Shown here piece by piece: positions 1-64,000 of a DNA stretch of 64,000 bases (its first letter is position 1; the number at the start of each line of letters is the position of its first letter). The position numbers were made by a program, and so were the translations under genes. The stretch comes from an archaeon (GTDB lineage: Archaea; Micrarchaeota; Micrarchaeia; Anstonellales; Bilamarchaeaceae), in contig JAGVNI010000007.1 of assembly GCA_020053355.1 (NCBI GenBank), positions 134,838 through 198,837 of the forward strand, written 5' to 3'. The notes under the pieces were generated by a model. The model ran no database searches, had not been told where the DNA came from, and worked only from the letters and a program-made list of their open reading frames with translations.

Positions 1-2
1 CG

Positions 3-1205
3 ACCGACAAGGAAGTCCTCACGAAGATTGCGCAGGTGGCGATGGGTTCGAAAGGCATCGGCAGCGAAGATGAGAAGAAGAAAATCGCGAACATCATCTC
101 GGATGCGGTCATGCAGGTCTCCGAAGAGAAGAACGGCAAGTTCAAGGTCGACTTGGACCTCATAAAAATCGAGAAGAAAGCCGGCGGCGAAGTGCTTGAC
201 ACCTCGCTGATACGCGGAGTCCTCGTGGACAAGGAGGTCGTGCATGCAGGCATGCCCAAATCGGTGAAGAACGCGAAAATCCTCCTTCTCGACAGCGCCT
301 TGGAGATAGAAAAGACCGAGACAGACGCGAAAATCGAGATAACCGACCCCTCCAAGATGGAGGCGTTCCTCCAGCAGGAGGAGAAGATGATGCGCGACAT
401 GGTCGACAAGATTGCCTTGACGAAGGCGAACGTCGTCTTCTGCCAGAAGGGCATCGACGACCTCGTCCAGCACTTCCTTTCCAAGAAGGGCATCACCGCT
501 ATTAGGCGCGTGAAAAAGAGCGACATGGAGAAGCTTTCCCGGGCGACGGGCGCTGGCGTCGCATCCAGCCTCGAAGACCTCAAGGAGTCGGACCTCGGCC
601 ACGCAGGGCTTGTCGAAGAGCGCAAGATTGCAGGCGAGGCGATGGTCTTCGTCGAGCAGTGCAAGGACCCGAAATCCGTAACCCTCTTTGTCCGGGGCGG
701 CACCGACCATGTGGTGAGCGAGGTCGAGCGCGCTGTAGTCGATGCGCGCGGCGCGGTCTCAAGCGCACTAGAAGACGGCAAATACGTTATCGGAGGCGGA
801 AGCGTCGAGATGGAAATCAGCAGGGAGCTCCAGGCCTACGCCGTCCAGATAGGCGGCCGCGAGCAGCTCGCCATCCAGGCCTTCGCCGAAGCGCTCGAAT
901 CGATTCCGCGCGCCCTCGCAGAGAACGCCGGAATGGACGTCATAGACACGATTGTCTCCCTCCGTAACAAGCACAAGGAGAAGGACGGCAAGGCTGTTGG
1001 CGTCGATGTCCTTGCAGGCAAGGTCGGCGACCTCCGCGCATTGGGAATCTATGAGCCGGCAAAGGTCAAGAAGCAGGCCATGACATCTGCCACCGAGACC
1101 GCAAGGCTCATCCTCAGGATTGATGACATCATCAGTTCCCGCGGCGGCGGAAGGGGCGGCCCTCCGGGTGGAATGCCCGGCGGCATGGACATGGGCGGCG
1201 AGTGA
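3..1205 (+). CDS. thsA: Thermosome subunit (group II chaperonin), 5' end outside the window
   Basis: ATP-driven cytosolic protein-folding chaperonin, normally two stacked rings of eight or nine subunits. The reading frame is open to the left edge, so about 400 of the usual ~545 residues are present and the N-terminal ATP-binding part is missing. Visible family signatures are the apical-domain stretch FCQKGIDDL, RRVKKSDMEKL, DLGHAGLVEERK, the returning equatorial part with ALAENAGMD, and a C-terminal Gly/Met-rich tail (GGMPGGMDMGGE) that normally projects into the cavity. An internal GTG at 36 is not the true start. A T-rich stretch follows the stop. Family assignment is secure; which thermosome paralogue it is cannot be told. 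Confidence 0.97.
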   Translation, partial: TDKEVLTKIAQVAMGSKGIGSEDEKKKIANIISDAVMQVSEEKNGKFKVDLDLIKIEKKAGGEVLDTSLIRGVLVDKEVVHAGMPKSVKNAKILLLDSALEIEKTETDAKIEITDPSKMEAFLQQEEKMMRDMVDKIALTKANVVFCQKGIDDLVQHFLSKKGITAIRRVKKSDMEKLSRATGAGVASSLEDLKESDLGHAGLVEERKIAGEAMVFVEQCKDPKSVTLFVRGGTDHVVSEVERAVVDARGAVSSALEDGKYVIGGGSVEMEISRELQAYAVQIGGREQLAIQAFAEALESIPRALAENAGMDVIDTIVSLRNKHKEKDGKAVGVDVLAGKVGDLRALGIYEPAKVKKQAMTSATETARLILRIDDIISSRGGGRGGPPGGMPGGMDMGGE

Positions 1206-1211
1206 AGCTGC

Positions 1212-1249
1212 CTTAATTTTCTTTTTCTCTTTCTTATTTTCTCATTTTT
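1212..1249 (+). terminator. T-rich tract after thermosome gene
   Basis: Several runs of T directly after the stop resemble archaeal intrinsic terminators, which need only U-rich RNA. No hairpin is evident. Confidence 0.4.
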
Positions 1250-1324
1250 GAACTTCTATTCTGTTGCAGCTCCTGATTTTGCGTTTGCAGCCCGGTTTTA
1301 AAGTGGTAATTGATGAAGTAATGT

Positions 1325-1334
1325 TATTTAAAAG
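1325..1334 (+). promoter_or_regulatory. TATA box for the gene at 1355
   Basis: The box tatttaaaag is centred about 25 bp before the ATG at 1355, so the transcript should begin at or next to the start codon (leaderless). Confidence 0.65.
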
Positions 1335-1354
1335 GTTCATAACAACATTATCCC

Positions 1355-1723
1355 ATGGCGAAGAACCCGGCAAACGGTGCGGCATCCAAGGGGGAGATGG
1401 ATGAATACTTCAAAGCCAGGGACCGCGAACTGACCAAGCGCGCGCTGGAGCGCAACCGGGACCCTTCGGCAGAGCCGCCAATCCGGGCGAAGCCGGTGGA
1501 ATACGTCGAATTGTTCAGCTCTGATGCCATCGAGAAGGACTACGGCAGATACAAGATGTCCTATGAGAATGGCCGGGGATTCAAGAGGAAGGCCGCGGGC
1601 TCGACGATCTGGGGCGGGGCCAGCCCGGATGAAATCCGGATTTTCAAGGACGATATCCGGGCGGCAGCTGCGCAGAGCCCGAAAATCGCCCGCTATATCG
1701 CGAACGACCCCAACTTCCCCTGA
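1355..1723 (+). CDS. Hypothetical protein, 122 aa
   Basis: I do not recognise this protein. It is soluble and highly charged, with no signal peptide, membrane segment or cysteine cluster. The N-terminal ~35 residues are rich in Lys, Arg and Glu and probably helical. The middle carries aromatic residues (VEYVELF, DYGRYKMSYENG) and the C-terminus ends in PNFP. The start is fixed by an archaeal TATA box 25 bp upstream, consistent with a leaderless message. It stands alone between the thermosome and acylphosphatase genes and has its own promoter. Function unknown. Confidence 0.75.
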   Translation: MAKNPANGAASKGEMDEYFKARDRELTKRALERNRDPSAEPPIRAKPVEYVELFSSDAIEKDYGRYKMSYENGRGFKRKAAGSTIWGGASPDEIRIFKDDIRAAAAQSPKIARYIANDPNFP

Positions 1724-1735
1724 CTTATCGAAAGA

Positions 1736-1745
1736 CCTTTATTCC
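1736..1745 (+). promoter_or_regulatory. Putative TATA box for acylphosphatase
   Basis: The T-rich element cctttattcc lies about 25 bp before the ATG at 1765. It is weaker than the other boxes in the window but correctly spaced for a leaderless transcript. Confidence 0.45.
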
Positions 1746-1764
1746 GCCGCCCCTTTATCATCAC

Positions 1765-2040
1765 ATGGATGAGCGGCTCCACGTCCTGATATTCGGCGAT
1801 GTCCAAGGCGTTTTCTTCCGTGCTGGGGCGCAAGACGAGGCAAGGCGGCTCGGCCTGGCCGGATGGGTGAGGAACGTTCCTGACGGCTCGGTCGAAATAG
1901 TGGCCGAAGGCGGCCGGGATGCGCTGGAGCGCCTCTTGGGATGGTGCGGGCACGGGCCTGCCGGCGCGGCCGTGTCTGATGTGAAATCCACGTGGCTTGC
2001 CGCAACCGGCGAGTTTGCGGATTTCAGGATAAGATATTGA
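1765..2040 (+). CDS. acyP: Acylphosphatase
   Basis: Small cytosolic enzyme hydrolysing the carboxyl-phosphate bond of acyl phosphates. At 91 aa it has the usual family length. The signature GDVQGVFFRAGAQDEA contains the catalytic Arg and leads into GLAGWVRNVPDGSVEIVAEG, with the conserved Asn in VRN. The start is supported by family length and by a T-rich promoter element 25 bp upstream. The 3' end nearly meets the convergent gene ending at 2072. Confidence 0.95.
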   Translation: MDERLHVLIFGDVQGVFFRAGAQDEARRLGLAGWVRNVPDGSVEIVAEGGRDALERLLGWCGHGPAGAAVSDVKSTWLAATGEFADFRIRY

Positions 2041-2071
2041 AAAGGAAACTGAAAGAAACCCGTGATTTACG

Positions 2072-2476
2072 CTACAACGAGCCGAATTTCTCGTTGCCCT
2101 TCATCGTGCCCCTTCTTCTTGGGTCGGAGTACCTGCGGGCGAACTTCACTTTCTTTAATTTCACAGTCACCCTCTCCAGCTCCTCCAGTTCCAGGTCCTC
2201 CTCGAAGTACTGGACCGCCTCTTCCGGGATGGAAATCAGGCCGCTTTCCTCGAAGCAAATGGGCCGCCCTTCCGCGTCCGTTATCGATTCCAGGAGGGCT
2301 ATGAGGGCCGATACCTTGGGACTGGCCTCGCTGGGCAATCTCATGCCCGCCACGCCTTTGCTCTTGTGGTGCTCAACCGTGTTGAGGGCTTCTGTGAGCG
2401 CGTCAATCTCCTCGTCGTTGAAGCTCATCTCCTTGAGCCATTCCAATGACATGTTGCTGAATGCGTATTTGGTCAC
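2072..2476 (-). CDS. Hypothetical acidic protein downstream of pepA
   Basis: A 134-aa soluble protein that I do not recognise. The first ~100 residues are acidic and probably helical (FNDEEIDALTEALNTVEHH, YFEEDLELEELERV); the last ~25 are basic and probably disordered (RRYSDPRRRGTMKGNEKF). Translation probably starts at a GTG at 2476 preceded by a good ribosome site (ggagaggtgag, about 2482-2492). The gene begins 51 nt after the aminopeptidase stop on the same strand, so the two are probably cotranscribed. No catalytic motif is visible. Confidence 0.75.
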   Translation of the reverse strand: MTKYAFSNMSLEWLKEMSFNDEEIDALTEALNTVEHHKSKGVAGMRLPSEASPKVSALIALLESITDAEGRPICFEESGLISIPEEAVQYFEEDLELEELERVTVKLKKVKFARRYSDPRRRGTMKGNEKFGSL

Positions 2477-2527
2477 CTGCTCACCTCTCCTCTTCTTCGC
2501 TTGGTTCCTTATGGACTGCTACCATTT

Positions 2528-4000
2528 TTATTTCTTTTTCGCAAGGCTCACAAGAGCCGCGGTCACGAGGCGGACTCCAATCCCCGTAGCCCCCTTGTCC
2601 AGGTACGGGTGCGGCCATTTCACCATGTCCACGGCCGCGATGTCCAAATGGGCCCATTTCGTCTCGCCGACGAACTCCTTGAGGAACGCTGCGGCGGTTA
2701 TCGAGCCCGCCTCCGGCACTTCGGAGATGTTCTTCATGTCCGCGAAATCAGATTTCATGAGTTCCCCGTATTCGGGCCAGAGCGGGAGCCTCCACACCCT
2801 CTCGTGCGTCGCCTCGCCCGCAACGATTAGCGCATCTGATAGGGCATCGTCGTTCGAGAACATGCCTATCGCATGCCTTCCAAGGCTGACGACCATCGCC
2901 CCGGTGAGCGTGGCCATGTCTATCATGCATTCCGGCTTCTCTTCCGCGCCAAGGGCAAGGGCATCCGCCAGAATAAGCCTCCCCTCCGCATCTGTATTGA
3001 GCACCTCGATTGTCTTCCCGTTGTATGCGGTTATGATGTCCCCGGGCTTCTGCGCCGTCCCTGATGGCATGTTCTCCACCATGGGCATCAGTCCGACCAG
3101 GCGGATCGGGAGCTTCAATTGCGCCACCGCCATGAATATGCCAAGCGTGTTTATCGCGCCGCTCTTGTCATATTTCATCTCGTGCATGTTGGCTGACGGC
3201 TTGATGCTGATGCCGCCCGAGTCGAAGCAGACGCCCTTGCCTACGATGCAATAAAGCGGGTAATGCTTCCCCCTGTTGTATTCCAGGCGAATCAGGAGCG
3301 GTTCATGCGCGCTGCCCATGGATACTGCGAGGATGCCGTTCGCCTTCATCTTCCGGAGCCTGTCCCTTCCGAAGACGGAGATTGAGAGCGAATACTCGCG
3401 CGCAAGCCTCTTCGCCGCTTCCGCCACCATCCTGGGCGTCGCGACGTTTGCGGGCTGCTCATCAAGCCTCCTCGAGTAGTTCTGCGATTCCGCGTATATC
3501 GTGCCGAGCCGTACGCCCTCCGCGACATCCTCCTCGCTTACGATATGGGCTTTAACGACATCGAATAGGTCCTCCTTCTTCGTCTTGTATTCATTGAACT
3601 TGTAAGATGCGAGCAGGGCGCCCTCGGCCATCGCCTGCACCATCCCCAGAAGCTCGTTTCTTGCTATGAAATTGCTCGGAAGGTGCATCGCAACCTCGTT
3701 TTCCTTCCTGGAAGCGGCATATCTCACCGCCACTCCCGCGGCCCTTCGGAGGAAATCTGCCCTGAACTCCTCCTTCTTGCCGAGCCCGACGATAAGGAGG
3801 TGCTTGAATTTCGCATCATTCCTCGTGTCAGCGGAATACGTCTGGAGCAGCTTCCCCTCATACCGCTGTTTTTTAACGTCATGGAGGAACCGCTTCACAT
3901 CATACGGCGGCTCCTCGCCCTGCATGAGGAAGACGCAAATCAGGTTCTCTTTCGCCTCGGATAAATGGGCTTTCTTCAATTCGACTTTCATATCCACCAT
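2528..4000 (-). CDS. pepA: Leucyl aminopeptidase (peptidase family M17)
   Basis: Cytosolic two-metal aminopeptidase releasing N-terminal residues from peptides. At 490 aa it has family length. The C-terminal catalytic domain carries the metal-binding signatures VGKGVCFDSGGISIKP and NTDAEGRLILADAL, plus DMATLTGAMV. The N-terminal ~170 residues form the variable M17 domain. Two starts are possible: ATG at 4000, or ATG at 3991 (MKVELKK). The TATA box at 4011-4020 would place transcription start near 3990, which favours 3991 as a leaderless start. It probably heads an operon with the small gene at 2476. Confidence 0.95.
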   Translation of the reverse strand: MVDMKVELKKAHLSEAKENLICVFLMQGEEPPYDVKRFLHDVKKQRYEGKLLQTYSADTRNDAKFKHLLIVGLGKKEEFRADFLRRAAGVAVRYAASRKENEVAMHLPSNFIARNELLGMVQAMAEGALLASYKFNEYKTKKEDLFDVVKAHIVSEEDVAEGVRLGTIYAESQNYSRRLDEQPANVATPRMVAEAAKRLAREYSLSISVFGRDRLRKMKANGILAVSMGSAHEPLLIRLEYNRGKHYPLYCIVGKGVCFDSGGISIKPSANMHEMKYDKSGAINTLGIFMAVAQLKLPIRLVGLMPMVENMPSGTAQKPGDIITAYNGKTIEVLNTDAEGRLILADALALGAEEKPECMIDMATLTGAMVVSLGRHAIGMFSNDDALSDALIVAGEATHERVWRLPLWPEYGELMKSDFADMKNISEVPEAGSITAAAFLKEFVGETKWAHLDIAAVDMVKWPHPYLDKGATGIGVRLVTAALVSLAKKK

Positions 4001-4010
4001 ACCCCCATGA

Positions 4011-4020
4011 TATTATTATA
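4011..4020 (-). promoter_or_regulatory. TATA box for pepA
   Basis: On the minus strand the element reads tataataata, centred about 25 bp before the ATG at 3991. It favours that ATG over the one at 4000. Confidence 0.6.
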
Positions 4021-4033
4021 ATCGTGTCACGGC

Positions 4034-5800
4034 TTACGACTTCGCCCGCTGGAGCTCGAACATGCGCCGGACTTCATCGGACGTGGTTATCTCCTTTATG
4101 GTCTTGTCCTCACGCATCTTCACCATCCGCGGAAAGCGCAGCGCAAGCCCCTTCCCCTCGCTCATTGCGCACGTGTGGTTCGGCGACTGCGTGATGTCGT
4201 CGAAGGCGACCTCGACCACGAATTTGGGCTCCACCCAGTAGTCGACTTCGATGTTATATTCCAGGTTCGGCGGGGGCTTCGCGGTCTTCATCTTCTCCAG
4301 GGTCTCCCGGAGGCTGACCATCTCATCCTCAGTGAACCCGGTTGCGCACTTGGCGACAGTCTCGAGCTTCCCGCTGTCCGGATTGAATACTGCGACAAGC
4401 ACGCCGCCGAACTCGAACTCGGCGCGTTGGCCGCGGCCAAGGTAATACCCGACAACCACGCCGTCAATCGTATCCACCGCCTTGCCGTATGATTTCTTGA
4501 GCTTTATCCAGGCGAATTTCCTTTTTCCGGCGGTATAATGCGCTTCGAGGTCCTTTGCCATGATGCCTTCCAGGCCTTTGGAAACGGCATCGTCGAAAAT
4601 CACCTTCAGTTCCTTCGCGGTCCTAACAAGCTTCATCTGGCTCGGTTGCAGCACCTTGCCCTTGAATATCCTCTGGATTGCAGCCCTGCGCGAGCGGTAG
4701 CTCTCACCGGTCATGTCTGCCCCGTCAAGGTATAAGATGTCGAAAACGAAGAGGTTGAGCGGGAACTCAATCGATGCCTCTTCGATGCCGTGCTTCCTGC
4801 GCCGGTGCATCGTCTGCTGGAACGGGAAGTACCTGCCCTTCTTCTTGTCGTAGGCGAGGGCCTCGCCTTCGAATATTATCCCCTCCGTCTTGAGTTTCCT
4901 GGCCTCTTTCACGACATCCGGGAACATGTCTGTCATGCGTTCGAGCTTCCTCGAATACAATTCCACCTTCTCCCCCAGCTTGTGGCACTGCAGCCGGAAG
5001 CCGTCGTATTTCATCTCCACCCCGCATCTTCCGAGGCGCGCGATTATGGATTTGGGCGAGTCCTCCCTCTCCGCCAGCGCGGGCATCAGGGGCTTGAAGG
5101 GCTGGACGTGGAAGGATTGAATGGTTTCGGGTTTTGTGTATAGGGTTCTGGCAACATATCCCATGTCCGAACAGACGTTGTATGCCCGTTCCAGCGATTC
5201 GCGCATCGAGCGGTCACCGGCCTTTGCGACAGAAAGCGAGTCGAGTATCGTTGGGTCCCCCACGCCGAGACGGAGGCGCCCGAGAACGAAGCGGACGATG
5301 TAGCGGGCTTCAATGGGGGAGGCGTTGTTCAGCAGCTCTGTCAGGTGCTTGATTTTCGCATCCTGGCTTCCAGGGCCGCTAGCCTTTGCCAGCCTGAGCA
5401 TGGCATCATATACGTATTCCACGCCCATCTCGGTCGTGGAGAGGGCGGTCTGCTTCCTTTTGCGGAGCAGGGCCTCGGCAGTATCTCCGAGGTCGCCGCT
5501 CTTCTTGTAGTCCTTTTCCACTTCGCCCGGAGCATAGCCGCTCGCGGACGCTATCGCGGCGATTGCGAACCTCTCGCCCACCCCCAGGTCTATTCCCAGG
5601 TATGGCGGGGCCACAATCCCCTGGAGGAGGTAAATCAGCTCCCCAATTTCCGCTGCATCCGCCCGGACGAGGAGCGTGGCGAGGACATCGGTCATCTCCA
5701 GCCTTCCGCTGCGCTTTTCTATCTCTTCGAAGACGGAAGCGACATCGGAAAAAAGGAGCATGAGATGCTCTAGCAAAACACCCTTTAATTTGTTTGTCAT
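4034..5800 (-). CDS. lig: ATP-dependent DNA ligase (archaeal type)
   Basis: Seals nicks in duplex DNA during replication and repair through an enzyme-AMP intermediate. The 588-aa protein has the archaeal/eukaryotic layout: an N-terminal helical DNA-binding domain (to ~residue 220), an adenylation domain with the nucleophilic lysine in EMKYDGFR, motif IIIa FVFDILYLDG, motif IV GLEGIMAKD and motif V AWIKLKKSYG, then an OB-fold domain with FRFPR-like ends (ALRFPRMVKMRED). I chose the ATG at 5800 because it matches family N-termini (SDVASVFEEIEKRSGRLEMTDVLA) and follows a ggggga ribosome site. An upstream GTG at 5851 would add 17 unrelated residues. Confidence 0.96.
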   Translation of the reverse strand: MTNKLKGVLLEHLMLLFSDVASVFEEIEKRSGRLEMTDVLATLLVRADAAEIGELIYLLQGIVAPPYLGIDLGVGERFAIAAIASASGYAPGEVEKDYKKSGDLGDTAEALLRKRKQTALSTTEMGVEYVYDAMLRLAKASGPGSQDAKIKHLTELLNNASPIEARYIVRFVLGRLRLGVGDPTILDSLSVAKAGDRSMRESLERAYNVCSDMGYVARTLYTKPETIQSFHVQPFKPLMPALAEREDSPKSIIARLGRCGVEMKYDGFRLQCHKLGEKVELYSRKLERMTDMFPDVVKEARKLKTEGIIFEGEALAYDKKKGRYFPFQQTMHRRRKHGIEEASIEFPLNLFVFDILYLDGADMTGESYRSRRAAIQRIFKGKVLQPSQMKLVRTAKELKVIFDDAVSKGLEGIMAKDLEAHYTAGKRKFAWIKLKKSYGKAVDTIDGVVVGYYLGRGQRAEFEFGGVLVAVFNPDSGKLETVAKCATGFTEDEMVSLRETLEKMKTAKPPPNLEYNIEVDYWVEPKFVVEVAFDDITQSPNHTCAMSEGKGLALRFPRMVKMREDKTIKEITTSDEVRRMFELQRAKS

Positions 5801-5854
5801 TGTCCCCCCAAATCGAAGCGACCGGGGCTTTGGGCAAGCATTGGTCAGCACCCT

Positions 5855-5864
5855 TACATATTTT
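5855..5864 (-). promoter_or_regulatory. Putative TATA box for DNA ligase
   Basis: The minus-strand sequence aaaatatgta would give a leader of about 34 nt ending in a ribosome site before the ATG at 5800. Confidence 0.4.
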
Positions 5865-5890
5865 CCTATTTTTTCTTCCGTAGAATCGCC

Positions 5891-5901
5891 AAATTATTAA
5901 A
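5891..5901 (+). promoter_or_regulatory. TATA box for the beta-helix gene at 5923
   Basis: aaattattaaa is centred 26-27 bp before the ATG, implying a leaderless transcript. Confidence 0.65.
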
Positions 5902-5922
5902 CCGTGGTGAAGTAGTCGATGC

Positions 5923-8900
5923 ATGATTCCCAGATATCTCCTCATTCCAGCCCTGCTGTTTGTTCTTTTGCCAGGATTGTCTAGCGCCCTCACCCAAGTG
6001 ACATCCTGCTCGGATTTAAGCGTCGCAGGCGAGACGTACTCCCTCCAGAACGATGTCTCCGGCTCTATGCCCGATGGCAACTGCCTCCACATCAGCGCAA
6101 GCAGCGTCACGCTCGAGTGCAACGGCCATGGGATCAGCTCGAACGACAGCATAGCCGATATCATCGGAATCCGCGTCGACGGGACGAACGCGACGGTCAG
6201 GGACTGCCATGTGACCGGATACACCAACGACGGCGGCACGGCTTGGGGGCTTCTTGCTTACGGGCAGGGGAACCTCACCGTACAGGACTGCTCATTCGGC
6301 AAGAACGAAATCGGGCTCGAGGCGTACTCGGCCAATGCGATAATCGTGCGCAGCAATGCGACCGGCAATTCGGAAACCGGGTTCATCATCGAAAACTCCC
6401 CGCATGCGGCCATCACGGATAATCTGGCAAGGGACAACGATGCCGGCTTTTCCATATCCGCTTCGGACTATTCGGTAATCGAGCGCAACCTGGCGGATTC
6501 GAGCGCCACCTATAACGGTTTCGACTTCATCTCTTGCAGCTTCATGCGCATATCTGGCAACACAGCCACTGGCAATTATGCGGACGGTTTCCATATGGAA
6601 GCCCAGCAGCCGGAATCATTCAGCAATTTCACAGACAACCTCGCTTACGGGAACGGATTCGACGGCTTCCACCTATACGAGGAAGACAACAACCTGCTCC
6701 TGCGCAACAACGCCACCGACAACGGCGCGAACGGGTTCTATGTCGAATCCGGCGCTTCGGTCCTCGGGAACAGCGGCGACCGCAACACGTTTGTCAATAA
6801 TCTCGCTACCGGAAACGGCTACGGCGTCCGCTGCCTTCCGGGCACGTATCCCTGCCCCACCAACGGATTCCTTCTCGATATGGCGAACTACACCAACATG
6901 AGCAATAACCGGGCTGATGGCAACGCCGGATACGGGTTCGTGGTTTATCGCGGGGAATATAACGTTCTCGATTCCAACAACGCAAGCGGCAACGATGACG
7001 GCGGTTTCCTTGTGAGCGCGCACGAGGACATACGGCGCTCCCACAACAACCTCACGAACAACCTCGCTTTCGAGAATGGCATGTTCGGGTTCTACCTGAG
7101 GGATGACAATAACTTCCTCGCCCGCAACAACGCGACGGGGAATGGCGCTTCGGGATTCTACCTGAACCAGCCCATCTGCCGCTCCTGGGTGTGCAGCGGG
7201 GATGGCAATACGCTCTTGAACAACACGGCAGCGCAAAACGGCTACGGCGCGGAGATATACTGCCCCGATGACGGCATCCCATGCCTGGACGGATACTCGC
7301 TTTCGGGCGTTGACAATACGATACTGGGTGGCAATACGGCAGACGGCAATTATGGCAACGGGTTCGGCATCTATCTGGGCTCATACAACTCGCTCACCGC
7401 CAACAACGCCACCGGCAACGGGCTTAACGGTTTCCTGCTCGACGACTCGGGGGCGATAATCGCATCGTCGTATAACAACCTCAGCGGGAACATGGCGGAA
7501 TACAATTCAGACAACGGCTTTGCGGTTTATGACGATAATAACCGCCTTGAAGGCAACCGCGCAGGCCACAACTCCGGAAACGGATTCCACCTGTCCCCGC
7601 CAACCGGATGCTCCGGCTGCAGCGCGGATGATAACGAGCTTATAGGCAACACGGCTTATGACAACGGCGAAGAGGAGGGCGGCACGTCCGGCTTCTTCAT
7701 CAACGCACCGCACACGGCCCTCACCAACAATACGGCTTATGGCAACTTCATCTACGGCTTCCGGGTCGACTCTTCGATTTTTTCACACGTCGAGGACATC
7801 CAGCTTTCCGGAAACCGCGCATATGGGCACAGGTACTGCGATAAGGACTGCACCGGGGCAGGGTTCCGCTTCTCCGGCACCACCGTCGCTGTTTACAGCC
7901 CCTTCCAAGCAAGCATGGCGGACAACCTCGCATACGACAACGACTACGGCCTCGTGATGTTCAACGGCGACCTTGCGATGTCCGAAGACCGCTTCTACGG
8001 CAACACAATCGACCTGGACGCATCGAATCCCAGCGACCGGGTGACCTCGACCCTTAATATGTCCCGGGTCGTATTCGATGGGGATTCCGGCAGCGTGTCG
8101 GATTATACGACGCTTTCGCTGAATGACAGCCTCTATTATGACAGCCAGGCCGAAGGCGGGGAGCACTACTCAATCGACCATGCGGCCGCTCCCGCGGGCG
8201 ATTCCCCATACGGGATTCCCTTCTGGAACAAGTTCGTCAACATAACGGACTATTGCCTGGGGCGGGGCTGCCTTGCGGCGGAAATCGACAGCATCGCCTG
8301 GCACTGGACACTCCGCGAGGCGAACGATTTCAGCAACATCTCCCTCTGGGAATACGACGGCGAATGGACCTTCAGGAACAACTCGGCTATCGACAATTCG
8401 CTGTCGCTCTCGCGCCTGAATGGTTTTAGCGTGTTCGGCCTTTACGGCAACTTCACGCCTGATGACAACGAAGATGACGGCCAGCCGCCCGGAGACGACG
8501 GGACGCCGCCCCAGAACCAGACGCAGCCCGAATGCGTAACGAGCAGCGACTGCGCCGTGAACGAGGTCTGCGCCGGGAGCTCATGCGTGCGCTTCCCATG
8601 TGCGTGCGGCGCGGTGCAAAACCACCAGTGCGTCCAATATGAATGCTGCACCGACGCGCAATGCGGCGGAGGCGCAAGCTGCGATACGCTTGCCCATGCC
8701 TGCAGGCAGCAGGTCCCCCAGTATGAATGCACTACGAATCTGCAGTGCGCGGCGAATGATTATTGCAAGATTCCATCCGGAGCTGCCGGGGGGACGTGCG
8801 AGCCTGTGGAATCCCTCCCCTGCGGGGAAGTGGCAAACCACTCATTTACGGCATACGGTTATGAATGCGGCAGCGAGCCGGGCTGCCCGTCCTGCCCAAC

Positions 8901-9321
8901 TGGCGCGGCTTGCGAAGCGCACAAGTGCATCGCGTACCTGGTGACATGCCCGACAACCGGCATCGTAGGCGATGAGAAGACCTGCTCCGCAACCCGGGAC
9001 GGCCTGCCATGCCCGCTGTGCAGCTACTCCGTGGCCTCGCCGGATGGCAACAAGACCTCCGGGAAGACCGACGAAGACGGCAACTTCAGGCTGCCGCTGA
9101 AAATAGAAGGGACGTACCTGGTCTCATTATTGAGCAACGGGCAGGCGGTAAAAGCCATAGACGTCAAGGCATTCCCGGCAGGAAAGCCCAATGAGCCGGA
9201 AAAGCCGCAGGCCGGCCCTGATTTCGGCCTTTTCCTCTGGCTGGTGCTTATACTGCTCCTAGTGGCAGGGGTGCTCGTCTATTGGAGGCGCAGGGGCAAT
9301 AAATTGGGGCAGAAGAAGTGA
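5923..9321 (+). CDS. Membrane-anchored parallel beta-helix surface protein with Cys-rich domain
   Basis: An 1132-aa exported protein. Residues 1-22 are a signal peptide (LLIPALLFVLLPGLSSA). Residues ~30-720 are irregular NosD/PbH1-type right-handed beta-helix repeats, with many N-x-A-x-x-N-G-F turns such as NNATDNGANGF and NNASGNDDGGF, a fold that often binds or cleaves polysaccharides. A short beta region and a PPGDDGTPPQNQTQ linker follow. Residues ~870-1010 are Cys-rich, with CxxxxxC pairs in CVTSSDCAVNEVC and ECCTDAQC. Then comes a beta-sandwich stalk (DGNKTSGKTDEDGNF), one membrane helix (FGLFLWLVLILLLVAGVLVYW) and a short basic cytoplasmic tail. The protein should sit outside the cell with a C-terminal anchor. 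No catalytic residues can be named; structural or adhesive roles are equally possible. Confidence 0.88.
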   Translation: MIPRYLLIPALLFVLLPGLSSALTQVTSCSDLSVAGETYSLQNDVSGSMPDGNCLHISASSVTLECNGHGISSNDSIADIIGIRVDGTNATVRDCHVTGYTNDGGTAWGLLAYGQGNLTVQDCSFGKNEIGLEAYSANAIIVRSNATGNSETGFIIENSPHAAITDNLARDNDAGFSISASDYSVIERNLADSSATYNGFDFISCSFMRISGNTATGNYADGFHMEAQQPESFSNFTDNLAYGNGFDGFHLYEEDNNLLLRNNATDNGANGFYVESGASVLGNSGDRNTFVNNLATGNGYGVRCLPGTYPCPTNGFLLDMANYTNMSNNRADGNAGYGFVVYRGEYNVLDSNNASGNDDGGFLVSAHEDIRRSHNNLTNNLAFENGMFGFYLRDDNNFLARNNATGNGASGFYLNQPICRSWVCSGDGNTLLNNTAAQNGYGAEIYCPDDGIPCLDGYSLSGVDNTILGGNTADGNYGNGFGIYLGSYNSLTANNATGNGLNGFLLDDSGAIIASSYNNLSGNMAEYNSDNGFAVYDDNNRLEGNRAGHNSGNGFHLSPPTGCSGCSADDNELIGNTAYDNGEEEGGTSGFFINAPHTALTNNTAYGNFIYGFRVDSSIFSHVEDIQLSGNRAYGHRYCDKDCTGAGFRFSGTTVAVYSPFQASMADNLAYDNDYGLVMFNGDLAMSEDRFYGNTIDLDASNPSDRVTSTLNMSRVVFDGDSGSVSDYTTLSLNDSLYYDSQAEGGEHYSIDHAAAPAGDSPYGIPFWNKFVNITDYCLGRGCLAAEIDSIAWHWTLREANDFSNISLWEYDGEWTFRNNSAIDNSLSLSRLNGFSVFGLYGNFTPDDNEDDGQPPGDDGTPPQNQTQPECVTSSDCAVNEVCAGSSCVRFPCACGAVQNHQCVQYECCTDAQCGGGASCDTLAHACRQQVPQYECTTNLQCAANDYCKIPSGAAGGTCEPVESLPCGEVANHSFTAYGYECGSEPGCPSCPTGAACEAHKCIAYLVTCPTTGIVGDEKTCSATRDGLPCPLCSYSVASPDGNKTSGKTDEDGNFRLPLKIEGTYLVSLLSNGQAVKAIDVKAFPAGKPNEPEKPQAGPDFGLFLWLVLILLLVAGVLVYWRRRGNKLGQKK

Positions 9322-9401
9322 CTGGTCCCGGCCTTCCCCGTTTTCTTTCTATCTTGCCCGTCCAACTCAGTGGTTGCAAGCTATGGCGGGCAGGTAGACG
9401 A

Positions 9402-9412
9402 GTATTTTAAAC
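9402..9412 (+). promoter_or_regulatory. TATA box for the beta-helix gene at 9434
   Basis: gtattttaaac is centred about 26 bp before the ATG, again implying a leaderless transcript. Confidence 0.65.
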
Positions 9413-9433
9413 TTTGTCCGTTTCGACAAATTC

Positions 9434-12400
9434 ATGCGGACCTATATATTAGCTGTATTCGCGGCGCTTCTGCTTTTCGTAGGCCTTTCGGCCGCGGTGG
9501 ACATTTCAGGATGCCAGGAGATAAGCTCCCCAGGCACATACGACCTGACAGCCAATCTTGCCGGGACGGGCGTAAGCCTTGACGCTCCGTTTGGCGGCGC
9601 GAGCGCCTGCATCCGCATCTCCGCGAGCAACGTGGTGCTCGACTGCCACGGATATTCCATATCCAACGGCGGCTCGTCCGACAGCTACGGCATCGCAATC
9701 CAGAAGAACGAGACCGCTTACGTCGCCGGCGTCACTGTCAGGGACTGCAGCGTGAGCGATTACTACGGCGGCATACTCGCCTACAACACCAACCAGAGCA
9801 GGTTCACAGAAAACGAGCTTGAGGACAACACCTACTCCGGTTCGTATTTCGGATTCCCTTCCGGCGGCGTGGGTATCGCCCTTGCAGGCGACTGCGGCAA
9901 TGATACGATAGACAACAGCTACGCTAATGGCAACTTCAATGGATTCCGCGTCGATGACGGCAACCGCATCGTATTCCGCGACAACATCGCTGAGGACAAC
10001 CTCCTCGAGACCAGTAACGGCATCCGCGGAGTCGGCTTCTGGATGTACATGAGAAACGGCACCGTGACGAATAACACAGCTACCGGCAGCTACCGGAACT
10101 TCCGCCTCGAAGGGGGTGAGAACAACACCTTTACCTCAAACGTCGCCAGCAACGGGACCGGAATCGGCATATACGTGAGCGGCATGAACAACAACTTCAC
10201 TTCCAACATCGCATCCAACAACAGCGATGACGGGTTCTATTTCGACGATTCCGAATACGACTGCGAATCCAACCGCATAATCAGGAATGTCGCAGACGGC
10301 AACGGGGGCAACGGGTTCTATGGGGAGAACTGCTACTCCCTCCTGGTCCAGAACAACAACGCCACCGGCAACTCGCAGAGCGGCTTCTACACGGATTTAT
10401 GCGACGACTCGCTTTTCGTAAACAATACGGCATCCGGGAACAGCAACGACGGCTTCTACCTAGTCGATCAGTGGGATTCCAATTACACCGGAAACCTGGC
10501 AGAGAACAGCGGAGACGGCTTCCATCTTGACGGAAACGGGGGCGAGCCCCCAATCGGTATTATGGCGGGCAGGGTAGGGGGGGTGCGCGCTGCAGGCATG
10601 GCGTTTGCGTCTGATGCAGACTGCGTCGATGGAAGCACATGCAACACGATCATGACTAACAACACCGCGCGCGACAATCAGGACGGATTCTACCTGAACC
10701 ATGTCATGTACAATCGGCTAACCGATAACAATATCATAAACAACTATTATGGGATCTATCTCGATTACTCGGACGACAATACCCTCCTCCGTAATTTCAT
10801 AAACGAAAGCGGATACGGCCTCTATGTCTGGTTTTCCGATGACAACCAGATGGGCTATAACGAGATATATGATACCGATTATAACAATTTCGGGTCGTGC
10901 CCGTTCCTTTTCACCTATAACGGCTCTGACTTTGATTTCGTGGTTGAAATCAGCGGCGCTTCAGTGCTTGGCCGCTCGCTCGGAAACGGGGCCTACAGGC
11001 GCCCTATGGCAGGGGATTACACCCGGGTGGATTCCAGCCAATTGCAGCTTGAGAATGGCTCATACAGCGTCAAGGTCACTCAGGAATATGATGAGATATC
11101 CTATGTCGATGAGGTGGCCCTGAAGACCGTTGACCATGCTCCGGAAGTAGACATCTTCCCGACGCTTGTCACATCGGAGAACGGCAGGATATACACGGTC
11201 AGCAAGACCCCATCGGCTCCAGTCTCATGCGTCGATGCGGACGGCAACGACTGCCTTCCCACCGTCCTCTCAAAAGACGGCGCATACACCCCCCTTGTCA
11301 GCGGGAAATCCAATACCCTCGAACTCGACCTTGGCGACCTTTCAGGCGCTAGCGAGATTAAATTGATTATCTCAGGGTTATCCAGTTTCGCAGGTTATAG
11401 CTCGCCCTACCATGACAAGAAAATTCAGGTGGTGAACGCCTCGGGTGAATGGGCCGACGCATACTCCGTGAGCCAGCTGGCATTCCCGCCTGAGTTCCCG
11501 ACCACAAACGTGGTCAACCTCACAGGCAAATTCCCGACCGGCGACCACCGCGTGCGGGTGATATTCGACCTCTCCAGTTTCGATTATATCGCCCTTGATA
11601 CGACACAGCAGCAGCCCGTCACTGTGAACACGTACCATCCGGCCTCGGCAGACCTCCATTTCAGGGGATACTCTGCGACCAGTTCCGGGCCGCTTCCGGT
11701 TCCGGATTACAGCCGCGTGTGGGAATCCATCTCGGTATCATCCCCATCAGGATACTTCACAAAGTACGGCGATGTCCTGCCGCTCCTTGGCGCAAAAGAC
11801 GATGAGTTCCTGATAATGCACCATGGGGACGAGGTTTCGCTCGAGTTCCCCCACGCACCGGTCCCGGACGGCATGGAGAGGGATTTCCTTTTCTACAACT
11901 GGGCGTACTCGAAGCCTGCGAAAAACATCTACGGCAATACCGTGGACCCGCTTCCTTTTGCGGCGATGTCCAATTACCCCTACGCTTCCAATGAGAGCTA
12001 TCCGGCTGACGCGGAGCACACGGCCTATCTTGCCGATTGGAACACCCGCTACTTTGACGGCGCGCCGGTCATGAATGCCGGCATGTCCCTCCCCTGGTCG
12101 TTCAACAATACGGTATTCTATAACACCGTGGTCGGAAACACGTGGAGCACCGGGTTCTATCTTTGGGGCGAAGAGGATACCAAGCTGCTCAACAACCGCA
12201 TCTCCGATGTGGAAGTCGGCATCGAAGTCTATTCATCTACTGGCACCGAGATACGCGGGAACGACGTGTCCGCGGTTGGGGGCAGGGCCCTTATGATACA
12301 TCAGGGCTCGTCAGGAAATATCGCAAGCGAAAACACGTTCTTTTCCAACAGCACAGAATCCTGCGACTATGAAGGCGGTTGCGGTGCCGTATACATCGGC

Positions 12401-13882
12401 CGCTCGGATGAGAATACGATACAAGACAACGAGCTGACCGCATTTGACGGCACAGGAATCGTCGTCGGGAGCAGCGATGATAACGACATCCTCGATAACC
12501 GCATCACGACCACTGGAGAGGAGTACTATGCAATCCGCACCTGGAACGGCTGGGACAACCTGTTCCTGCACAATACCCTGATTAGCGACTACTGGGTCGA
12601 CGATTCCGGAGAGAGCGGCAATGACTATAACGACGAGACATCCGGAAACCGGTATTATTTCGCAAACGGCACCGGTTCATGGAACCTCTTCAACATCACC
12701 GATACCAGCGGCGATGGATGGGCGGACGAGGGCAGCGACCTGCCTTTTAGCTGCGATACCGTCGGCGACTGCGAAAACGACTATGTCTTCTGGATCAACA
12801 ACGGCGAGGACTGGCACCCGTTCACCGGGGAGGTTCCTCATGACGACGACCCCCAGAAAAGCGCGCTTTCGCTTGATTTCGACAGCTCCTGCAATGGTAC
12901 AGTAGTGACAGTAACTGCCCGGGGCGACCCTGTTGAGGGCGCGACCGTATCTGTCGATGGAAGCCGTGTTGGCACGAGCGATAGTGATGGCAAAGTGGAA
13001 TTCGACAGCGGCTGCGGGGATGCAGTGAGGGTGCACTCCACATCCAGCGGCTACCTGCCTGCTGACGAAACGTTTGACCTGGTAGGGTGCGGTGAATGCC
13101 AGCCACCCGAATGCGCAACCGATAGCGACTGCTCATCTGACAAGCGCTGCCTTGAGCAGATGTGCGTGCCTGTTCCGTGCGAATGCGGTGTCGTTGAGAC
13201 CCACCAGTGCAGCAGCTATGAGTGCTGCTCCGATGCACAGTGCGCCGTCGATGAGTCGTGCCAGAGCCATGTCTGCAGCAAAAAACCCGTATACGAGTGC
13301 ACATCCGATGCGCAGTGCTCTGCGACTAAATACTGCGACATACCTGCCGGCGCGGCCGGAGGGAGCTGCAAGGTTGTGGCCGGAGAGTGCGGCAAGGTAG
13401 AGAACCACGCATTCGTGGCATACGGTTATGAGTGCGGCACAGAACCGGGTTGCCCGGCATGCGGCAGCGGATTCGCATGCGTCAGCCACAACTGCATCCA
13501 GAACGACGTGACCTGCCCATCGACAGGCATCGTAGGCGACAAGAAGACCTGCGAGGCAAAGGAGAACAACCAGCCCTGCGCGAACTGCGACTATGTGGTC
13601 ACCGACCCTTCGGGGAAGAACTCCACCGGAAGGACGGATGAGAGCGGCAACTTCGATTTGCCCCTCAACATGCAGGGCATCTACAAAGTGGCCCTGATAA
13701 AGAACGGCACCGTCGTGAAGGTCATAGAAGTGAAGGCCTTCCCGCAGGCGCAGCCTGAGGAGCCGACCAAGCCGGCGGCGACCGGCCCTGATCTGGGCAT
13801 GATAATCGCCCTGCTGGTGCTGCTGCTCCTGATTGTGCTTGGCGTAGTCTACTGGAGAAGCCGGGGCCAGAGGAAGAAATAA
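9434..13882 (+). CDS. Second giant beta-helix surface protein with inserted beta-sandwich region
   Basis: A 1482-aa paralogue of the preceding gene: signal peptide (YILAVFAALLLFVGLSAA), beta-helix at ~70-490, Cys-rich part at ~1210-1370 matching its neighbour closely (CECGVVETHQC, YECCSDAQC, HAFVAYGYECG), a stalk (TGRTDESGNF) and a C-terminal membrane helix (MIIALLVLLLLIVLGVVYW) with a basic end. It differs in a ~380-residue insertion at ~495-870, starting GSCPFLFTYNGSDFDFVVE, which splits the helix so that PbH1 repeats resume at ~895-1090 (NNTVFYNTVVGN). A carboxypeptidase-regulatory-like segment (VEGATVSVDGSRVGTSDSDG) precedes the Cys-rich domain. The two genes look like a tandem duplication followed by domain gain. 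Each has its own promoter. Likely an adhesin or glycan-active surface protein. Confidence 0.88.
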   Translation: MRTYILAVFAALLLFVGLSAAVDISGCQEISSPGTYDLTANLAGTGVSLDAPFGGASACIRISASNVVLDCHGYSISNGGSSDSYGIAIQKNETAYVAGVTVRDCSVSDYYGGILAYNTNQSRFTENELEDNTYSGSYFGFPSGGVGIALAGDCGNDTIDNSYANGNFNGFRVDDGNRIVFRDNIAEDNLLETSNGIRGVGFWMYMRNGTVTNNTATGSYRNFRLEGGENNTFTSNVASNGTGIGIYVSGMNNNFTSNIASNNSDDGFYFDDSEYDCESNRIIRNVADGNGGNGFYGENCYSLLVQNNNATGNSQSGFYTDLCDDSLFVNNTASGNSNDGFYLVDQWDSNYTGNLAENSGDGFHLDGNGGEPPIGIMAGRVGGVRAAGMAFASDADCVDGSTCNTIMTNNTARDNQDGFYLNHVMYNRLTDNNIINNYYGIYLDYSDDNTLLRNFINESGYGLYVWFSDDNQMGYNEIYDTDYNNFGSCPFLFTYNGSDFDFVVEISGASVLGRSLGNGAYRRPMAGDYTRVDSSQLQLENGSYSVKVTQEYDEISYVDEVALKTVDHAPEVDIFPTLVTSENGRIYTVSKTPSAPVSCVDADGNDCLPTVLSKDGAYTPLVSGKSNTLELDLGDLSGASEIKLIISGLSSFAGYSSPYHDKKIQVVNASGEWADAYSVSQLAFPPEFPTTNVVNLTGKFPTGDHRVRVIFDLSSFDYIALDTTQQQPVTVNTYHPASADLHFRGYSATSSGPLPVPDYSRVWESISVSSPSGYFTKYGDVLPLLGAKDDEFLIMHHGDEVSLEFPHAPVPDGMERDFLFYNWAYSKPAKNIYGNTVDPLPFAAMSNYPYASNESYPADAEHTAYLADWNTRYFDGAPVMNAGMSLPWSFNNTVFYNTVVGNTWSTGFYLWGEEDTKLLNNRISDVEVGIEVYSSTGTEIRGNDVSAVGGRALMIHQGSSGNIASENTFFSNSTESCDYEGGCGAVYIGRSDENTIQDNELTAFDGTGIVVGSSDDNDILDNRITTTGEEYYAIRTWNGWDNLFLHNTLISDYWVDDSGESGNDYNDETSGNRYYFANGTGSWNLFNITDTSGDGWADEGSDLPFSCDTVGDCENDYVFWINNGEDWHPFTGEVPHDDDPQKSALSLDFDSSCNGTVVTVTARGDPVEGATVSVDGSRVGTSDSDGKVEFDSGCGDAVRVHSTSSGYLPADETFDLVGCGECQPPECATDSDCSSDKRCLEQMCVPVPCECGVVETHQCSSYECCSDAQCAVDESCQSHVCSKKPVYECTSDAQCSATKYCDIPAGAAGGSCKVVAGECGKVENHAFVAYGYECGTEPGCPACGSGFACVSHNCIQNDVTCPSTGIVGDKKTCEAKENNQPCANCDYVVTDPSGKNSTGRTDESGNFDLPLNMQGIYKVALIKNGTVVKVIEVKAFPQAQPEEPTKPAATGPDLGMIIALLVLLLLIVLGVVYWRSRGQRKK

Positions 13883-13918
13883 ATTATTTTTATTTTTTAT
13901 ATATTCCCACTTTTCTTT
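13883..13918. terminator. T-rich intergenic tract between convergent genes
   Basis: Only AT-rich sequence with several T runs separates the convergent stops at 13882 and 13919. It probably terminates rightward transcription and possibly transcription from both sides. Confidence 0.4.
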
Positions 13919-15001
13919 CTATCCTTTGATATATCTCTCCAGCTCCGTCCTGGCCTCCGGGTCTGTCATCTGTTTCGGCGGGTGCTTCATCAGATAAGCT
14001 GACGCCGCCTCGACGGGCCCTGAAAGCCTGCGCTCGAGCGCGATTTTAGCCAGGCGGACCGCATCTATCACTATGCCGGCAGAATTCGCCTTGTCATCGA
14101 CTTCCAGCCGAACTTCCATGTTATACGGGATGTTCGCCCACTGCTTCCCTTCGATGCGCATGAACATCAGTTTCGTGTTGCCGAGGAACGGGATGAAGTC
14201 CGACGGGCCGACATAAATCTGCTCGTCCGGAAGCCTCTGGCGAAGCTGGCTCTGCACGGATTCGGTCTTGGAAATCTTCTTGGAAGTCAGCCTGTCCTGC
14301 TCCTTCATGGACAGGAAATCCGTGTTGCCGCCGACATTTATCTGGTAGGTCTTCTCGATTTTAGTGCCCCTATCATCGCAGAGGCGCGCGAGCGTCCGGT
14401 GGATTATCGTCGCGCCCACCTGCCCTTTGATATCGTCGCCGATGACCGGCAGGCCCGCCTTCCGGAATTTCTCCGCCCATTCCGGCTCGCTTGCGATGAA
14501 TGAGGGCATGCAGTTGACGAATGCGATTTTCGCATCCAGGCACATCTGCGCCCAGAACTTCGTCGCCTTGTCCGCGCCGACAGGCAGGTAAGAGACGAGT
14601 ATCTCGACCTTCTTGTCTTTCAGCTCTTGAAGGGCCTCCTTCCTAAGCTCCTCGACAGGCCTCTCATTGACCGGTTTCACGACTTTTTGCACATACATGC
14701 CGACGCCGTCGAGTTGCGGGCTCTGCCGGACCAAGACATCCGTCATGAGGGAAAGGGAATCCACCCACTTCACCTTGTTCGGCTCGGCATAGACCGCCTC
14801 ATTCAAAGGCTTTCCGACCTTCTTCGAATCGACATCGAAGGCCGCGACGAAATCCAAATCATGAATAGAGTAGCCCCCAACGACCGGGTGCATCACCCCT
14901 ACGACCTGCTGGTCCGGATGAAGACGGTAATACTCGACGCCCTGAACCAGGCCTGCAAAGCAATTCCCCACTCCGACTACCGCGCATCTTATTTTCGCCA
15001 T
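13919..15001 (-). CDS. ino1: myo-Inositol-1-phosphate synthase
   Basis: NAD-dependent isomerisation of glucose-6-phosphate to inositol-1-phosphate, the precursor of archaeal inositol phospholipids and some compatible solutes. The N-terminal Rossmann motif is AVVGVGNCFAGLVQGVEYY. Other family stretches are VGDDIKGQVGATIIHR, NVGGNTDF, SDFIPFLGNTKLMF and the C-terminal DAVRLAKIALERRLSG. The 360-aa length fits the short prokaryotic form. I chose the ATG at 15001 (MAKIRCAVVG) by family comparison. A GTG at 15025 would add eight residues. Two TATA-like elements lie upstream, and either start could be used. Confidence 0.95.
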   Translation of the reverse strand: MAKIRCAVVGVGNCFAGLVQGVEYYRLHPDQQVVGVMHPVVGGYSIHDLDFVAAFDVDSKKVGKPLNEAVYAEPNKVKWVDSLSLMTDVLVRQSPQLDGVGMYVQKVVKPVNERPVEELRKEALQELKDKKVEILVSYLPVGADKATKFWAQMCLDAKIAFVNCMPSFIASEPEWAEKFRKAGLPVIGDDIKGQVGATIIHRTLARLCDDRGTKIEKTYQINVGGNTDFLSMKEQDRLTSKKISKTESVQSQLRQRLPDEQIYVGPSDFIPFLGNTKLMFMRIEGKQWANIPYNMEVRLEVDDKANSAGIVIDAVRLAKIALERRLSGPVEAASAYLMKHPPKQMTDPEARTELERYIKG

Positions 15002-15032
15002 AAGAACACCAATATGTAATACCACAAAAAAA

Positions 15033-15054
15033 CTATTATATGTTTGTTAAATAG
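15033..15054 (-). promoter_or_regulatory. Two overlapping TATA-like elements upstream of ino1
   Basis: On the minus strand, ctatttaaca (15045-15054) would start transcription near the GTG at 15025. catataatag (about 15033-15042) would start it about 10 nt before the ATG at 15001. Confidence 0.45.
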
Positions 15055-15058
15055 TTGC

Positions 15059-15070
15059 AAATATAATAAT
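15059..15070 (+). promoter_or_regulatory. TATA box for the rpo7-spt4 operon
   Basis: aaatataataat is centred near 15064, which predicts transcription start close to 15090 and an unusually long leader of about 155 nt before the ATG at 15245. Confidence 0.6.
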
Positions 15071-15090
15071 ACCTGCTGCATCCTGCCGCT

Positions 15091-15244
15091 AAAAATGGCC
15101 GGATGCCAAAAGGCATGCCGGCTTAGCACCCTTTTTTAAAGGGCCGCAGACATGATATCCATGCCGATATCGCCAAATGGCATGATCGGCTAGACTCTCC
15201 GCCGCGGAATCATTTGCGCGGCCGGCGAATGACGGAGGATATCT
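15091..15244 (+). other. Structured 5' leader of rpo7-spt4
   Basis: Four hairpins can be read directly. Stem 1 is 15098-15107 with 15112-15122, ten pairs with one bulged G and an AAAA loop. Stem 2 is cccttt/aaaggg, 15129-15134 with 15138-15143. Stem 3 is gccgat/atcggc, 15163-15168 with 15185-15190, with an inner gcc/ggc. Stem 4 is gccgcg/cgcggc, 15201-15206 with 15217-15222. The ribosome site ggagga (15234-15239) follows. The leader could be an autoregulatory or attenuation element, or an independent small RNA. It matches no riboswitch class I recognise. Confidence 0.5.
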
Positions 15245-15862
15245 ATGTACCACATAAAGACCATCCAGGACCGGATCAGGGTGCCGCCATCTCTTTTTGG
15301 CAGTCATATCGAGGACGCAGTCCGCGCCATACTGCGCGATCGCTACGAAGGCCGCATCTACAAGGACTTGGGCGTCGTTCTGTCCGTCAACAACCCCGAC
15401 GTCAAATCCGAAGGGCTCGTCATCCCCGGCGACGCCGGGGCGTACTATACGGTCGAATTCGAGGCGCTCACATTCATCCCGGTCGTGAACGAGGTCTACA
15501 AGGCCGAAATCAAGGAAATCGTCGAATTCGGCGCATTCGCTTCCATCGGCCCGTTCCAGGGCCTGCTCCATGTTTCCCAGATAGACCGGGAGAAATTCTA
15601 TTACGACAAGAAATCCAAGACCCTTGGCTCCAAGGTCCTTCGCAAGACGATAAAGAAGGGCGACGAGGTCCTGGTCAAGGTTTCCACCGTCAGCATGAAG
15701 GCGACGTCTGCGGACACGAAAATCGGCCTGACGATGCGCCCGGACGGCCTTGGCAAACCAGAGTGGCTTGAGCAGAAAACAAAGAAGGCAGCCAAGAAGG
15801 AGGACAAGAAGGAAGAGAAGAAAGAGGAGAAAAAGGACGAGAAGAAGGGTGAAGGCTCATGA
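15245..15862 (+). CDS. rpo7: DNA-directed RNA polymerase subunit Rpo7 (RpoE')
   Basis: Stalk subunit of archaeal RNA polymerase that pairs with Rpo4, binds emerging RNA and assists open-complex formation. Residues 1-80 are the N-terminal RNP-like domain (IRVPPSLFG, AILRDRYEGRIYKDLG). Residues ~82-165 are an S1/OB RNA-binding domain (EIVEFGAFASIGPFQGLLHVSQI). The last ~35 residues are an almost pure Lys/Glu tail, beyond the usual ~180-190 aa and probably disordered. The start follows a ggagga ribosome site with 5-nt spacing. It overlaps the next gene by ATGA and is cotranscribed with it. Confidence 0.97.
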   Translation: MYHIKTIQDRIRVPPSLFGSHIEDAVRAILRDRYEGRIYKDLGVVLSVNNPDVKSEGLVIPGDAGAYYTVEFEALTFIPVVNEVYKAEIKEIVEFGAFASIGPFQGLLHVSQIDREKFYYDKKSKTLGSKVLRKTIKKGDEVLVKVSTVSMKATSADTKIGLTMRPDGLGKPEWLEQKTKKAAKKEDKKEEKKEEKKDEKKGEGS

Positions 15863-16041
15863 CCGCATGCAAGGAATGCCGCTATATTGTCCAGACGAAA
15901 GAGAAGGTATGCCCCAAGTGCCAGGGCGAGCTGTCGGACAAATTCTCCGGAATGGTCATCATCCTGGACCCGGAGCGCTCCGAAGTGGCGAAGCTCATCA
16001 ATGTCAATGTCGTCGGCAGCTACGCGGTCCGCGTGAAGTGA
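15859..16041 (+). CDS. spt4: Transcription elongation factor Spt4 (RpoE'')
   Basis: A 60-aa zinc-ribbon protein that partners Spt5 as a processivity factor on RNA polymerase. The zinc ligands are visible as CKECRYI and CPKCQGEL, followed by the conserved SGMVIILDPERSEVAKLI and the C-terminal GSYAVRVK. It starts inside the rpo7 stop (four-base overlap), the standard archaeal arrangement, and ends in a short T run. Confidence 0.97.
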   Translation: MTACKECRYIVQTKEKVCPKCQGELSDKFSGMVIILDPERSEVAKLINVNVVGSYAVRVK

Positions 16042-16130
16042 TTTTTTTCCCGTTCCGGCATGCCGCCGCGTCCTTGGGCATGCCGCAATTGTCTTTTTCT
16101 GTGAATCCCCACACCCGCATCCGGCAGACA

Positions 16131-16138
16131 TTTATTAA
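16131..16138 (+). promoter_or_regulatory. TATA box for the pilin-like cluster
   Basis: tttattaa is centred about 31 bp before the ATG at 16166, so any leader is only a few nucleotides. Confidence 0.5.
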
Positions 16139-16165
16139 CCGCACGCCGCCTTCTTCGCTTTCGTT

Positions 16166-16777
16166 ATGCGCGGCTACCTGTCCTTTGTCATCGTCCTTAT
16201 TTCTTCGCTCCTGCTGCTTTCCCTAATCCCACTCCTTTCCCAGGCACGCTCTGCCGACCTGGGGCCGGCCGTAGCGATTGAGCGGGCGTACGGCCTGGAG
16301 ATGAACGCGAAGGAATGCGCGATTGAAGCAATCCGGCAGGGTGCTGCAAGAGGCTTCGATGACTATAATGCGTCGCACGACCTTGGGAATTGCAGCCATT
16401 GCGAAGACCATTTCTGCGTTCCGCCGACACCTGCCGACCCCCTTCCGCCCAATCGCTGCGATGCCCTGCTCTGCTCCAATTGCTTCAGGGAGCAGGATGC
16501 CCGCTCTGCTGCTGCAAACGGTGCTTTGGCGGGCTTGATTCTCCTCCGGGCAAACAGGTTTGAGGGGGACTATAACGTCTCTTTCGGGGATGCCTTTCCG
16601 GATGATTTGGACGTGTTCCTCGCCCCGGACGCATTTGCCAGAAACAAATTGCGTGTGGGCGGAACCAGGCTGCGGGAGGATTTGGCGATTCGCGTCCAGT
16701 CGGACAAGCTGGGCGTTTCCCTCAAATCAAGGCTTCCCAAAGGGATGGTGATTGGTTATGGCAGTGATGACGGTTGA
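16166..16777 (+). CDS. Exported pilin-like protein with Cys-rich loop (cluster gene 1)
   Basis: A 203-aa protein whose N-terminus (RGYLSFVIVLISSLLLLSLIPLL) resembles an archaeal class III prepilin signal: a charged residue and Gly followed by an unbroken hydrophobic helix. The rest would face outward and holds seven cysteines in a CSHCEDHFC to CDALLCSNC stretch (~72-108) that could form disulfides or bind metal. It is first of four consecutive small genes with similar N-termini, overlapping the next by about 20 nt. It is probably a minor pilin or a scaffold for an archaeal type IV pilus-like structure. No specific family is recognised. Confidence 0.75.
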   Translation: MRGYLSFVIVLISSLLLLSLIPLLSQARSADLGPAVAIERAYGLEMNAKECAIEAIRQGAARGFDDYNASHDLGNCSHCEDHFCVPPTPADPLPPNRCDALLCSNCFREQDARSAAANGALAGLILLRANRFEGDYNVSFGDAFPDDLDVFLAPDAFARNKLRVGGTRLREDLAIRVQSDKLGVSLKSRLPKGMVIGYGSDDG

Positions 16778-17072
16778 ATTCCTCCTCGCATCTGTCCTGG
16801 TGGCCGCCTTAATCGGGGCGCTCGCGTCATCCATGTTAGCCGAAGTACTCGCGGTCCGCGACAAGGCGGATGAATACGGAGCCATAAACCACGTCGCGGA
16901 CGTCGTGTGCGCGCTTGAGGCGGCATTCAATAGCGGTGCGGAAGCGGATGCGGATTTTGGAAGGGGGCAGCAGGGCTGGCGCATCGAGCGCGGCGTGCTC
17001 CATGCCTACTACGAAGGCAGGGTTGTGGAAGTGCGGGGTGTTTTCTCAGATGACCGTACTGAACCCATATGA
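16758..17072 (+). CDS. Pilin-like small membrane protein (cluster gene 2)
   Basis: A 104-aa protein with an N-terminal hydrophobic helix (VEFLLASVLVAALIGALASSML) with Glu five residues into the helix, as in prepilins, then a soluble domain (ALEAAFNSGAEADADFG, GWRIERGVLHAYYEGRVVEVRGVF). The start could be ATG 16758 or 16767; a TTG at 16752 is less likely. It overlaps its neighbours at both ends, indicating translational coupling. I infer an exported pseudopilin-like subunit. Confidence 0.7.
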   Translation: MAVMTVEFLLASVLVAALIGALASSMLAEVLAVRDKADEYGAINHVADVVCALEAAFNSGAEADADFGRGQQGWRIERGVLHAYYEGRVVEVRGVFSDDRTEPI

Positions 17073-17484
17073 CCGCAACCGGGGCTTCGCATCCCTCGAT
17101 GCCCTCCTTTGCCTCGTGCCGCTGCTCCTCATGCTCATCCTCATTGCCGATGCCGCATCATCATTCATGCGCAGCGCCGAACAAGCCGCGCACCGCCAGC
17201 GTGTTTTCGACAGGATTGTTTCTGTTGCGGATTATACGGTGAAAATCGGCGCTGCAAGGCATGAGGGCGGCATCCGGTACCCCAACTGGGTCGATGCGGA
17301 CGCAATCACGGCTGTGTACTCGGAATCGATGCGGGTTCGCGCCGGCCTCTCCAGCCTCTATATCGGCCTGGATGAGCCGGATGATGTGGATGGGGCGGAT
17401 GGCGGGTTTCCGATATGCATCTACCGGCTCGTGGTTGTCGGGGATGAGTTGGAAATCCGCAAGCTCCGCGTCTGCGGAGGGTGA
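17050..17484 (+). CDS. Class III signal peptide pilin-like protein (cluster gene 3)
   Basis: A 144-aa protein. The start is taken at the ATG at 17050 because what follows is a good archaeal class III signal: a basic stretch, RGFASLDALL, then a hydrophobic helix (CLVPLLLMLILIADAA). Longer readings upstream are out of frame with the overlapping gene and lack a signal. The outward domain includes RYPNWVDADAITAVYSESMRV and DDVDGADGGFPICIYRLVVVG. It overlaps the previous gene by 23 nt and ends 6 nt before the next. Likely a pilin or pseudopilin cleaved by the archaeal prepilin peptidase. Confidence 0.72.
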   Translation: MTVLNPYDRNRGFASLDALLCLVPLLLMLILIADAASSFMRSAEQAAHRQRVFDRIVSVADYTVKIGAARHEGGIRYPNWVDADAITAVYSESMRVRAGLSSLYIGLDEPDDVDGADGGFPICIYRLVVVGDELEIRKLRVCGG

Positions 17485-17490
17485 ATATCC

Positions 17491-17856
17491 ATGCAGACGC
17501 TCGAAGCGGCCCTCTCCCTCCTCGTTTTCGCATCCATCCTGCTCGCCGTCCTTCCCTATGGGGAATCCCAGCGCGGGGCCGATGATTCGCTTTACCGGAT
17601 GCAGCTGGCGAATGACGCCTGGCGCGTGCTGTACCTCCGGGGGGATTTCCAGGATTTCGGGGACGGGAAACACGAAGCGATAGAGCGCGACATCAACGCA
17701 ATGGGCGAGCAGGCATCCCTTTGCATATTCCTTGACGGCATGTGGTCCACGAACTGCCGCGGAGGGGTGCGGGAGCACAACATCACAATCAAAATCCAGC
17801 GCACTATTGTGGCCGGCGGGACCCCGAAGCGGGTCGTTTTCTCTCTCGGCAATTGA
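17491..17856 (+). CDS. Pilin-like small exported protein (cluster gene 4)
   Basis: A 121-aa protein beginning QTLEAALSLLVFASILLAVLP, a pilin-like helix with Glu near its start, followed by a soluble domain with two cysteines (ASLCIFLDGMWSTNC) and a basic C-terminal strand region. It is last in the four-gene overlapping cluster, and its stop lies inside the palindrome at 17853-17865. Assignment rests on the N-terminal helix and the operon; no family is recognised. Confidence 0.7.
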   Translation: MQTLEAALSLLVFASILLAVLPYGESQRGADDSLYRMQLANDAWRVLYLRGDFQDFGDGKHEAIERDINAMGEQASLCIFLDGMWSTNCRGGVREHNITIKIQRTIVAGGTPKRVVFSLGN

Positions 17857-17865
17857 CGTCGTCAA
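17853..17865. promoter_or_regulatory. Perfect palindrome upstream of the aminotransferase promoter
   Basis: ttgacgtcgtcaa is a 13-bp palindrome about 17 bp upstream of the TATA-like aataaaaac (17882-17890). The position suits a transcription-factor operator; no regulator is identified. Confidence 0.35.
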
Positions 17866-17940
17866 TAGACGTATCAACATCAATAAAAACATTTCTCGCG
17901 AATGGTGGAACACAACACTTGGGAGAGGCATCCCTACAAA

Positions 17941-19122
17941 ATGCCGGAGCTGGGTTTTGCCATGAATATCGAACCGTCAACTCGAAGCGAACTCGTTTCC
18001 TATCCGATTCGTGACATCGTTCAGGAGGCCAAGGCCCTTGAGAAGCACGGCACGAAGATGATTTACCTGAACATCGGGGACCCGGCCCCCTTCGGCTTCC
18101 GCCCCCCGCAGCACATCCTTGACGCGGCAGCAGAGGCGCTGAAACAGAATTTTTCCGGCTATGCGCCAAGCGAAGGCGATCCGGAGCTTCGCGAGACGAT
18201 AGCGAAATACGAGCACGTCTCCACGGACGACATATTCGTCACCGCGGGCCTGAGCGAGGGCATCGACCTCCTTTTCCAGGCGATGGTGGACCCCGGGCGG
18301 AACATCCTGCTTCCGGTGCCCACATACCCCCTATACCTTACCAAGGAGCGCATCAGCTACGGCACGATTGACTTCTACGACTGCCACAGCGACTTCGAGC
18401 CGGACCTTGACAGCCTCAGGAAAAGCATCAACAAGTACACGAAGGCGCTCCTTGTGATTAACCCGAACAACCCGACCGGCGCGGTGTATTCCAGGAAGTC
18501 CTTGCAGGGCATAATCGACATCGCCGGCGAATCCAAGCTCCCGATAATCAGCGACGACGTCTACGACCAGATGGTATTCGACGGTGAGATGACCCACGTG
18601 CGGGACATCTGCAAGGACGTGCCCGTCGTATGCGGCAACAGCCTCTCGAAGAACTACCTTTATCCGGGCGCCCGCGTGGGCTACCTTGCTTTCCACGGGG
18701 AAGGGTGGGGAAGCATGAAGGAGGCAATCCAGCGCCTGTGCAACCAGCGGCTTTCGGTCAACTGGGAGATGCAGCGCGCATACATCGCGGCCATAAAAGG
18801 CCCGCACGACCACATCCAGAAGTTCAATGCGGAATTAAAGAAGCGCCGCGACCTCATGATGAAACGCATTTCCGCCATTCCCGGCCTCAGCACCGCTGCG
18901 CCGAAAGGGGCCTTCTATGCGTTCATAAAAGTGGAGGGGCCCTGGAAGAATGATTTGGAATTCGTGCGCGGCCTCCTCAAATGCGGCGTCGTGACCGTTC
19001 CGGGCTCGGGTTTCGCCCCGACGATGAAAGGAAAGTACTTCCGCATCGTCTTCCTGCCCACGCTCCCGCAGCTGGACGACGCGTTTGATAAAATAGAGAA
19101 GTACATGAAATCCGGACGCTGA
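17941..19122 (+). CDS. PLP-dependent aminotransferase, class I/II (alanine/aspartate type)
   Basis: Transfers amino groups between amino acids and 2-oxo acids in the cytosol. It has fold type I signatures: NIGDPAPFGFRPP, the PLP-stacking region GYAPSEGDPELRE, NPNNPTGAV, SDDVYDQM, the Schiff-base lysine in NSLSKNYLYPGARVGY and the C-terminal arginine in YFRIVFLPT. The ORF is open back to 17902, but a TATA-like box at 17882-17890 puts transcription start near 17912, so ATG 17941 or ATG 17962 (MNIEPSTRSEL) is more likely. Homologues I know begin near the latter. Alanine transaminase is the best guess; substrate is not settled by sequence. Confidence 0.93.
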   Translation: MPELGFAMNIEPSTRSELVSYPIRDIVQEAKALEKHGTKMIYLNIGDPAPFGFRPPQHILDAAAEALKQNFSGYAPSEGDPELRETIAKYEHVSTDDIFVTAGLSEGIDLLFQAMVDPGRNILLPVPTYPLYLTKERISYGTIDFYDCHSDFEPDLDSLRKSINKYTKALLVINPNNPTGAVYSRKSLQGIIDIAGESKLPIISDDVYDQMVFDGEMTHVRDICKDVPVVCGNSLSKNYLYPGARVGYLAFHGEGWGSMKEAIQRLCNQRLSVNWEMQRAYIAAIKGPHDHIQKFNAELKKRRDLMMKRISAIPGLSTAAPKGAFYAFIKVEGPWKNDLEFVRGLLKCGVVTVPGSGFAPTMKGKYFRIVFLPTLPQLDDAFDKIEKYMKSGR

Positions 19123-19159
19123 CATGGTCCCGCGGCATATACGCCGAAGTTCCGGATAT

Positions 19160-21670
19160 TCACTTCTTCTTCATCCCTAATTTCTTGGCCCTGAGTTTCT
19201 CCCTCAGCGTCGCCAAATCCGGCGGCTCTCCACTCGCTCCGCCAGCATCCTCATCCTCTCCACTTTCTTCCTTCTCCTCGATGTCCTCTGCGTTCTGCGA
19301 AGGCCTCTGCACCGGGGGCGCTCCGCCAGCGCCCGGTGCCCCGCTCTTCCCGGCGGGGGCTGCAGGCGGCGGGACATCCGGGATTTCATCCGGGAGCGTC
19401 GGCCCGCTCAATTTCCGCTTCTCCAGCTCAGTCCGCACGACTTCCTTGAAAATCGGCTCCCAGCGCGTCCATGCCTCCCCGAAATCTATCTCGCCCTGCT
19501 CCTGCTCCATCGAAACCAGCAGCCGTCCTGCGGCGGTGTTGACTTTCAGGACGAAGTCGAGTTCCAGCATCAGTTTGTCGTTCAATTGCTGGCTCATCTT
19601 GAAGATATCATTGTACATCTTGCCCTTCCAGAAGGCCTGGAGTATGTACTGCTCGGGCGATATGCCCGTCTCCTCGCTCCTCCTGCCGAGGGCCGGCGGT
19701 ATGAAGGCGATGTCCAGCTCCTTCTGGAGCTTCTTGATGTCCACTTTCGAGAAATCCCACATCGCGGCCTCCGGGTTGCGCACGAATTTCGCCTCCCAGG
19801 TGCATTCGTCGATGCTCTCCCCTCTCCTGAACCGGAAAATCTCCACGAATTTCTTCTCTTCGATGTCGCTCTCGTACTCGAAGCCCAGCACCCTGTAGAT
19901 GCGGCCCTTCCGCCCGAATCTGACCTTCTTCAGGAACGAGTAGCGGTCGGTCGCGTACATGCTCGCGGCGGGAAGCCCGAAAACCAGCTCCAGCCTGTCC
20001 TGGATGTCGCGCAGGGATTCGGCGTGCAGGTTGTAGAGCAGGAAGACGCCGGGCTGGGTGTTCAGCAGGTTGATGATGCCCTGCACAGCCACGCGGGACC
20101 GGACTTCGTTGATAATCAGCGCGGCATCGCCCATACGCAGGAGGGCGTTCGCCATCGTGACCAGGTCCAGCTCTTTCGTGTTGGACTCCTCGACATCCGA
20201 GCTCTGGACCCTCGCCGCGCCTATGTGGAATCCGCGCTTGCGGAACGCGCGCACGGGGATTTCCTCGATATCCTGCACCGGGATAATCCTCCTCCGTGTT
20301 CCAATGGACGTGATTTTTGCCGCAGTGAATGCCGTTTTTCCGACGCCTTTTAGGCCCAGCACGGCTTCCGAGCAGCCGAGCGACACCATTACATCGTCAT
20401 AGCCCGCAAAAAACGGCGTAAAAGAGTGGTAATTGAGGTATTGCGCATATGTGAAAGGCTCCTCTTTCATGATACGGAGCGCGCTCTGCAATTCGCCGAA
20501 CGTCGCGGGCGGCCTCTGGAGGTGGCACCTCATCGAAAGCCTTTTCAGAACCACGTCCACGACCGGGTTGCTCTCGTCGAATTTCCTCGTGCCCCGCAGG
20601 GTATAGACGATGTTCCGAAAAGCGCGTTCAAGGAGGTCGCGGTTGTACCGGAATAGCGTATGGCAGAGGCCGTACTTCCTGTGCTCTATGTAAATCGGCG
20701 AGTTCTCGCTGTCTATGTATATGTCGGTCACGTTCTCCTTGTCCAGCGACAGGTTCTCTATATGCGCGCCGAGGCCGACCACCCATGCCGCGCATTCGCG
20801 GCCCATGGTCATCGCCTGCTGCGGCGTTATCGCTATGCCGTCAATCATGGCCCTGTCTATGAAGAACTGGCGGTATTCCCTCGTCTTTAACTGCATGAGG
20901 ATGTCCCAGTCCACGTTCGTGAAGCTCTCCTTGAACTGCTCGTTTATTGTCGTCTTGAGGAGCTTGTTCAATTCCGGGCTGAGGTCTTCGATGGCCTTGT
21001 TCTCCTGGACATACAAATAAGCCTCGGCTCCCGGTATCTCGTAAATCTGGATTTCAACGCCGTAAGGGAGGGAGTATCTCGCCTCGGGGCCCTTGAGCGG
21101 AATCGCGTTGGTCGGTATCCCAAGGACGAGCGACGGGACGAAATAGAGCGTCTTAAGGCCGACCAGTTCCAGGAACGCGGCGCGCAAATCGCCGGTGTTC
21201 TTGACCAAATCATAGAGCCTGGTCGTCGTGTACCTCTTGAGGATGCCCGCCACCCAGCCCTTGTAGGTCTGGTACCCCTTCATGTAGATGTTCTTCTCGG
21301 GCTCTGGTTCCTGGTAGTTGTTCAGCTCCTGTGCGGCGAGGAGGGGATTGAGGAACACGTACTCATAGAACCTTCTGAGGACTTTCCTGCGGTTGTCAAA
21401 AGCCGGGTCCTGCTTGAGGCCGTAGATGTCGTCGCGGAGCAGGATGGTTTCGAGCTGCCTGATGAAGGCGGCGTACTGGGTCAGTATCTGGGTCTTTTCC
21501 TCGTCCAGCTCGACCACTATCTCCTCTTCGTACCTTATCGTCTTTATCGGGGATTCGGTGGTGGACAGGTCTTTCAGATGCAGGTTGAGGAATTCGGGCG
21601 AGGCGAATTCATATGGGCATTTGGCCAAGTCGACGATGGCACGGGTGCCTTCGAGGTATAAGTTGCACAT
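19160..21670 (-). CDS. Type II/IV secretion system ATPase (archaeal GspE/TadA/FlaI-like)
   Basis: Hexameric ATPase that powers assembly of archaeal pili or archaellum-like filaments. Of 836 aa, ~1-330 form N-terminal domains, ~350-640 the RecA-like core with Walker A GLKGVGKTAF, an Asp box (IIPVQDIEEIP), a Walker B-like segment (AALIINEVRS) and a His box (LLYNLHAESLRDI). The long C-terminal part ends in a Pro/Ala/Glu-rich basic tail (residues ~720-836) that typical members lack. A TATA box at 21691-21700 makes ATG 21670 a leaderless start. No TadC/FlaJ membrane partner is adjacent, but the pilin-like cluster lies 1.3 kb away on the other strand. Confidence 0.9.
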   Translation of the reverse strand: MCNLYLEGTRAIVDLAKCPYEFASPEFLNLHLKDLSTTESPIKTIRYEEEIVVELDEEKTQILTQYAAFIRQLETILLRDDIYGLKQDPAFDNRRKVLRRFYEYVFLNPLLAAQELNNYQEPEPEKNIYMKGYQTYKGWVAGILKRYTTTRLYDLVKNTGDLRAAFLELVGLKTLYFVPSLVLGIPTNAIPLKGPEARYSLPYGVEIQIYEIPGAEAYLYVQENKAIEDLSPELNKLLKTTINEQFKESFTNVDWDILMQLKTREYRQFFIDRAMIDGIAITPQQAMTMGRECAAWVVGLGAHIENLSLDKENVTDIYIDSENSPIYIEHRKYGLCHTLFRYNRDLLERAFRNIVYTLRGTRKFDESNPVVDVVLKRLSMRCHLQRPPATFGELQSALRIMKEEPFTYAQYLNYHSFTPFFAGYDDVMVSLGCSEAVLGLKGVGKTAFTAAKITSIGTRRRIIPVQDIEEIPVRAFRKRGFHIGAARVQSSDVEESNTKELDLVTMANALLRMGDAALIINEVRSRVAVQGIINLLNTQPGVFLLYNLHAESLRDIQDRLELVFGLPAASMYATDRYSFLKKVRFGRKGRIYRVLGFEYESDIEEKKFVEIFRFRRGESIDECTWEAKFVRNPEAAMWDFSKVDIKKLQKELDIAFIPPALGRRSEETGISPEQYILQAFWKGKMYNDIFKMSQQLNDKLMLELDFVLKVNTAAGRLLVSMEQEQGEIDFGEAWTRWEPIFKEVVRTELEKRKLSGPTLPDEIPDVPPPAAPAGKSGAPGAGGAPPVQRPSQNAEDIEEKEESGEDEDAGGASGEPPDLATLREKLRAKKLGMKKK

Positions 21671-21690
21671 GGCTCTACTATCAGATTGGA

Positions 21691-21700
21691 ATTTTTAAAA
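21691..21700 (-). promoter_or_regulatory. TATA box for the secretion ATPase
   Basis: The minus-strand sequence ttttaaaaat is centred 26 bp before the ATG at 21670. The same element recurs inside the giant phosphatase gene near 31774. Confidence 0.65.
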
Positions 21701-21739
21701 GGTGGCCTAATTGCCTGTGGGCGTGCTGTGCGCGGCCAA

Positions 21740-23362
21740 TTATGGCGATTCATTCTGCATTCCGGCCGTTCCGGGGGGTATGCCGCCCCCGCCGTCGCCC
21801 CGATTCGTGTAATCCCCTGGTCCGTCCGTTCCATTCCCCGGAGCGGCGCTCTGCCTGGGAATCATCTTGAGCGTAACCCTCTGCTCCGGCTGCGACCTGG
21901 TCACGGTTATCCTGGCCGGATAATACCCCCGTTTGGTTACCATGAGCACGTTTTCATAGTTCTGGAAGGATGTGTCCAGCGGCGTCCTGCCAATGACCCT
22001 CCCCTGCGATTCGTCCCCGGTCACGTCAGTGACATTCGCGCCTCTGGGCGTGCTTTCAATCCTGGCCGCATATGACGTCTGCACCGGGGCCGGGAGCGGC
22101 CGCTCGGTCCGGGGCGTCTCATCCGCCGTCCTCTCTGTCATTTTTTGGTTTTGCGTGCTGTAAATGCGGAAAATCTCGCTCCGGTAGATATATGCAGGAA
22201 TGCCGATTGCAGCCGCAATCACGCCGATTGCGAGCATGCGCTTGGCAAATCGCTTGAGTATCCTCCCGATTGTCTCTTCCTCGCGGGGGAGCGTCCATCT
22301 TCCGCTGTCAACCTCATCCAAATCCTGCGGAGCGCCCACATCATCGGGTGCCTGGGCGCTTGCGGGCGCCTGCTGCGGCGCCGCGTCTGCGCACTTTCGG
22401 ATCAGTCCCTCCTGTTTCACGCAGCCGATAAGCGCCTCCTTGAATTCCCTGGCCGATGCGAACCTTTTGGAAGGGTCCTTATCCAGGGCCCGCATGATGG
22501 CCGCTTCCGCAAAAGGCGGGATGTCCAGGTCCGGCTTCCTCGCCCGCATGCTATCTGGCGGCGTCTCCTTGTGCATGAGGAGCACCTGCAGCATCCTGGC
22601 CTTCTCATCAGGGATGTCGCTGAAAAACGGCACCCTCCCGCACACCATCTCATACGCCATTACGCCAAGGGCGTAGATGTCGACGCGGTGGTCGTATTCG
22701 CTGGACCAGGCCTGCTCCGGAGCCATATACGATGGGGTGCCGAGGACGATGTTGTCGTGGGTAAGCCGCTCGCTGCTGTCGGTGAGCCTTGCCAAGCCGA
22801 AATCGAGGACCTTGACGAATTCGCCCGAAGCGTTCGGGATGAGCATGACATTCTCGGGCTTCATGTCCCGGTGTATCACTCCTTTCTGGTGCGCCGCCTC
22901 GAGCGCGTCGCATACCTGGGCGAGTATTTTCTTCGCCCGCTCCCAGCTAATGCCCTGCCGGTTGGCAATCAGCGCCGAAAGGTCGAATCCTTCAAGATAC
23001 TCCATCACGCAGAAAATCTTGTCCCGGTACGTCCCGATGTCCTTGATGCCGATGATGTTCGGATGGTTTATCATGCCGGCAGCCTTTGCCTCGACGAAGA
23101 ACCGTTCGGTTATCTCGTCCATCCTTCCCGGGTTGTCGCTGATTATCTTGATCGCGACCCTCGCATGCGTTTCCCTGTCCATCGCGAGGTAGACCTTGGC
23201 CATCCCGCCGCTGCCGATGCGGCCGATCATCTCATACCTGTCATTGATAATCGCCCCGGCAAGCGGGTCTTCGGATGAAAGCCTCCTAACGTCGTGGAAC
23301 GCTTCGTAGGAAGCTTTATCCGGCGTTATTCTCGGCGGTTTGCCGCCTTTTATCCTGTGCAT
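21740..23362 (-). CDS. Transmembrane Ser/Thr protein kinase with PEGA domain (kinase 1)
   Basis: Hanks-type kinase of 540 aa. Residues ~43-312 are the kinase domain with glycine loop GSGGMAKVYLA (51-60), ATP lysine in VAIK (72), catalytic loop HRDMKPEN (164-171), DFGLA (187-191) and APE (214-216), all intact. A Pro/Ala linker leads to one membrane helix at ~377-393. Outside it lies a PEGA domain (~431-502: ARIESTPRGANV, GRTPLDTSF, MVTKRGYYPAR), a beta-sandwich common on myxobacterial kinases and surface proteins. Topology should be kinase inside, PEGA outside. It follows kinase 2 by 10 nt and shares its promoter. Its targets are unknown; the PP2C genes nearby are obvious candidates to oppose it. 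Confidence 0.95.
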   Translation of the reverse strand: MHRIKGGKPPRITPDKASYEAFHDVRRLSSEDPLAGAIINDRYEMIGRIGSGGMAKVYLAMDRETHARVAIKIISDNPGRMDEITERFFVEAKAAGMINHPNIIGIKDIGTYRDKIFCVMEYLEGFDLSALIANRQGISWERAKKILAQVCDALEAAHQKGVIHRDMKPENVMLIPNASGEFVKVLDFGLARLTDSSERLTHDNIVLGTPSYMAPEQAWSSEYDHRVDIYALGVMAYEMVCGRVPFFSDIPDEKARMLQVLLMHKETPPDSMRARKPDLDIPPFAEAAIMRALDKDPSKRFASAREFKEALIGCVKQEGLIRKCADAAPQQAPASAQAPDDVGAPQDLDEVDSGRWTLPREEETIGRILKRFAKRMLAIGVIAAAIGIPAYIYRSEIFRIYSTQNQKMTERTADETPRTERPLPAPVQTSYAARIESTPRGANVTDVTGDESQGRVIGRTPLDTSFQNYENVLMVTKRGYYPARITVTRSQPEQRVTLKMIPRQSAAPGNGTDGPGDYTNRGDGGGGIPPGTAGMQNESP

Positions 23363-23372
23363 GCTACCGCCT

Positions 23373-25007
23373 TCATTCGACTGGCGCTTCCTCGTTGTCT
23401 GCCCCTCCGGCCGGGGTGCTTTCGCCCTGTTCGGGAATAGCCGGCTGCGTTGATGTCTGCGGCCTGCCCGCGCGGCCGAGGTTCACGTGCGCAACCGGCT
23501 GGGCCTGGCTCACCGTCGCGCGTTTCGATGCATAGCCACGCTTTGTGAAAACGAGCGAATGCTCACCGTCGGGAAACCTCCTGCTGATTGGCGTCATGCC
23601 CAGGTACTCCCTCCGGCCGGCAACCACTTCATAGACCGATGCGCCCGTTGGCGTGCTGTCCATGCTTGCCAGGTACCCGTCCATGACAGCCGTTCCGCTT
23701 GGCGCTGCGCTGTTAGCCGGAGGCGATGCGCTAGGAGCCCTGCTGTTCGTGGCCCTCGTCCTGACATCGCCGATATAATGCATCAGTTCCCTCTGGTAAT
23801 GGTGAATCGCAAAAGCCGCGCCTCCGGCAAGGGCAAGGACCACCGCCCATCCGGCAACCCTCCCTAAAACGCTCTTCTTCTTCCTGGCCCCGGGCGTGTA
23901 GGATTCTCCTGAATTTGTCGCCTCATCCGGAAGGCGCACCAGCGGCTGCACCGGCTTCGGTGCGCTTGGTCCGCTGTGTTCCATGGATGCAAGTATGTCG
24001 CCGAGGAACATGTCGTCCGATCCCGGCTTGGCTGCGGCCGCCGCGCCGGGGCGCGCCGAAGCGATCGCCGCCTTCAGTTCCGCAGCGCTCTGGTACCTGT
24101 CCTCCTCGCGCCTTGCCATCGCCTTCATTATCACTTCTTCCGCTTCAGGCGTAATCCCCGGGTTGATTTCGCAGGGGCGCATCGGCGTGACGTTCAGGCG
24201 CATGAAGAGCGTTTGGGCGTCCGTCTCTCCCTTGAACGGCGCGACGCCTGTGAGCAGCTTGTACATTATGACCCCCATCGCATATACGTCCACGCGGTGG
24301 TCGTAATCCAGCCTGTTCCCGAGGGCCTTCTCGGCCTGCTCCGGGGCCATGTATGTGATTTTGCCCATGGCAAAGCCGGTCTTGGTGAGGCCGTCGTCCT
24401 CGCCCTGCGTGAATTTCGCTAGGCCGAAATCAAGGACCTTGACGACCTTGCGCCCCCCGATTTCGGCAAGGAATATGTTGTCCGGCGACAGGTCGCGGTG
24501 TATGATGCCCCTCCGATGGGCCGCATCCACCCCGTCGCAGACGTCCATCATGATGGGGGCGAGCAGTTGCCAGGACGGCCTGCTGTTCTCGGTCATGTCC
24601 TTGAGGTTGACTCCCTTGAGGTATTCCATGGCGCAGAAGACCGTCTGCTTGTAGCTGCCCACGTCGAAAATCCTTATCACGTTCTCATGGTCGACCGCCG
24701 CGGCGGCCCTCGCCTCCCTGAAAAAACGGTCAACGATTTTTTCAGAGTCGCCGCTGCTCTTCATGACGAAATTCGGGGAGATGACTTTCACGACAACCGT
24801 ATCCCCCTTCCCGTCCGCAGCCGTGTAAACCTTGCCCATGCCTCCGGCATCAAGCGGCGCAAGTATGGTGTAAGCCCCCCTCTTCCCGGTCATCACCGCC
24901 CCGACAAGGGGGTCGCTGCTGCGCTCGTCCATGGGCATGGCCGGGATTCTTGCCTTCTCTATTCGGGTGGCTCTGGTCTCTCCAGGCTCTCCTCCTTTCC
25001 TCTGCAT
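23373..25007 (-). CDS. Transmembrane Ser/Thr protein kinase with PEGA domain (kinase 2)
   Basis: A 544-aa kinase, first gene of a two-kinase operon. The kinase domain (~46-316) has a degenerate glycine loop (LDAGGMGKVY), ATP lysine in VVVK (74), catalytic loop HRDLSPDN (170-177), DFGLA (193-197) and MAPEQA. The usual Lys of HRDLKPxN is Ser, a variant familiar from myxobacterial kinases; the catalytic Asp and Asn remain. One membrane helix lies at ~384-402, then a PEGA-type domain at ~444-511 (STPTGASVYE, VFTKRGYASKRA). The ATG at 25007 has a TATA box 28 bp upstream, so it is probably leaderless. The sequence atttacaac before the ATG matches that before kinase 3. Confidence 0.95.
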   Translation of the reverse strand: MQRKGGEPGETRATRIEKARIPAMPMDERSSDPLVGAVMTGKRGAYTILAPLDAGGMGKVYTAADGKGDTVVVKVISPNFVMKSSGDSEKIVDRFFREARAAAAVDHENVIRIFDVGSYKQTVFCAMEYLKGVNLKDMTENSRPSWQLLAPIMMDVCDGVDAAHRRGIIHRDLSPDNIFLAEIGGRKVVKVLDFGLAKFTQGEDDGLTKTGFAMGKITYMAPEQAEKALGNRLDYDHRVDVYAMGVIMYKLLTGVAPFKGETDAQTLFMRLNVTPMRPCEINPGITPEAEEVIMKAMARREEDRYQSAAELKAAIASARPGAAAAAKPGSDDMFLGDILASMEHSGPSAPKPVQPLVRLPDEATNSGESYTPGARKKKSVLGRVAGWAVVLALAGGAAFAIHHYQRELMHYIGDVRTRATNSRAPSASPPANSAAPSGTAVMDGYLASMDSTPTGASVYEVVAGRREYLGMTPISRRFPDGEHSLVFTKRGYASKRATVSQAQPVAHVNLGRAGRPQTSTQPAIPEQGESTPAGGADNEEAPVE

Positions 25008-25030
25008 GTTGTAAATAATGTTTCAAAAAG

Positions 25031-25040
25031 AATATAAATG
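25031..25040 (-). promoter_or_regulatory. TATA box for the two-kinase operon
   Basis: The minus-strand sequence catttatatt is centred about 28 bp before the ATG at 25007. An archaeal promoter here shows the kinase genes are adapted to the host. Confidence 0.65.
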
Positions 25041-25100
25041 GGTCTGCCCGGAGCTGCCGCTTGCATGCACCGCGTTTTCACCGGCCGCCCGGGCCCGCCA

Positions 25101-26804
25101 TCACTCTTGCGCCTGCTCTTTCGGCTGGCCCTTCCTCTCGGCTTCAAGCACCTTCTCCAAAATCGCGGCGTATGCCGGCCTCGTGATGAGGTATCCCAGC
25201 AAGGCGCCGAGTATTGTCGACATGGCAAAGCCGATTATCTCGACAAGGCCTGAGAAAAGGAGCGGCACCATGGAGAATATCGCGACAATGGCGTTCGTCC
25301 TGATGATTCCGAATGCTAGGTCCACCTTCTCATGCGTCGTGTGCTCGTCTTTCTTCAGCGTTTCGTCCGTGATGACTATCTGCGCGTCGACTCCGACGCC
25401 GATTGCGGCGATGATGCCGGCCATGGCGGCCAAGTCGATTGTGAACGAGCCGAGGATTGAAAGCAGGACTACCAGCTCTGCGAGGCTTATCAGCACAATC
25501 GGCGCGGTCGCCCGGATGTTCCGGTAGCGGATTCCTATCAGTATGGATATGAAGATTAGGGAGCCGCCTATGGCTATCAGGCTCAGTTTCAGGAATTCGC
25601 TTCCAAGGGCCGCCGGGAGCGTGGTCCGCGAACCCAGCGATATCTGGACTGGGAGCGCGCCGCCTTTGAGGATGGACTCGATGCTTTTCACGCGCTCAGA
25701 CGCTTCCTTGGATTTCGCCTTCGCATCGGTCCCGTTCACGCTTCCTGTCACGATGTAATTGTAATTCGGCACGCCGTTCGTTATCCCTCCCCCAAGGAGG
25801 GGCGCGGTCAGGAGGCCCGCCGCTTCGAGCTTGTTGACCGTCAGGACGCCGCTGCGCGTGCGGCTGAACTCGACTGCCATCTTGCTTTCGTTCAGCTCGA
25901 CCAATGTGAATCCTTTCTGCTCCAGGCTGTCCTTGACGGACTGCGGCGCATCCTCTGACAGGATGGCCTTGGTCCTGTTGGTTTTCGGCGTCAGGTTGGC
26001 CGGGATGTCCTCGATGATGATGACCGATATGTTCCGCTCGCCCTCAAGGGAAAGCATCTGGTTCAATGCGCGCAGGGATTCCTTCTCGCCGGAATCCGGA
26101 TACAGGTATTTTTTCAATTCATCGCGCTGGTAGATGAGCACCGCGTCGTCCGGCCGGTCGAGGAACATGTATATCGGGTAATCCGCCTTGTTCTTCGCGG
26201 CCTGCGCGAACATCTCGGCCCCCTCGCGGTCGACCGAGAATGCCACTCCCCAATCCGCGCCCTGGCGTATGAGCTCGCTGGAGCCCAGCGGCCTTATCGA
26301 AGTGCGGAAGATGTGGTCCCCGCTCACCGCGATTTTTCCGTCCACTACGCCTAGGTATACGCCCTGCTGCGAAAGCGTCTTTTCGATGAAATCTATCGTC
26401 GCCTCGTCGGTGCTTGCAATCTCGACGTTTACGAGCGAATTGCCAATGGCGCGGGCCTTGACCTCTTTGAGGCCAAGCGTGCTGGCCCGGCTCTTAATCG
26501 TCTGCACAAGCTCGTTCATCGTCGTCTGGTCCACCGCGTGCTCGAGCACCACCGGGATTCTCGTTCCGCCGACGAAATCAATGCCGAAATTCATGTTATG
26601 CGCCGCGATATTAAGGAGCGCAAGCAGGACCAGCATCACGATGCTGCCCAGCTTGATGTGCGGCTCCTTCCACATGACCGAGACGAAGCCGAAAAACAGC
26701 AGCGCGACCATCAGCAGCCATCCTGCCACCGCGACAATCGCGGCAGCGAATATGGCGAACATCAGCGATAGGAAAATGAACCTCTTGTCCTTGTAGAACT
26801 CCAT
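25101..26804 (-). CDS. secD: Protein-export membrane protein SecD
   Basis: Subunit of the SecDF accessory complex that assists late steps of Sec-dependent export. It is 567 aa with short N-terminal membrane helices, the family motif NFGIDFVGGTRI after the early transmembrane region, a large outer P1-like domain (~90-385) and a C-terminal five-helix block (ISILIGIRYRNI, AMAGIIAAIGVGVDAQIVITDE), whose GVGVDAQIVI is the conserved proton-pathway region. It overlaps secF by a TGATG junction, so the two are translationally coupled, in the archaeal secF-secD order. Confidence 0.96.
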   Translation of the reverse strand: MEFYKDKRFIFLSLMFAIFAAAIVAVAGWLLMVALLFFGFVSVMWKEPHIKLGSIVMLVLLALLNIAAHNMNFGIDFVGGTRIPVVLEHAVDQTTMNELVQTIKSRASTLGLKEVKARAIGNSLVNVEIASTDEATIDFIEKTLSQQGVYLGVVDGKIAVSGDHIFRTSIRPLGSSELIRQGADWGVAFSVDREGAEMFAQAAKNKADYPIYMFLDRPDDAVLIYQRDELKKYLYPDSGEKESLRALNQMLSLEGERNISVIIIEDIPANLTPKTNRTKAILSEDAPQSVKDSLEQKGFTLVELNESKMAVEFSRTRSGVLTVNKLEAAGLLTAPLLGGGITNGVPNYNYIVTGSVNGTDAKAKSKEASERVKSIESILKGGALPVQISLGSRTTLPAALGSEFLKLSLIAIGGSLIFISILIGIRYRNIRATAPIVLISLAELVVLLSILGSFTIDLAAMAGIIAAIGVGVDAQIVITDETLKKDEHTTHEKVDLAFGIIRTNAIVAIFSMVPLLFSGLVEIIGFAMSTILGALLGYLITRPAYAAILEKVLEAERKGQPKEQAQE

Positions 26805-27922
26805 CAGGATCGCCTCTTCTTCTCCTCCACATGATGGAGTATCACGACGCCGTTGATGCCCCAGGTTGCGAATATGTCTCCTGCGAGCCCGGCAAGGGCG
26901 ACTGCGGATATCTCATAGTATGTGGGTATGTGCGTGACCACGGCCAGGATGAACAGCGCACCGAACGCTATCATCGCCATAACGCTCATCGTGAGCCCTG
27001 TCTTCATGGCATCGAACGCGTTTTCCCTCGGGTCCCCCTTCCGCTTCAGCAGCCGTGTTGTGAGCAGTATGTCCGTGTCGAGTGAGAATCCCAGCAGCAT
27101 CAGGAGCGCCGCGAAAGAGGCCAGCGTGAGCGGAATCCCCAGGAGGCCCATGCAGCCTAGGGCTATCAGGATGTCTGCAAGCGCGCCTGTAAGGACGGCG
27201 ATGCTCGGCACGACGTCCCTGAAGAAGACGAATACGAGGATGAAGCTCAGCACGATTGCGAGTATGACCACGTTGATGGCGACGTCGATGAAGTGCGACG
27301 ATAGCGCCGGGCTTACGGTCTGCACCGATATTGAGTCGTATTTGACGACCTCTTCTATCGGCCCGGATATGGATTTTTGGTATGCCGCGTAAACCGCCGA
27401 ATACTCCTCGCCGAACCTTTTCTGCAAATCGTTCGTTCCCGTGATGTTCATCGCCGCCCTGCTTGTGCCTGAGAGGGCGAAAAGCTGGTCTGCCACCGCA
27501 TCCAGCTCGGCTTTCTTCGCAAGATATGCCGCATTGTTGCTGCTGTTCTGGAGAGATGCGACTTCCAGCGCCGCGACATCCGGAAGGAGGGCGTTGAATT
27601 CCTCTTTCAACCCATCCGCCCTGACCAGGTCCTGGCTTTGCGGGACCTCTATTTCGGCCCTGTACCCCACCGCCGTGTCGAAAACGCGCACCGACGCGTC
27701 AAGCCCTTCGCCCTGGAGCTTCGCCTGGATTTCGGCGGCGTCCGCTTTCTCTGAAAGGGACAGTGTTATCACCGTGCCTCCCTGGAAATCCACGCCCATC
27801 TTTATCATGGGGATAAAATACAAGGAGGCGAGAATCATGAGAAGCGGCACGGCCGCGAGCAGACGATAGTCTCCCTTATAGATATTAGGCAACATCAGAA
27901 TCGTGGATTGGAATTGCATCAT
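26804..27922 (-). CDS. secF: Protein-export membrane protein SecF
   Basis: Partner of SecD with six membrane helices and the motif MGVDFQGGTVITLSL after the first helix. C-terminal helices carry FVFFRDVVPSIAVLTGALADI and GFSLDTDILLTTRLLKRKG, the latter typical of SecF (D-T-D-I-L). The start is not certain: ATG 27922 or 27919 gives MQFQSTILMLPNIY, and ATG 27895 gives MLPNIYKGDY, closer to other archaeal SecF N-termini. The ORF continues upstream to a TTG at 28027, but that extension reads like noncoding DNA. TATA-like elements lie near 27932 and 28009. Confidence 0.94.
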   Translation of the reverse strand: MMQFQSTILMLPNIYKGDYRLLAAVPLLMILASLYFIPMIKMGVDFQGGTVITLSLSEKADAAEIQAKLQGEGLDASVRVFDTAVGYRAEIEVPQSQDLVRADGLKEEFNALLPDVAALEVASLQNSSNNAAYLAKKAELDAVADQLFALSGTSRAAMNITGTNDLQKRFGEEYSAVYAAYQKSISGPIEEVVKYDSISVQTVSPALSSHFIDVAINVVILAIVLSFILVFVFFRDVVPSIAVLTGALADILIALGCMGLLGIPLTLASFAALLMLLGFSLDTDILLTTRLLKRKGDPRENAFDAMKTGLTMSVMAMIAFGALFILAVVTHIPTYYEISAVALAGLAGDIFATWGINGVVILHHVEEKKRRS

Positions 27923-28025
27923 AAAACATAAAAGTCTTGCTTTCTTCTGCCGTGCCCCGGAATCCGCGCCGCAGCGCTGCAATCTACCCCGCCATCTACC
28001 CCGCCTATTATAAACATGCTTACAC

Positions 28026-28035
28026 AATTATATAA
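28026..28035 (+). promoter_or_regulatory. TATA box for the PP2C gene at 28077
   Basis: aattatataa predicts transcription start near 28056 and a leader of about 20 nt that includes the aggagagg ribosome site. Confidence 0.55.
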
Positions 28036-28076
28036 CTCACACAACAGAGGATGATATCACATCAGGAGAGGCGCCG

Positions 28077-29918
28077 ATGTCCCGTTTATGCCGTAAAATC
28101 CGGAGCGACCGATACCTTCAGCCAGGGACCGTCGCGGCCAGGATGGGCCTCTTCCTGGACAGCAATGCGCTCCCGCCCGTGCTTTTCGAGCGGCTTGGCA
28201 TCCGCCAAAAGTGCGATGCCGGCAAAAAGCAATCCGATGGGAACCACCCCGGCGGACCGGCCCAAGCGGCAGCGGAGACGGCGCTTTCTGAGCGCAAGAA
28301 AAACATAATCCTCGCGATACTGAAAAAGGCCGGCGAGTGCGGAAAGACGGAGGTCAAAGAATTCCTGGATATGCACCCCGGCCTGCGGGCGCTCCGGTAC
28401 CGCAACTATGAAAGTTCGCTCTGGACGGACGGCAGCTGGAAGAAAGAACTGGGCAGGCTGATTGCGCAGGGGAAGCGGCTGCCATCCGGCTTCGAGCGCG
28501 CCGATTTGATAGCGGACGAGATCGATTCAGCGCGGACGCAGTTCGGCAGCCTCTGCTTCGATCTGGGAATCAATGAGCCCTCCGGCGCAGAGATGCAGGT
28601 GGCGCTCATGCAGCCCGGGGAGCTGGCGGAGTCGCAAGCCGCTTTCTTCCGCAAGGCCGCGGCAGAAGACGGCGCCCTCCAGAAGGAGCTGGACGATTTC
28701 AAATCCTGGGCAAAAAGCCTTCAGCCTGATGCGCTCCGGCATGCCTGGCGCAGGATGGAACTGAACATCGTGACCGCGGCTTCTGTCGTGCATAAGATGC
28801 GCTTCCGGAGCGCCCCTTTCACGAGCGATGAGGAATCGTTTGCTCGCAACATGATGGGAAAGGCGGGGATTGACAAGCTCGAACTGGCCAAGCTCAGCCA
28901 TTCGTTCTCCCACAACCACGCCGAATGCCGCGAACTCATGGAAAGAATCGTCGGGCTGGTAAAGTGCCCGGCCGAACCCCTTCTGGATGCGGCGCGCAAA
29001 TCCTCCGATTTCGACACCCTGCTCGATTTCCTCTCCATTCCCCGCGAAAAGAACCTGGCGCGGATTTCCAAAACGCCCGGCTTCACGAAGCCGCATTCCG
29101 TGCAGGACGAGCAGCACCCGGATAATGATGACGCGCTGACCTCCATCTCGCTCGTATGCCAGCGGATGGACGGCAAGACATATTATGCGGATTTGGACGT
29201 CGTATTCGACGGCGTGAGCGGCCACGGCGGGGCAAGCGTGGCGAGCCGCATAGCGAAAGACGCCTTTGAAATCAGCGCGCTTGCAGGGTGGATAAGCTGG
29301 GCCGAAGAGGCGCGGTTTGCCACCGTGCTTGCAGACCTTGCGATAAATTTGGAAAAAGCGCGCCTGAAGGCGCTTGCCGGCAAAGCGAGCGGTGAAGATA
29401 GGCTGAGCCTTCTCCGCCTGCAGGGCATGGGCACGACCATGGCCGCATCATATGCGGAAGGGGACGAGCCGTACTCGAGGAAGGACTTCTACGGAATCCA
29501 TTGCGGCGACAGTGACTATAAGCTGGTGCGGCGCGGCGACGTGATTTTCAAGAGCGAGCCGCATGGCGTGGGAAACACGATATGGTCCGGGCTCGGAATC
29601 GGCGCAATATTCATCAAGATAAACAACGAGGATTCGTGCTACTCGCCGATTAAGCTCATGGATGGCGATGCCGTGCTCACGTTCACTGACGGCATAGGGG
29701 ATGTCCTGTGCGACCATGAGGAGGGCTCCCTGGTTTCCGCGCATCCAGGTGACGCAGCCGGACTGGCCGCGGCAATCGTCAACGCCGCAGATTTCCGGAT
29801 GGACGTTTTCAAGACTTACAAGCCCGGCTGCAGCTGCGACGCAATCGGCGGCAAGGATGATGACAAGACGCTGATTTCGCGCTTCATCAAGCTGGACATG
29901 CCCAAGAAAAAGCCCTGA
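28077..29918 (+). CDS. PP2C-type protein phosphatase with N-terminal helical region
   Basis: A 613-aa cytosolic protein. Residues ~350-605 are a PPM/PP2C domain: a motif 1-like region PDNDDALTSISLV, metal-binding VVFDGVSGHGG (~374), GMGTTMAASY, HCGDSDYKLVRRGD, TFTDGIGDVL and the last metal Asp in GKDDDKTLIS (~593). The usual DN pair of the final motif is DD, with the first Asp kept. Residues ~80-345 are helical and match the region before the PP2C domain of the giant protein at 31159 (VVHKMRF with LAHKLRF, DFDTLLDFLSIP with EFNTMLEFLGIP). The ATG follows the aggagagg ribosome site. It probably dephosphorylates targets of the neighbouring kinases (inference from proximity). No membrane segment. 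Confidence 0.88.
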   Translation: MSRLCRKIRSDRYLQPGTVAARMGLFLDSNALPPVLFERLGIRQKCDAGKKQSDGNHPGGPAQAAAETALSERKKNIILAILKKAGECGKTEVKEFLDMHPGLRALRYRNYESSLWTDGSWKKELGRLIAQGKRLPSGFERADLIADEIDSARTQFGSLCFDLGINEPSGAEMQVALMQPGELAESQAAFFRKAAAEDGALQKELDDFKSWAKSLQPDALRHAWRRMELNIVTAASVVHKMRFRSAPFTSDEESFARNMMGKAGIDKLELAKLSHSFSHNHAECRELMERIVGLVKCPAEPLLDAARKSSDFDTLLDFLSIPREKNLARISKTPGFTKPHSVQDEQHPDNDDALTSISLVCQRMDGKTYYADLDVVFDGVSGHGGASVASRIAKDAFEISALAGWISWAEEARFATVLADLAINLEKARLKALAGKASGEDRLSLLRLQGMGTTMAASYAEGDEPYSRKDFYGIHCGDSDYKLVRRGDVIFKSEPHGVGNTIWSGLGIGAIFIKINNEDSCYSPIKLMDGDAVLTFTDGIGDVLCDHEEGSLVSAHPGDAAGLAAAIVNAADFRMDVFKTYKPGCSCDAIGGKDDDKTLISRFIKLDMPKKKP

Positions 29919-30352
29919 TTTTTTTGCGTCGTTTGCGGCGGTCCGTTTGCTATCCGCCCATGTTACCCTGGGAAAAAATAGGGCGCAATCTGGGGTTTTA
30001 AAAAAAAATGGACTCGGGGGGAACTGCGTCCGCCGTTTAACGGCCCGTTTTGGGCCGCCTTTTCCTAAAAGGCGGAACTCGCACCCCCGGCCTCTCCGAA
30101 TCTCGGAACTTTTCAGTAAGTTTTTGATGACCGACAAAAACGATAGTTCGTTTTTGTGGTCCACAGAACTGCAATGCAGTTCTGTCGGAAACTTTTTCCT
30201 AAAAAGTTTCTGCGAACGGAGCGCTCTGCTGTTGCTCGAACCATTTGGGAGTTTTTGATGTAACTTTTTCCCAAAAAGTTTCCTGAGCTACGAGCCCAAG
30301 TGGAATCTTCATGTTACCAAAGCCTAATAAATCTGTTTTCATCACCTTACTT
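29919..30352. repeat. Intergenic hairpin array
   Basis: This 430-bp noncoding stretch begins with a T run and holds at least six perfect inverted repeats: cggccc/gggccg (30041-30057), ccgcctttt-cct-aaaaggcgg (30055-30075), acaaaaacga/tcgtttttgt (30134-30157), acagaactgca/tgcagttctgt (30163-30185), gaaacttttt-cct-aaaaagtttc (30188-30210) and aacttttt-ccc-aaaaagtt (30262-30280). Three share a T-run, CC(T/C) loop, A-run plan. It could be a relic or cluster of dispersed palindromic elements, a multi-hairpin terminator or a noncoding RNA. No ORF, tRNA or transposase is seen. The far end (30323-30332) carries the TATA box of the next gene. Confidence 0.7.
30323..30332 (+). promoter_or_regulatory. 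TATA box for the VIT1-family transporter
   Basis: cctaataaat is centred about 26 bp before a GTG at 30353, which points to that GTG rather than the ATG at 30311 as the start. Confidence 0.5.
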
Positions 30353-31072
30353 GTGCCAAGACTGGAAAAACACCCGCACCTGGAGACGCATACGGCATCC
30401 CGCGGGCTTCTTCTGCGCAACATCATCCTCGGCGGGCAGGACGGGGTGGTGAACGTGCTGGGCATAGTGCTCGGCGTCGCGACCGCCACCAGCTCGAAAG
30501 ACATCGTCCTGCTTGCAGGCCTTGCGGCGACATTCGCCGAAAGCATAAGCATGGCCGCTGTCGCCTACACGTCCACGCGCGCGGAAGAGGAGCATTACCA
30601 GTCCGAAGTGAAGCGCGAACTGAAGGAGATGGAGGATATCCCGGACATGGAGCGCAGGGAAATCGAGGAGATTTACCGCGCGAAAGGGTTTTCCGGCAAG
30701 CTCCTTACGCAGGTCGTCGACACCATAACATCCAGCAAGAAAATCTGGCTCGAGACCATGATGCAGGAGGAGCTTGGGCTGGAAAACCCGAAAGATTCGA
30801 TGTCCGCATTCTGGCAGGGCATCCTGGTCGGAGCGAGCGCCATCGTGGGGTCGCTTGTACCGGTCGCGCCTTTCTTTTTCATGAGCCCCGCCTCCGCCAT
30901 CCCGCAGTCCCTGCTGATGTCATTTTCCGTCCTTTTCGCAGTGGGCGCCATAAAAAGCAGCTTCACCTCGGGCAAATGGCTAAGGGGCGGCCTTGAACTG
31001 ATGCTAATCGGCGGCGCGGCGGCATTCGCAGGATACATTGTCGGCGTCCTGTTCCAGGTCCCCGTAGCCTGA
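30353..31072 (+). CDS. VIT1/CCC1-family iron or manganese transporter
   Basis: Membrane transporter of about 239 aa related to plant VIT1 and yeast CCC1, which move Fe2+ or Mn2+ out of the cytosol. Family features are LRNIILGGQDGVVNVLGIVLG in the first helix, an ESISMAAVAYTSTRAEEEHY stretch at helix 2 running into a Glu-rich cytosolic region (KRELKEMEDIPDMERREIEEIY), and three C-terminal helices (GILVGASAIVGSLVPVAPFFF onward). I prefer the leaderless GTG at 30353 because a TATA box lies 26 bp before it. The ORF also has an ATG at 30311, which would place that TATA box inside the gene. It is functionally unrelated to the flanking phosphatases. Confidence 0.9.
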   Translation: MPRLEKHPHLETHTASRGLLLRNIILGGQDGVVNVLGIVLGVATATSSKDIVLLAGLAATFAESISMAAVAYTSTRAEEEHYQSEVKRELKEMEDIPDMERREIEEIYRAKGFSGKLLTQVVDTITSSKKIWLETMMQEELGLENPKDSMSAFWQGILVGASAIVGSLVPVAPFFFMSPASAIPQSLLMSFSVLFAVGAIKSSFTSGKWLRGGLELMLIGGAAAFAGYIVGVLFQVPVA

Positions 31073-31085
31073 GCCGGGACTATGG

Positions 31086-31095
31086 TATATAAATC
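31086..31095 (+). promoter_or_regulatory. TATA box upstream of the giant phosphatase gene
   Basis: tatataaatc predicts transcription start near 31116 and a leader of about 43 nt. Confidence 0.55.
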
Positions 31096-31158
31096 TTTTT
31101 ACCCAATTAATCCCACCTCCATAATCACAAATATCTACTGAAAAGAACATGTGATGCG

Positions 31159-34100
31159 ATGCCCCCACCCCCGTCCATGCAGACTGTCAAACCAGCAGGC
31201 GCATCCCCGCGCGCCATGGCAGATGGGCATCTTCCCCTCCCCATCGCTGAAAGATATCCCGACGAGGCGGCTTCAATCAAGCGGCTGGCAATCGGGATGC
31301 TGCGCGCAAGGAAGCATGGCGGGGAAGAATTCGAATCAGCGAAGGAACTTTACCGTTTGGCGGTCGTCAACCTCTCAGGAAAATTGCCGGATTTGGAGCC
31401 CTGGCAGGTCGAGCGGATGGTGCTGCCGGACGATTTGAAGAACCCGAACGTCTGCTTCGCCGGCCTTCCGGAGTCCAGGCTCCCGTTCTCTCTCCTTGGG
31501 GGGTGGGTGAACGAACGCCTCGAGGCGGCATTGGACGTGGAATTCCCGCCGAACGGGCGGCGCAGCACCTATATCCGGCTGATATCCCGCATCCTGGACA
31601 GGTACGTGGAATCCCTTTTCCCCCTCGAATCGATACCTGATATCTACCGTCCTTCGGTCATGCGCCTTCACGCCATATCGTTCCAGCCCGGATTATACGA
31701 AGGGACGGTGATTAATTGCGCGATTTCGCTTGCTGAATCGGCCCTTCTTTCACTTCTTACCGAAAATACCAACCTTTTAAAAATGTCTTCACACAAAAGT
31801 ATATCTATAGAAACAGGTGTTACATTGAGCGAGAACCACTCATCCTCTCACAAGGACCCGGCACGTAAAACCGGGTCGGATTATGGCAACCGCTTCATAG
31901 GGCCCAGCGTCAGCGGTGGCCAGGGGCTGGACCTCCACACCCAAAACCTCCACCCTATTCACGGGGCGCGGCTCGGACTGCCTCATTTCGAGCGGATTAT
32001 CGCAGCCAAAAAACCCCCGGTGTACGCAACAAGGGACGAATTGCTCTCGCATCTGCAGTATGTCATACGCTCAGGCAAGCCTTCCCGCCGTTCGCATCCG
32101 GACCTTGCAGGCATGGAATTCCCGGTAGAGGAGTGCGATGCGGCTGCCGAGGTGGCAATCGCAGCAGAGAAGAAAGCCGCAGGAGACGACTCCAGCCTAG
32201 ATGCTCTTTGGCCGGAAGCCCTGCATGCGGCCCTGTTCATTTCCGCCACGCGGCCTTTCAAGGATGCGTGCGAATCGGCCGACCGGTGCGCGCAGCTCCG
32301 CATTTCCCTGGAAGCGTATTCAATCGAAAAGCGGGCGAAGTATCTTAATTGCCGTTTCGGCCTAGATGACGCCGGCGACCAGGCAGTGAAGGACATAGAG
32401 ATGGCCCGGGATTTCGTCGAACAATACCGCAGCCCGCCCCAGAACGAGAGCATGGTTCTCCGCAGCGTAAGGCGGATGCGCCAACTTGCCAACGATGTCG
32501 AATGCATCGACCTTTCCGATTACGAAATCGCCTTGAAGGTTATCGACGAGAGACATACGAAAAGAGAGCCGCTTTCTACAATGAGGCCGCCATCTGGCTC
32601 GTTGCCCCCGGCCTCCATCGAGCCTGCAATCCCCCGGCCTTGCGCATTGCCTGCGGATTTGCAGGCGCCACCGGCCGCCCCCATGGAAGCCGGCGAACCG
32701 GACTCCATTCCAGAAGTTGGCGTTGATATCGACCTGGATTCGCTCGGCGGGGAACCGTTCGAAGAAGCGCCGGTTGAATCCGAAGGAGCAGGGGACGAAA
32801 CCACAGAACCCGTGCTGGTCGCGCCGATGCAGGATGGGCCCCATGCTGTTGCCGCCGAACCGGAGTCCGTGTTTGATGTGCCACCGCCTGAAACTTTGGT
32901 GGCGCAAGAACAATCCGCAGAAGCCGGCCCTGCAGTCCCGGTCGTGCCAGCAGTCCCTGTAGTCCCGGCCAAATCCCCTCCGCAAGCGCAGGCCGCGCAA
33001 GCCGCACCGGCAGCACAGGCAGCGGCGGCCGCGGCGGAAGTCCAGGCACCTCTGCCCGCGCTCCCCGAATTCGAGTTCCCCCAATATTCGAATGCTATCC
33101 TGGATGCTGCGCTCGAGCCGCTCCTGCCCCCGAAAGACAACCCCCGCAACGTGCTTATCAGGAGGGTGGCGAGGACGCTCGTTTTCTACAAATTGTCCGG
33201 TTACGTCGATGAGAGCATCGATGCGCGCTGTGTCGGCGCAGTGGCTTGCTTGAGGGCAAATTACTCCGCGCAGGCCGCCTTTGATTTCGCGGTCGCCATA
33301 GTGGACGGGGTGCCAGTCCTGGCCCCAGCGCCGGTTCCAGCGCCTGCGCAGGCAGCGGCGATGTCCGCATCCGAAATGCTGGGCCAAATGGGCAAATCCG
33401 AGACGGAGCTTGTGGCCGGAGTGATGGGCGTTCCGGCATGCGACGAGCAGGTCGTTTCCGCATTCCTCGGCATGAAGCCGGCATTCCGCGAGCTGCTCAT
33501 GCAGCGCTTCATCGCAAGGCGCTGGATAGACGGGGATTTCCGCACCGATATCAGTCGCTTCCGCAATGCAAAAGAATCGCTCTATTCGACATGCGGCCTC
33601 GCCGCTCCAACGCCAGAGGAAAAGTATGCCGCGATGACGGACCCCGGCGTCCTGTCAAGCGAGCAGATATTCTTCGTAAAACATCTCTTCTACACATCCG
33701 AGCCCCTGACACCGAAGCACATGGAAGCGCTGGCAGTCTGGGCCTCGAACGATCCTGCGACGGAAGAAGGCCGCGCACGGTTGGGGGAATACTGGAATAA
33801 CGTAATCATCCCCGCTCCCCCAAACGCCTTCAACCTCAACTCCGGCACCTGGCTGAATGCGCCCTACGCCGACCGCATGCGCCTGTGGCATTCGGCGTCA
33901 TCGGACATACTTTCCGCCGGCTCCCTTGCGCACAAGCTAAGGTTCAATTCCGGCGAGCGGCTCTCTTACGACGAGGCCTCGCTTGTCTCTCAACTATATA
34001 ATAAGAGGTGGGACGAGGTATGGAGGCTCGGGGAGCAGTCGAAGCAGAACCTCGCGTTGGCGCTCACGCTCCATACATATAAGAAAGGCCGGGAAGACCG

Positions 34101-36396
34101 GAAGCACGAGACGGCCGAGTACTTCCCGGAGATAGTCGCGTTGTCCAGGATGCCTTATGCATACCGCGTCCAGCTTACGGAAAAGCCCGGCGGGGTGAAT
34201 CCCCTCCATTTCGCTGCGATGCGCGAGATGGAATTCAACACGATGCTTGAGTTCCTCGGCATTCCGGTCCAGGCGGCATCCGGCACTCTCATCCTCACAA
34301 ACGGCAAATCAAAGGCTAACACACTGAAAAAGCCGAAGCCGAACGAAGATTGCTGGTCTTGTGCGAGGGTCACGCTTCCAGACGGAACAGTCATCGGGCT
34401 TGATATGGTCGCCGATGGCATGGGCGGACAGGACAAGGGCGCGAACGGCGGCAAGAGCAACGGGGAAGTTGCGAGCGGCATTGCGCGGGACGTGTTCGAA
34501 GTTGCAGCCGTAGCGGGCTGGATTCGCGAGCCCGAGGATGCGAGGAAAGTCATGCTTATTGCGGACATGGCGGTCGCGCTCGAGCAAATCCGGAAGAAGG
34601 CGTTCGGCCTCGCGGTCGATGAAGTGACGCAGGCATGGAAAGACAACGGCGTGGATGTCGCGAACATGAACCCCGCATGGATGGGGGAATTCTCAGCACA
34701 GGTGGAGGCCAAATTCGCCCTACACCTATCCAGCATGGATTCCGAGCAGGAGAACCAGATGGGCACCACCATGACCATCGCGCTCCAGCGCGGGAAGCAC
34801 CTATGGTTCATACACTGCGGCGACAGCGACGGAAAATTGGTTCGCGACGGCCGCATTGCTTTCGACACGGTCGGCCACTCAGCCGAATACGAGATGCGCC
34901 TTGATGCCAGAAAAGCTGTGCGGGAGGAGCTGGTGGACTCCTATGCAAATAGGGGCATTGATGTCGAGGCGCTCGACTCTGGCGGATTGGAGCTGTTCGA
35001 GCGCGAACTCGACGCCCTGTACGTTGCGCACATCGAGACCCTGAAACCGGTATTCGCGCAATACGGGCACGTGGTCTCATCGGGCCTGGGCGTCGGGCCA
35101 AAGCACCTCCATATAAACAACATGGATATGGGAGCTACGCCCCTTGAAGTCGGAGAAAACGACGTCATCTGGGTATCATCGGACGGCATCACCGTCCCCG
35201 TGTGCGACCACGAAATCCCCATCGTCATCTTCGGAAAGTGCATGGGCGACCTTGAAGCCGCGCGCGAGATGTTCATCTCGCTTGCAGATGCGAGGAAATC
35301 CTCGAACCCCCCGAACCCGACAATGTGCGAATGCAGGGAACGGCCTGGGAAAAACGACGACAAGACGCTCACGCTGCGCTACGCCGGAGAGCTGATGGAT
35401 GCGGAAGCTGCGTCCGGCCCAGGCGGCAAGCATGCGGCGCCTGATGGAAAATACGCATGGCTCTCGCGGCAGATTGCCACGAATCCGAAAGAGCTGGCGC
35501 TTTCAAAAAGCATGCGCCTGGTGGTAGATGGCTGCGCCGACCCCCAGCTTACGCAGGATGAGCTTATGCAGGTGTTTGGAGTTTTCATCGACACTGCCGA
35601 ATCCACGCCCCCGCAAACGTCGACGGACGCGTATTCCCTTGCGATATCCTCGATTTTCTCCGCGGTTTCAAGAAGGCCGGACCGTGACGAGTTGATAGAT
35701 GCCCTTGTGCCGCGCCTCGGCAGCTGGAGCGGCCTGATACTGAAGAAGCTCCGCAATTCCCCCGACGCATCGGAGCGGAAAAGGGCCATGTTCGATTTTG
35801 TTGCGGCAAGCGTCCCGGCCGAAGCGCTGGAGTCGCTCCTGCAGGCCCGCAATTCATGCGTTTCCGCCTGGGCGCATGAGACCCTCGGTATCGTTGCTCC
35901 GGTGGATGGAAAACAGGTCACATTCGCATCGTCGGATGCCCCGCAACCGATATTCGACTCGCAGACAGACGAGGATGGCGGTCCGCTGGACATCTGGTCG
36001 ACAAGATACCTGGATACCAAGGTGGTCGACATATTCGGCTCGACCGTCGTCGCGGACACGGCGAAAAAACTGGGCGTGCTTCCGCGCGACCTGGAAATAA
36101 TGGCGTTCTATGTATACTCGGATTTCGAGCCGCAGGTGACGATGGACACCCATCTGAGCGCGGCCGGCCAGCACCTGATTGCCTCGGTTGGCGACCATCT
36201 CTGCACGGGCGACGGCGAGCGCATACTGGTGGCATCCTTCCTGCTTTACTGCCTCAAAGAGGGGGCCCCAGAACCACTTGAAGCCAAAAGAATGGCGCGG
36301 GAGCTTTGGAAGGCGATGACTGAAATGGATGTCGATGCGCCATATTCGCTCATGTTCCACAATAAGGCCTTCGCATACAAGAACCTGATGAAGTGA
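31159..36396 (+). CDS. Giant multidomain PP2C-type phosphatase (1745 aa)
   Basis: Probably cytosolic; no signal or membrane helix. In order: an N-terminal helical region (1-~205), an AT-rich junction (~206-222), a second helical region (~223-475), a long Pro/Ala-rich disordered linker (~480-635), a region homologous to the N-terminus of the 613-aa phosphatase (~720-1050), a PP2C domain (~1065-1405) and a C-terminal helical domain (~1430-1745). PP2C motifs are intact: KPNEDCW, DMVADGMGGQDKG, MGTTMTIALQ, HCGDSDGKLV, SSDGITVP and KNDDKTLTLRY. The domain has a ~60-residue insert (DARKAVREELVDSY). A TATA box inside the ORF near 31774 and a TTG at 31825 preceded by aggtg suggest a second product of about 1523 aa, or a fusion of two genes. 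Likely counterpart to the kinases, by proximity only. Confidence 0.88.
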   Translation: MPPPPSMQTVKPAGASPRAMADGHLPLPIAERYPDEAASIKRLAIGMLRARKHGGEEFESAKELYRLAVVNLSGKLPDLEPWQVERMVLPDDLKNPNVCFAGLPESRLPFSLLGGWVNERLEAALDVEFPPNGRRSTYIRLISRILDRYVESLFPLESIPDIYRPSVMRLHAISFQPGLYEGTVINCAISLAESALLSLLTENTNLLKMSSHKSISIETGVTLSENHSSSHKDPARKTGSDYGNRFIGPSVSGGQGLDLHTQNLHPIHGARLGLPHFERIIAAKKPPVYATRDELLSHLQYVIRSGKPSRRSHPDLAGMEFPVEECDAAAEVAIAAEKKAAGDDSSLDALWPEALHAALFISATRPFKDACESADRCAQLRISLEAYSIEKRAKYLNCRFGLDDAGDQAVKDIEMARDFVEQYRSPPQNESMVLRSVRRMRQLANDVECIDLSDYEIALKVIDERHTKREPLSTMRPPSGSLPPASIEPAIPRPCALPADLQAPPAAPMEAGEPDSIPEVGVDIDLDSLGGEPFEEAPVESEGAGDETTEPVLVAPMQDGPHAVAAEPESVFDVPPPETLVAQEQSAEAGPAVPVVPAVPVVPAKSPPQAQAAQAAPAAQAAAAAAEVQAPLPALPEFEFPQYSNAILDAALEPLLPPKDNPRNVLIRRVARTLVFYKLSGYVDESIDARCVGAVACLRANYSAQAAFDFAVAIVDGVPVLAPAPVPAPAQAAAMSASEMLGQMGKSETELVAGVMGVPACDEQVVSAFLGMKPAFRELLMQRFIARRWIDGDFRTDISRFRNAKESLYSTCGLAAPTPEEKYAAMTDPGVLSSEQIFFVKHLFYTSEPLTPKHMEALAVWASNDPATEEGRARLGEYWNNVIIPAPPNAFNLNSGTWLNAPYADRMRLWHSASSDILSAGSLAHKLRFNSGERLSYDEASLVSQLYNKRWDEVWRLGEQSKQNLALALTLHTYKKGREDRKHETAEYFPEIVALSRMPYAYRVQLTEKPGGVNPLHFAAMREMEFNTMLEFLGIPVQAASGTLILTNGKSKANTLKKPKPNEDCWSCARVTLPDGTVIGLDMVADGMGGQDKGANGGKSNGEVASGIARDVFEVAAVAGWIREPEDARKVMLIADMAVALEQIRKKAFGLAVDEVTQAWKDNGVDVANMNPAWMGEFSAQVEAKFALHLSSMDSEQENQMGTTMTIALQRGKHLWFIHCGDSDGKLVRDGRIAFDTVGHSAEYEMRLDARKAVREELVDSYANRGIDVEALDSGGLELFERELDALYVAHIETLKPVFAQYGHVVSSGLGVGPKHLHINNMDMGATPLEVGENDVIWVSSDGITVPVCDHEIPIVIFGKCMGDLEAAREMFISLADARKSSNPPNPTMCECRERPGKNDDKTLTLRYAGELMDAEAASGPGGKHAAPDGKYAWLSRQIATNPKELALSKSMRLVVDGCADPQLTQDELMQVFGVFIDTAESTPPQTSTDAYSLAISSIFSAVSRRPDRDELIDALVPRLGSWSGLILKKLRNSPDASERKRAMFDFVAASVPAEALESLLQARNSCVSAWAHETLGIVAPVDGKQVTFASSDAPQPIFDSQTDEDGGPLDIWSTRYLDTKVVDIFGSTVVADTAKKLGVLPRDLEIMAFYVYSDFEPQVTMDTHLSAAGQHLIASVGDHLCTGDGERILVASFLLYCLKEGAPEPLEAKRMARELWKAMTEMDVDAPYSLMFHNKAFAYKNLMK
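31774..31783 (+). promoter_or_regulatory. TATA-like box inside the giant phosphatase ORF
   Basis: cttttaaaaa lies in a locally AT-rich stretch. It predicts transcription start near 31805, just before the in-frame TTG at 31825 (MSENHSSSHKD) with aggtg upstream. Confidence 0.4.
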
Positions 36397-36487
36397 CGCG
36401 CGCGCTTTTGCGGTGGGCGGGGCGTTGTATCGTCGTTAAAGGCCGCATTTTCGGGGCGTTTTCCACGTTTATTTACCAAAGCAAACA

Positions 36488-36500
36488 TTTAAATATATAA
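36488..36500 (+). promoter_or_regulatory. TATA box for the seven-gene envelope operon
   Basis: tttaaatatataa predicts transcription start near 36520 and a leader of about 36 nt containing a palindrome and a ribosome site. Confidence 0.6.
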
Positions 36501-36529
36501 CCCCACTAAAATATACAATAACACACTTA

Positions 36530-36541
36530 GTTTCATGAAAC
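36530..36541 (+). promoter_or_regulatory. Palindrome gtttcatgaaac in the operon leader
   Basis: A perfect 12-bp palindrome just after the predicted transcription start and immediately before the ribosome site (36544-36551). It could be an operator or RNA hairpin controlling the operon. Confidence 0.4.
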
Positions 36542-36555
36542 TTGAGGTGATATGA

Positions 36556-37551
36556 TTGGCGGGAGACAAAGTACCAACTGAAGGAGAAGGGAATGGCATT
36601 CAAACCCAGAAGGGGGCGCGGCTGCAGAAGGCTGTTAGTGAATTGAAGGCGGCAGAGAAAATCTTCCCGCTTGCAGCTTCCATGATTGAAGGGCTAGCAG
36701 GCGCGAAAGAAGCGGCCATCGAGGAAATGAAGGGGAGCATTGCTTCCATCCGGAGCAGGGCGACCGGCCTTGAAGAGATCGGAAAAGAAGTTCGCGAGAA
36801 GGCGGCCAAGATTGAAGAACATTCAGAAAAAGTCGCCGCGGCCGAAGAAGCGCTTGGCAAGACCGGGCGCGAACTCGACGAGAAGGCGACAGCAGCGCAG
36901 ACATCCGCGGCGCAGGCCGAGAAGTCGGCGCAGGAAGTGACGGACGCGTTATCATCTTTGAAGATTACAGTTGGCAAGCAGGAATTCTCAGGTGTAAAGG
37001 CGCTTGAGGTGCTAAGTCAGCTCGTGACCGGCATCCCGAAGAGGGTGCAGGATGCGGTCGAGAAGGTCGTCTCGGCCGAAGTCGAGGTCGTGGACGGTGA
37101 GGGCGACAAGGCGAAAGTCGTGAAGAAGGGTGCGGACTTGGTTTCGCACCTGGTCCTTGTAGCCGATTCTGCTGAAGCCTCGGCAGGCAAGGCGCTCGAA
37201 AGCGCTGAGCATGTAGAGGGGCTTTTGGAGGACGCGGGTAGGAGCGTCAACGAGTCCAACGACGCGGCACTGAGGGCTGAAGAATCAGCCCACAAGGCGG
37301 AGGCGAAGGCCGAGAAAGCGGCTGAATCCGCGGGCCTTGTCGAAGAGCTTAGCGCCGAACTAGCCAAGACGAAGAAGGCGCTCGATGTCGCGGTTGGCAT
37401 GATTATGACGGTCCTCAACAGGAGCGGACTGGATACCGAAGTTACACCCGAAGAGAAGAGGGAAATAATCGCAGACGCCTCCACGGGGGACTTCGTCAAT
37501 GATATATTAACTGTAGAAGAAGATACGTCAGGTGCGGGTGACTCAGCATGA
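36556..37551 (+). CDS. Coiled-coil protein, gene 1 of the envelope operon
   Basis: A 331-aa soluble protein, mostly long helices with heptad-like Ala/Glu/Lys runs (~45-135 and ~205-285, e.g. AAAQTSAAQAEKSAQEV and KAEAKAEKAAESAGLVEE), separated by a compact region (~140-200: GKQEFSGVKALEVLSQLVTGIPKRV). It resembles the coiled-coil part of chemoreceptors in composition but lacks their signalling hairpin, and has no membrane helix. The start is a TTG at 36556 with a strong gaggtgat ribosome site 4 nt before; an ATG four bases upstream is out of frame. It overlaps the next gene by ATGA. Probably a cytosolic scaffold for the membrane proteins that follow (inference). Confidence 0.82.
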   Translation: MAGDKVPTEGEGNGIQTQKGARLQKAVSELKAAEKIFPLAASMIEGLAGAKEAAIEEMKGSIASIRSRATGLEEIGKEVREKAAKIEEHSEKVAAAEEALGKTGRELDEKATAAQTSAAQAEKSAQEVTDALSSLKITVGKQEFSGVKALEVLSQLVTGIPKRVQDAVEKVVSAEVEVVDGEGDKAKVVKKGADLVSHLVLVADSAEASAGKALESAEHVEGLLEDAGRSVNESNDAALRAEESAHKAEAKAEKAAESAGLVEELSAELAKTKKALDVAVGMIMTVLNRSGLDTEVTPEEKREIIADASTGDFVNDILTVEEDTSGAGDSA

Positions 37552-38807
37552 GTAATGCAAACAGGTTCATTGGTGGGAAGAAGAAAGGGGCAACTCCGGC
37601 CGGGCCAGTCGCGCCTAAGCCGAGCGCATTGCCGCCGCTCGTAGATACGGGCAGGACCAGGCAGGTCGATTTGAGCGGTTGTGCAAGGGCCGATGCCGAA
37701 GCGGCTTCCAAGGAGGAAGTCACGGTGGAAGTTACGGGCAGGACCAGGCAGGTCGATTTGAGCGGTTGTGCAAGGGCCGATGCCGAAGCTGCTTCCGAAG
37801 AGGAAGTGACTAGCGAGATCTCAGGCAAGGCAGCCTCCCCGCTTTATCCCGCAGCGCCACCGAAACCCGTTTCACCCAAAGCGGCGCCGGGCAATGTAGT
37901 CCCAATCACTTCCGCAAAGGCGGCCCCGGTCGCTGCGGTAGAGGCTGATGCAGGCGAAGCAGAAGCGGAATCACCCGCTCCGTCCGCTCCGGCAAAGCCG
38001 GCTGCGGAAAAACCCTCTGCCGCCGATTTCCTTGAGAAGGTCAAGGCTACTGTTCAGGCTACCATACAGACAACCGTACAAGGCATGCTCGCACCCATCT
38101 TTGAAAGGCTGGATCAGCTCGAAGAGGGGCTTAGAGGCAACGATGAAATGCTCACCGGAGTCCTCGAGTCAGTCGAGGGCCCGAATCCGGAAAGCCCGGA
38201 AGCCAAGGAGGCGGCAGAAAAAGGCATGGTTTTGCTCGGCCTAAGAGGCCAGCTTGACCAGCTTAGGACGCAGCTGCTTGGTGAGAACCCGGACGAGACT
38301 ATTAATAATTTCGGCGGCGGCCCAATCGTGCCGCTCCTTCTGGAGCAGACCATGGATACCGAGGGTAATCTGAAAGACCTAGTCGGCACGGACTGCGAAC
38401 GGACGCCGTCATTAGTAAGAAATAATAGCAACCTGACCGCCAAGACATTCGTGTTGGAAATGCTGAAGGAAACGCCGGATGAGGAGACAATCAAGCAGGC
38501 CGCAAGAGAAGGCGGGCCCAACACCTCTAAAGCCATCCTGAACGCGCTCGCCACCGACATGGAATACGCGGTTGAAATCGTCGGCGCGCTTTCGCTTGCG
38601 CCGGCCGAGTCGCTCGATGACCCGAAAAACGCGGAGGTCAAGGCTGGCGTCCAAGTCGATGCGACTAACGTCACCCAAAGGGCGGCTTACTACCATGATA
38701 ATCTCGATTGGGTTGCCCTGGGGCGGGAGGCGGCGGAGATGAGATCTCCCGCGCCTGCGCCAGAGGAATCCAGTTCAGCGCCTGAAGAAACCGGAGGGGA
38801 TGCATAA
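37548..38807 (+). CDS. Pro/Ala-rich protein with 29-residue tandem repeat, operon gene 2
   Basis: A 419-aa soluble protein that I do not recognise. Residues ~34-91 are two near-identical 29-residue repeats containing TGRTRQVDLSGCARADAEAAS. A disordered Pro/Ala linker (~92-165) follows, then a helical region (~165-260: ADFLEKVKATVQATIQTTVQGM, with LDQLEEGLRGNDEML) and a C-terminal folded part (~260-395: NPDETINNFGGGPIVPLLLEQ). No signal or membrane segment. It overlaps gene 1 by ATGA and gene 3 by one base, so it is tightly coupled. Likely a cytosolic component; the repeat is an unusual short motif that could be a docking or phosphorylation site. Confidence 0.8.
   Translation: MSNANRFIGGKKKGATPAGPVAPKPSALPPLVDTGRTRQVDLSGCARADAEAASKEEVTVEVTGRTRQVDLSGCARADAEAASEEEVTSEISGKAASPLYPAAPPKPVSPKAAPGNVVPITSAKAAPVAAVEADAGEAEAESPAPSAPAKPAAEKPSAADFLEKVKATVQATIQTTVQGMLAPIFERLDQLEEGLRGNDEMLTGVLESVEGPNPESPEAKEAAEKGMVLLGLRGQLDQLRTQLLGENPDETINNFGGGPIVPLLLEQTMDTEGNLKDLVGTDCERTPSLVRNNSNLTAKTFVLEMLKETPDEETIKQAAREGGPNTSKAILNALATDMEYAVEIVGALSLAPAESLDDPKNAEVKAGVQVDATNVTQRAAYYHDNLDWVALGREAAEMRSPAPAPEESSSAPEETGGDA
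37646..37819 (+). repeat. In-frame tandem duplication, 87-bp unit, two copies
   Basis: Copy 1 is 37646-37732 and copy 2 is 37733-37819. The first 57 bases are identical, and the rest differ at a few positions, indicating recent duplication. Confidence 0.9.
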
Positions 38808-39982
38808 TGGCAGGACCATCATTATGGGAAAAGAGACAAGCACAGCTTGCAAAGAGGGGCCAGCAGCCCAAGGCGCCTTCAGTGCGTCCGGCCGCGGGCC
38901 TGGTTGAGCCTCCGGCATCGGTAGCCGTTCCGGCAGCTCCGGTGGTGGCAGAAGCCGCACCCAAGAGCGAGCCGGCACCCTCCGTTCCTGCGCCGGTCGC
39001 TCCGGTTGCGCCGAAGGCGCAGTTGCCTTCGCTATCATCGCGCCAGGCGCCTGTAGCGCCTGCGGCACCGGTTGTGAAACTTCCGTCAGTCGCGCCAAAA
39101 CCAGCGCCGGCTCAGTCAGCTCCTGTTGTCGCTCCGTCTGAGCCCGTTGCGGCTCCGCCGGCACCGGTTGCGCAATCGCCTGTGCCAAGCGTATCAAGCA
39201 GCGGGACTCATAATCTGACATCAGGCGAATTGGAAATCGTTTCGGAAGAGCCGATAGCCCCTTCAGGGCCGGTCTCAACGCCTGGCGCTCCGGCACCGGA
39301 GCAATTGTGGGCAGAACCGTCTTCCCTCTCAAGCCTGATTCCTGACGAGGCGGCGCCCGAGGCGCCGGTAATGCCTGATGAGGCGCCTGCCAAGGCAAAA
39401 TCGAAGCCCCCGGCAGCCGAACTCAAGCGGAAGGAGTCAGGGACAAGGAGCTTCAAGGCGCTCAGCGACAATGGCTGGCTGCCTTCACGCTACAAGCTGA
39501 CATACACCGGCCAGGCGCCAAACAACGCGTGCAACTTCCTGCTGATAGGCAAGGAGGAGCGTCAATTGACGCTTGAACTGAACGTGCCGCAGAAGCTCAC
39601 CGTCCAGACCAAAGGCGGTCCGATGGAAGTCACGCTGACTTACACCGGCCTCTCGAAAACGGATGGGGCCAGGCAGGTCGATTATGTCGTGGAAGGCGGA
39701 GTGTCCGCAGTCACCGGCATCATGGAGCGGTTCAGGAACGTCGGCCCTGTCGCGCTCTCTGCATGGAGGAGCCTGGTGAAGCACCTTCCTGAGACGATTG
39801 CCATCGGCTATGCCGCAGGCATTGCAGTCTGTGGATTCACGATGAGTTGGATAAAAACCACGCTCGGCGGGTTCCACCCGTATGTGACCGTGGCAGTGCC
39901 GGTTATCATGACCGGGCTTGCATTATGGACATGGGCGGCTAGAAACAAGGCGATTCGGAAAGAAAACGAGAAAACAGAATGA
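38807..39982 (+). CDS. Pro/Ala-rich membrane protein, operon gene 3
   Basis: A 391-aa protein with a short basic N-terminus (SLWEKRQAQLAKRGQQP), a ~190-residue Pro/Ala/Val-rich disordered linker, a folded domain (~205-300: SDNGWLPSRYKLTYTGQAPNNACNFLLIGKEERQ is its start, continuing with strands) and two C-terminal membrane helices (ETIAIGYAAGIAVCGFTM and VTVAVPVIMTGLALWTWAA) ending in a charged tail. Both termini are probably cytoplasmic. It shares its layout with gene 5. The ribosome site ggagggg precedes the ATG. No family recognised; likely a membrane scaffold in the same complex. Confidence 0.8.
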   Translation: MAGPSLWEKRQAQLAKRGQQPKAPSVRPAAGLVEPPASVAVPAAPVVAEAAPKSEPAPSVPAPVAPVAPKAQLPSLSSRQAPVAPAAPVVKLPSVAPKPAPAQSAPVVAPSEPVAAPPAPVAQSPVPSVSSSGTHNLTSGELEIVSEEPIAPSGPVSTPGAPAPEQLWAEPSSLSSLIPDEAAPEAPVMPDEAPAKAKSKPPAAELKRKESGTRSFKALSDNGWLPSRYKLTYTGQAPNNACNFLLIGKEERQLTLELNVPQKLTVQTKGGPMEVTLTYTGLSKTDGARQVDYVVEGGVSAVTGIMERFRNVGPVALSAWRSLVKHLPETIAIGYAAGIAVCGFTMSWIKTTLGGFHPYVTVAVPVIMTGLALWTWAARNKAIRKENEKTE

Positions 39983-39999
39983 TTCTTGGGGTGTGTATG

Positions 40000-40923
40000 A
40001 TGACTGAAAAGCTTGAAGCAGGAAAGGGCGGGTCTCCGGCTGCAGCGCCTGAAAAGGCGACGCAGAAGAGCAGGCGGTTTGGCATAGGGGCAGCCGCTGC
40101 GACGTTAGTCGGAACGGCTGGGATAGCGGCGCTCATCTTCGCAAGGAGCTGCGGCCCGAGCGGACCGGACAGGCTTCCTGTCGCAGTGGAGACCGCAACG
40201 CCGGCGCCGGTTGTCCAGAACAACTGCCCGCAGCCTGGCGAACGGTGCAACCTTGAACTCGGCGAGCACGACCCGCATTCATCCATGTGGTCTCCTGCCA
40301 AATGCGGATACTGCGGTGACAACATCCAGCAGGCCTGGGAAACCGCGGACAACTGCCCGGTGGACTTCCACTGCGGCGACGGCAATGTGAACCGCGGCAC
40401 TATCTACGGCGCATACATCGCTCCGGGAGCGCAGGGCGGGGCATACTCGCTCGGAACCATCACGGTAACGGAATCATGCACGTCCGGCGATACGGCATTC
40501 TGCGAAGCGGACTGCCCGGCTCCAAGGGGCGGCGCTGCACCTGCAACATCAGGTTCAGGCGGCCGCAGAACCGGGAGGCGCGACACGGCAGAGCCCGGCT
40601 CGGTTGCAACGACCGTCGCGCCGCCTTCGGGCGGACTGTGCGACTCCGAAGTGACAAGCAGGTTCATGAACCGTGTCAGCAGCTCCCTGCTCGGCAACCC
40701 GAGCGCTGCAAGAAGCGCTGCCGGGGCTACCGACCAGACCGTGCGCGCAAGCGTTTCAATCTCCATCAGCAACGGGGTGCCAAGAGTTTCAGCCATCAGG
40801 GTATCATGCCCCGGCTGCTCTGGCGGTGCGCTTTCGCCCGGGACTGTAAGCGTGGGCGGCATACCGATTGACCGGAGCACGACCTGCAACACTTCAATCT
40901 CGGTGAACATACCTCCGGGCTGA
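40000..40923 (+). CDS. Single-pass Cys-rich exported protein, operon gene 4
   Basis: A 307-aa protein: short basic N-terminus, one membrane helix (GIGAAAATLVGTAGIAALIFA) and an outer part with many cysteines (CGYCGDNIQQAWETADNCPVD, FHCGDGN, FCEADCP). A Gly/Arg/Thr linker leads to a C-terminal ~100-residue domain (CDSEVTSRFMNRVSSSLLG to SVNIPPG) that is nearly duplicated in gene 6 and related to the end of gene 7. Start chosen at ATG 40000, six bases after ggggtg; 39997 is possible, and the longer reading from 39979 lacks a ribosome site. It should face the cell exterior with an N-terminal anchor. Confidence 0.82.
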   Translation: MTEKLEAGKGGSPAAAPEKATQKSRRFGIGAAAATLVGTAGIAALIFARSCGPSGPDRLPVAVETATPAPVVQNNCPQPGERCNLELGEHDPHSSMWSPAKCGYCGDNIQQAWETADNCPVDFHCGDGNVNRGTIYGAYIAPGAQGGAYSLGTITVTESCTSGDTAFCEADCPAPRGGAAPATSGSGGRRTGRRDTAEPGSVATTVAPPSGGLCDSEVTSRFMNRVSSSLLGNPSAARSAAGATDQTVRASVSISISNGVPRVSAIRVSCPGCSGGALSPGTVSVGGIPIDRSTTCNTSISVNIPPG

Positions 40924-40949
40924 ATTTTTTCTTCTCCATTTTTTTTATC
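40924..40949 (+). terminator. T-rich tract after operon gene 4
   Basis: Two long T runs follow the stop directly, suggesting partial termination before the internal promoter at 40971. Confidence 0.45.
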
Positions 40950-40953
40950 CGTG

Positions 40954-40982
40954 CTGCCTTGCTTAGGCAGTATATTTAAAAA
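40954..40982 (+). promoter_or_regulatory. Internal promoter with adjacent hairpin before operon gene 5
   Basis: A perfect inverted repeat ctgcct-tgctt-aggcag (40954-40970) abuts the TATA box tatatttaaaaa (40971-40982). It may be an operator at a second operon promoter, with transcription start near 41003. Confidence 0.5.
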
Positions 40983-41033
40983 ACCGTTCTTACATATTTT
41001 ACTTACTTAAATAACAACTGAGGGTGGGTGTGG

Positions 41034-43001
41034 ATGGCCAAATTGGCAGATATTCAGAGCAAGAAAAAGCGCGGCGCGCAAAGGCAGGAGCCAGCCGCGC
41101 CGAAGCCTCCGCTGGAAGAGCCGGCGGGCAGTTCAGCCCGGGCCAAACCCGAACCTTCTCCAATGCCCGCGCCTGTTGCGCCGCCGCTCGAAGTGGAAAT
41201 CCGGCCGCCCGCGCCGGAACCGGCTTCAGTTGCGCCTCCGTCACAGCCGGCATCCTTGGCTCCGGCGTCCGCTTCACCGCACGTGATTGACGAAAGCGTC
41301 CTAATCAGCCTTCCTGATGCGGCGCTGATAAATTTCAGCCATGGCCGCTTCAACCAGCTTAAACTCACGACCCCGCAGGACGTCCTCCTTGCCGCAATAG
41401 ACAACCCTGATATCGCGCTCATCGTGAAAGTGGCCAAGGCACGGAATCTTCTCGGGCCGCTTTTAGCACCTGCTTCCGCAGGAGTGGAAAGGGCAAGCGT
41501 CGCACCTGTTTCAGCGCATGTCGGCCCGCTCGCCTACGAGGCTACGATGGCATCCGATGTCCGCGCCGGACTGAGCGAGCCCCCGCCCCATCTGCCCGCG
41601 CCCGTTTCGCAGCCACCCCCGGCGCCGACTCGCATTTCCAAGGCCCCGCCGCCTCCGCCAAGGAGGAAGTCAATGCCACCTCCGCCGCCCGTGCTTGCCG
41701 AAGGCGTCCCGCTCTCGGAAACCAACGCGTTCATCATCGAAATCCGGGAATCCGGCGAATCCACGAAGGCGAGGTTCGACCGCGCAATGGCATTCATAAG
41801 GGTGAAAGTCAAGGAGATAGTCGCTGAGCACGGCTCCGCCGAATTCAACAAGGCCGAAGTATCCGTCAAGCAGAAGCAGCAGCAGGCGGATGCCGGAGCC
41901 GATGTTTCGTTCACCCCGCTGGAAGGGAAAATACTGGAGCTTTTCAAATTGAACGAGCTTATCGCATGGCTGTCCAGGCGGATGAAGGCCGAAGGCGGCG
42001 TCCACGAGATACTTGAAGCGAACGGCAAGAACGGGAATGGCGCACCGGTGCAGCCGCCCCCGCAACCCCCCGCGCCAAAGCAGGCATCTTCAGCATCGGC
42101 CGGCCCCCAGGAACAAAAGGCGGCAGCCGAACCGGTTGCGGCAGAATCAGAAAAGCCCGCACGCGCAAGCGTTCCTCCGTCTTCGGCAGGGCCGAAGCCT
42201 GGCGCCCTGCGCAGGTTCTTCGGAAGCTATACCACCTGGTCGGTCGTTGGCATCGGCGCATTCAGCGGCGCCCTCGCATATGCGGACAGCTTCAAGGAAA
42301 TGGCGTTCGGCGCAAAGAAACTCGCCGAGATGGTGGGCAGCAGGCCGGTCGCGGACATCCCAACGATGTGGGCTGTCGGCGCCTACAGCGCCGTAATGAC
42401 GGCGCTCTTCGCGGTTTCGCTTCTTATTAAGCGCTCGATGGAAAGGCGCATGGCCGAGCGTGCGCTCAAGCGGGCCCAGCGCTCGGGCGAAGACAGGGAG
42501 AAGATGGGCTACGTCTTCAAGAAGCTTTCCGAAATCGTCCTCAACTACGCCAAGACCGAGGACCAGAAGTCGCAAATTCGGCAGGCCATGAGGACGGACG
42601 AGTTGCTGTTCATCAGCATGTACGAGCTGCGCAAAGACGCGATTTTCGACGACATACTCGAGGATGCGCGCGTGCCGCAGAAGCTGCGGGGCATCATCTC
42701 GCAGGTCATGATTCCGGGCCTTGAACTTGAGCTCATGCAGAAAAGGCTCACCCGCTTTGCGGACCTGATATACGAACCCAAGAGGCTCGCGGTATTCGAG
42801 AAGACATATGAGGAGGACCCGGTGTTCAGGATAATCTGCGACGAAGTGTTCCGGCGCAATTTCGCGAACGACTATGTGGACCCGTCGCGGGCAAGGGCAC
42901 TCTTCAGGGCCATAGAGAACAGCAAGCGCGAGAATGTCGGAGAGCCGCTTCTCAAGGCGCTTGAGGAAGATTACGTTATCGTCAGTTCAAAGAAAAAATG
43001 A
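41034..43001 (+). CDS. Pro-rich two-helix membrane protein, operon gene 5
   Basis: A 655-aa protein. It has a basic N-terminus (KLADIQSKKKRGA), a Pro/Ala linker (~15-85), a small folded segment (~85-150: LPDAALINFSHGRFNQLKL), a second Pro-rich linker, a helical domain (~220-330), another linker, and two membrane helices (~402-420 WSVVGIGAFSGALAYA and ~440-462 MWAVGAYSAVMTALFAVSLLI). The C-terminal ~190-residue helical cytosolic domain is rich in charged residues (KKLSEIVLNYAKTEDQKSQI, FRRNFANDYVDPSRARALFRA). It shares its overall plan with gene 3. The ATG at 41034 follows agggtg. No family recognised. Confidence 0.8.
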   Translation: MAKLADIQSKKKRGAQRQEPAAPKPPLEEPAGSSARAKPEPSPMPAPVAPPLEVEIRPPAPEPASVAPPSQPASLAPASASPHVIDESVLISLPDAALINFSHGRFNQLKLTTPQDVLLAAIDNPDIALIVKVAKARNLLGPLLAPASAGVERASVAPVSAHVGPLAYEATMASDVRAGLSEPPPHLPAPVSQPPPAPTRISKAPPPPPRRKSMPPPPPVLAEGVPLSETNAFIIEIRESGESTKARFDRAMAFIRVKVKEIVAEHGSAEFNKAEVSVKQKQQQADAGADVSFTPLEGKILELFKLNELIAWLSRRMKAEGGVHEILEANGKNGNGAPVQPPPQPPAPKQASSASAGPQEQKAAAEPVAAESEKPARASVPPSSAGPKPGALRRFFGSYTTWSVVGIGAFSGALAYADSFKEMAFGAKKLAEMVGSRPVADIPTMWAVGAYSAVMTALFAVSLLIKRSMERRMAERALKRAQRSGEDREKMGYVFKKLSEIVLNYAKTEDQKSQIRQAMRTDELLFISMYELRKDAIFDDILEDARVPQKLRGIISQVMIPGLELELMQKRLTRFADLIYEPKRLAVFEKTYEEDPVFRIICDEVFRRNFANDYVDPSRARALFRAIENSKRENVGEPLLKALEEDYVIVSSKKK

Positions 43002-43021
43002 TCCAAGACGGGGTGTGTGGA

Positions 43022-44473
43022 ATGAGCGAGATGAAAAAAGACACGTTTATGCAGAAGATCCGGAACAAGGGGCTTGTCTACGGCAGCGCAGTGGTCATTG
43101 CGGGATGCACCGGGCTGGTGCTTCTTGCAAAAGGATGCCCTGGCGGGGTACCTTTCCAGGCTCGGCCGTCCCTTTGCGAGCCCGTGCGCGGCGACGGCAT
43201 ATGCTGCGAATCGGAATCATCCCCGTTCCAGCGCAATCCCAACGGCACAATAAAGATGAGGGCCGGACAGCCGGTCCCGAATTCCGATTACTCCCTCGAA
43301 GACTGCCACTTCGGCGACAACGTCTGCCAGAACCAGATGAATCTCGCGGATGTGCGCGATGCGGCCGGCAGGCCTGTTGCGCGCATCATGGACAAATACC
43401 TCGATGGCAGGGCGATAACGCTTCCGCTTGAGGATGCGACCTCGCAGGACTGCGTGATGCAAATCGTCCGGGACGCGCCTTGCGGCCCACTCGATGCCAC
43501 GCACACCGAGACCATAAACCGGCCGAGGATGACCGGTGCGCTCGTGCTCCATTCCCTTAGGCAGAGGTCCCAGGAGGAAATCCAGGACATGCACCTCCAC
43601 CCCGAAAGCCTCCGGCCCGGGGACAATTATTTCGTCGTGATAAACAATTACGAGGAAGTCTGCACAAGGGCGGACGAGGCGCTCCCTCTCTGCCTGCCGA
43701 CTTCGGTTTCAGCCTGCGCATGCCCGAACCACGTGGACTGCGCGCCCACCCCTTGCGGCAACGGCCGCATAGATTCGGGCGAGCGCTGCGACCAGAGCGC
43801 GACGCCAAACGGGTGCGCAAGAAACCAGGCTTGCCGTGGCTGCAGCACATGCGCCCCAGTCAAGCAGTGCGGCAACGGCCGCATAGACCCCGGAGAGACC
43901 TGCGATGCGACCGCAAGCCCGACAGGGTGCGGCGCCAACCAGACCTGCGCGCCAGGGTGCCGCCAATGCACCGGCGGAGAGACGCACAGCGCCTGCCGCA
44001 ATGAGACATGCGTGAGCGTTCCGGGTGCCGGACGCAACGCGTGCAGCACGGATGACGACTGCATCACAAGCGCATGCGGCAACAGCCGCGTAGACCCCGG
44101 AGAGGCATGCGACCCGCCGAATTCCGCGTGCGGGACCAACGGCAGGTGCAGCAGCACCTGTTCCTGCGTCGAAACCGTGGGCCAATGCGACGCGGAAGTC
44201 ACAGGCAGGTTCCAGAACCGCGTGAGCAGCACGCTGCTCGGAAGCCCCGGCAATGCAAGAAGCGCTGCAGGTGCGACCGACCAGACCGTGCGGGCCAGCG
44301 TCGGGATTAATGTCGTTTCTGGCGTGGCAAGCGTCACCGGCATATCGCTTTCATGCCCCGGTTGCACGGCCGGAGCAGCGCTTCCGGCATCCAGCATCAG
44401 CGTGGGCGGCATCCCGATTGACCGGAGCACGACCTGCAGGACCACGGTAGTGGTGAACATACCCCCCGGGTGA
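43022..44473 (+). CDS. Exported protein with Myxococcus-type Cys-rich repeats, operon gene 6
   Basis: A 483-aa single-pass protein: membrane helix at the N-terminus (GLVYGSAVVIAGCTGLVLLA), an outer domain of ~180 residues, then repeats beginning CGNGRIDSGERCD, CGNGRIDPGETCD and CGNSRVDPGEACD. These match the Cys-rich disulfide repeat typical of myxobacterial surface proteins. The last ~95 residues (CDAEVTGRFQNRVSSTLLG to VVNIPPG) nearly duplicate the end of gene 4. ATG 43022 is chosen because ggggtg lies six bases upstream, as for gene 4; an ATG at 42998 overlaps the previous stop but has no such site. Function unknown; presumably extracellular and disulfide-bonded. Confidence 0.85.
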   Translation: MSEMKKDTFMQKIRNKGLVYGSAVVIAGCTGLVLLAKGCPGGVPFQARPSLCEPVRGDGICCESESSPFQRNPNGTIKMRAGQPVPNSDYSLEDCHFGDNVCQNQMNLADVRDAAGRPVARIMDKYLDGRAITLPLEDATSQDCVMQIVRDAPCGPLDATHTETINRPRMTGALVLHSLRQRSQEEIQDMHLHPESLRPGDNYFVVINNYEEVCTRADEALPLCLPTSVSACACPNHVDCAPTPCGNGRIDSGERCDQSATPNGCARNQACRGCSTCAPVKQCGNGRIDPGETCDATASPTGCGANQTCAPGCRQCTGGETHSACRNETCVSVPGAGRNACSTDDDCITSACGNSRVDPGEACDPPNSACGTNGRCSSTCSCVETVGQCDAEVTGRFQNRVSSTLLGSPGNARSAAGATDQTVRASVGINVVSGVASVTGISLSCPGCTAGAALPASSISVGGIPIDRSTTCRTTVVVNIPPG

Positions 44474-44488
44474 ATGTAAGGCAAATCG

Positions 44489-45481
44489 ATGTTGATTCTT
44501 ATGGTCAGCCCTAAAACCGCTTATCGGACAAAAGTATTGTCAGCAACAGCGCTCGCAGCCGCATCGATAGGCGTGCTGTTCCTCAGGTTTGCAAAACCGA
44601 AAGACGAGCCTATCATGCACACGGAGCGCCCGCACCCGACCATGCCCGCGCCCGCGCCACAGGAAGACTGCTCGCCGCAAAAAGGGGATTTGATGTGCGA
44701 AATCCGCAAAGGCGAGGCCGACCCGCTCTCCCTGACATTCGACCCTGAGAGCTGCGGCTTTTGCGGCGATGGTGTGCGCCAGGTGAACGCGCCGGCAGGC
44801 TCCCCGCCCGTGCTTGATTTGGACAGCGGCATAACCACCCAGCTTGTCACCGAGCGTCCCAGCGAGACGCCTGAATCCTGCCCGGTGGACCTCCACTGCG
44901 GCAACGGCAGGCGCGATTTCAGGCGGACATATGGCTCCTGGCTCGAGCCTTCTGCAGATGCTGGCGCGGCAGACGGGGGGTATTCCCTCGGCACAAAGAC
45001 AATCACCGAAACCGCCCGCAACTGCCCCGGTGACGCCCGCCAGAATGGCAACGGCGGGGGAGACTCGGGAATAGAAGTCATCGAGGATGCGGAGCCCCCG
45101 CTTACCCTGCCTTCCACTTCGGCCTGGAATTGCCCGTCCATGCAGATGCCTTCCAACTCCTCAGACATGGTGGACATGCGCTCAAGCAGCGTGTGGAACG
45201 CGCTTTCGAGGGTATATGGGGCTGTCAACAGCAATGCGGCGGCCCTTCGGAGGGCCCTTGGCGTGAGCGAGTCGGCGAGAGTGGACCTGCGCCTCTATAT
45301 ACGCGTGGAACCCCGCGGATACATGTCGTTCAACCAGGTCTCCGCGCAATGCGACAACCAGCCGTGCGGGGATGCCCAGACCATCATCAACGCAACCGGG
45401 CTCTCGCTGAACGGGCTGGTGATGGGCGCACCGGAAACCGAATGTTTCTGGACGCTCACCATCCACGTCCCGAGGGCGTGA
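44489..45481 (+). CDS. Single-pass Cys-rich exported protein, operon gene 7
   Basis: A 330-aa relative of gene 4: N-terminal membrane helix (VLSATALAAASIGVLFLRFA), an outer domain with CGFCGDGVRQV, SCPVDLHCGNGR and YSLGTKTITE, matching gene 4's CGYCGDNIQQ, NCPVDFHCGDGN and YSLGTITVTE, then a C-terminal domain (~215-330) that is a divergent form of the shared domain (VDLRLYIRVEPRGYMSFNQV, TINA-like strand, LTIHVPRA). It lies 15 nt after gene 6 and ends the operon. Probably part of the same exterior assembly. Confidence 0.82.
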   Translation: MLILMVSPKTAYRTKVLSATALAAASIGVLFLRFAKPKDEPIMHTERPHPTMPAPAPQEDCSPQKGDLMCEIRKGEADPLSLTFDPESCGFCGDGVRQVNAPAGSPPVLDLDSGITTQLVTERPSETPESCPVDLHCGNGRRDFRRTYGSWLEPSADAGAADGGYSLGTKTITETARNCPGDARQNGNGGGDSGIEVIEDAEPPLTLPSTSAWNCPSMQMPSNSSDMVDMRSSSVWNALSRVYGAVNSNAAALRRALGVSESARVDLRLYIRVEPRGYMSFNQVSAQCDNQPCGDAQTIINATGLSLNGLVMGAPETECFWTLTIHVPRA

Positions 45482-45547
45482 ACAACAGGGCTTTCAGGAT
45501 GAAGGGCGCTTGTGCGCTTTCTGGCAGGCCGCGAACCCCCCGCTAGC

Positions 45548-45557
45548 GTTTTATTCC
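45548..45557 (+). promoter_or_regulatory. TATA box for the HAD-family gene
   Basis: gttttattcc is centred 26 bp before the ATG at 45578, implying a leaderless transcript and excluding the longer reading from 45512. Confidence 0.55.
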
Positions 45558-45577
45558 CTTTTCTCCAGATTACATCC

Positions 45578-46243
45578 ATGGTCAAGTACCTCCTTTTCGA
45601 TATCGACGATACGCTCTTCCCGTCCACGGAATTCTCGGCGCTTGCGAGGAAGAACGCCCTGAATGCCATGATAAGCATGGGGCTGGATGACGATTTTGAT
45701 CCGATAAACGCCCGCCTCCTGTCCATAATCGAGAAGAAAGGCTCGAACTACCCCGGGCATTTCAACGACTTGTGCTCGCAGCTTGGCATCCAGGAGCCGG
45801 GGAAATACATCGCTGCCGCAGTGGCGGCCTATCACGACACCAAGACCTCGATTGCGCCTTTTCCGAAAGTCCCCCCCACTCTCCTTCGGCTGCGGGAAAG
45901 CGGCTACCGGCTCTATATCGCCACCCAGGGGAATTCAATCAAGCAGTGGGACAAGCTCATACGCCTGCGCATTGCGCTCTATTTCGAAGGAGTCTTCGTC
46001 TCAGAGGAGCTTCGGGAGGACAAGGGCCCGGCATTCTATAAAAAAGTGCTAAGCGCCCTGGATGCGAAAGCCGGCGACTGCATGATGGTTGGAGACCGCG
46101 AGGATACGGACATCGCCCCCGCAAGGGCTGTGGGCATGAAGACCGTCCGGGTGCTCTCCGGCAGGCAGGCCACGCTGCCGACGAAAGCCGATTTCGTCAT
46201 CAAGGATATCAGCGAAATCATCCCGATTCTGCGGGATTTGTGA
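45578..46243 (+). CDS. HAD-superfamily hydrolase (phosphatase)
   Basis: A 221-aa soluble hydrolase with the HAD nucleophile motif LLFDIDDTLFP (catalytic Asp pair), motif II in YIATQGN, motif III lysine near EDKGPAFYKKVLS and motif IV MMVGDREDTDIAPARAVGMKT. A helical cap lies between motifs I and II. These features suit a small-molecule phosphatase acting on a sugar phosphate or nucleotide; substrate unknown. The start at 45578 is set by the promoter spacing. Confidence 0.92.
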   Translation: MVKYLLFDIDDTLFPSTEFSALARKNALNAMISMGLDDDFDPINARLLSIIEKKGSNYPGHFNDLCSQLGIQEPGKYIAAAVAAYHDTKTSIAPFPKVPPTLLRLRESGYRLYIATQGNSIKQWDKLIRLRIALYFEGVFVSEELREDKGPAFYKKVLSALDAKAGDCMMVGDREDTDIAPARAVGMKTVRVLSGRQATLPTKADFVIKDISEIIPILRDL

Positions 46244-46330
46244 TTCCCCCGCCATTCCATTCCGCCTCCCGCATCCAAGCCGCACCCCTCCGTTCCTCGC
46301 CGCCCCATATCGGCAACCCGTCATATTAAC

Positions 46331-46340
46331 GCTTAAAAAA
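46331..46340 (+). promoter_or_regulatory. TATA box for the Cys-repeat lipoprotein
   Basis: gcttaaaaaa is centred about 27 bp before the ATG at 46363, so the transcript is probably leaderless. Confidence 0.6.
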
Positions 46341-46362
46341 CATTCATCCAATAGTCCCCTTC

Positions 46363-47211
46363 ATGAGACTTATCGTATTGGGGCTAATCCTGGTTTCTTT
46401 ACTCCTAGCCGGCTGCGGCAGCAAGTCCACGACGACCGGCTGCAAGGACAACTCGGCATGCAAGTCCTGGCAGTTCTGCAACACCACAAGCAGCACATGC
46501 GCCACGCTTGCCGGATACTGCGACCTGGATTCGCAGTGTTCGGACAACATGACGCGATGCGACGTAGAGCGGACGCACCTGTGCGTCTACAAGTCCGGCC
46601 TCTGCAGGACGACCGCCAACTGCCAGAACTGGCAGGTATGCGACTCTTCGCAGACCTGCAGGCCCGCGCCAGGCTACTGCGATTCCGATTCCCAGTGCGA
46701 CCCTGTCTTCGAATACTGCAGCCCTTCGACGCATGAATGCGGTCCTGCCCCGGGATACTGCGTGGCGGACACCGACTGCGACTCATGGAAGAAATGCGAT
46801 GTTGTGAGCAAAAGATGTTTCATGATGGAGGGCAGGTGCGACCTCGATGGCGACTGCGAGACATGGCAGACCTGCGAAATGAAGCTGCATAAATGCGACC
46901 CGAAAGTCGGTTACTGCCTAAACGACGACAACTGCCAGGAGTGGTCCCGCTGCGATACCGCGACCAAAAAGTGCGTCGCGAGGCAAGGCTATTGCCTGGC
47001 CGACAACGAATGCAACGAGTGGGAATACTGCGCAGAAGATACGCACCGCTGCACTGCGACCAAGGACCGCTGCGGCAGCGCTTCAGAATGCGGCGAATGG
47101 CAGTACTGCGACAGCAACCATTATTGCAATGCGAACTCCGGTTCCTGTGACGACAATGCGGACTGCGTGCAGGGAGAAGTCTGCAACCAGGATACCCACG
47201 GCTGCCAGTAG
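46363..47211 (+). CDS. Lipoprotein made of tandem Cys-rich repeats
   Basis: A 282-aa protein with a lipoprotein-type signal (LIVLGLILVSLLLAGC, probable lipidated Cys at 18). The rest is about ten repeats of ~27 residues of the form GYC-x-DxxC-xxWxxC-xxxxxxC, for example GYCLNDDNCQEWSRCDTATKKC. Each repeat offers four cysteines for disulfides. There is no separate catalytic domain. It should be anchored on the outer face of the membrane as a rod or binding surface. It lies between the envelope operon and kinase 3, has its own promoter, and its Cys content resembles the other surface proteins of the window. Confidence 0.85.
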   Translation: MRLIVLGLILVSLLLAGCGSKSTTTGCKDNSACKSWQFCNTTSSTCATLAGYCDLDSQCSDNMTRCDVERTHLCVYKSGLCRTTANCQNWQVCDSSQTCRPAPGYCDSDSQCDPVFEYCSPSTHECGPAPGYCVADTDCDSWKKCDVVSKRCFMMEGRCDLDGDCETWQTCEMKLHKCDPKVGYCLNDDNCQEWSRCDTATKKCVARQGYCLADNECNEWEYCAEDTHRCTATKDRCGSASECGEWQYCDSNHYCNANSGSCDDNADCVQGEVCNQDTHGCQ

Positions 47212-47241
47212 TTTTTCCCCTTTTTCATCTTTTTCCAGCTT
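47212..47241. terminator. T-rich tract between convergent genes
   Basis: Several T runs directly follow the stop at 47211 and separate it from the convergent kinase gene ending at 47257. Confidence 0.4.
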
Positions 47242-47256
47242 TTCCAGAAGCCAGTC

Positions 47257-49425
47257 TCACTCGGAAGTAATCCTGGGCGGGCGGCCGGGGACCTTGGTCG
47301 GGGGATTCTGCGGCGGCCTTGCCGTCTGCGCGCGCTCAAGCGAAACGCGCACCTCGCGGTCCTCATCCGGGATGACGTCCCGGTGGGCCTCCGTATAGCC
47401 CCTTTTCCTGAATGTCAGGCGGATGGCATCCGATTGGGCCGGCAGCGTCAAAGTGCATGCCCCGTTCGCGTCTGTCCTGCACGCCTCGGTGCTCCACACG
47501 AGGACCTGCACCCCCGGAAGCCCGGTGTTCAGCGTTATCCTGTGCTCGGGTGTAACTGCAGAATCCTGCGACTCCCCCGCATCTGCTGCCAGGGGCGCAA
47601 GCGAATCCTGCGATGCGACGGCTCTTGCCTCGTCCGCGCCGCCATCCCTTGCCGCCACAGTTATCGGCCTGGCAATCTGTTGCGTGGCAGGCGGTTTCGC
47701 CGTTCCGGAAAGATTATTGTCCTGCTGAACCTCGGCAGGCCCCTCCGGCCTGCTTGAGTGTAAGACTATTCCAATGCCTGCACCGCCAATTGCCAATGAG
47801 CCTGCGATTGTGCCGGCAATCAGCCACTTGGAGAATTTCTTGCGGGCCTTTGCCGGCGGTACGGTCGGCCTTTTCGAAGAGCCCCGAGGTATGTCCCTTA
47901 CGCGGACTATCTCGGTCTTCTCGTACCTGGGCAACGTCTTGTGGTCCTGCTCATCGCTCAAATCCGGGACCTCTTCCTCCTGGCCCTGCATCGGAACCTG
48001 GGGGGGCGTCCTCCTATATGGGGCGCCTGCCACATCCGATTCCGGAACAAGTGCATCCGGGCCCGACTGGCCCAGGAGCTCCTCATCCACTATGACCGGC
48101 GGCTCGAAGGACGGCGCCTTGCTTTGTGCCGCAGGTTCAGGCGCTATCACTGCAGAACCGTTGGCTTCAGTTGGCTGGCCGCTCTGTCCTCCATTACCGT
48201 TTGAAACGCCATTCACATTCTCAATCGCCGCTTTGAGCTCGGCGACGCTCTGGAACCTGTGCTGCGGCTTCTTCTCCATGCATTTGAATACGATTTCTTC
48301 TACTTCCTCGGGAATGTTGACGCCGGGGCATACCAGTCTGAACGGTCTTGGCTTCTCGTTCCAGAGCCGGTCGCGGATTTCCGCCCACTTCTTGACCCGA
48401 TAGTCATTGTATTCGTCGGAAGTCTGCGTCTCCCGCTTATCAAGAATCTCGAATTCAAAAGGCGGCCTTCCGCTAAGAAGCTCATACATCGTGGCGCCGA
48501 CGGACCAGATGTCCGAGCGCTCGTCCACGGTAAGGCCCCATGCCTGCTCCGGCGACATATACCACGGGCTTCCGCCCACCCCCTCCCCTTTTTTCGTGAC
48601 TTCCGGGTTGGATGGTGCGATAATCTTCGCAAGGCCGAAATCAAGCACCTTGACCTCCCATTCGCCAATCTTGCTTGTGACTATGAATATATTCTCCGGT
48701 TTTATGTCCCGGTGGATGACCGGCTTCCTTACCCCCTTCTCCTCGTAAGTATGCGCGGTATCGAGCGCCTTGCAGACCTGGACCATGACAGGCTTGACCT
48801 TTCCCCAATCCAGGGGCCCTTCGCCTATGTCTCTCCTGCCAGAAAGGATAGCCCCCAGGTCCATGCCGTTAAGGAGTTCCATGACATAGAACGGGCGCCC
48901 GTCTGAGAGCTGTGCAAACGTCTCGATGGCCACGATGTTCGGGTGCTTGAGCTTCTTCGCCAGCATCACTTCCACTTCGAACCTCCGATTCAACTCTTCC
49001 CTCGCCTTCTCAGGCCCTTCCGGGGCGGCCTGGAGGTCCCCTTCGTTGAATGAAATGACCTTGATTGCTACCGGGTCATCTATCACATATGTTCCTTTCG
49101 CCTGGAGGCTTTCCACCAGGTGCGTTCCGCGGTAGACGATGCCGAATCCGCCCTGGCCAAGGATGCTCTCGACACGATAAACTTCCCCTTCTCTCATTTT
49201 GATTTCCGTTATGTCCAGGCCTTCCTGGGCCTCGATGGCCGGGGGCGGCTCCGAGTGCCTTTTCTCAGCTTGCTGGGGCGGTTTGGCGAGGGCTTCCAGG
49301 ATTGGCGCGGGCAGCTTGAACTGGTCCGGCAATACGCCCTGGACGGTCCGAACCCCAAGCACCGTGGAGCCGGGCCTTTTCGGGGGCCGGGGAGGGTTTC
49401 CTCTGCCGTCGCCTGATTTTTCCAT
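47257..49425 (-). CDS. Transmembrane Ser/Thr protein kinase (kinase 3)
   Basis: A 722-aa kinase. A Pro-rich N-terminus (~1-75) precedes the kinase domain (~80-402) with GQGGFGIVYRG (~90-100), ATP lysine in VAIK (~122), HRDIKPEN (~238-245), DFGLA (~262-266) and MSPEQA, all intact. There is a ~35-residue insert before the C-lobe end (RETQTSDEYNDYRV). A long linker leads to one membrane helix (~534-555: WLIAGTIAGSLAIGGAGIGIVL), then an outer part with a PEGA-like sandwich (NTGLPGVQVLVW, TFRKRGYTEAHRDV). ATG 49425 is chosen because a TATA box lies 26 bp before it; the reading from 49467 would place the box in the gene. The 12 bases before the ATG match kinase 2. Confidence 0.94.
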   Translation of the reverse strand: MEKSGDGRGNPPRPPKRPGSTVLGVRTVQGVLPDQFKLPAPILEALAKPPQQAEKRHSEPPPAIEAQEGLDITEIKMREGEVYRVESILGQGGFGIVYRGTHLVESLQAKGTYVIDDPVAIKVISFNEGDLQAAPEGPEKAREELNRRFEVEVMLAKKLKHPNIVAIETFAQLSDGRPFYVMELLNGMDLGAILSGRRDIGEGPLDWGKVKPVMVQVCKALDTAHTYEEKGVRKPVIHRDIKPENIFIVTSKIGEWEVKVLDFGLAKIIAPSNPEVTKKGEGVGGSPWYMSPEQAWGLTVDERSDIWSVGATMYELLSGRPPFEFEILDKRETQTSDEYNDYRVKKWAEIRDRLWNEKPRPFRLVCPGVNIPEEVEEIVFKCMEKKPQHRFQSVAELKAAIENVNGVSNGNGGQSGQPTEANGSAVIAPEPAAQSKAPSFEPPVIVDEELLGQSGPDALVPESDVAGAPYRRTPPQVPMQGQEEEVPDLSDEQDHKTLPRYEKTEIVRVRDIPRGSSKRPTVPPAKARKKFSKWLIAGTIAGSLAIGGAGIGIVLHSSRPEGPAEVQQDNNLSGTAKPPATQQIARPITVAARDGGADEARAVASQDSLAPLAADAGESQDSAVTPEHRITLNTGLPGVQVLVWSTEACRTDANGACTLTLPAQSDAIRLTFRKRGYTEAHRDVIPDEDREVRVSLERAQTARPPQNPPTKVPGRPPRITSE

Positions 49426-49447
49426 GTTGTAATTTATGTGCGAAAGT

Positions 49448-49457
49448 CTTTTAAAGG
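49448..49457 (-). promoter_or_regulatory. TATA box for kinase 3
   Basis: The minus-strand sequence ctttaaaaga is centred about 27 bp before the ATG at 49425. Confidence 0.65.
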
Positions 49458-49523
49458 GGGCGTTCATTCTCGGATATTCATGCCCGCCCGAGCATCCGCC
49501 GCCACAACCAGGCGCTGGCCGAC

Positions 49524-49534
49524 ATATTTTTAAA
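49524..49534 (+). promoter_or_regulatory. TATA box for the exported barrel-like protein
   Basis: atatttttaaa is centred about 27 bp before the ATG at 49557. It is divergent from the kinase 3 promoter 70 bp away. Confidence 0.6.
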
Positions 49535-49556
49535 GTGTTTTAGTTAATGTTAGTCC

Positions 49557-51140
49557 ATGAAGCTTTCACATACAGAGCTTACAGGACAGAGAGACCTGCA
49601 GAGTGACGTTACCCGCAGGGAGAAGAGCATCGTATCAAGATGCGCCGGAAGGTGCGCGATAATCGGCGCCCTCGCGTTCGCATCGCCCCTCCTAGGCGGC
49701 ACCGCATTCGCGCAGCAGCCGGACCCGGCACCGCCTGAGCGGGCCCAGCCTACGGTTGCGGCTCCAACGGCGCAACCGCCCGTAGCGGCTCCATCCACGA
49801 CAGCCGCGCCGGAGCACAGGGTGAGGGGCGAAACCACGTCGCTGACGGACGGCTCGACCTCGATTAGCGCATACATAGTCATCCGCGGCAGCCAGACACC
49901 ATCTACAATCGAGGTGGATGGCCCTGCCCGTGTCACCCTTCTCTTCTACCCCGTGGTCAGCCGGGACCGCTTCACCGCCCCAGATGCGCAGGTGCAGAGG
50001 TCAATCGGCTACTCGCTTGGGCCTGCAACCGGCGGCGCGTCCGCCCCTTCCACATATGAAGGCAGCACCCGGATGTCCGCGCTCACCAACCGTGACGTCG
50101 ATGCGACCGCCCTCGCAATAGGAACGCCTATCGAGATGACCATCAACGTCGCAGCCGGAAGGCAGGCGCTGGCATTCCCGGACATGAACGGATTCTTCCA
50201 GGTCGTCCGCGTCGAGGCTCCGGCCCCGCCAAGGCCAATCCAGCCCGCGCAGCCCGTTGCGAGGCCCGTGCAGCCTGCAGCGCCCGTGGCAAGGCCGGAG
50301 GTGGACGAGCACAGCGAGCCGCTCATTTACCGGCGTCCGCTTGCGATGTTCGAAGGAGGGATGTTCCCGCTTAATGGAATCGGCAGCGCAGGCAACTCCG
50401 GTACCATGTACGAGGGCCTGGTCCTTGGCACGATACCAGTTACAGACCGTTTCGGCATTGTGCTCGGAGGTCTCGTAACATCGACCGGCCTGACGCTCCA
50501 GATGCCTAATGCCGAGACGACCCTTCGGGGCTATTCGGCCGCTCTTGGAGCCGGGGTATCATTCAGGGAGGGCAGGCACTACGCCTACGCCCTCGGCTTC
50601 GGCGGATACAACGGAATCACGACACACATAAACTCGTTTGCAGACGGGCGGACGCTCGATGAATGGGCGCATGAATTCGAATACGGCGGCCTGGGCGGCT
50701 ATGAATACGGCCGCTACTTCGCCCTGAGGGTGCAAGGCGGGAACAACCCGTTCAATCCGCTCTCGGCGCACGCATTCGGCGCATTGCCTTACACCTGGAC
50801 GCCCGGCGTTTACCCCTCGATAGACGTGAACTTCCTCTGGCTCCATGCCCTAACGCCCGTGGATGCGTCCAATATGGTGGGCCTGACACGCCTTAACGAG
50901 AACGCATTCAACATCCGCATCCTTGGGACTGTCCCGACATACAGGCTCGGCCCGGTGGTTCCGACGATTGTCGGCGGCGGCGAATTCAACGTTGCCGGAG
51001 GGAGCGTCACGAGCGGGACCGGAATCATCGGAGGCGGCCTCCGGACTGACTTCGTCCCCGGCCTCGACATCGACGCAATCGGCGCAGCGACATTCCGCGG
51101 CGAGCCGCTCATCTTCCTCCGCGTCGGCTACAGCCGCTGA
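49557..51140 (+). CDS. Exported protein with beta-barrel-like C-terminal domain
   Basis: A 527-aa protein with a long signal peptide (CAIIGALAFASPLLGGTAFAQQ, probable cleavage after AFA), a Pro/Ala/Thr linker, a beta-sandwich domain (~80-215: STIEVDGPARVTLLFYPVV), a second Pro-rich linker, then ~280 residues of alternating strands and short turns rich in Gly and aromatic residues (FEGGMFPLNGIG, YSAALGAGVSFREGRHYAYALGFGGYNG, FLRVGYSR at the end). The last part reads like a bacterial outer-membrane barrel, odd for an archaeon. It could instead be a soluble beta-propeller or sandwich protein. It is divergent from kinase 3 and may be in its regulon. Family not recognised. Confidence 0.78.
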   Translation: MKLSHTELTGQRDLQSDVTRREKSIVSRCAGRCAIIGALAFASPLLGGTAFAQQPDPAPPERAQPTVAAPTAQPPVAAPSTTAAPEHRVRGETTSLTDGSTSISAYIVIRGSQTPSTIEVDGPARVTLLFYPVVSRDRFTAPDAQVQRSIGYSLGPATGGASAPSTYEGSTRMSALTNRDVDATALAIGTPIEMTINVAAGRQALAFPDMNGFFQVVRVEAPAPPRPIQPAQPVARPVQPAAPVARPEVDEHSEPLIYRRPLAMFEGGMFPLNGIGSAGNSGTMYEGLVLGTIPVTDRFGIVLGGLVTSTGLTLQMPNAETTLRGYSAALGAGVSFREGRHYAYALGFGGYNGITTHINSFADGRTLDEWAHEFEYGGLGGYEYGRYFALRVQGGNNPFNPLSAHAFGALPYTWTPGVYPSIDVNFLWLHALTPVDASNMVGLTRLNENAFNIRILGTVPTYRLGPVVPTIVGGGEFNVAGGSVTSGTGIIGGGLRTDFVPGLDIDAIGAATFRGEPLIFLRVGYSR

Positions 51141-51180
51141 TTGTTGCAGGCGCCGCTCTTTAGGGGGGCGCTGCATCACT

Positions 51181-51190
51181 CTTTTATCTT
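51181..51190 (+). promoter_or_regulatory. TATA-like box for the TIM-barrel gene
   Basis: cttttatctt lies about 26 bp before the ATG at 51211, so translation should start there rather than in the longer upstream reading. Confidence 0.5.
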
Positions 51191-51210
51191 TTCTCTCTCT
51201 TTACCTTCCC

Positions 51211-52056
51211 ATGATACGCTTCGGTCCTGCGGGAATCCCCATCCAGTGCGCTGGAAGCGGCACCATCGACGGCGTGAAATGCTGCGCCTCCCTCGGCCTT
51301 ATGGCCATGGAGATGGAATTCGTCCAGGGCGTCCGCATGAAAGACGATTCCGCAAGGGAAATCTGCAAGGCGGCAAAAGACAGCAGCGTGTCGCTCTCTT
51401 CGCATGCGCCTTATTTCGTCAACCTCTGCACCTCTGATCCGGTGAAGATTGCCAACTCCAAGCGCCATATCCTCGAATCATCCCGCGTGACAGCCCTTGC
51501 AGGCGGGGGAATAACTGTTTTCCATCCCGGCTTCTACCAGAAACTGGCGCCCGCCGAGGCCTTTGCCAAAGCGTTGTCCGTCCTGAAGGAAATCGAGTCG
51601 GAACTCAAGGCACGGAACATCAAAATCCGGCTCGGGGCCGAGACTGTTGGCAAGAAGAGCGCGTTCGGCGGCCTTGAGGAGAACATCCGGCTGTCCCAGG
51701 AGCTGGACATGGTGGAGCCTGTGATTGATTTCGCGCACCTGCATGCGCGCAATGATTTCCGTATCCGGAGCCAGGCGGATTACCAGGCCATATTCGACAA
51801 GCTGGAATCAGCCCTTGGCAGCTACGTGAATCGCTTCCACTGCCATTTCTCGGAGATAAACTACAGCGACAAGGGCGAACTGAACCACTACCCCCTCGGC
51901 ACCAACAACGAGCCGCCGTTCCGGCCCCTCATGAAGACGCTGGCTGAAAACGGCTACTCCGGGACCGTCATTTGCGAGACGCCCATGCTGGACATGGATG
52001 CAACCGTCATGATGAAGGAATACCTGGCCGAGATGCAGAAACGGAAGGCGGAATGA
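51211..52056 (+). CDS. nfo: Endonuclease IV-like TIM-barrel protein
   Basis: A 281-aa member of the AP endonuclease family 2 / xylose-isomerase-like superfamily. Metal-ligand stretches are visible: HAPYFVNLC (His), HPGFY, LGAETVGKKSAFG (Glu), VIDFAHLHARND (Asp/His), RFHCHFSEINY and the terminal VICETPML (Glu). True endonuclease IV uses these residues to bind three zinc ions and cut abasic DNA. The assignment to DNA repair is likely but a sugar isomerase of the same fold is possible. It overlaps the next gene by an ATGA junction. Confidence 0.88.
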   Translation: MIRFGPAGIPIQCAGSGTIDGVKCCASLGLMAMEMEFVQGVRMKDDSAREICKAAKDSSVSLSSHAPYFVNLCTSDPVKIANSKRHILESSRVTALAGGGITVFHPGFYQKLAPAEAFAKALSVLKEIESELKARNIKIRLGAETVGKKSAFGGLEENIRLSQELDMVEPVIDFAHLHARNDFRIRSQADYQAIFDKLESALGSYVNRFHCHFSEINYSDKGELNHYPLGTNNEPPFRPLMKTLAENGYSGTVICETPMLDMDATVMMKEYLAEMQKRKAE

Positions 52057-52952
52057 TGCTGCTAATCGAATACCTGGAAGTTGCCACTGCGGCGCTTCGC
52101 GAGATGAAGGAGAAACTGAAGACGCTTGACCTGCAGTATCGCCGCATCTGGGACCGCGATATCAAGAAGGAGATGGCCCAGGCGCGCATTGAAATCGCGA
52201 AGAAATCCTCCGAGGTCACGGGCGAGCTTCTCCTCAACCTGGACGAGTTCCGGGCGCTGCACAAGTATTTCCCCGAGCTTCTTTCGGCGTACATGGAAGA
52301 CGAGTACATCGGGAAGGTGATACAAAAGAAAGCCTGGCTTCTCGATTACCGGCCCATGCCGGCCGAAGCGGCCGCCGGGCGCCTTGCCCAGCTCCGGGAA
52401 TGGAGGGCACAGCTCCGCGACGCGAAGAATTTCCTGAAAAGGTGGGTCGGGACAGTGAACGCCCGCTCCTTCGTCGCCACATACCCCGTGCTCCGCAGCC
52501 ATATGAAGGGCGACATGGACAAAATCGACGCCCTTGCCGCGATTGCGGACGTGGACAAGGTGCTCCTGAAAGAGGGCTGGCTCATATTGATAAGCGACTC
52601 GCTGATATCGATACCGGTTGCGAAGTTCATGACGAATATAAACGCCCTGCGGATTGACGAGATGGAGGCGAAGACCGGAGTACTCCGGGCGCAGGGGCGG
52701 GGGACTGTGGCCGAGACCGCGGCCCTCCGGAAGTTCCAGGAAGTGATTAGGAAAAAACAGCATTACGAGCGGGTGCTGACCCAGCTTTTCCTCGCGAACC
52801 CGAATTACCTGCGCCAGCAGAAGAAAAAGAAGAACTGGCTTGCGCGCGAGAAGGCAGGAAACCTCGATAAAATCGTGCAGGGCATCACGCCGCACACCAT
52901 CAAGGAGCGGGTCTGGCTGAATCAGATGCGCAAACTGCTCGAAGAGAAGTGA
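52053..52952 (+). CDS. Hypothetical helical protein
   Basis: A 299-aa soluble, almost entirely helical, basic protein I do not recognise. It has runs such as ATAALREMKEKLKTLDLQYR and QVIRKKQHYERVLTQLF-like segments, and a C-terminal Lys-rich stretch (QQKKKKNWLAREKAG). ATG 52053 is used because it overlaps the previous stop (ATGA) and follows an aaggcgg site; the ORF continues upstream only in a shadow frame. Coupling to the endonuclease IV-like gene may mean a role with DNA, but nothing in the sequence proves it. Confidence 0.8.
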   Translation: MMLLIEYLEVATAALREMKEKLKTLDLQYRRIWDRDIKKEMAQARIEIAKKSSEVTGELLLNLDEFRALHKYFPELLSAYMEDEYIGKVIQKKAWLLDYRPMPAEAAAGRLAQLREWRAQLRDAKNFLKRWVGTVNARSFVATYPVLRSHMKGDMDKIDALAAIADVDKVLLKEGWLILISDSLISIPVAKFMTNINALRIDEMEAKTGVLRAQGRGTVAETAALRKFQEVIRKKQHYERVLTQLFLANPNYLRQQKKKKNWLAREKAGNLDKIVQGITPHTIKERVWLNQMRKLLEEK

Positions 52953-52989
52953 TTTATTCCCGAATACCGGATAACCTGCTGGGGAGAAT

Positions 52990-53820
52990 ATGGCAGTCCA
53001 ACCTACAACAACCGGGATTTGGGTCCCGCCCTTCATCGTCCTATTGGTTTGGGAAGCGGTATATCTCGCATACGAATTCCTGTTTCCCACGGGGGCCAAC
53101 AAGCTGCTATTTAGCCCCGTGCTCTTTTTCGGGGAGTTCGCGCTGGTATTCACATTGTCATTGTGGCTCTCGGCGAACCTCTCGCGGAAGCGCGGCTTTG
53201 GGCTGATGGAGACCGCCAGGGGATTCGCGATATTCTTCGCGGCATTCTCCCTTCTTTCGCTCGCAGGGACACTGATGACGACTGCGGATATCTCGGAATT
53301 CGGGTCGCTCGTCAATTCCATCGCCATTTACGCGCTTCTCGACCTGATTAAGCTGGCGCTCTGCCTAATCGCCCTGGCCATCGGCGTCTTCATCCCCCCC
53401 CAGGGAAAATGGGAGGGCTTCGTAATCTGGGGCGTTGCGCTCAGCGCGCTCGCATTCGCCGCTGCCATGATTGTTGGTTTCATCGCCGGCTTTTACCTCT
53501 CCACGTCGTTCGATTTCCAATCCTCAGAAGGCTTCTCGCTTTCCGCGGACAACTGCACCCCGGGGGAATGGGCGTACGTCAAGGTTTTCGGGCTGGGGTT
53601 CAATATCACCGTGACCGGGCTTGAGACATACCGCGAGAGGCAGGCGTGCCATGCGGCGGGGGCAAGCGACAGTCTCGGCAGCGGCATCATAATCGACGTC
53701 TACGGCCAGGATGATGACAACATCTGCTACGTGACGGCCACCACCAACCGCTACAATACGACCAAGACCAAGGAGAAATGCAGCGGTGACTGGCCGGGTT
53801 ATTCCGGGGAAACAGGGTAG
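52990..53820 (+). CDS. Multi-pass membrane protein with outer C-terminal domain
   Basis: A 276-aa protein with five or so hydrophobic helices in the first ~165 residues (FIVLLVWEAVYLAYEFL, LLFSPVLFFGEFALVFTLSL, FAIFFAAFSLLSLAGTL, LLDLIKLALCLIALAIGVFI, WGVALSALAFAAAMIVGFIAGF), then a soluble ~100-residue domain with four cysteines (ADNCTPGEWAYVKVFG, NICYVTATTN). A ggggaga site precedes the ATG. Not recognised. It is followed closely by the membrane-bound regulator at 53845 and probably cotranscribed with it. Confidence 0.82.
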   Translation: MAVQPTTTGIWVPPFIVLLVWEAVYLAYEFLFPTGANKLLFSPVLFFGEFALVFTLSLWLSANLSRKRGFGLMETARGFAIFFAAFSLLSLAGTLMTTADISEFGSLVNSIAIYALLDLIKLALCLIALAIGVFIPPQGKWEGFVIWGVALSALAFAAAMIVGFIAGFYLSTSFDFQSSEGFSLSADNCTPGEWAYVKVFGLGFNITVTGLETYRERQACHAAGASDSLGSGIIIDVYGQDDDNICYVTATTNRYNTTKTKEKCSGDWPGYSGETG

Positions 53821-53844
53821 GAATTCGGACATGCGCTTTGGGGA

Positions 53845-54426
53845 ATGGAAATGGATGACGATGTCGTTGTAAACCGGGAGATGCTGCGCGCAATCAACGC
53901 GGATTCCAGAATCAGCATACTCAAGGCGCTCCTCCAGAGGCAGAAGACGCAGAGCGAACTTGCCGCCGAATTGAGAGTTACAGCACCGACGGTCCTTGAG
54001 CACATGAACCAACTCGAAAAGGCGCGGCTCATAGAAATGGTGCCCGAATACGCCGACAAGAAATGGAAATACTACCGCCTTACTAAAACCGGCAGGGGCA
54101 TCGTGGAAGGCAAGCGGATGAATGTCATCCTGCTTCTTACCAGCCTCTCGGCGGTCATAACCGGCGCGCTGATTGCGCTGTATGTCCTGATGCCGCCCAT
54201 CATCAACGCGCTTATGAGCGGGACTTCTGCTTCGGCTACCCCCCCATCGAACATCACGCATCCGGCTGGAAACGGCAGCGGGGCCGCCAACCTTTCATAC
54301 GCGCTCAGCTCGCTCGAAACCAGCTCCCGCTCATTGCTCGGCGCTGTCGTTATGCTTTTCCTGCTCCTCACCGTTCTGCTCGGTGCCATATACCTAGCTG
54401 GCAGGATGCGGGAGAAAAGAGCCTAA
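53845..54426 (+). CDS. Winged-helix transcriptional regulator with two membrane helices
   Basis: A 193-aa protein with an ArsR-like winged-helix domain at ~10-88 (RISILKALLQRQKTQSELAAELRVTAPTVLEHMNQLEKARLIE; the recognition helix is TAPTVLEHMNQL), followed by membrane helices at ~92-117 (NVILLLTSLSAVITGALIALYVLM) and ~160-185 (LLGAVVMLFLLLTVLLGAIYLA). It resembles archaeal one-component sensors in which the outside or membrane part controls DNA binding. Start at ATG 53845 or 53851. Ligand unknown. Confidence 0.88.
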   Translation: MEMDDDVVVNREMLRAINADSRISILKALLQRQKTQSELAAELRVTAPTVLEHMNQLEKARLIEMVPEYADKKWKYYRLTKTGRGIVEGKRMNVILLLTSLSAVITGALIALYVLMPPIINALMSGTSASATPPSNITHPAGNGSGAANLSYALSSLETSSRSLLGAVVMLFLLLTVLLGAIYLAGRMREKRA

Positions 54427-54450
54427 TCCGATTTCCCACCCAGGCATCCA

Positions 54451-54957
54451 TTATTTGATTGCCTTCAGCTTCTCCTCGATCCTCTTCCTCTGGACCTCGT
54501 TGATTCTCGGGTCGTCCTTCAAAAACAGCGTGTAGAAGTTCAGGAGGAGCTGCCTCGTCTTCCTGCCATCCTGCATATGCGCCTTCTTGATGTGCAAATC
54601 CGCCCGTGGGTCGTCCAGGAACAGGTAGCACACCGCAAGGAAGAAGTTCGTGGTAGGGTCTTCGGGCTCAATCTTAAGGGCGTCCTTGAACGCCTCAACC
54701 GCCTCTTCCATCTCGAATAATTCGAAATGCGCCATCCCCTTGATTTGGTAGTATTTGGACTTCCGCCCGAGCATGAGGGCGCGTTCGAAGCAGTCCTGCG
54801 CGGCGTCGTAGCTGCGCATCTTGAGGGACACGACGCCCCGCATGTACCATAATTCGTCTTTCCCAGGGTTCGCCATCAGCATCCGGTCCAGTACCGCCGC
54901 AGCCTCCTGATACCTCTGCTGGCCGAGCATCGCCTTGGCTTCCTCCAGTTCCTCCAT
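54451..54957 (-). CDS. TPR-repeat protein
   Basis: A 168-aa soluble protein composed of tetratricopeptide repeats (AKAMLGQQRYQEAAAVLDRML, ELWYMRGVVSLKMRSYDAAQDCFERAL, YQIKGMAHFELFEMEEAVEAFKDAL, TNFFLAVCYLFL), about four units, then a basic C-terminus (EVQRKRIEEKLKAIK). TPR proteins mediate protein-protein contacts; partner unknown. A TATA-like acaattaagt (minus strand, 54981-54990) lies about 28 bp before the ATG. Confidence 0.9.
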   Translation of the reverse strand: MEELEEAKAMLGQQRYQEAAAVLDRMLMANPGKDELWYMRGVVSLKMRSYDAAQDCFERALMLGRKSKYYQIKGMAHFELFEMEEAVEAFKDALKIEPEDPTTNFFLAVCYLFLDDPRADLHIKKAHMQDGRKTRQLLLNFYTLFLKDDPRINEVQRKRIEEKLKAIK

Positions 54958-54980
54958 ACCCTAGGCTATCTGCGAAAGTA

Positions 54981-54990
54981 ACTTAATTGT
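54981..54990 (-). promoter_or_regulatory. Putative TATA box for the TPR gene
   Basis: The minus-strand element acaattaagt is spaced for a near-leaderless transcript from 54957. Confidence 0.4.
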
Positions 54991-55043
54991 GATAGGGTTG
55001 AACGCCGAATGCCCGCCATGATTGCTTATAAAGTGTTGCATGC

Positions 55044-55053
55044 ACTATATTAT
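55044..55053 (+). promoter_or_regulatory. TATA box for the gene at 55080
   Basis: actatattat is centred about 31 bp before the ATG at 55080. A second candidate, cttataaagt, lies near 55024. Confidence 0.45.
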
Positions 55054-55079
55054 CGCAATTAAAGTAAAAAAGTGGGATT

Positions 55080-55361
55080 ATGGCCGAGACATTCCGAGAG
55101 AGGGAAGCGCAAAAGCCCCCAGAACGGGTTATGCCAACGATTCGGCGTGATGAGCGCGAGCAGCACACCCCGATTGATGTCCTAGGCAGGAGCGCGGCGC
55201 ATATGCGCACGCCTGCGGAACTGACGCGGCCCGGCGGAGAAAGAGCGCTTGCAAGGGCTGATTTGGACATGCGCCTTGCCAGGAACGTCTCCCTGCTCCG
55301 CATGGAAGGCTCTACCCCGCTTCCCGAGCGGTTCCTGAAGATGCTTGAAGGGCTGGGCTGA
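55080..55361 (+). CDS. Small basic hypothetical protein
   Basis: A 93-aa soluble, Arg-rich protein (ETFREREAQKPPERVMPTIRRDERE, LARADLDMRLARNV) ending LKMLEGLG. No recognised domain. It probably has a leaderless start at 55080 and overlaps or abuts the following membrane protein. Confidence 0.65.
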   Translation: MAETFREREAQKPPERVMPTIRRDEREQHTPIDVLGRSAAHMRTPAELTRPGGERALARADLDMRLARNVSLLRMEGSTPLPERFLKMLEGLG

Positions 55362-55386
55362 AAAAAAACGCCCGGCAGCGGTCAAC

Positions 55387-55959
55387 GTGAAACTCATCGC
55401 CGACTCCAAGGATTTTTCTTCCGACCAACTCACGCTGAGTTTCGCCCTCCTCCTGTGCCTTTCCCTTCCGCTGATATTCGTCCCCCTTTACCTCCTAATC
55501 GCCCCGCCTCCATCGTTTGCAATCCCCAAGCCTGCGGCGACCGCCCTGCTTATCGGGGCCATGTTCGTCATCGTGTTCATCGGGCTTTTCCTGAAAGGGA
55601 GGGGCATCCTCTTCAAAGTGCCTATGCGGGTTTTCGAGGAGGGCATCATCATCCAGCCTGCAATGGGCATCCGCCCCTTCCTGGTGCCCTATGCCGACAT
55701 CTCCGCAATCGAGATTTGGCAGGGGATGGATGGGAAAATCAGGACCGGATGCTCGGTCTCATCGGTCAATTCCGGAACCGTCCGCAGCGTCGAGAACTTC
55801 ATTGACAAAAACGCGTTGAAATCGTTCGTTGACCGCATCCGCCCGGCGCTTGAGCAGAACGGGTTCCGCGCCGAGGGGGCGCAGGAATCCGGCAATTCCG
55901 CCCGCTTCGCATTCCGGAGGCCGCTGTCCCTGCAAGGAGTTCAGGGATGGCGCATTTAA
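55387..55959 (+). CDS. Two-helix membrane protein with PH-like domain
   Basis: About 190 aa. Two hydrophobic helices (FALLLCLSLPLIFVPLYLLIA and ALLIGAMFVIVFIGLFL) are followed by a soluble domain whose strand pattern (FKVPMRVFEEGIIIQPAMGIRPFLVPYADISAIEI) resembles bacterial PH-type membrane proteins. The start is uncertain: the ORF opens at a TTG at 55345 overlapping the previous gene; GTG 55387 (MKLIADSKDFSS) gives a cleaner N-terminus. No catalytic residues. Function unknown. Confidence 0.7.
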   Translation: MKLIADSKDFSSDQLTLSFALLLCLSLPLIFVPLYLLIAPPPSFAIPKPAATALLIGAMFVIVFIGLFLKGRGILFKVPMRVFEEGIIIQPAMGIRPFLVPYADISAIEIWQGMDGKIRTGCSVSSVNSGTVRSVENFIDKNALKSFVDRIRPALEQNGFRAEGAQESGNSARFAFRRPLSLQGVQGWRI

Positions 55960-55962
55960 AAA
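55953..55962 (+). promoter_or_regulatory. TATA box for the gene at 55986
   Basis: catttaaaaa is centred 28 bp before the ATG at 55986. The 12 bases before the ATG (aattataac) closely match those before kinases 2 and 3. Confidence 0.6.
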
Positions 55963-55985
55963 CACTCGCAACTATTAATTATAAC

Positions 55986-56966
55986 ATGCGCGAAAAGGAC
56001 TTTTCACAGCCCAGGATAATTCTTGCCCCGCCAATCCGCGGCAGGCGCGAATCCATATGCAAATCCGACGAGGCGAAAGTCAGCCGGATGATTAGGCCAG
56101 AAAAATATGCAGGCATGGTGGAGCGGCTGCAGGTGGGCGATGACTCGCCGTTCTCCAAATCGATGCGGTTTGTCATCCATCCCACCCCGGACGGCACCAA
56201 CCTCTATCCCGTTTACCCGGAAAACCCCGCAAATCCCATACTCCGCTTCCTCTCCCTGCGTTTTGCGAGGAGCCTTTTTCCGGACAATTTCGTGGATATG
56301 CATGAGCTCCGGATTTCGACGAAGGCCGGGGGCAAACTCGCATCGGCGATGTACTCTGATTATGTGCCTGATGAGACCGGTGTCATCCCAAGGCGGGCTG
56401 AATTTTTCCGGTTGTTCTACGGAACCAAGGATAGCTGGCGGCAGGAGCAAATCCGGCAGGACGCAACCAGGACTGAGCATGAATCCTGCGCTACACTCAC
56501 CGAAGTTTCCCGAATGATGGGGCTATCCGGCATAATCGTCCCGCATCCGGAGGCCAATTATCACGTCTCAGACGGCAAGGTCGTCTTCTTCGAAGTCCTT
56601 GGAATCGATTTGCCCAAAGCGTTCGCTGCAGTGGACGGGCTCGCACCCGGCATCGGGGAACCGATAGTGCTCCTTTCCATGATTTACGGGGTGATGCTGC
56701 GTGATTATTCGAAACGCAATTCTGCTTACGTCTCCCGGCTAGGCAAAAGGTATGACGGCCTTGACTTCGATGCGATAACACTGAGCGCCCTGTGCGGCCT
56801 TCTGGAGATGACTGATTCCCCTGCCTCGTTGCAGCTCGGTTTCTTCCGGGAAATCCACACCATCCTGCATGATGTTTTTCATAGGGCGGTTATGGTGCGG
56901 GAAGGCCTGAAGCACGAACCGACAGTCCCGGAATTCCCCGTATGGCTGGACCCGGCGCTGAAATAG
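55986..56966 (+). CDS. Hypothetical protein, possible kinase-regulon member
   Basis: A 326-aa soluble protein I do not recognise. It mixes strands and helices (RPEKYAGMVERLQVGDDSPFSKSMRF; NFVDMHELRISTKAGGKLASAMYSDYVPDETGVIPRRAEFFRLFYG; VFFEVLGIDLPKAFAAVDGLAPGIGEP; EIHTILHDVFHRAVM). The start is the ATG at 55986, set by a TATA box and by sequence before it shared with kinases 2 and 3. The longer ORF from 55947 would put that promoter in the gene. Any link to the kinases is inferred only from the upstream sequence. Confidence 0.75.
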   Translation: MREKDFSQPRIILAPPIRGRRESICKSDEAKVSRMIRPEKYAGMVERLQVGDDSPFSKSMRFVIHPTPDGTNLYPVYPENPANPILRFLSLRFARSLFPDNFVDMHELRISTKAGGKLASAMYSDYVPDETGVIPRRAEFFRLFYGTKDSWRQEQIRQDATRTEHESCATLTEVSRMMGLSGIIVPHPEANYHVSDGKVVFFEVLGIDLPKAFAAVDGLAPGIGEPIVLLSMIYGVMLRDYSKRNSAYVSRLGKRYDGLDFDAITLSALCGLLEMTDSPASLQLGFFREIHTILHDVFHRAVMVREGLKHEPTVPEFPVWLDPALK

Positions 56967-56986
56967 TTTGCCCTGCCCCTTATCTT

Positions 56987-57943
56987 TCATTCCATCTCGA
57001 TGGTTCCCGGCGGCTTGTTGGTGATGTCGTACACGACGCGGCCGACGGTGCGGATTTCGTTCGTGATGCGCGTCGAAATCCTCTCAAGGACTTCGGGCGG
57101 GATGTGCGAGAAGTTGGCCGTCATCCCGTCAAGCGAGCGCACAGCCCTTACAATGACCGTATATTGATACGCCCTCTCATCCCCCCTCACGCCGACCGTC
57201 TTTGAGGGAAGCAGCGCGGCGAAATACTGCCAGGGCCTCTCCATTTTCCCGGCTGCGACAGCGGCATCAATCTCGTTCTCTGCGATGTCGCAGGCTTCCT
57301 GGACGATATGGACCTTCTCCTCTGTTACCTCGCCCACAATCCGGACAGCAAGGCCCGGGCCTGGGAATGGTTGCCTCTGGTGGATGCTTTGCGGGAGGCC
57401 AAGCTCCTTTCCCACAAGCCGGACTTCGTGCTTGTACAGTTCGCGGAGCGGCTCGCACAGTTTCAGGTGCATCTTTTCCGGCAGTCCGCCGACGTTGTGG
57501 TGGCTTTTTATCGTGTCGCGGCCCATTCCCCCGCTCTCAATCCAGTCCGGGGCGATTGTGCCCTGAATAAGGAACTTGACATCCGTCTTCTTAGCCTCGT
57601 CCTCGAAGATGCGGACGAACGCCTCGCCGATGATTTTCCTCTTGGTTTCCGGTTCGGTCACTCCCCTGAGCGCGTCAAGGAAGCGTTTCCTTGCATCAAC
57701 GACCTTCAAATCCACGCCAAGCGCTATCGCGACCGCCTTCACTTTCGCAGTCTCATCCTTCCTCATCAGGCCGTTATCGACATAAACGATATGGAGCTGG
57801 CCGGGAACCGCGCGCGCGGCGAGCGTAGCCGCAACGAACGAGTCGACCCCGCCTGAGACCGCAGTTATCGCGTGGTCCTTTCCCATCTTCACCTTGATGT
57901 CCTTCTCTGCCTGGACGATGAACTTCTTCGCGTCAAAAGCCAT
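56987..57943 (-). CDS. guaAB: GMP synthase, PP-loop ATPase subunit (GuaAB)
   Basis: Converts XMP to GMP using ATP and ammonia delivered by a separate glutaminase subunit, as in most archaea. The 318-aa protein has the N-type PP-loop AVSGGVDSFVAA, YVDNGLMRKDE, the XMP-binding region GTIAPDWIESGG and SHHNVGGLPE, QPFPGPGLAVRI and the dimerisation domain ending NEIRTVGRVVYDITNKPPGTIEME. ATG 57943 matches family N-termini and lies one base after the upstream gene's stop; longer readings are shadows. The glutaminase gene is not in this window. Confidence 0.96.
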   Translation of the reverse strand: MAFDAKKFIVQAEKDIKVKMGKDHAITAVSGGVDSFVAATLAARAVPGQLHIVYVDNGLMRKDETAKVKAVAIALGVDLKVVDARKRFLDALRGVTEPETKRKIIGEAFVRIFEDEAKKTDVKFLIQGTIAPDWIESGGMGRDTIKSHHNVGGLPEKMHLKLCEPLRELYKHEVRLVGKELGLPQSIHQRQPFPGPGLAVRIVGEVTEEKVHIVQEACDIAENEIDAAVAAGKMERPWQYFAALLPSKTVGVRGDERAYQYTVIVRAVRSLDGMTANFSHIPPEVLERISTRITNEIRTVGRVVYDITNKPPGTIEME

Positions 57944-57944
57944 A

Positions 57945-58742
57945 TCATACACCTGCGAAATTCCCGATTCCGAACAATGCCGCGAGCAAATCCATCGCAA
58001 CAGCGAGCATCAAAACCCTTGGAATAGCCAAAACAACCGCAATCGCAAGCGCATGCGTGAACCCTATGCCATGCGCTAGTGCATACGCCCTCGCCGTCAT
58101 ATAGACGCCGAGGTAAAGGAGCGATACGAGGACCAGCGAGCCGATTGTGATTATGCATAGCAGGTAGAGCGGCCCGGCCAATACTGCGACCATGGACATG
58201 GATATCGCCAGCCAGACGATGGACGAGAGATACATCTGCCCCCCGAGCGTCCCGTGCCCGCCGGTCATTTTCGCGAGGAAGAACGCAATGCCCTCATGGG
58301 CGAGGTTGATTATCATCGCAAGCACGCACCATAAGAGGAATTCATATGCCGCAATCGGGCCAAGCACGCCGAGTTCGAGTTGCGGCAGGGGCTCCCCCGT
58401 GACGTTCTCGATAGTCTCGAATTCGAAATTGAGCACGTAGATGTATTCAATGGACGAGAGGAACCAGATTGCGAATATCACAAGGCCGCCGAGAGCGAAA
58501 AGCCCGAGGGCGAGCCTGTCATTCCCATGCGGCGCAATCGCGGCCAGCCTCTCCGGGGCTTTAACCGGGTCGAAGAGCCCCTTGGCGCAGTCCCAGCCCC
58601 TTTTGATTTCATCGAACCTGATGCCGAAGACGCCTTCCGGGGGTTTTGGCAGCTTGCCTTTTTGGACTGCCCGAACGGGTTCGCCGGCACGCACTTCCTC
58701 AGAGGGCCTTATGGCTCGCACTGATGCTTTCTTTCCTCCCAT
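57945..58742 (-). CDS. Yip1-family multi-pass membrane protein
   Basis: A 265-aa protein: a basic N-terminus (GGKKASVRAIRPSEEVRAGEP), a segment GIRFDEIKRGWDCAKGLFDPVKAPERL that resembles the lead-in of Yip1 proteins, and five hydrophobic helices (LALGLFALGGLVIFAIWFL; GPIAAYEFLLWCVLAMIINLA; YLSSIVWLAISMSMVAVLAG; LLCIITIGSLVLVSLLYLGVYM; ALAIAVVLAIPRVLMLAVAM). Yip1 relatives in prokaryotes have no settled function. ATG 58742 has a TATA box ~27 bp upstream and is divergent from endoQ. It ends one base before guaAB. Confidence 0.85.
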   Translation of the reverse strand: MGGKKASVRAIRPSEEVRAGEPVRAVQKGKLPKPPEGVFGIRFDEIKRGWDCAKGLFDPVKAPERLAAIAPHGNDRLALGLFALGGLVIFAIWFLSSIEYIYVLNFEFETIENVTGEPLPQLELGVLGPIAAYEFLLWCVLAMIINLAHEGIAFFLAKMTGGHGTLGGQMYLSSIVWLAISMSMVAVLAGPLYLLCIITIGSLVLVSLLYLGVYMTARAYALAHGIGFTHALAIAVVLAIPRVLMLAVAMDLLAALFGIGNFAGV

Positions 58743-58765
58743 AAAGACACCCTTAGTCAGCGCCT

Positions 58766-58778
58766 CTTTAAATATTTT
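58766..58778. promoter_or_regulatory. Shared divergent TATA element (Yip1 gene and endoQ)
   Basis: The palindromic core tttaaatattt lies midway between the ATG at 58742 (minus) and the ATG at 58797 (plus), about 25-30 bp from each. One element appears able to serve both leaderless genes. Confidence 0.6.
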
Positions 58779-58796
58779 GGCCGCGCCTTTCCCCCC

Positions 58797-60050
58797 ATGC
58801 GCGTCATCGCCGACATCCACGTGCACAGCAAGTACGCCCGCGCCACCAGCCCGCGCTGCGACATCCAGGGCCTCTCGGAAGGCGCAAAGATAAAAGGGAT
58901 TAACATCATCGCCACCGGGGATTTCACCCATCCCGCATATTTCAATGAAATCCGGCGCGACCTCGCACCTTCGGAAGACGGGAGCGGGCTCTACGTGTAC
59001 AAGGGAACGCGGTTCATCCTTTCCACGGAAATAAGCCTCATCTACTCAAGCAGGCTCGGGCCGAAGCGCATGCACCATCTGGTCCTTGCCCCCTCGCTCG
59101 ATGCCGCGGCCCAGATAAACGACGTTTTGGGAAGGCGAGGCAACCTATCCAGCGACGGAAGGCCCATTCTCGGGATTCCCTCGCCCGAATTCGCGGAAAT
59201 TCTTTTCTCCATCTCCAAGGACGTGATGATAATCCCGGCCCACGCCTGGACGCCCTGGTTTTCGATTTTCGGCTCAAATTCCGGCGTGGACACTGTGGAG
59301 GAGGCCTTCGAGGACCAGGCAAAAAACATATTCGCGCTTGAGACCGGCCTGAGCTCGGACCCGGCCATGAACTGGATGCTGAGCAGCCTCGACAAGTACT
59401 CCCTCGTGTCGAACAGCGATGCGCACAGCCTCGAGAAACTCGGGAGGGAGGCGAACGTGTTCAATCTCGATTCATTGACTTACAAGTCCCTCACGCAGGC
59501 AATAAAGACCAGGAAAGGATTCGAAAAGACATACGAGTTCTATCCTGAAGAGGGAAAATACCATTACGACGGCCACCGCGAATGCGATGTCCTGCTTTCC
59601 CCGGAGGAGGCGAAGAGCCGCAACAACACCTGCCCGGTATGCCGCAAGAAGCTCACAATCGGCGTGCTGCACCGTGTCAGCGACCTGGCCGACCGGAAGA
59701 TGGGCACGCGGCCGGATTCTGCCGTGCCGTTCCAGTACATCGTTCCCCTCACCATCCTCATCTCAAAAGCCCTGAGGAAACCCGAGACTTCGAAACTTGT
59801 CGCGGAGGAGTACTCGAAGCTGGTCCGGTATTTCGGCAACGAGTTCGCCGTATTCAGCGCAACCGAGGAGCAGCTGCGCCTGGCAACAGTAAAAGAAATC
59901 GCGGATGCAATCATCCGGGTGAATACCGGGCATGTGCGCTGGGTCCCGGGCTATGACGGCGTATTCGGCCAGCTCATCCTTGACGAATCCGCGTCCGATT
60001 CTAAGAAGGGGGCTGTTGACCGGAAGCAGAAGAGCCTCGGCGATTTCTAG
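58797..60050 (+). CDS. endoQ: Endonuclease Q (PHP-domain DNA repair nuclease)
   Basis: Cuts DNA 5' of deaminated bases (uracil, hypoxanthine) and abasic sites. The 417-aa protein has the EndoQ order: a PHP-type phosphoesterase domain (~1-270) with metal ligands in ADIHVHSKYARA, ATGDFTHPAYF, TEISLIYSS, PAHAWTPWFSIFGS and SNSDAHSLEKLG; a four-Cys zinc finger (HRECDV to CPVCRKKLTIGV, ~262-290); and a C-terminal helical domain (VRYFGNEFAVFSATEEQL). The start is set by the TATA box and by the metal-site His-x-His at residue 8. Its 3' end overlaps the convergent gene by 50 nt. Confidence 0.94.
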   Translation: MRVIADIHVHSKYARATSPRCDIQGLSEGAKIKGINIIATGDFTHPAYFNEIRRDLAPSEDGSGLYVYKGTRFILSTEISLIYSSRLGPKRMHHLVLAPSLDAAAQINDVLGRRGNLSSDGRPILGIPSPEFAEILFSISKDVMIIPAHAWTPWFSIFGSNSGVDTVEEAFEDQAKNIFALETGLSSDPAMNWMLSSLDKYSLVSNSDAHSLEKLGREANVFNLDSLTYKSLTQAIKTRKGFEKTYEFYPEEGKYHYDGHRECDVLLSPEEAKSRNNTCPVCRKKLTIGVLHRVSDLADRKMGTRPDSAVPFQYIVPLTILISKALRKPETSKLVAEEYSKLVRYFGNEFAVFSATEEQLRLATVKEIADAIIRVNTGHVRWVPGYDGVFGQLILDESASDSKKGAVDRKQKSLGDF

Positions 60051-60744
60051 CCTTTTTCGGAGCGGCTGGCGAATCCGCACTCATCACGCTTGGCGGAGCA
60101 GGCATCCCCGCCCCGGCATTCTCCTTGCGCGCGGCCGGCACATATTCCCCCGGCGAAAAGACATTGACAAGCACCGGAATCGCGTAGAATGAGGCGGCAA
60201 AGCCGGCAATAGCTCCTGTGAGCAATCTCATCGCATTCGTGCTCTCGTATTCGAACGGAATGACGTTGAACCCCAGAAGCGGCTTGTCTATCTCGCTTGC
60301 TAGCTGCAGCCCGCCATCGAGGGCGATTGGGACCATGGCAAGCAGGAGGTATGCCGCAGGATACATGGCCCTTGTCCCCAGCCTCCGTACGAATGGATAA
60401 ATGGCCCCGGCCAGCAGCATTGCCCCGTATATCCCGAAATCCCTTGAGCACAGGGGCATCTTGTAACCGATTGCGGAACCGGCTTCGGTCCGGACCAGCT
60501 TCCGGTCAAGGTAGTCGCCCACATACGCGCCGCCCTGCGGGGTGCAATCGGCGACCCAATACCCGGAATCGCTGCGGAAGACGCATAATGAGCGGGACAT
60601 CTTCTGGTGGCAGGTGGGCCCGAATGCTTCATATGCAAAGCCCATGTCCTGGCCAAAGGCGAGAACCGGCACAAGCAGCGCGGAGCCGGCAAGGATGAGG
60701 AAAACCAGCATGTATATAGCATACGCCAGAATCGCCTTGTCCAT
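60001..60744 (-). CDS. DUF2085-like membrane protein
   Basis: A 247-aa protein with four or five membrane helices and the family segment GPTCHQKMSRSLCVF followed by MPLCSRDFGIYGAML, typical of DUF2085 membrane proteins of unknown function. Conserved Cys, His and Arg suggest a metal- or heme-like site, but none is proven. The C-terminus (~205-247) is a Pro/Ala/Ser-rich basic cytosolic tail. A TATA element lies 28 bp before ATG 60744. The 3' end overlaps endoQ by 50 nt. Confidence 0.85.
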   Translation of the reverse strand: MDKAILAYAIYMLVFLILAGSALLVPVLAFGQDMGFAYEAFGPTCHQKMSRSLCVFRSDSGYWVADCTPQGGAYVGDYLDRKLVRTEAGSAIGYKMPLCSRDFGIYGAMLLAGAIYPFVRRLGTRAMYPAAYLLLAMVPIALDGGLQLASEIDKPLLGFNVIPFEYESTNAMRLLTGAIAGFAASFYAIPVLVNVFSPGEYVPAARKENAGAGMPAPPSVMSADSPAAPKKARNRRGSSASGQQPPS

Positions 60745-60766
60745 CGGCGTATAGGTGGGAGAAAGG

Positions 60767-60778
60767 TTTTTTAATTAG
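60767..60778. promoter_or_regulatory. AT-rich divergent promoter element
   Basis: ttttttaattag lies about 28 bp from ATG 60744 (minus) and 36 bp from ATG 60809 (plus). It may be shared by both genes; the plus-strand gene also has a clear aaggtgatct ribosome site (60796-60805). Confidence 0.5.
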
Positions 60779-60808
60779 TTTCACGATTAGTGAGTCAAGG
60801 TGATCTGA

Positions 60809-61060
60809 ATGAGCACAAAACTATCTAGACTCTACGGAATGGACATCTTCACCGATTCGGGGAAGTTCATCGGCAACGCCCAGGACTTCATCGTCGACCT
60901 TGAAGGTGGCGAGGTATCCAGGATTCTCATCGAGGCCCTCCCTGTCGGAAAGGACGATGCCAAGAAGGCGCTCCGCGAAAAGAGCATACTCTACAAGAAC
61001 GTGAAGTCCGTCGAGGACGTAATCGTCGTGAGCAAGGGCCCCGCGGTCCACTCCCAGTGA
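60809..61060 (+). CDS. PRC-barrel domain protein
   Basis: An 83-aa protein that is a single PRC-barrel domain (MDIFTDSGKFIGNAQDFIVDLEGGEVSRILIE). In archaea such single-domain proteins include SepF-associated cell division factors and RNA-related proteins; the sequence alone does not choose. The aaggtgatct site precedes the ATG. It is followed 12 nt later by a small membrane protein, probably one operon. Confidence 0.9.
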   Translation: MSTKLSRLYGMDIFTDSGKFIGNAQDFIVDLEGGEVSRILIEALPVGKDDAKKALREKSILYKNVKSVEDVIVVSKGPAVHSQ

Positions 61061-61072
61061 AGTGATTCGCAA

Positions 61073-61264
61073 ATGGGAAGCACTCTAAAGAACATCCTTC
61101 TTCTCGTGATTTCGCTGCTTATCGGCATCGGGGTCACTTACATGGGTGTTTCCCTGATGGAGGAGTCAATCCCGATTGACCAGACCCTGCAGATAATCTG
61201 CGCGGTCGTCCTGACATTATTTTCTTACGTCGCGTTCTACTTCATGACCAAGGGCAGCGGCTGA
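61073..61264 (+). CDS. Small two-helix membrane protein
   Basis: A 63-aa protein with two hydrophobic helices (ILLLVISLLIGIGVTYMGVSL and IICAVVLTLFSYVAFYFMT) joined by a short acidic loop (MEESIPIDQT). Short basic tail. An agtgatt sequence precedes the ATG. Unknown function, probably cotranscribed with the PRC-barrel gene. Its 3' end overlaps the convergent dephospho-CoA kinase gene by 48 nt. Confidence 0.75.
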   Translation: MGSTLKNILLLVISLLIGIGVTYMGVSLMEESIPIDQTLQIICAVVLTLFSYVAFYFMTKGSG

Positions 61265-61741
61265 AAGCCAGCCCTCTATTCTTTTTTTCATCCCAGGGTT
61301 AGGCCGGACCACGACGAAACCCTCGTTAGGCTGGCCATAGATTATAATGTCCCCCTTCCCTGCGCTTCTGATGAACGCAAGCGCGGTCAAATCCTCTTCC
61401 CCGTCAATCAGCACCGCCCCCCCTTTGGAAATGAGCATGCCCGCGTCGGCGATTATATCGTCAGAAAGGGTTCCTGGAGGGTTTTTGTAACGGACCGGGT
61501 CCTTGAAGTTCCGGGCCAAATCATCCATCATCCCCCGGTCTATGTCATGCCTCATGAAAAGATGGTCGAATACCGCCAGGTGCGGCTTGATTCCGGCGTG
61601 GATGAGGCCTAGAGTGCACACGTCCCCGACGGCAATGATCCGATGCGACTTGCTGATGGTTTTAAGCCCGCCATAATCGGTCTGGAGCCGGCCAAGAGGC
61701 TCTTTCAGTTGAGCCCGGATTTCCGGCGGTATCGCTACCAT
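61217..61741 (-). CDS. GTP-dependent dephospho-CoA kinase
   Basis: Last step of archaeal coenzyme A synthesis, using GTP where bacteria use ATP. The 174-aa protein matches the DUF359/DPCK family: AVGDVCTLGLIHAGIKPHLAVFDH, NPPGTLSDD, IDGEEDLTALAF and IIIYGQPNEGFVVVRP. These include the residues proposed for GTP and metal binding. ATG 61741 has a TATA box 26 bp upstream, so it is probably leaderless. Confidence 0.95.
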   Translation of the reverse strand: MVAIPPEIRAQLKEPLGRLQTDYGGLKTISKSHRIIAVGDVCTLGLIHAGIKPHLAVFDHLFMRHDIDRGMMDDLARNFKDPVRYKNPPGTLSDDIIADAGMLISKGGAVLIDGEEDLTALAFIRSAGKGDIIIYGQPNEGFVVVRPNPGMKKRIEGWLSAAALGHEVERDVRK

Positions 61742-61762
61742 GGCTACCTACCCCCCGCTGAG

Positions 61763-61771
61763 GTTTAAAAC
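61763..61771 (-). promoter_or_regulatory. TATA box for dephospho-CoA kinase
   Basis: The minus-strand sequence gttttaaac is centred about 26 bp before the ATG at 61741. Confidence 0.6.
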
Positions 61772-61816
61772 GCCTCCGGCTGGAGGATGGTAAAAAAAAG
61801 AAATGGGCCCCTATGC

Positions 61817-63448
61817 TTAGAGGCACTCGGTGACGTGTATGTTTGCGTGCACCACGGTTATATTAGCCGAAATCGGTACGACGCTGATTCTCTTGTTGTC
61901 CACATCCACTGTTACGACTGTATCAAGGCCCATCGGGCATACAAGGGGATCCTCGATGATTGCGCCGCCCGATGTTATCCTGAAAAGGGCGTCGGTTCCG
62001 CTCTTCCCCAAATACTCGAATTGGTAGCTGTTGACAGCCTGGGGGCATTCTGCGACGATATACCCCTCGAAATTATCAGTCGTGGCCTCAATGCACACGG
62101 GCTCGGTTCCGCCGTCCGCTTCCGTGCCCCCGTCGGTCACTCCGCCGTCGGTTTCGGTGCCGGCGTCAGCTTCGGCCCCTCCGTCCGTCACGGTGCCTCC
62201 GTCAGCTTCCGTCCCGCCGTCGGTGACGCCGCCGTCCATCTCACCGCCGAGGCATCTCATCGCGGCGGTAATCCTGGCCGTCTGGGACCCGATAAGGATA
62301 TCCTCTGCCGTTACATCCACCTCGATTGAGCCTGGAACGGCTTGCAATGTGATTGTCCCGTTCTCCTGGATTTCCTGGTCTATCAACTCTGGCACATCGC
62401 ACATGTTATCCAAGCCGACCAGTGCCCACTGGTCGCCGATGGCTTCATATGTGAATGCCAGCGCAACCCTGAAATCTCCGACCGGGAGGGTGGCCCCGCC
62501 TGCATGAAGCACCGCAGAAACCGTCTGAGGGCTGCATACTGGCGGCAGGGGCACGCATGCGCCCCCATCGGTATCGGTACCGCCATCCGTTTCTGTGCCT
62601 CCGTCATGGTCGGTATCCGCATCCATATCGACATCGGCATCCGCTCCGCCATCCAAATCAGTGTCGGCATCGACGTCGCTTCCGCCGTCGAGGTCGACAT
62701 CGGCATCCGTGTCAGCATCCATGCCCGTGTCTGCGTCCGTATCCGTGTCGGCGTCCATATCCGAATCCGCGTCCACGTCGCTTCCGGCGTCCGTGACGCC
62801 GCCGTCGGTCGTTTCAGCGCATTCCATGATTCCCATGAGGCGCGCCCTGTGCGGGGCAATCGTGACCTGCGAAGCGAATAGCCGGATTGTTATCGGGGTT
62901 GTCAGCACCGCGTAAGACTGCGACGTATCCTCGTTTATCGCCTGGTTATCAGCAATCGGCAAGTCGCAGGAATCCCGTATGTCGACAATCGCCCTCTGCT
63001 CGCCAGCCGATTCGTCGGTGTTCTCGAGCACGAGGTTGTAGTCTCCGAGCGCAATCCGTTCGCCAGGCGTAAGAAGCCCTTCTACTGTCTGGGGCGTGCA
63101 GACCGGTGTGACCGGCACGCAATCCCCCGCATCCGCCCCGCCGTCGCTTCCGCCGTCAGGAATCCCGCTATCAGCGTCAGGCCCGGCATCCATGCCTCCG
63201 TCGCCGCCGTCAGTATCGTGGCCGCTGTCCGTGTCGTGGCCGCCATCGGCTTGAGTCCCATGCGGCGGGACCGGGATTGGTATATCGACATTCACATCGT
63301 TGCCGCATCCATGCGCTGCTAATGCAATCGCCGCGGCGAATCCTGGCGCAAGCAGCCACTTTGAAAAAGCATTCCTTTTCCTCTCATCCTCCCTTCCCCT
63401 TGCCCCCTCAGTCGTTTCAGAATCCGTCCTGTCGTATAGCTTAACCAT
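61817..63448 (-). CDS. Surface protein of three beta domains with Asp/Gly/Thr linkers
   Basis: A 543-aa exported protein. A basic N-terminus and hydrophobic helix (WLLAPGFAAAIALAAHGCG) suggest a signal anchor, possibly lipidated at the Cys. Three related ~95-residue domains follow, each starting CxPQTV or CIEATT and containing GDYNLVLENTDES, GDFRVALAFTYEA or YQFEYLGKSGTDA, with a cysteine near each end. Linkers are DTD/DGG repeats of up to ~70 residues (DADTDTDADTGMDADTD), acidic and Ca2+-binding in character, like those in myxobacterial surface proteins. ATG 63448 has ggtggga upstream and a TATA-like box 26 bp away; the 63457 reading begins at a GTG. Function unknown; probably cell-surface structure. 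Confidence 0.85.
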   Translation of the reverse strand: MVKLYDRTDSETTEGARGREDERKRNAFSKWLLAPGFAAAIALAAHGCGNDVNVDIPIPVPPHGTQADGGHDTDSGHDTDGGDGGMDAGPDADSGIPDGGSDGGADAGDCVPVTPVCTPQTVEGLLTPGERIALGDYNLVLENTDESAGEQRAIVDIRDSCDLPIADNQAINEDTSQSYAVLTTPITIRLFASQVTIAPHRARLMGIMECAETTDGGVTDAGSDVDADSDMDADTDTDADTGMDADTDADVDLDGGSDVDADTDLDGGADADVDMDADTDHDGGTETDGGTDTDGGACVPLPPVCSPQTVSAVLHAGGATLPVGDFRVALAFTYEAIGDQWALVGLDNMCDVPELIDQEIQENGTITLQAVPGSIEVDVTAEDILIGSQTARITAAMRCLGGEMDGGVTDGGTEADGGTVTDGGAEADAGTETDGGVTDGGTEADGGTEPVCIEATTDNFEGYIVAECPQAVNSYQFEYLGKSGTDALFRITSGGAIIEDPLVCPMGLDTVVTVDVDNKRISVVPISANITVVHANIHVTECL

Positions 63449-63467
63449 ATCTCCCACCCTTCCTTGT

Positions 63468-63478
63468 TAAAATTATTG
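63468..63478 (-). promoter_or_regulatory. Putative TATA box for the gene at 63448
   Basis: The minus-strand sequence aataattttaa lies about 25 bp before the ATG. The AT-rich stretch 63480-63520 further upstream offers alternatives. Confidence 0.45.
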
Positions 63479-63587
63479 TCTATTTGTGATTTAAATATAA
63501 TATTTTATAAATATTACCCCGAGTTTCTGCCATCCTCGGGGCCGTAAAAGAAACCAGAAAAGAAAAAAAGAAATTCTGCCTCTGCGC

Positions 63588-64000
63588 TCAGAGGGTTTCT
63601 GCGACGTGGATGGTCGCATGCGAAACGGTATCGTTTGCCGAAATCGGCGTCAGGGTGATTGTCTTGTGGTCCGAATCAACAACCCGAACCGTGTCCAAGC
63701 CAATCGGGCACGAGAGCGTTTCCTCTACGACCGAGCCGCCGCATGTAATGTGGAATAGGGCGTCGCTTCCGCTCTTTCCCAGGTATGAGACGACATAGCC
63801 TCCGACCGTCGTAGTTTCGCCTGCGACCATATACCCGTCGAAATCTCCGGTCACAGCTTCCACGCATGCAGGAACGGTTCCGCTATCGGTATCCACGCCC
63901 CCGTCTGTCACTCCGCCATCGGTCCCGCTGTCAGTATCAGCATCGACATCAGCGTCAACATCCGCATCGACGTCAACATCAGCATCCACGTCTGCGTCCA
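63588..64000 (-). CDS. Second Asp/Gly/Thr-linker surface protein, truncated by the window
   Basis: The reading frame is open to the right edge, so only the C-terminal ~137 residues are seen. They comprise the end of a DVDAD-type linker and one complete domain (CVEAVTGDFDGYMVAGE, SYLGKSGSDALFHI, CPIGLDTVRVVD, ISANDTVSHATIHVAETL) that matches the last domain of the neighbouring gene along its whole length. An internal ATG at 63989 is not the true start. The two genes are a tandem duplication. Confidence 0.85.
   Translation of the reverse strand, partial: DADVDADVDVDADVDADVDADTDSGTDGGVTDGGVDTDSGTVPACVEAVTGDFDGYMVAGETTTVGGYVVSYLGKSGSDALFHITCGGSVVEETLSCPIGLDTVRVVDSDHKTITLTPISANDTVSHATIHVAETL

Follow-up and report, generated by a model that had tools for sequence, protein, structure and literature searches.

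A previously undescribed PP2C-linked gene cluster of one Micrarchaeota genus, possibly encoding a membrane-spanning surface-contact complex

Membrane systems controlled by Ser/Thr kinases and PP2C-type phosphatases, such as phosphorylation-gated secretion systems, exist in bacteria. In Myxococcus, GltG and GltJ, each of which has one transmembrane (TM) helix plus a TonB_C domain, belong to one machine (PMC5349195), and GltG of Myxococcus xanthus carries a phosphopeptide-binding FHA domain (PMC3169522, PMC5349195). Filaments have also been seen between a cultured micrarchaeon and its host (PMC8975820). Partner-cell recognition, attachment and surface regulation in DPANN archaea are a largely open field, and the locus described here represents a defined, testable candidate, a putative surface complex whose genes lie with that of a phosphatase in genomes that have many eukaryotic-type kinases.

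The locus was found in a 64-kb stretch of DNA (the window) from an archaeon, whose GTDB genus is shared with a Micrarchaeota MAG obtained from sediment of Movile Cave. An earlier note on this DNA had proposed a tight run of seven genes, and seven plus-strand ORFs, all under purifying selection, were indeed found at 36556-45481, with intergenic gaps of -4, -1, -4, +104, -4 and +15 nt. The features are as follows.

31159..36396, + strand: giant PP2C-type protein phosphatase, 1745 aa, leading the locus in all ten carriers
36487..36495, + strand: archaeal TATA box of g1, ATTTAAATA, conserved in L002
36556..37551, + strand: g1, acidic cytosolic coiled-coil protein predicted from sequence, 331 aa
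37548..38807, + strand: g2, acidic Pro-rich cytosolic protein with orthologues in relatives, 419 aa
38807..39982, + strand: g3, 391 aa, with a Pro-rich N-terminus, a conserved middle domain and two C-terminal TM helices
39997..40923, + strand: g4, 308 aa, with a short cytosolic tail, TM helix, Cys-rich module, linker and C-terminal domain (CTD)
40639..40920, + strand: CTD of g4, of TonB_C-like topology, in concerted evolution with the g6 CTD
40974..40982, + strand: archaeal TATA box of g5, ATTTAAAAA, preceded by a T-rich tract 3' of g4
41034..43001, + strand: g5, 655 aa, with two TM helices, a Pro-rich cytosolic N-terminus and a helical cytosolic C-terminus
43022..44473, + strand: g6, 483 aa, with a TM helix, Cys-rich region, CGNGRIDxGExCD repeats and CTD
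44186..44470, + strand: CTD of g6, with 69% identity to its g4 counterpart in the same genome
44504..45481, + strand: g7, g4-like, 325 aa, with a TM helix, Cys-rich module and CTD (45131-45478)
45512..46243, + strand: HAD-family hydrolase, a constant downstream neighbour, found in eight genomes beside the locus or beside its last gene
46363..47211, + strand: Cys-repeat lipoprotein-like protein, a constant downstream neighbour that follows the HAD gene in those eight genomes

The starts of g4 (39997), g5 (41034), g6 (43022) and g7 (44504) are those judged likely from comparison with relatives and fall slightly inside the mechanical ORFs. No RNA families or tRNA were found in the window.

Among 17 genomes of the genus, 10 carried the locus, and it was not found outside the genus; because seven members lack it, the lifestyle does not require it. 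The gene order PP2C-g1-g2-g3-g4, with g1 to g4 overlapping or nearly overlapping, was kept in all ten carriers as far as contigs allow, the single interruption being one insertion in G009. These five genes are the core of the locus; a separate archaeal TATA box precedes g5-g6(-g7), which is an optional second transcription unit. In G009, g5 to g7 are absent although the locus is intact on a 577-kb contig; g7, which is also absent from G013, has orthologues in G015, G006 and G011. The earlier idea of one seven-gene operon was therefore borne out in that the system is conserved, but the PP2C gene comes first, the core has five genes and g5 to g7 form a separate unit. The proposed internal promoter in the single gap was recovered: in all six genomes in which the g4-g5 gap is readable, it contains a TATA-like site and, upstream of this, a T-tract. 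Furthermore, the motif ATTTAAAWA occurs four times in 64 kb, compared with 0.38 expected, and two of these occurrences are in the gaps before g1 and g5. The relative L002/G015 has all seven genes in identical order with 53-71% protein identity, and dN/dS is 0.17-0.31, indicating that g1 to g7 are real genes. Contamination of the MAG was rejected on the basis of the archaeal genes on the contig, the archaeal TATA boxes and the ten genomes with the locus.

The PP2C domain occupies residues ~1056-1243 of the giant phosphatase, and the remainder had no family match. The Pfam PP2C_2 match (E=1.3e-4) was just below the cut-off alone and at or above it in the genome search. The metal-binding motifs NED, DGMGG, MGTT, GDS, SDG and NDD are present, and they are retained in the carriers with some substitutions, e.g., NQD or NDD as the first motif; the G010 protein is without an exact DGMGG match. 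Ser/Thr kinases were detected throughout the 17 genomes of the genus (1-16 copies each), whereas none were found in the sampled other families of the order, and the kinase gene of the window (47257-49467) adjoins the locus in the window genome and G015 only.

The proteins encoded by g1 to g7 were unrecognised, as had been claimed: nothing above chance or coiled-coil low complexity was obtained from Pfam, NCBIfam or PHROGs, the library matches of g1 being of the latter kind only. Weak matches to STAS, LNT_N and DUF6264 were rejected because they were below cut-off and did not recur across orthologues. Thus, the genes were not placed in unrelated known families, and their order proved to be conserved in ten genomes of one genus, as the proposal of a single system demanded. 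The g1 protein has neither TM helix nor Cys (dN/dS 0.17), and g2, which is not detectably homologous to g1, also has no TM helix. The designation of g2 as a repeat protein did not hold, as its 87-bp tandem unit occurs just twice (37636-37809) and is missing from the nearest relative. The predicted topologies agreed with the plan proposed earlier, except that g5 has one clear TM helix and a weaker one directly before it, the latter by eye only. The long cytosolic N-terminus of g5 contains an RRKS-polyPro stretch, and the gene as a whole, with a dN/dS of 0.23, is conserved most strongly towards its C-terminal end. The common plan suggested for g3, which was detected in nine genomes, and g5 was confirmed, but homology between them was undetectable (hhalign probability 0.4%). 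A tandem duplication of g3-g4 into g5-g6 was dropped as an explanation because g3 and g5 are without homology and g4 and g6 are homologous in the CTD only.

The g4, g6 and g7 proteins each have a single TM helix near the N-terminus, with 14, 40 and 11 Cys residues, respectively, and the domain that they were suspected to share is the CTD, common to g4/g7 and g6 with an hhalign probability of 99.4% (E=2e-21). When whole g4 was modelled with AlphaFold, the result was poor except for the CTD (mean pLDDT 53), and Foldseek with it was uninformative; the CTD was modelled confidently as helix-strand-strand-helix-strand (pLDDT 80, core ~90). In the model, this is the same topology as in the C-terminal domain of TonB and TolA (PDB 6sly, 2gsk, 7zc8 and 2x9a), and here too the domain lies at the end of a protein that crosses the membrane once and has an extended outer region. 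The best PDB look-alikes, Foldseek ranks 1-4, were the C-terminal domains of TonB, TonB, FusB and TolA, but none was significant (E >= 0.25, TM-score <= 0.44). No match was obtained with the TonB_C profile against 12 members (E<=1) or above chance with the g4 family profile against the PDB. The CTD further differs from TonB/TolA in its conserved Cys and archaeal host, a locus without ExbBD/TolQR and a genus without Omp85. DUF4215-type Cys repeats (CGNGxxDxGExCD) number two to three in g6, where, unlike in DUF4215 proteins, they lie between the TM helix and the CTD; the Pfam model matched one of six g6 members weakly and below cut-off (E=0.031). Short secreted or lipoprotein-like CTD forms are encoded elsewhere in the genomes of G005 and G006.

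The CTDs of g4 and g6 evolve in concert. Their identity was 42-99% inside one genome compared with 19-41% between species, and their dS inside one genome ranged from 0 to saturation; the near-identical CTDs of G005, G010 and G012 are separated by contig breaks. An AU test rejected both a single g4 CTD clade (p=0.001) and a single g6 CTD clade (p=0.0003), and the gene conversion in G013 respects the domain border. This homogenisation argues that g4 and g6 share a binding function and predicts which part makes specific contact, although near copies may undergo gene conversion even where function does not demand it.

The locus is like Agl-Glt of Myxococcus xanthus in that differing single-pass proteins have a C-terminal domain in common, TonB_C-type in Agl-Glt and TonB_C-like in the model here, and in its Pro-rich parts, but g1 to g7 include no TolQR-type motor, TPR or FHA proteins, the locus is archaeal with an integral PP2C gene, and its outer modules are Cys-rich. 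With the bacterial kinase/PP2C-controlled systems, it has in common that a PP2C gene accompanies those of membrane and surface components and that the genome is rich in kinases; on the other hand, none of their structural genes was recognised and the PP2C is giant. Omp85 (PF01103) was found in none of 40 relatives, among them the 17 genomes of the genus, compared with 7 of 14 controls, and hence no bacterial-type outer membrane is expected. This leaves a trans-envelope machine in the bacterial sense, as first supposed, unsupported, and it weakened an outer-membrane reading prompted by a barrel-like neighbour. Because an ExbB-like subunit was not seen in the locus, nor Omp85 in the genus, we did not file it as a TonB/Tol/Glt machine. 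The question is raised whether a TonB_C-like fold could be at work in cells without an outer membrane.

Taken together, we tentatively suggest that, in one Micrarchaeota genus, the locus may encode a membrane-spanning complex for surface contact or adhesion under the control of reversible protein phosphorylation. The sequences are compatible with the internal scaffold, membrane core and disulfide-bonded outer parts envisaged in the earlier note. The g1 and g2 proteins would serve as a cytosolic scaffold, g3 and g5 would be seated in the membrane, and g4, g6 and g7 would extend outward via disulfide-braced modules and display their CTDs at or beyond the S-layer. The CTDs of g4 and g6 could bind one common partner or one another, surface binding would be passed inward, and the PP2C may reverse the phosphorylation of the Pro-rich cytosolic parts by the many Ser/Thr kinases of the genus. 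Of the possible uses, contact with, or adhesion to, a partner cell would be the likeliest. Known adhesion domains were not found in the locus proteins, and a conserved operon alone is no proof of a complex. An unlikely reading is a transmembrane recognition machine that has no known relatives and is gated by the phosphatase; its paired TonB_C-like tips, which gene conversion would keep alike within a cell line while they diverge rapidly between species, would act as a tag specific to the species or partner in contact with host or kin.

A somewhat unlikely possibility is that the proteins form a receptor whose ligand is soluble or belongs to the envelope and which, with no cell contact involved, signals via PP2C to gene expression or to the synthesis of the envelope. 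The constant PP2C linkage is consistent with it, and the short CTD forms of G005 and G006 could be competitors or ligands; however, large Cys-rich stalks and several surface subunits exceed a simple receptor's needs, and neither a response regulator nor a transcription factor is linked. It is rather improbable that g4, g6 and g7 co-polymerise via matching CTDs into a surface appendage or fibre with g1 to g3 and g5 as its assembly platform. Gene conversion would keep the CTDs of two co-located proteins compatible, and filaments between a micrarchaeon and its host are known (PMC8975820), but from a different micrarchaeon; moreover, g4, g6 and g7 retain the TM helix and have no pilin-like family match, and the locus is without an assembly ATPase.

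Quite improbable is a force machine like TonB/Tol/Agl-Glt, in which g3/g5 would be the motor or stator and g4/g6/g7 TonB-like arms pulling surface partners. The CTD topology with its four top-ranking look-alikes, the precedent of GltG and GltJ (PMC5349195) and a beta-barrel-like secreted protein encoded nearby (49557-51140) point to it, but the Foldseek values amount to resemblance only, and the two TM helices of g3 and g5 are, by eye, without acidic residues. Besides the lack of Omp85, no MotA/TolQ/ExbB/ExbD-type family was found among g1 to g7 or the scanned flanking genes, leaving g3 and g5 without a motor match. The genes could also be taken as unrelated orphans in a common chromosomal neighbourhood, which we disfavour as very improbable, since PP2C-g1-g2-g3-g4 stay together in every carrier while g5 to g7 come and go as a second unit, two conserved promoters delimit the units, and the CTDs of g4 and g6 evolve jointly. 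In its favour, the HAD, Cys-lipoprotein and other neighbours are constant too, indicating that the region is generally syntenic in the genus. The HAD-family hydrolase is probably outside the system, and the Cys-repeat lipoprotein-like protein shows 87% identity in G015.

Seven plus-strand genes, designated g1 to g7, were found in 36556-45481 to overlap or nearly overlap one another, the sole exception being a gap of 104 nt that separates g4 from g5, in agreement with the tight packing described in the earlier note. All seven are under purifying selection, with dN/dS values of 0.17-0.31 between the window's genome (G000) and that of a relative, G015. The features that precede the genes and divide them are as follows.

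31159-36396, PP2C phosphatase gene, upstream of g1 in every carrier
36487, archaeal TATA box of g1 (ATTTAAAWA motif)
40974, archaeal TATA box of g5 (ATTTAAAWA motif)

The ATTTAAAWA motif occurs four times in the 64 kb, compared with 0.38 expected. The internal promoter proposed for the gap was supported both by the box before g5 and by a TATA-like site and a T-rich tract that six genomes carry between g4 and g5. The genes had been taken as one seven-gene operon, and their tightness and order hold; however, the two TATA boxes and the constant presence of the PP2C gene indicate a core of PP2C-g1-g2-g3-g4 and a second unit of g5-g6(-g7). The catalytic motifs of PP2C are retained across carriers with some substitutions, the first motif reading NDD in G006 and NQD in G013, and the comparison found no exact DGMGG match in G010.

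The window's genome (1.59 Mb, 20 contigs) carries archaeal-type genes on the same contig as the window, namely those for a thermosome-type chaperonin, an Rpb7/RpoE-type RNA polymerase subunit, an ATP-dependent DNA ligase and inositol-phosphate synthase. When up to 295 relatives, probably all MAGs and several of them incomplete, were searched with profiles, the system was recovered from a single genus, with isolated weak matches also outside it. As far as the contigs extend, the gene order was conserved as anticipated, the system being kept in 10 of the 17 genomes of the genus (G000, G005, G006, G008 to G013 and G015), although G008 is represented by PP2C-g1 alone on a short contig. Among named organisms, the one closest at this locus is Candidatus Micrarchaeota archaeon PMV_4.13 (contig G015:C20), a MAG of the same GTDB genus from Movile Cave sediment (PMC9386943). 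The HAD (45512..46243) and Cys-lipoprotein (46363..47211) genes are constant flanking neighbours. In G009, g4 directly precedes the HAD gene within a 577-kb contig, indicating that g5-g7 are truly absent, and a proline-dehydrogenase-like gene is inserted between PP2C and g1. The locus of G013 lacks g7, which is present in G006 and G011.

By hydropathy, g1 and g2 are acidic proteins with no TM helix, g3 has two TM helices, both C-terminal, and g5 has one clear helix, with a weaker one just ahead that was read by eye, as the scan called only the second. No homology between g3 and g5 was detected by profile-level comparison. In g4, g6 and g7, a single TM helix near the N-terminus is followed by Cys-rich sequence. 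The earlier statement that these three share domains was correct for a C-terminal domain (CTD) common to all, but homology of g4 and g7 to g6 is limited to it: g4 and g7 have in common the module CxxxKGExDxxSxxxxPxxCGxCGD...CPxDxxCGNG, and g6 has CGNGRIDxGExCD repeats. The g3 of G012 contains ankyrin repeats. At C18, the window's genome encodes a short protein (L026:8396-8863, minus strand) that matches g5 in its middle cytosolic region (E=2.7e-23 over profile positions 209-411), and at an unrelated locus of G011 (L091:10396-11661, minus strand) a g4-type Cys-rich module precedes an FGE-sulfatase-like domain (E=3e-9).

The CTDs of g4 and g6 resemble each other within a genome, with identities of 69% in G000, 72% in G015, 42% in G006 and 81% in G013, where both copies lie within one contig, and of 87% in G012 and 99% in G005, two less certain values because the copies were read across contig breaks. 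The same gene's CTD is only 19-41% identical between species, except in the close pair G000/G015 (84 and 80%). Synonymous divergence between the two CTDs was 0 in G005, 0.19 in G012, 0.26 in G013, 0.71 in G015 and 0.93 in G000, and was saturated in G006. In the CTD tree, G005, G012, G013 and G000+G015 each cluster by genome with starred support, whereas G006 was not resolved; a single g4 clade (p-AU 0.001) and a single g6 clade (p-AU 0.0003) were both rejected on this tree, which has long branches. In G013, the g4/g6 DNA similarity starts at the CTD border. Contig ends fall inside the CTD in G005, G010 and G012, as expected of a repeat.

The CTD modelled alone from a 15-sequence alignment (pLDDT 80, core about 90) comprises a helix (20-44), two strands (52-60 and 65-75), a helix (83-90) and a strand (106-114). 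Foldseek against the PDB ranked H. pylori TonB, E. coli TonB, FusB and TolA highest, with further TonB entries lower, at E-values of at least 0.25 and TM-scores of at most 0.44; the ranking is informative because a TonB_C-like fold had been guessed from sequence before the structure search. The predicted relation to TonB_C is thus one of resemblance, not of membership. In G005 and G006, a second locus encodes stand-alone secreted or lipoprotein-like CTD proteins next to an agmatinase-like gene (L092:4196-4648 and L093:5588-6076), and G015:C22:55426-55686 gives a similar match.

The nearest working analogy is the Agl-Glt machine, whose proteins GltG and GltJ both have a TM helix and a TonB_C domain (PMC3169522, PMC5349195), as g4, g6 and g7 all have a TM helix and the TonB_C-resembling CTD. 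We did not file the system under the Agl-Glt/TonB family, since three defining features were looked for and not found: there is no TonB_C profile match, no TolQ/ExbB-type subunit within the locus, to which the absence of a motor protein applies, and no Omp85 found in the relatives, notwithstanding a barrel-like gene at 49557-51140.

In the proposed arrangement, g1 and g2 would form a scaffold and g3 and g5 the membrane part, and g4, g6 and g7 would be exported, their CTDs meeting one common partner or each other. The CTDs of g4 and g6 may fit the same partner, because homogenising of the outermost domain only would then be expected. The linked PP2C, together with Ser/Thr kinases in every genome of the genus (1-16 copies each; none in the sampled other families of the order), suggests that control involves phosphorylation of the Pro-rich cytosolic regions, RRKS-polyPro in g5 being one example. 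DPANN archaea live alongside partner cells. Given this, and the filaments and surface remodelling documented at contact sites of another micrarchaeon (PMC8975820), we infer that use in cell contact is likeliest.

Two further tandem PEGA-like Ser/Thr kinases lie at 21740-25007 (minus strand). Another Ser/Thr kinase gene (47257-49467, minus strand) stands back to back with the secreted-protein gene 49557-51140 (plus strand), whose product resembles the amphipathic beta-strands of a barrel over its C-terminal ~280 residues and matches no family; judged by coordinates, these two genes are also paired in G015:C20, G006:C2, G010:C4, G014:C2 and G005:C9. Elsewhere in the window, two large secreted-looking proteins with alike C-terminal tails are encoded in tandem at 5923-13882, the first matching NosD/beta-helix families, and two Asp-rich (DADVDADVD) secreted-looking proteins with alike C-terminal ends are encoded at 61817-63989 (minus strand), similar ones being present at two loci of relatives (L050 and L051).
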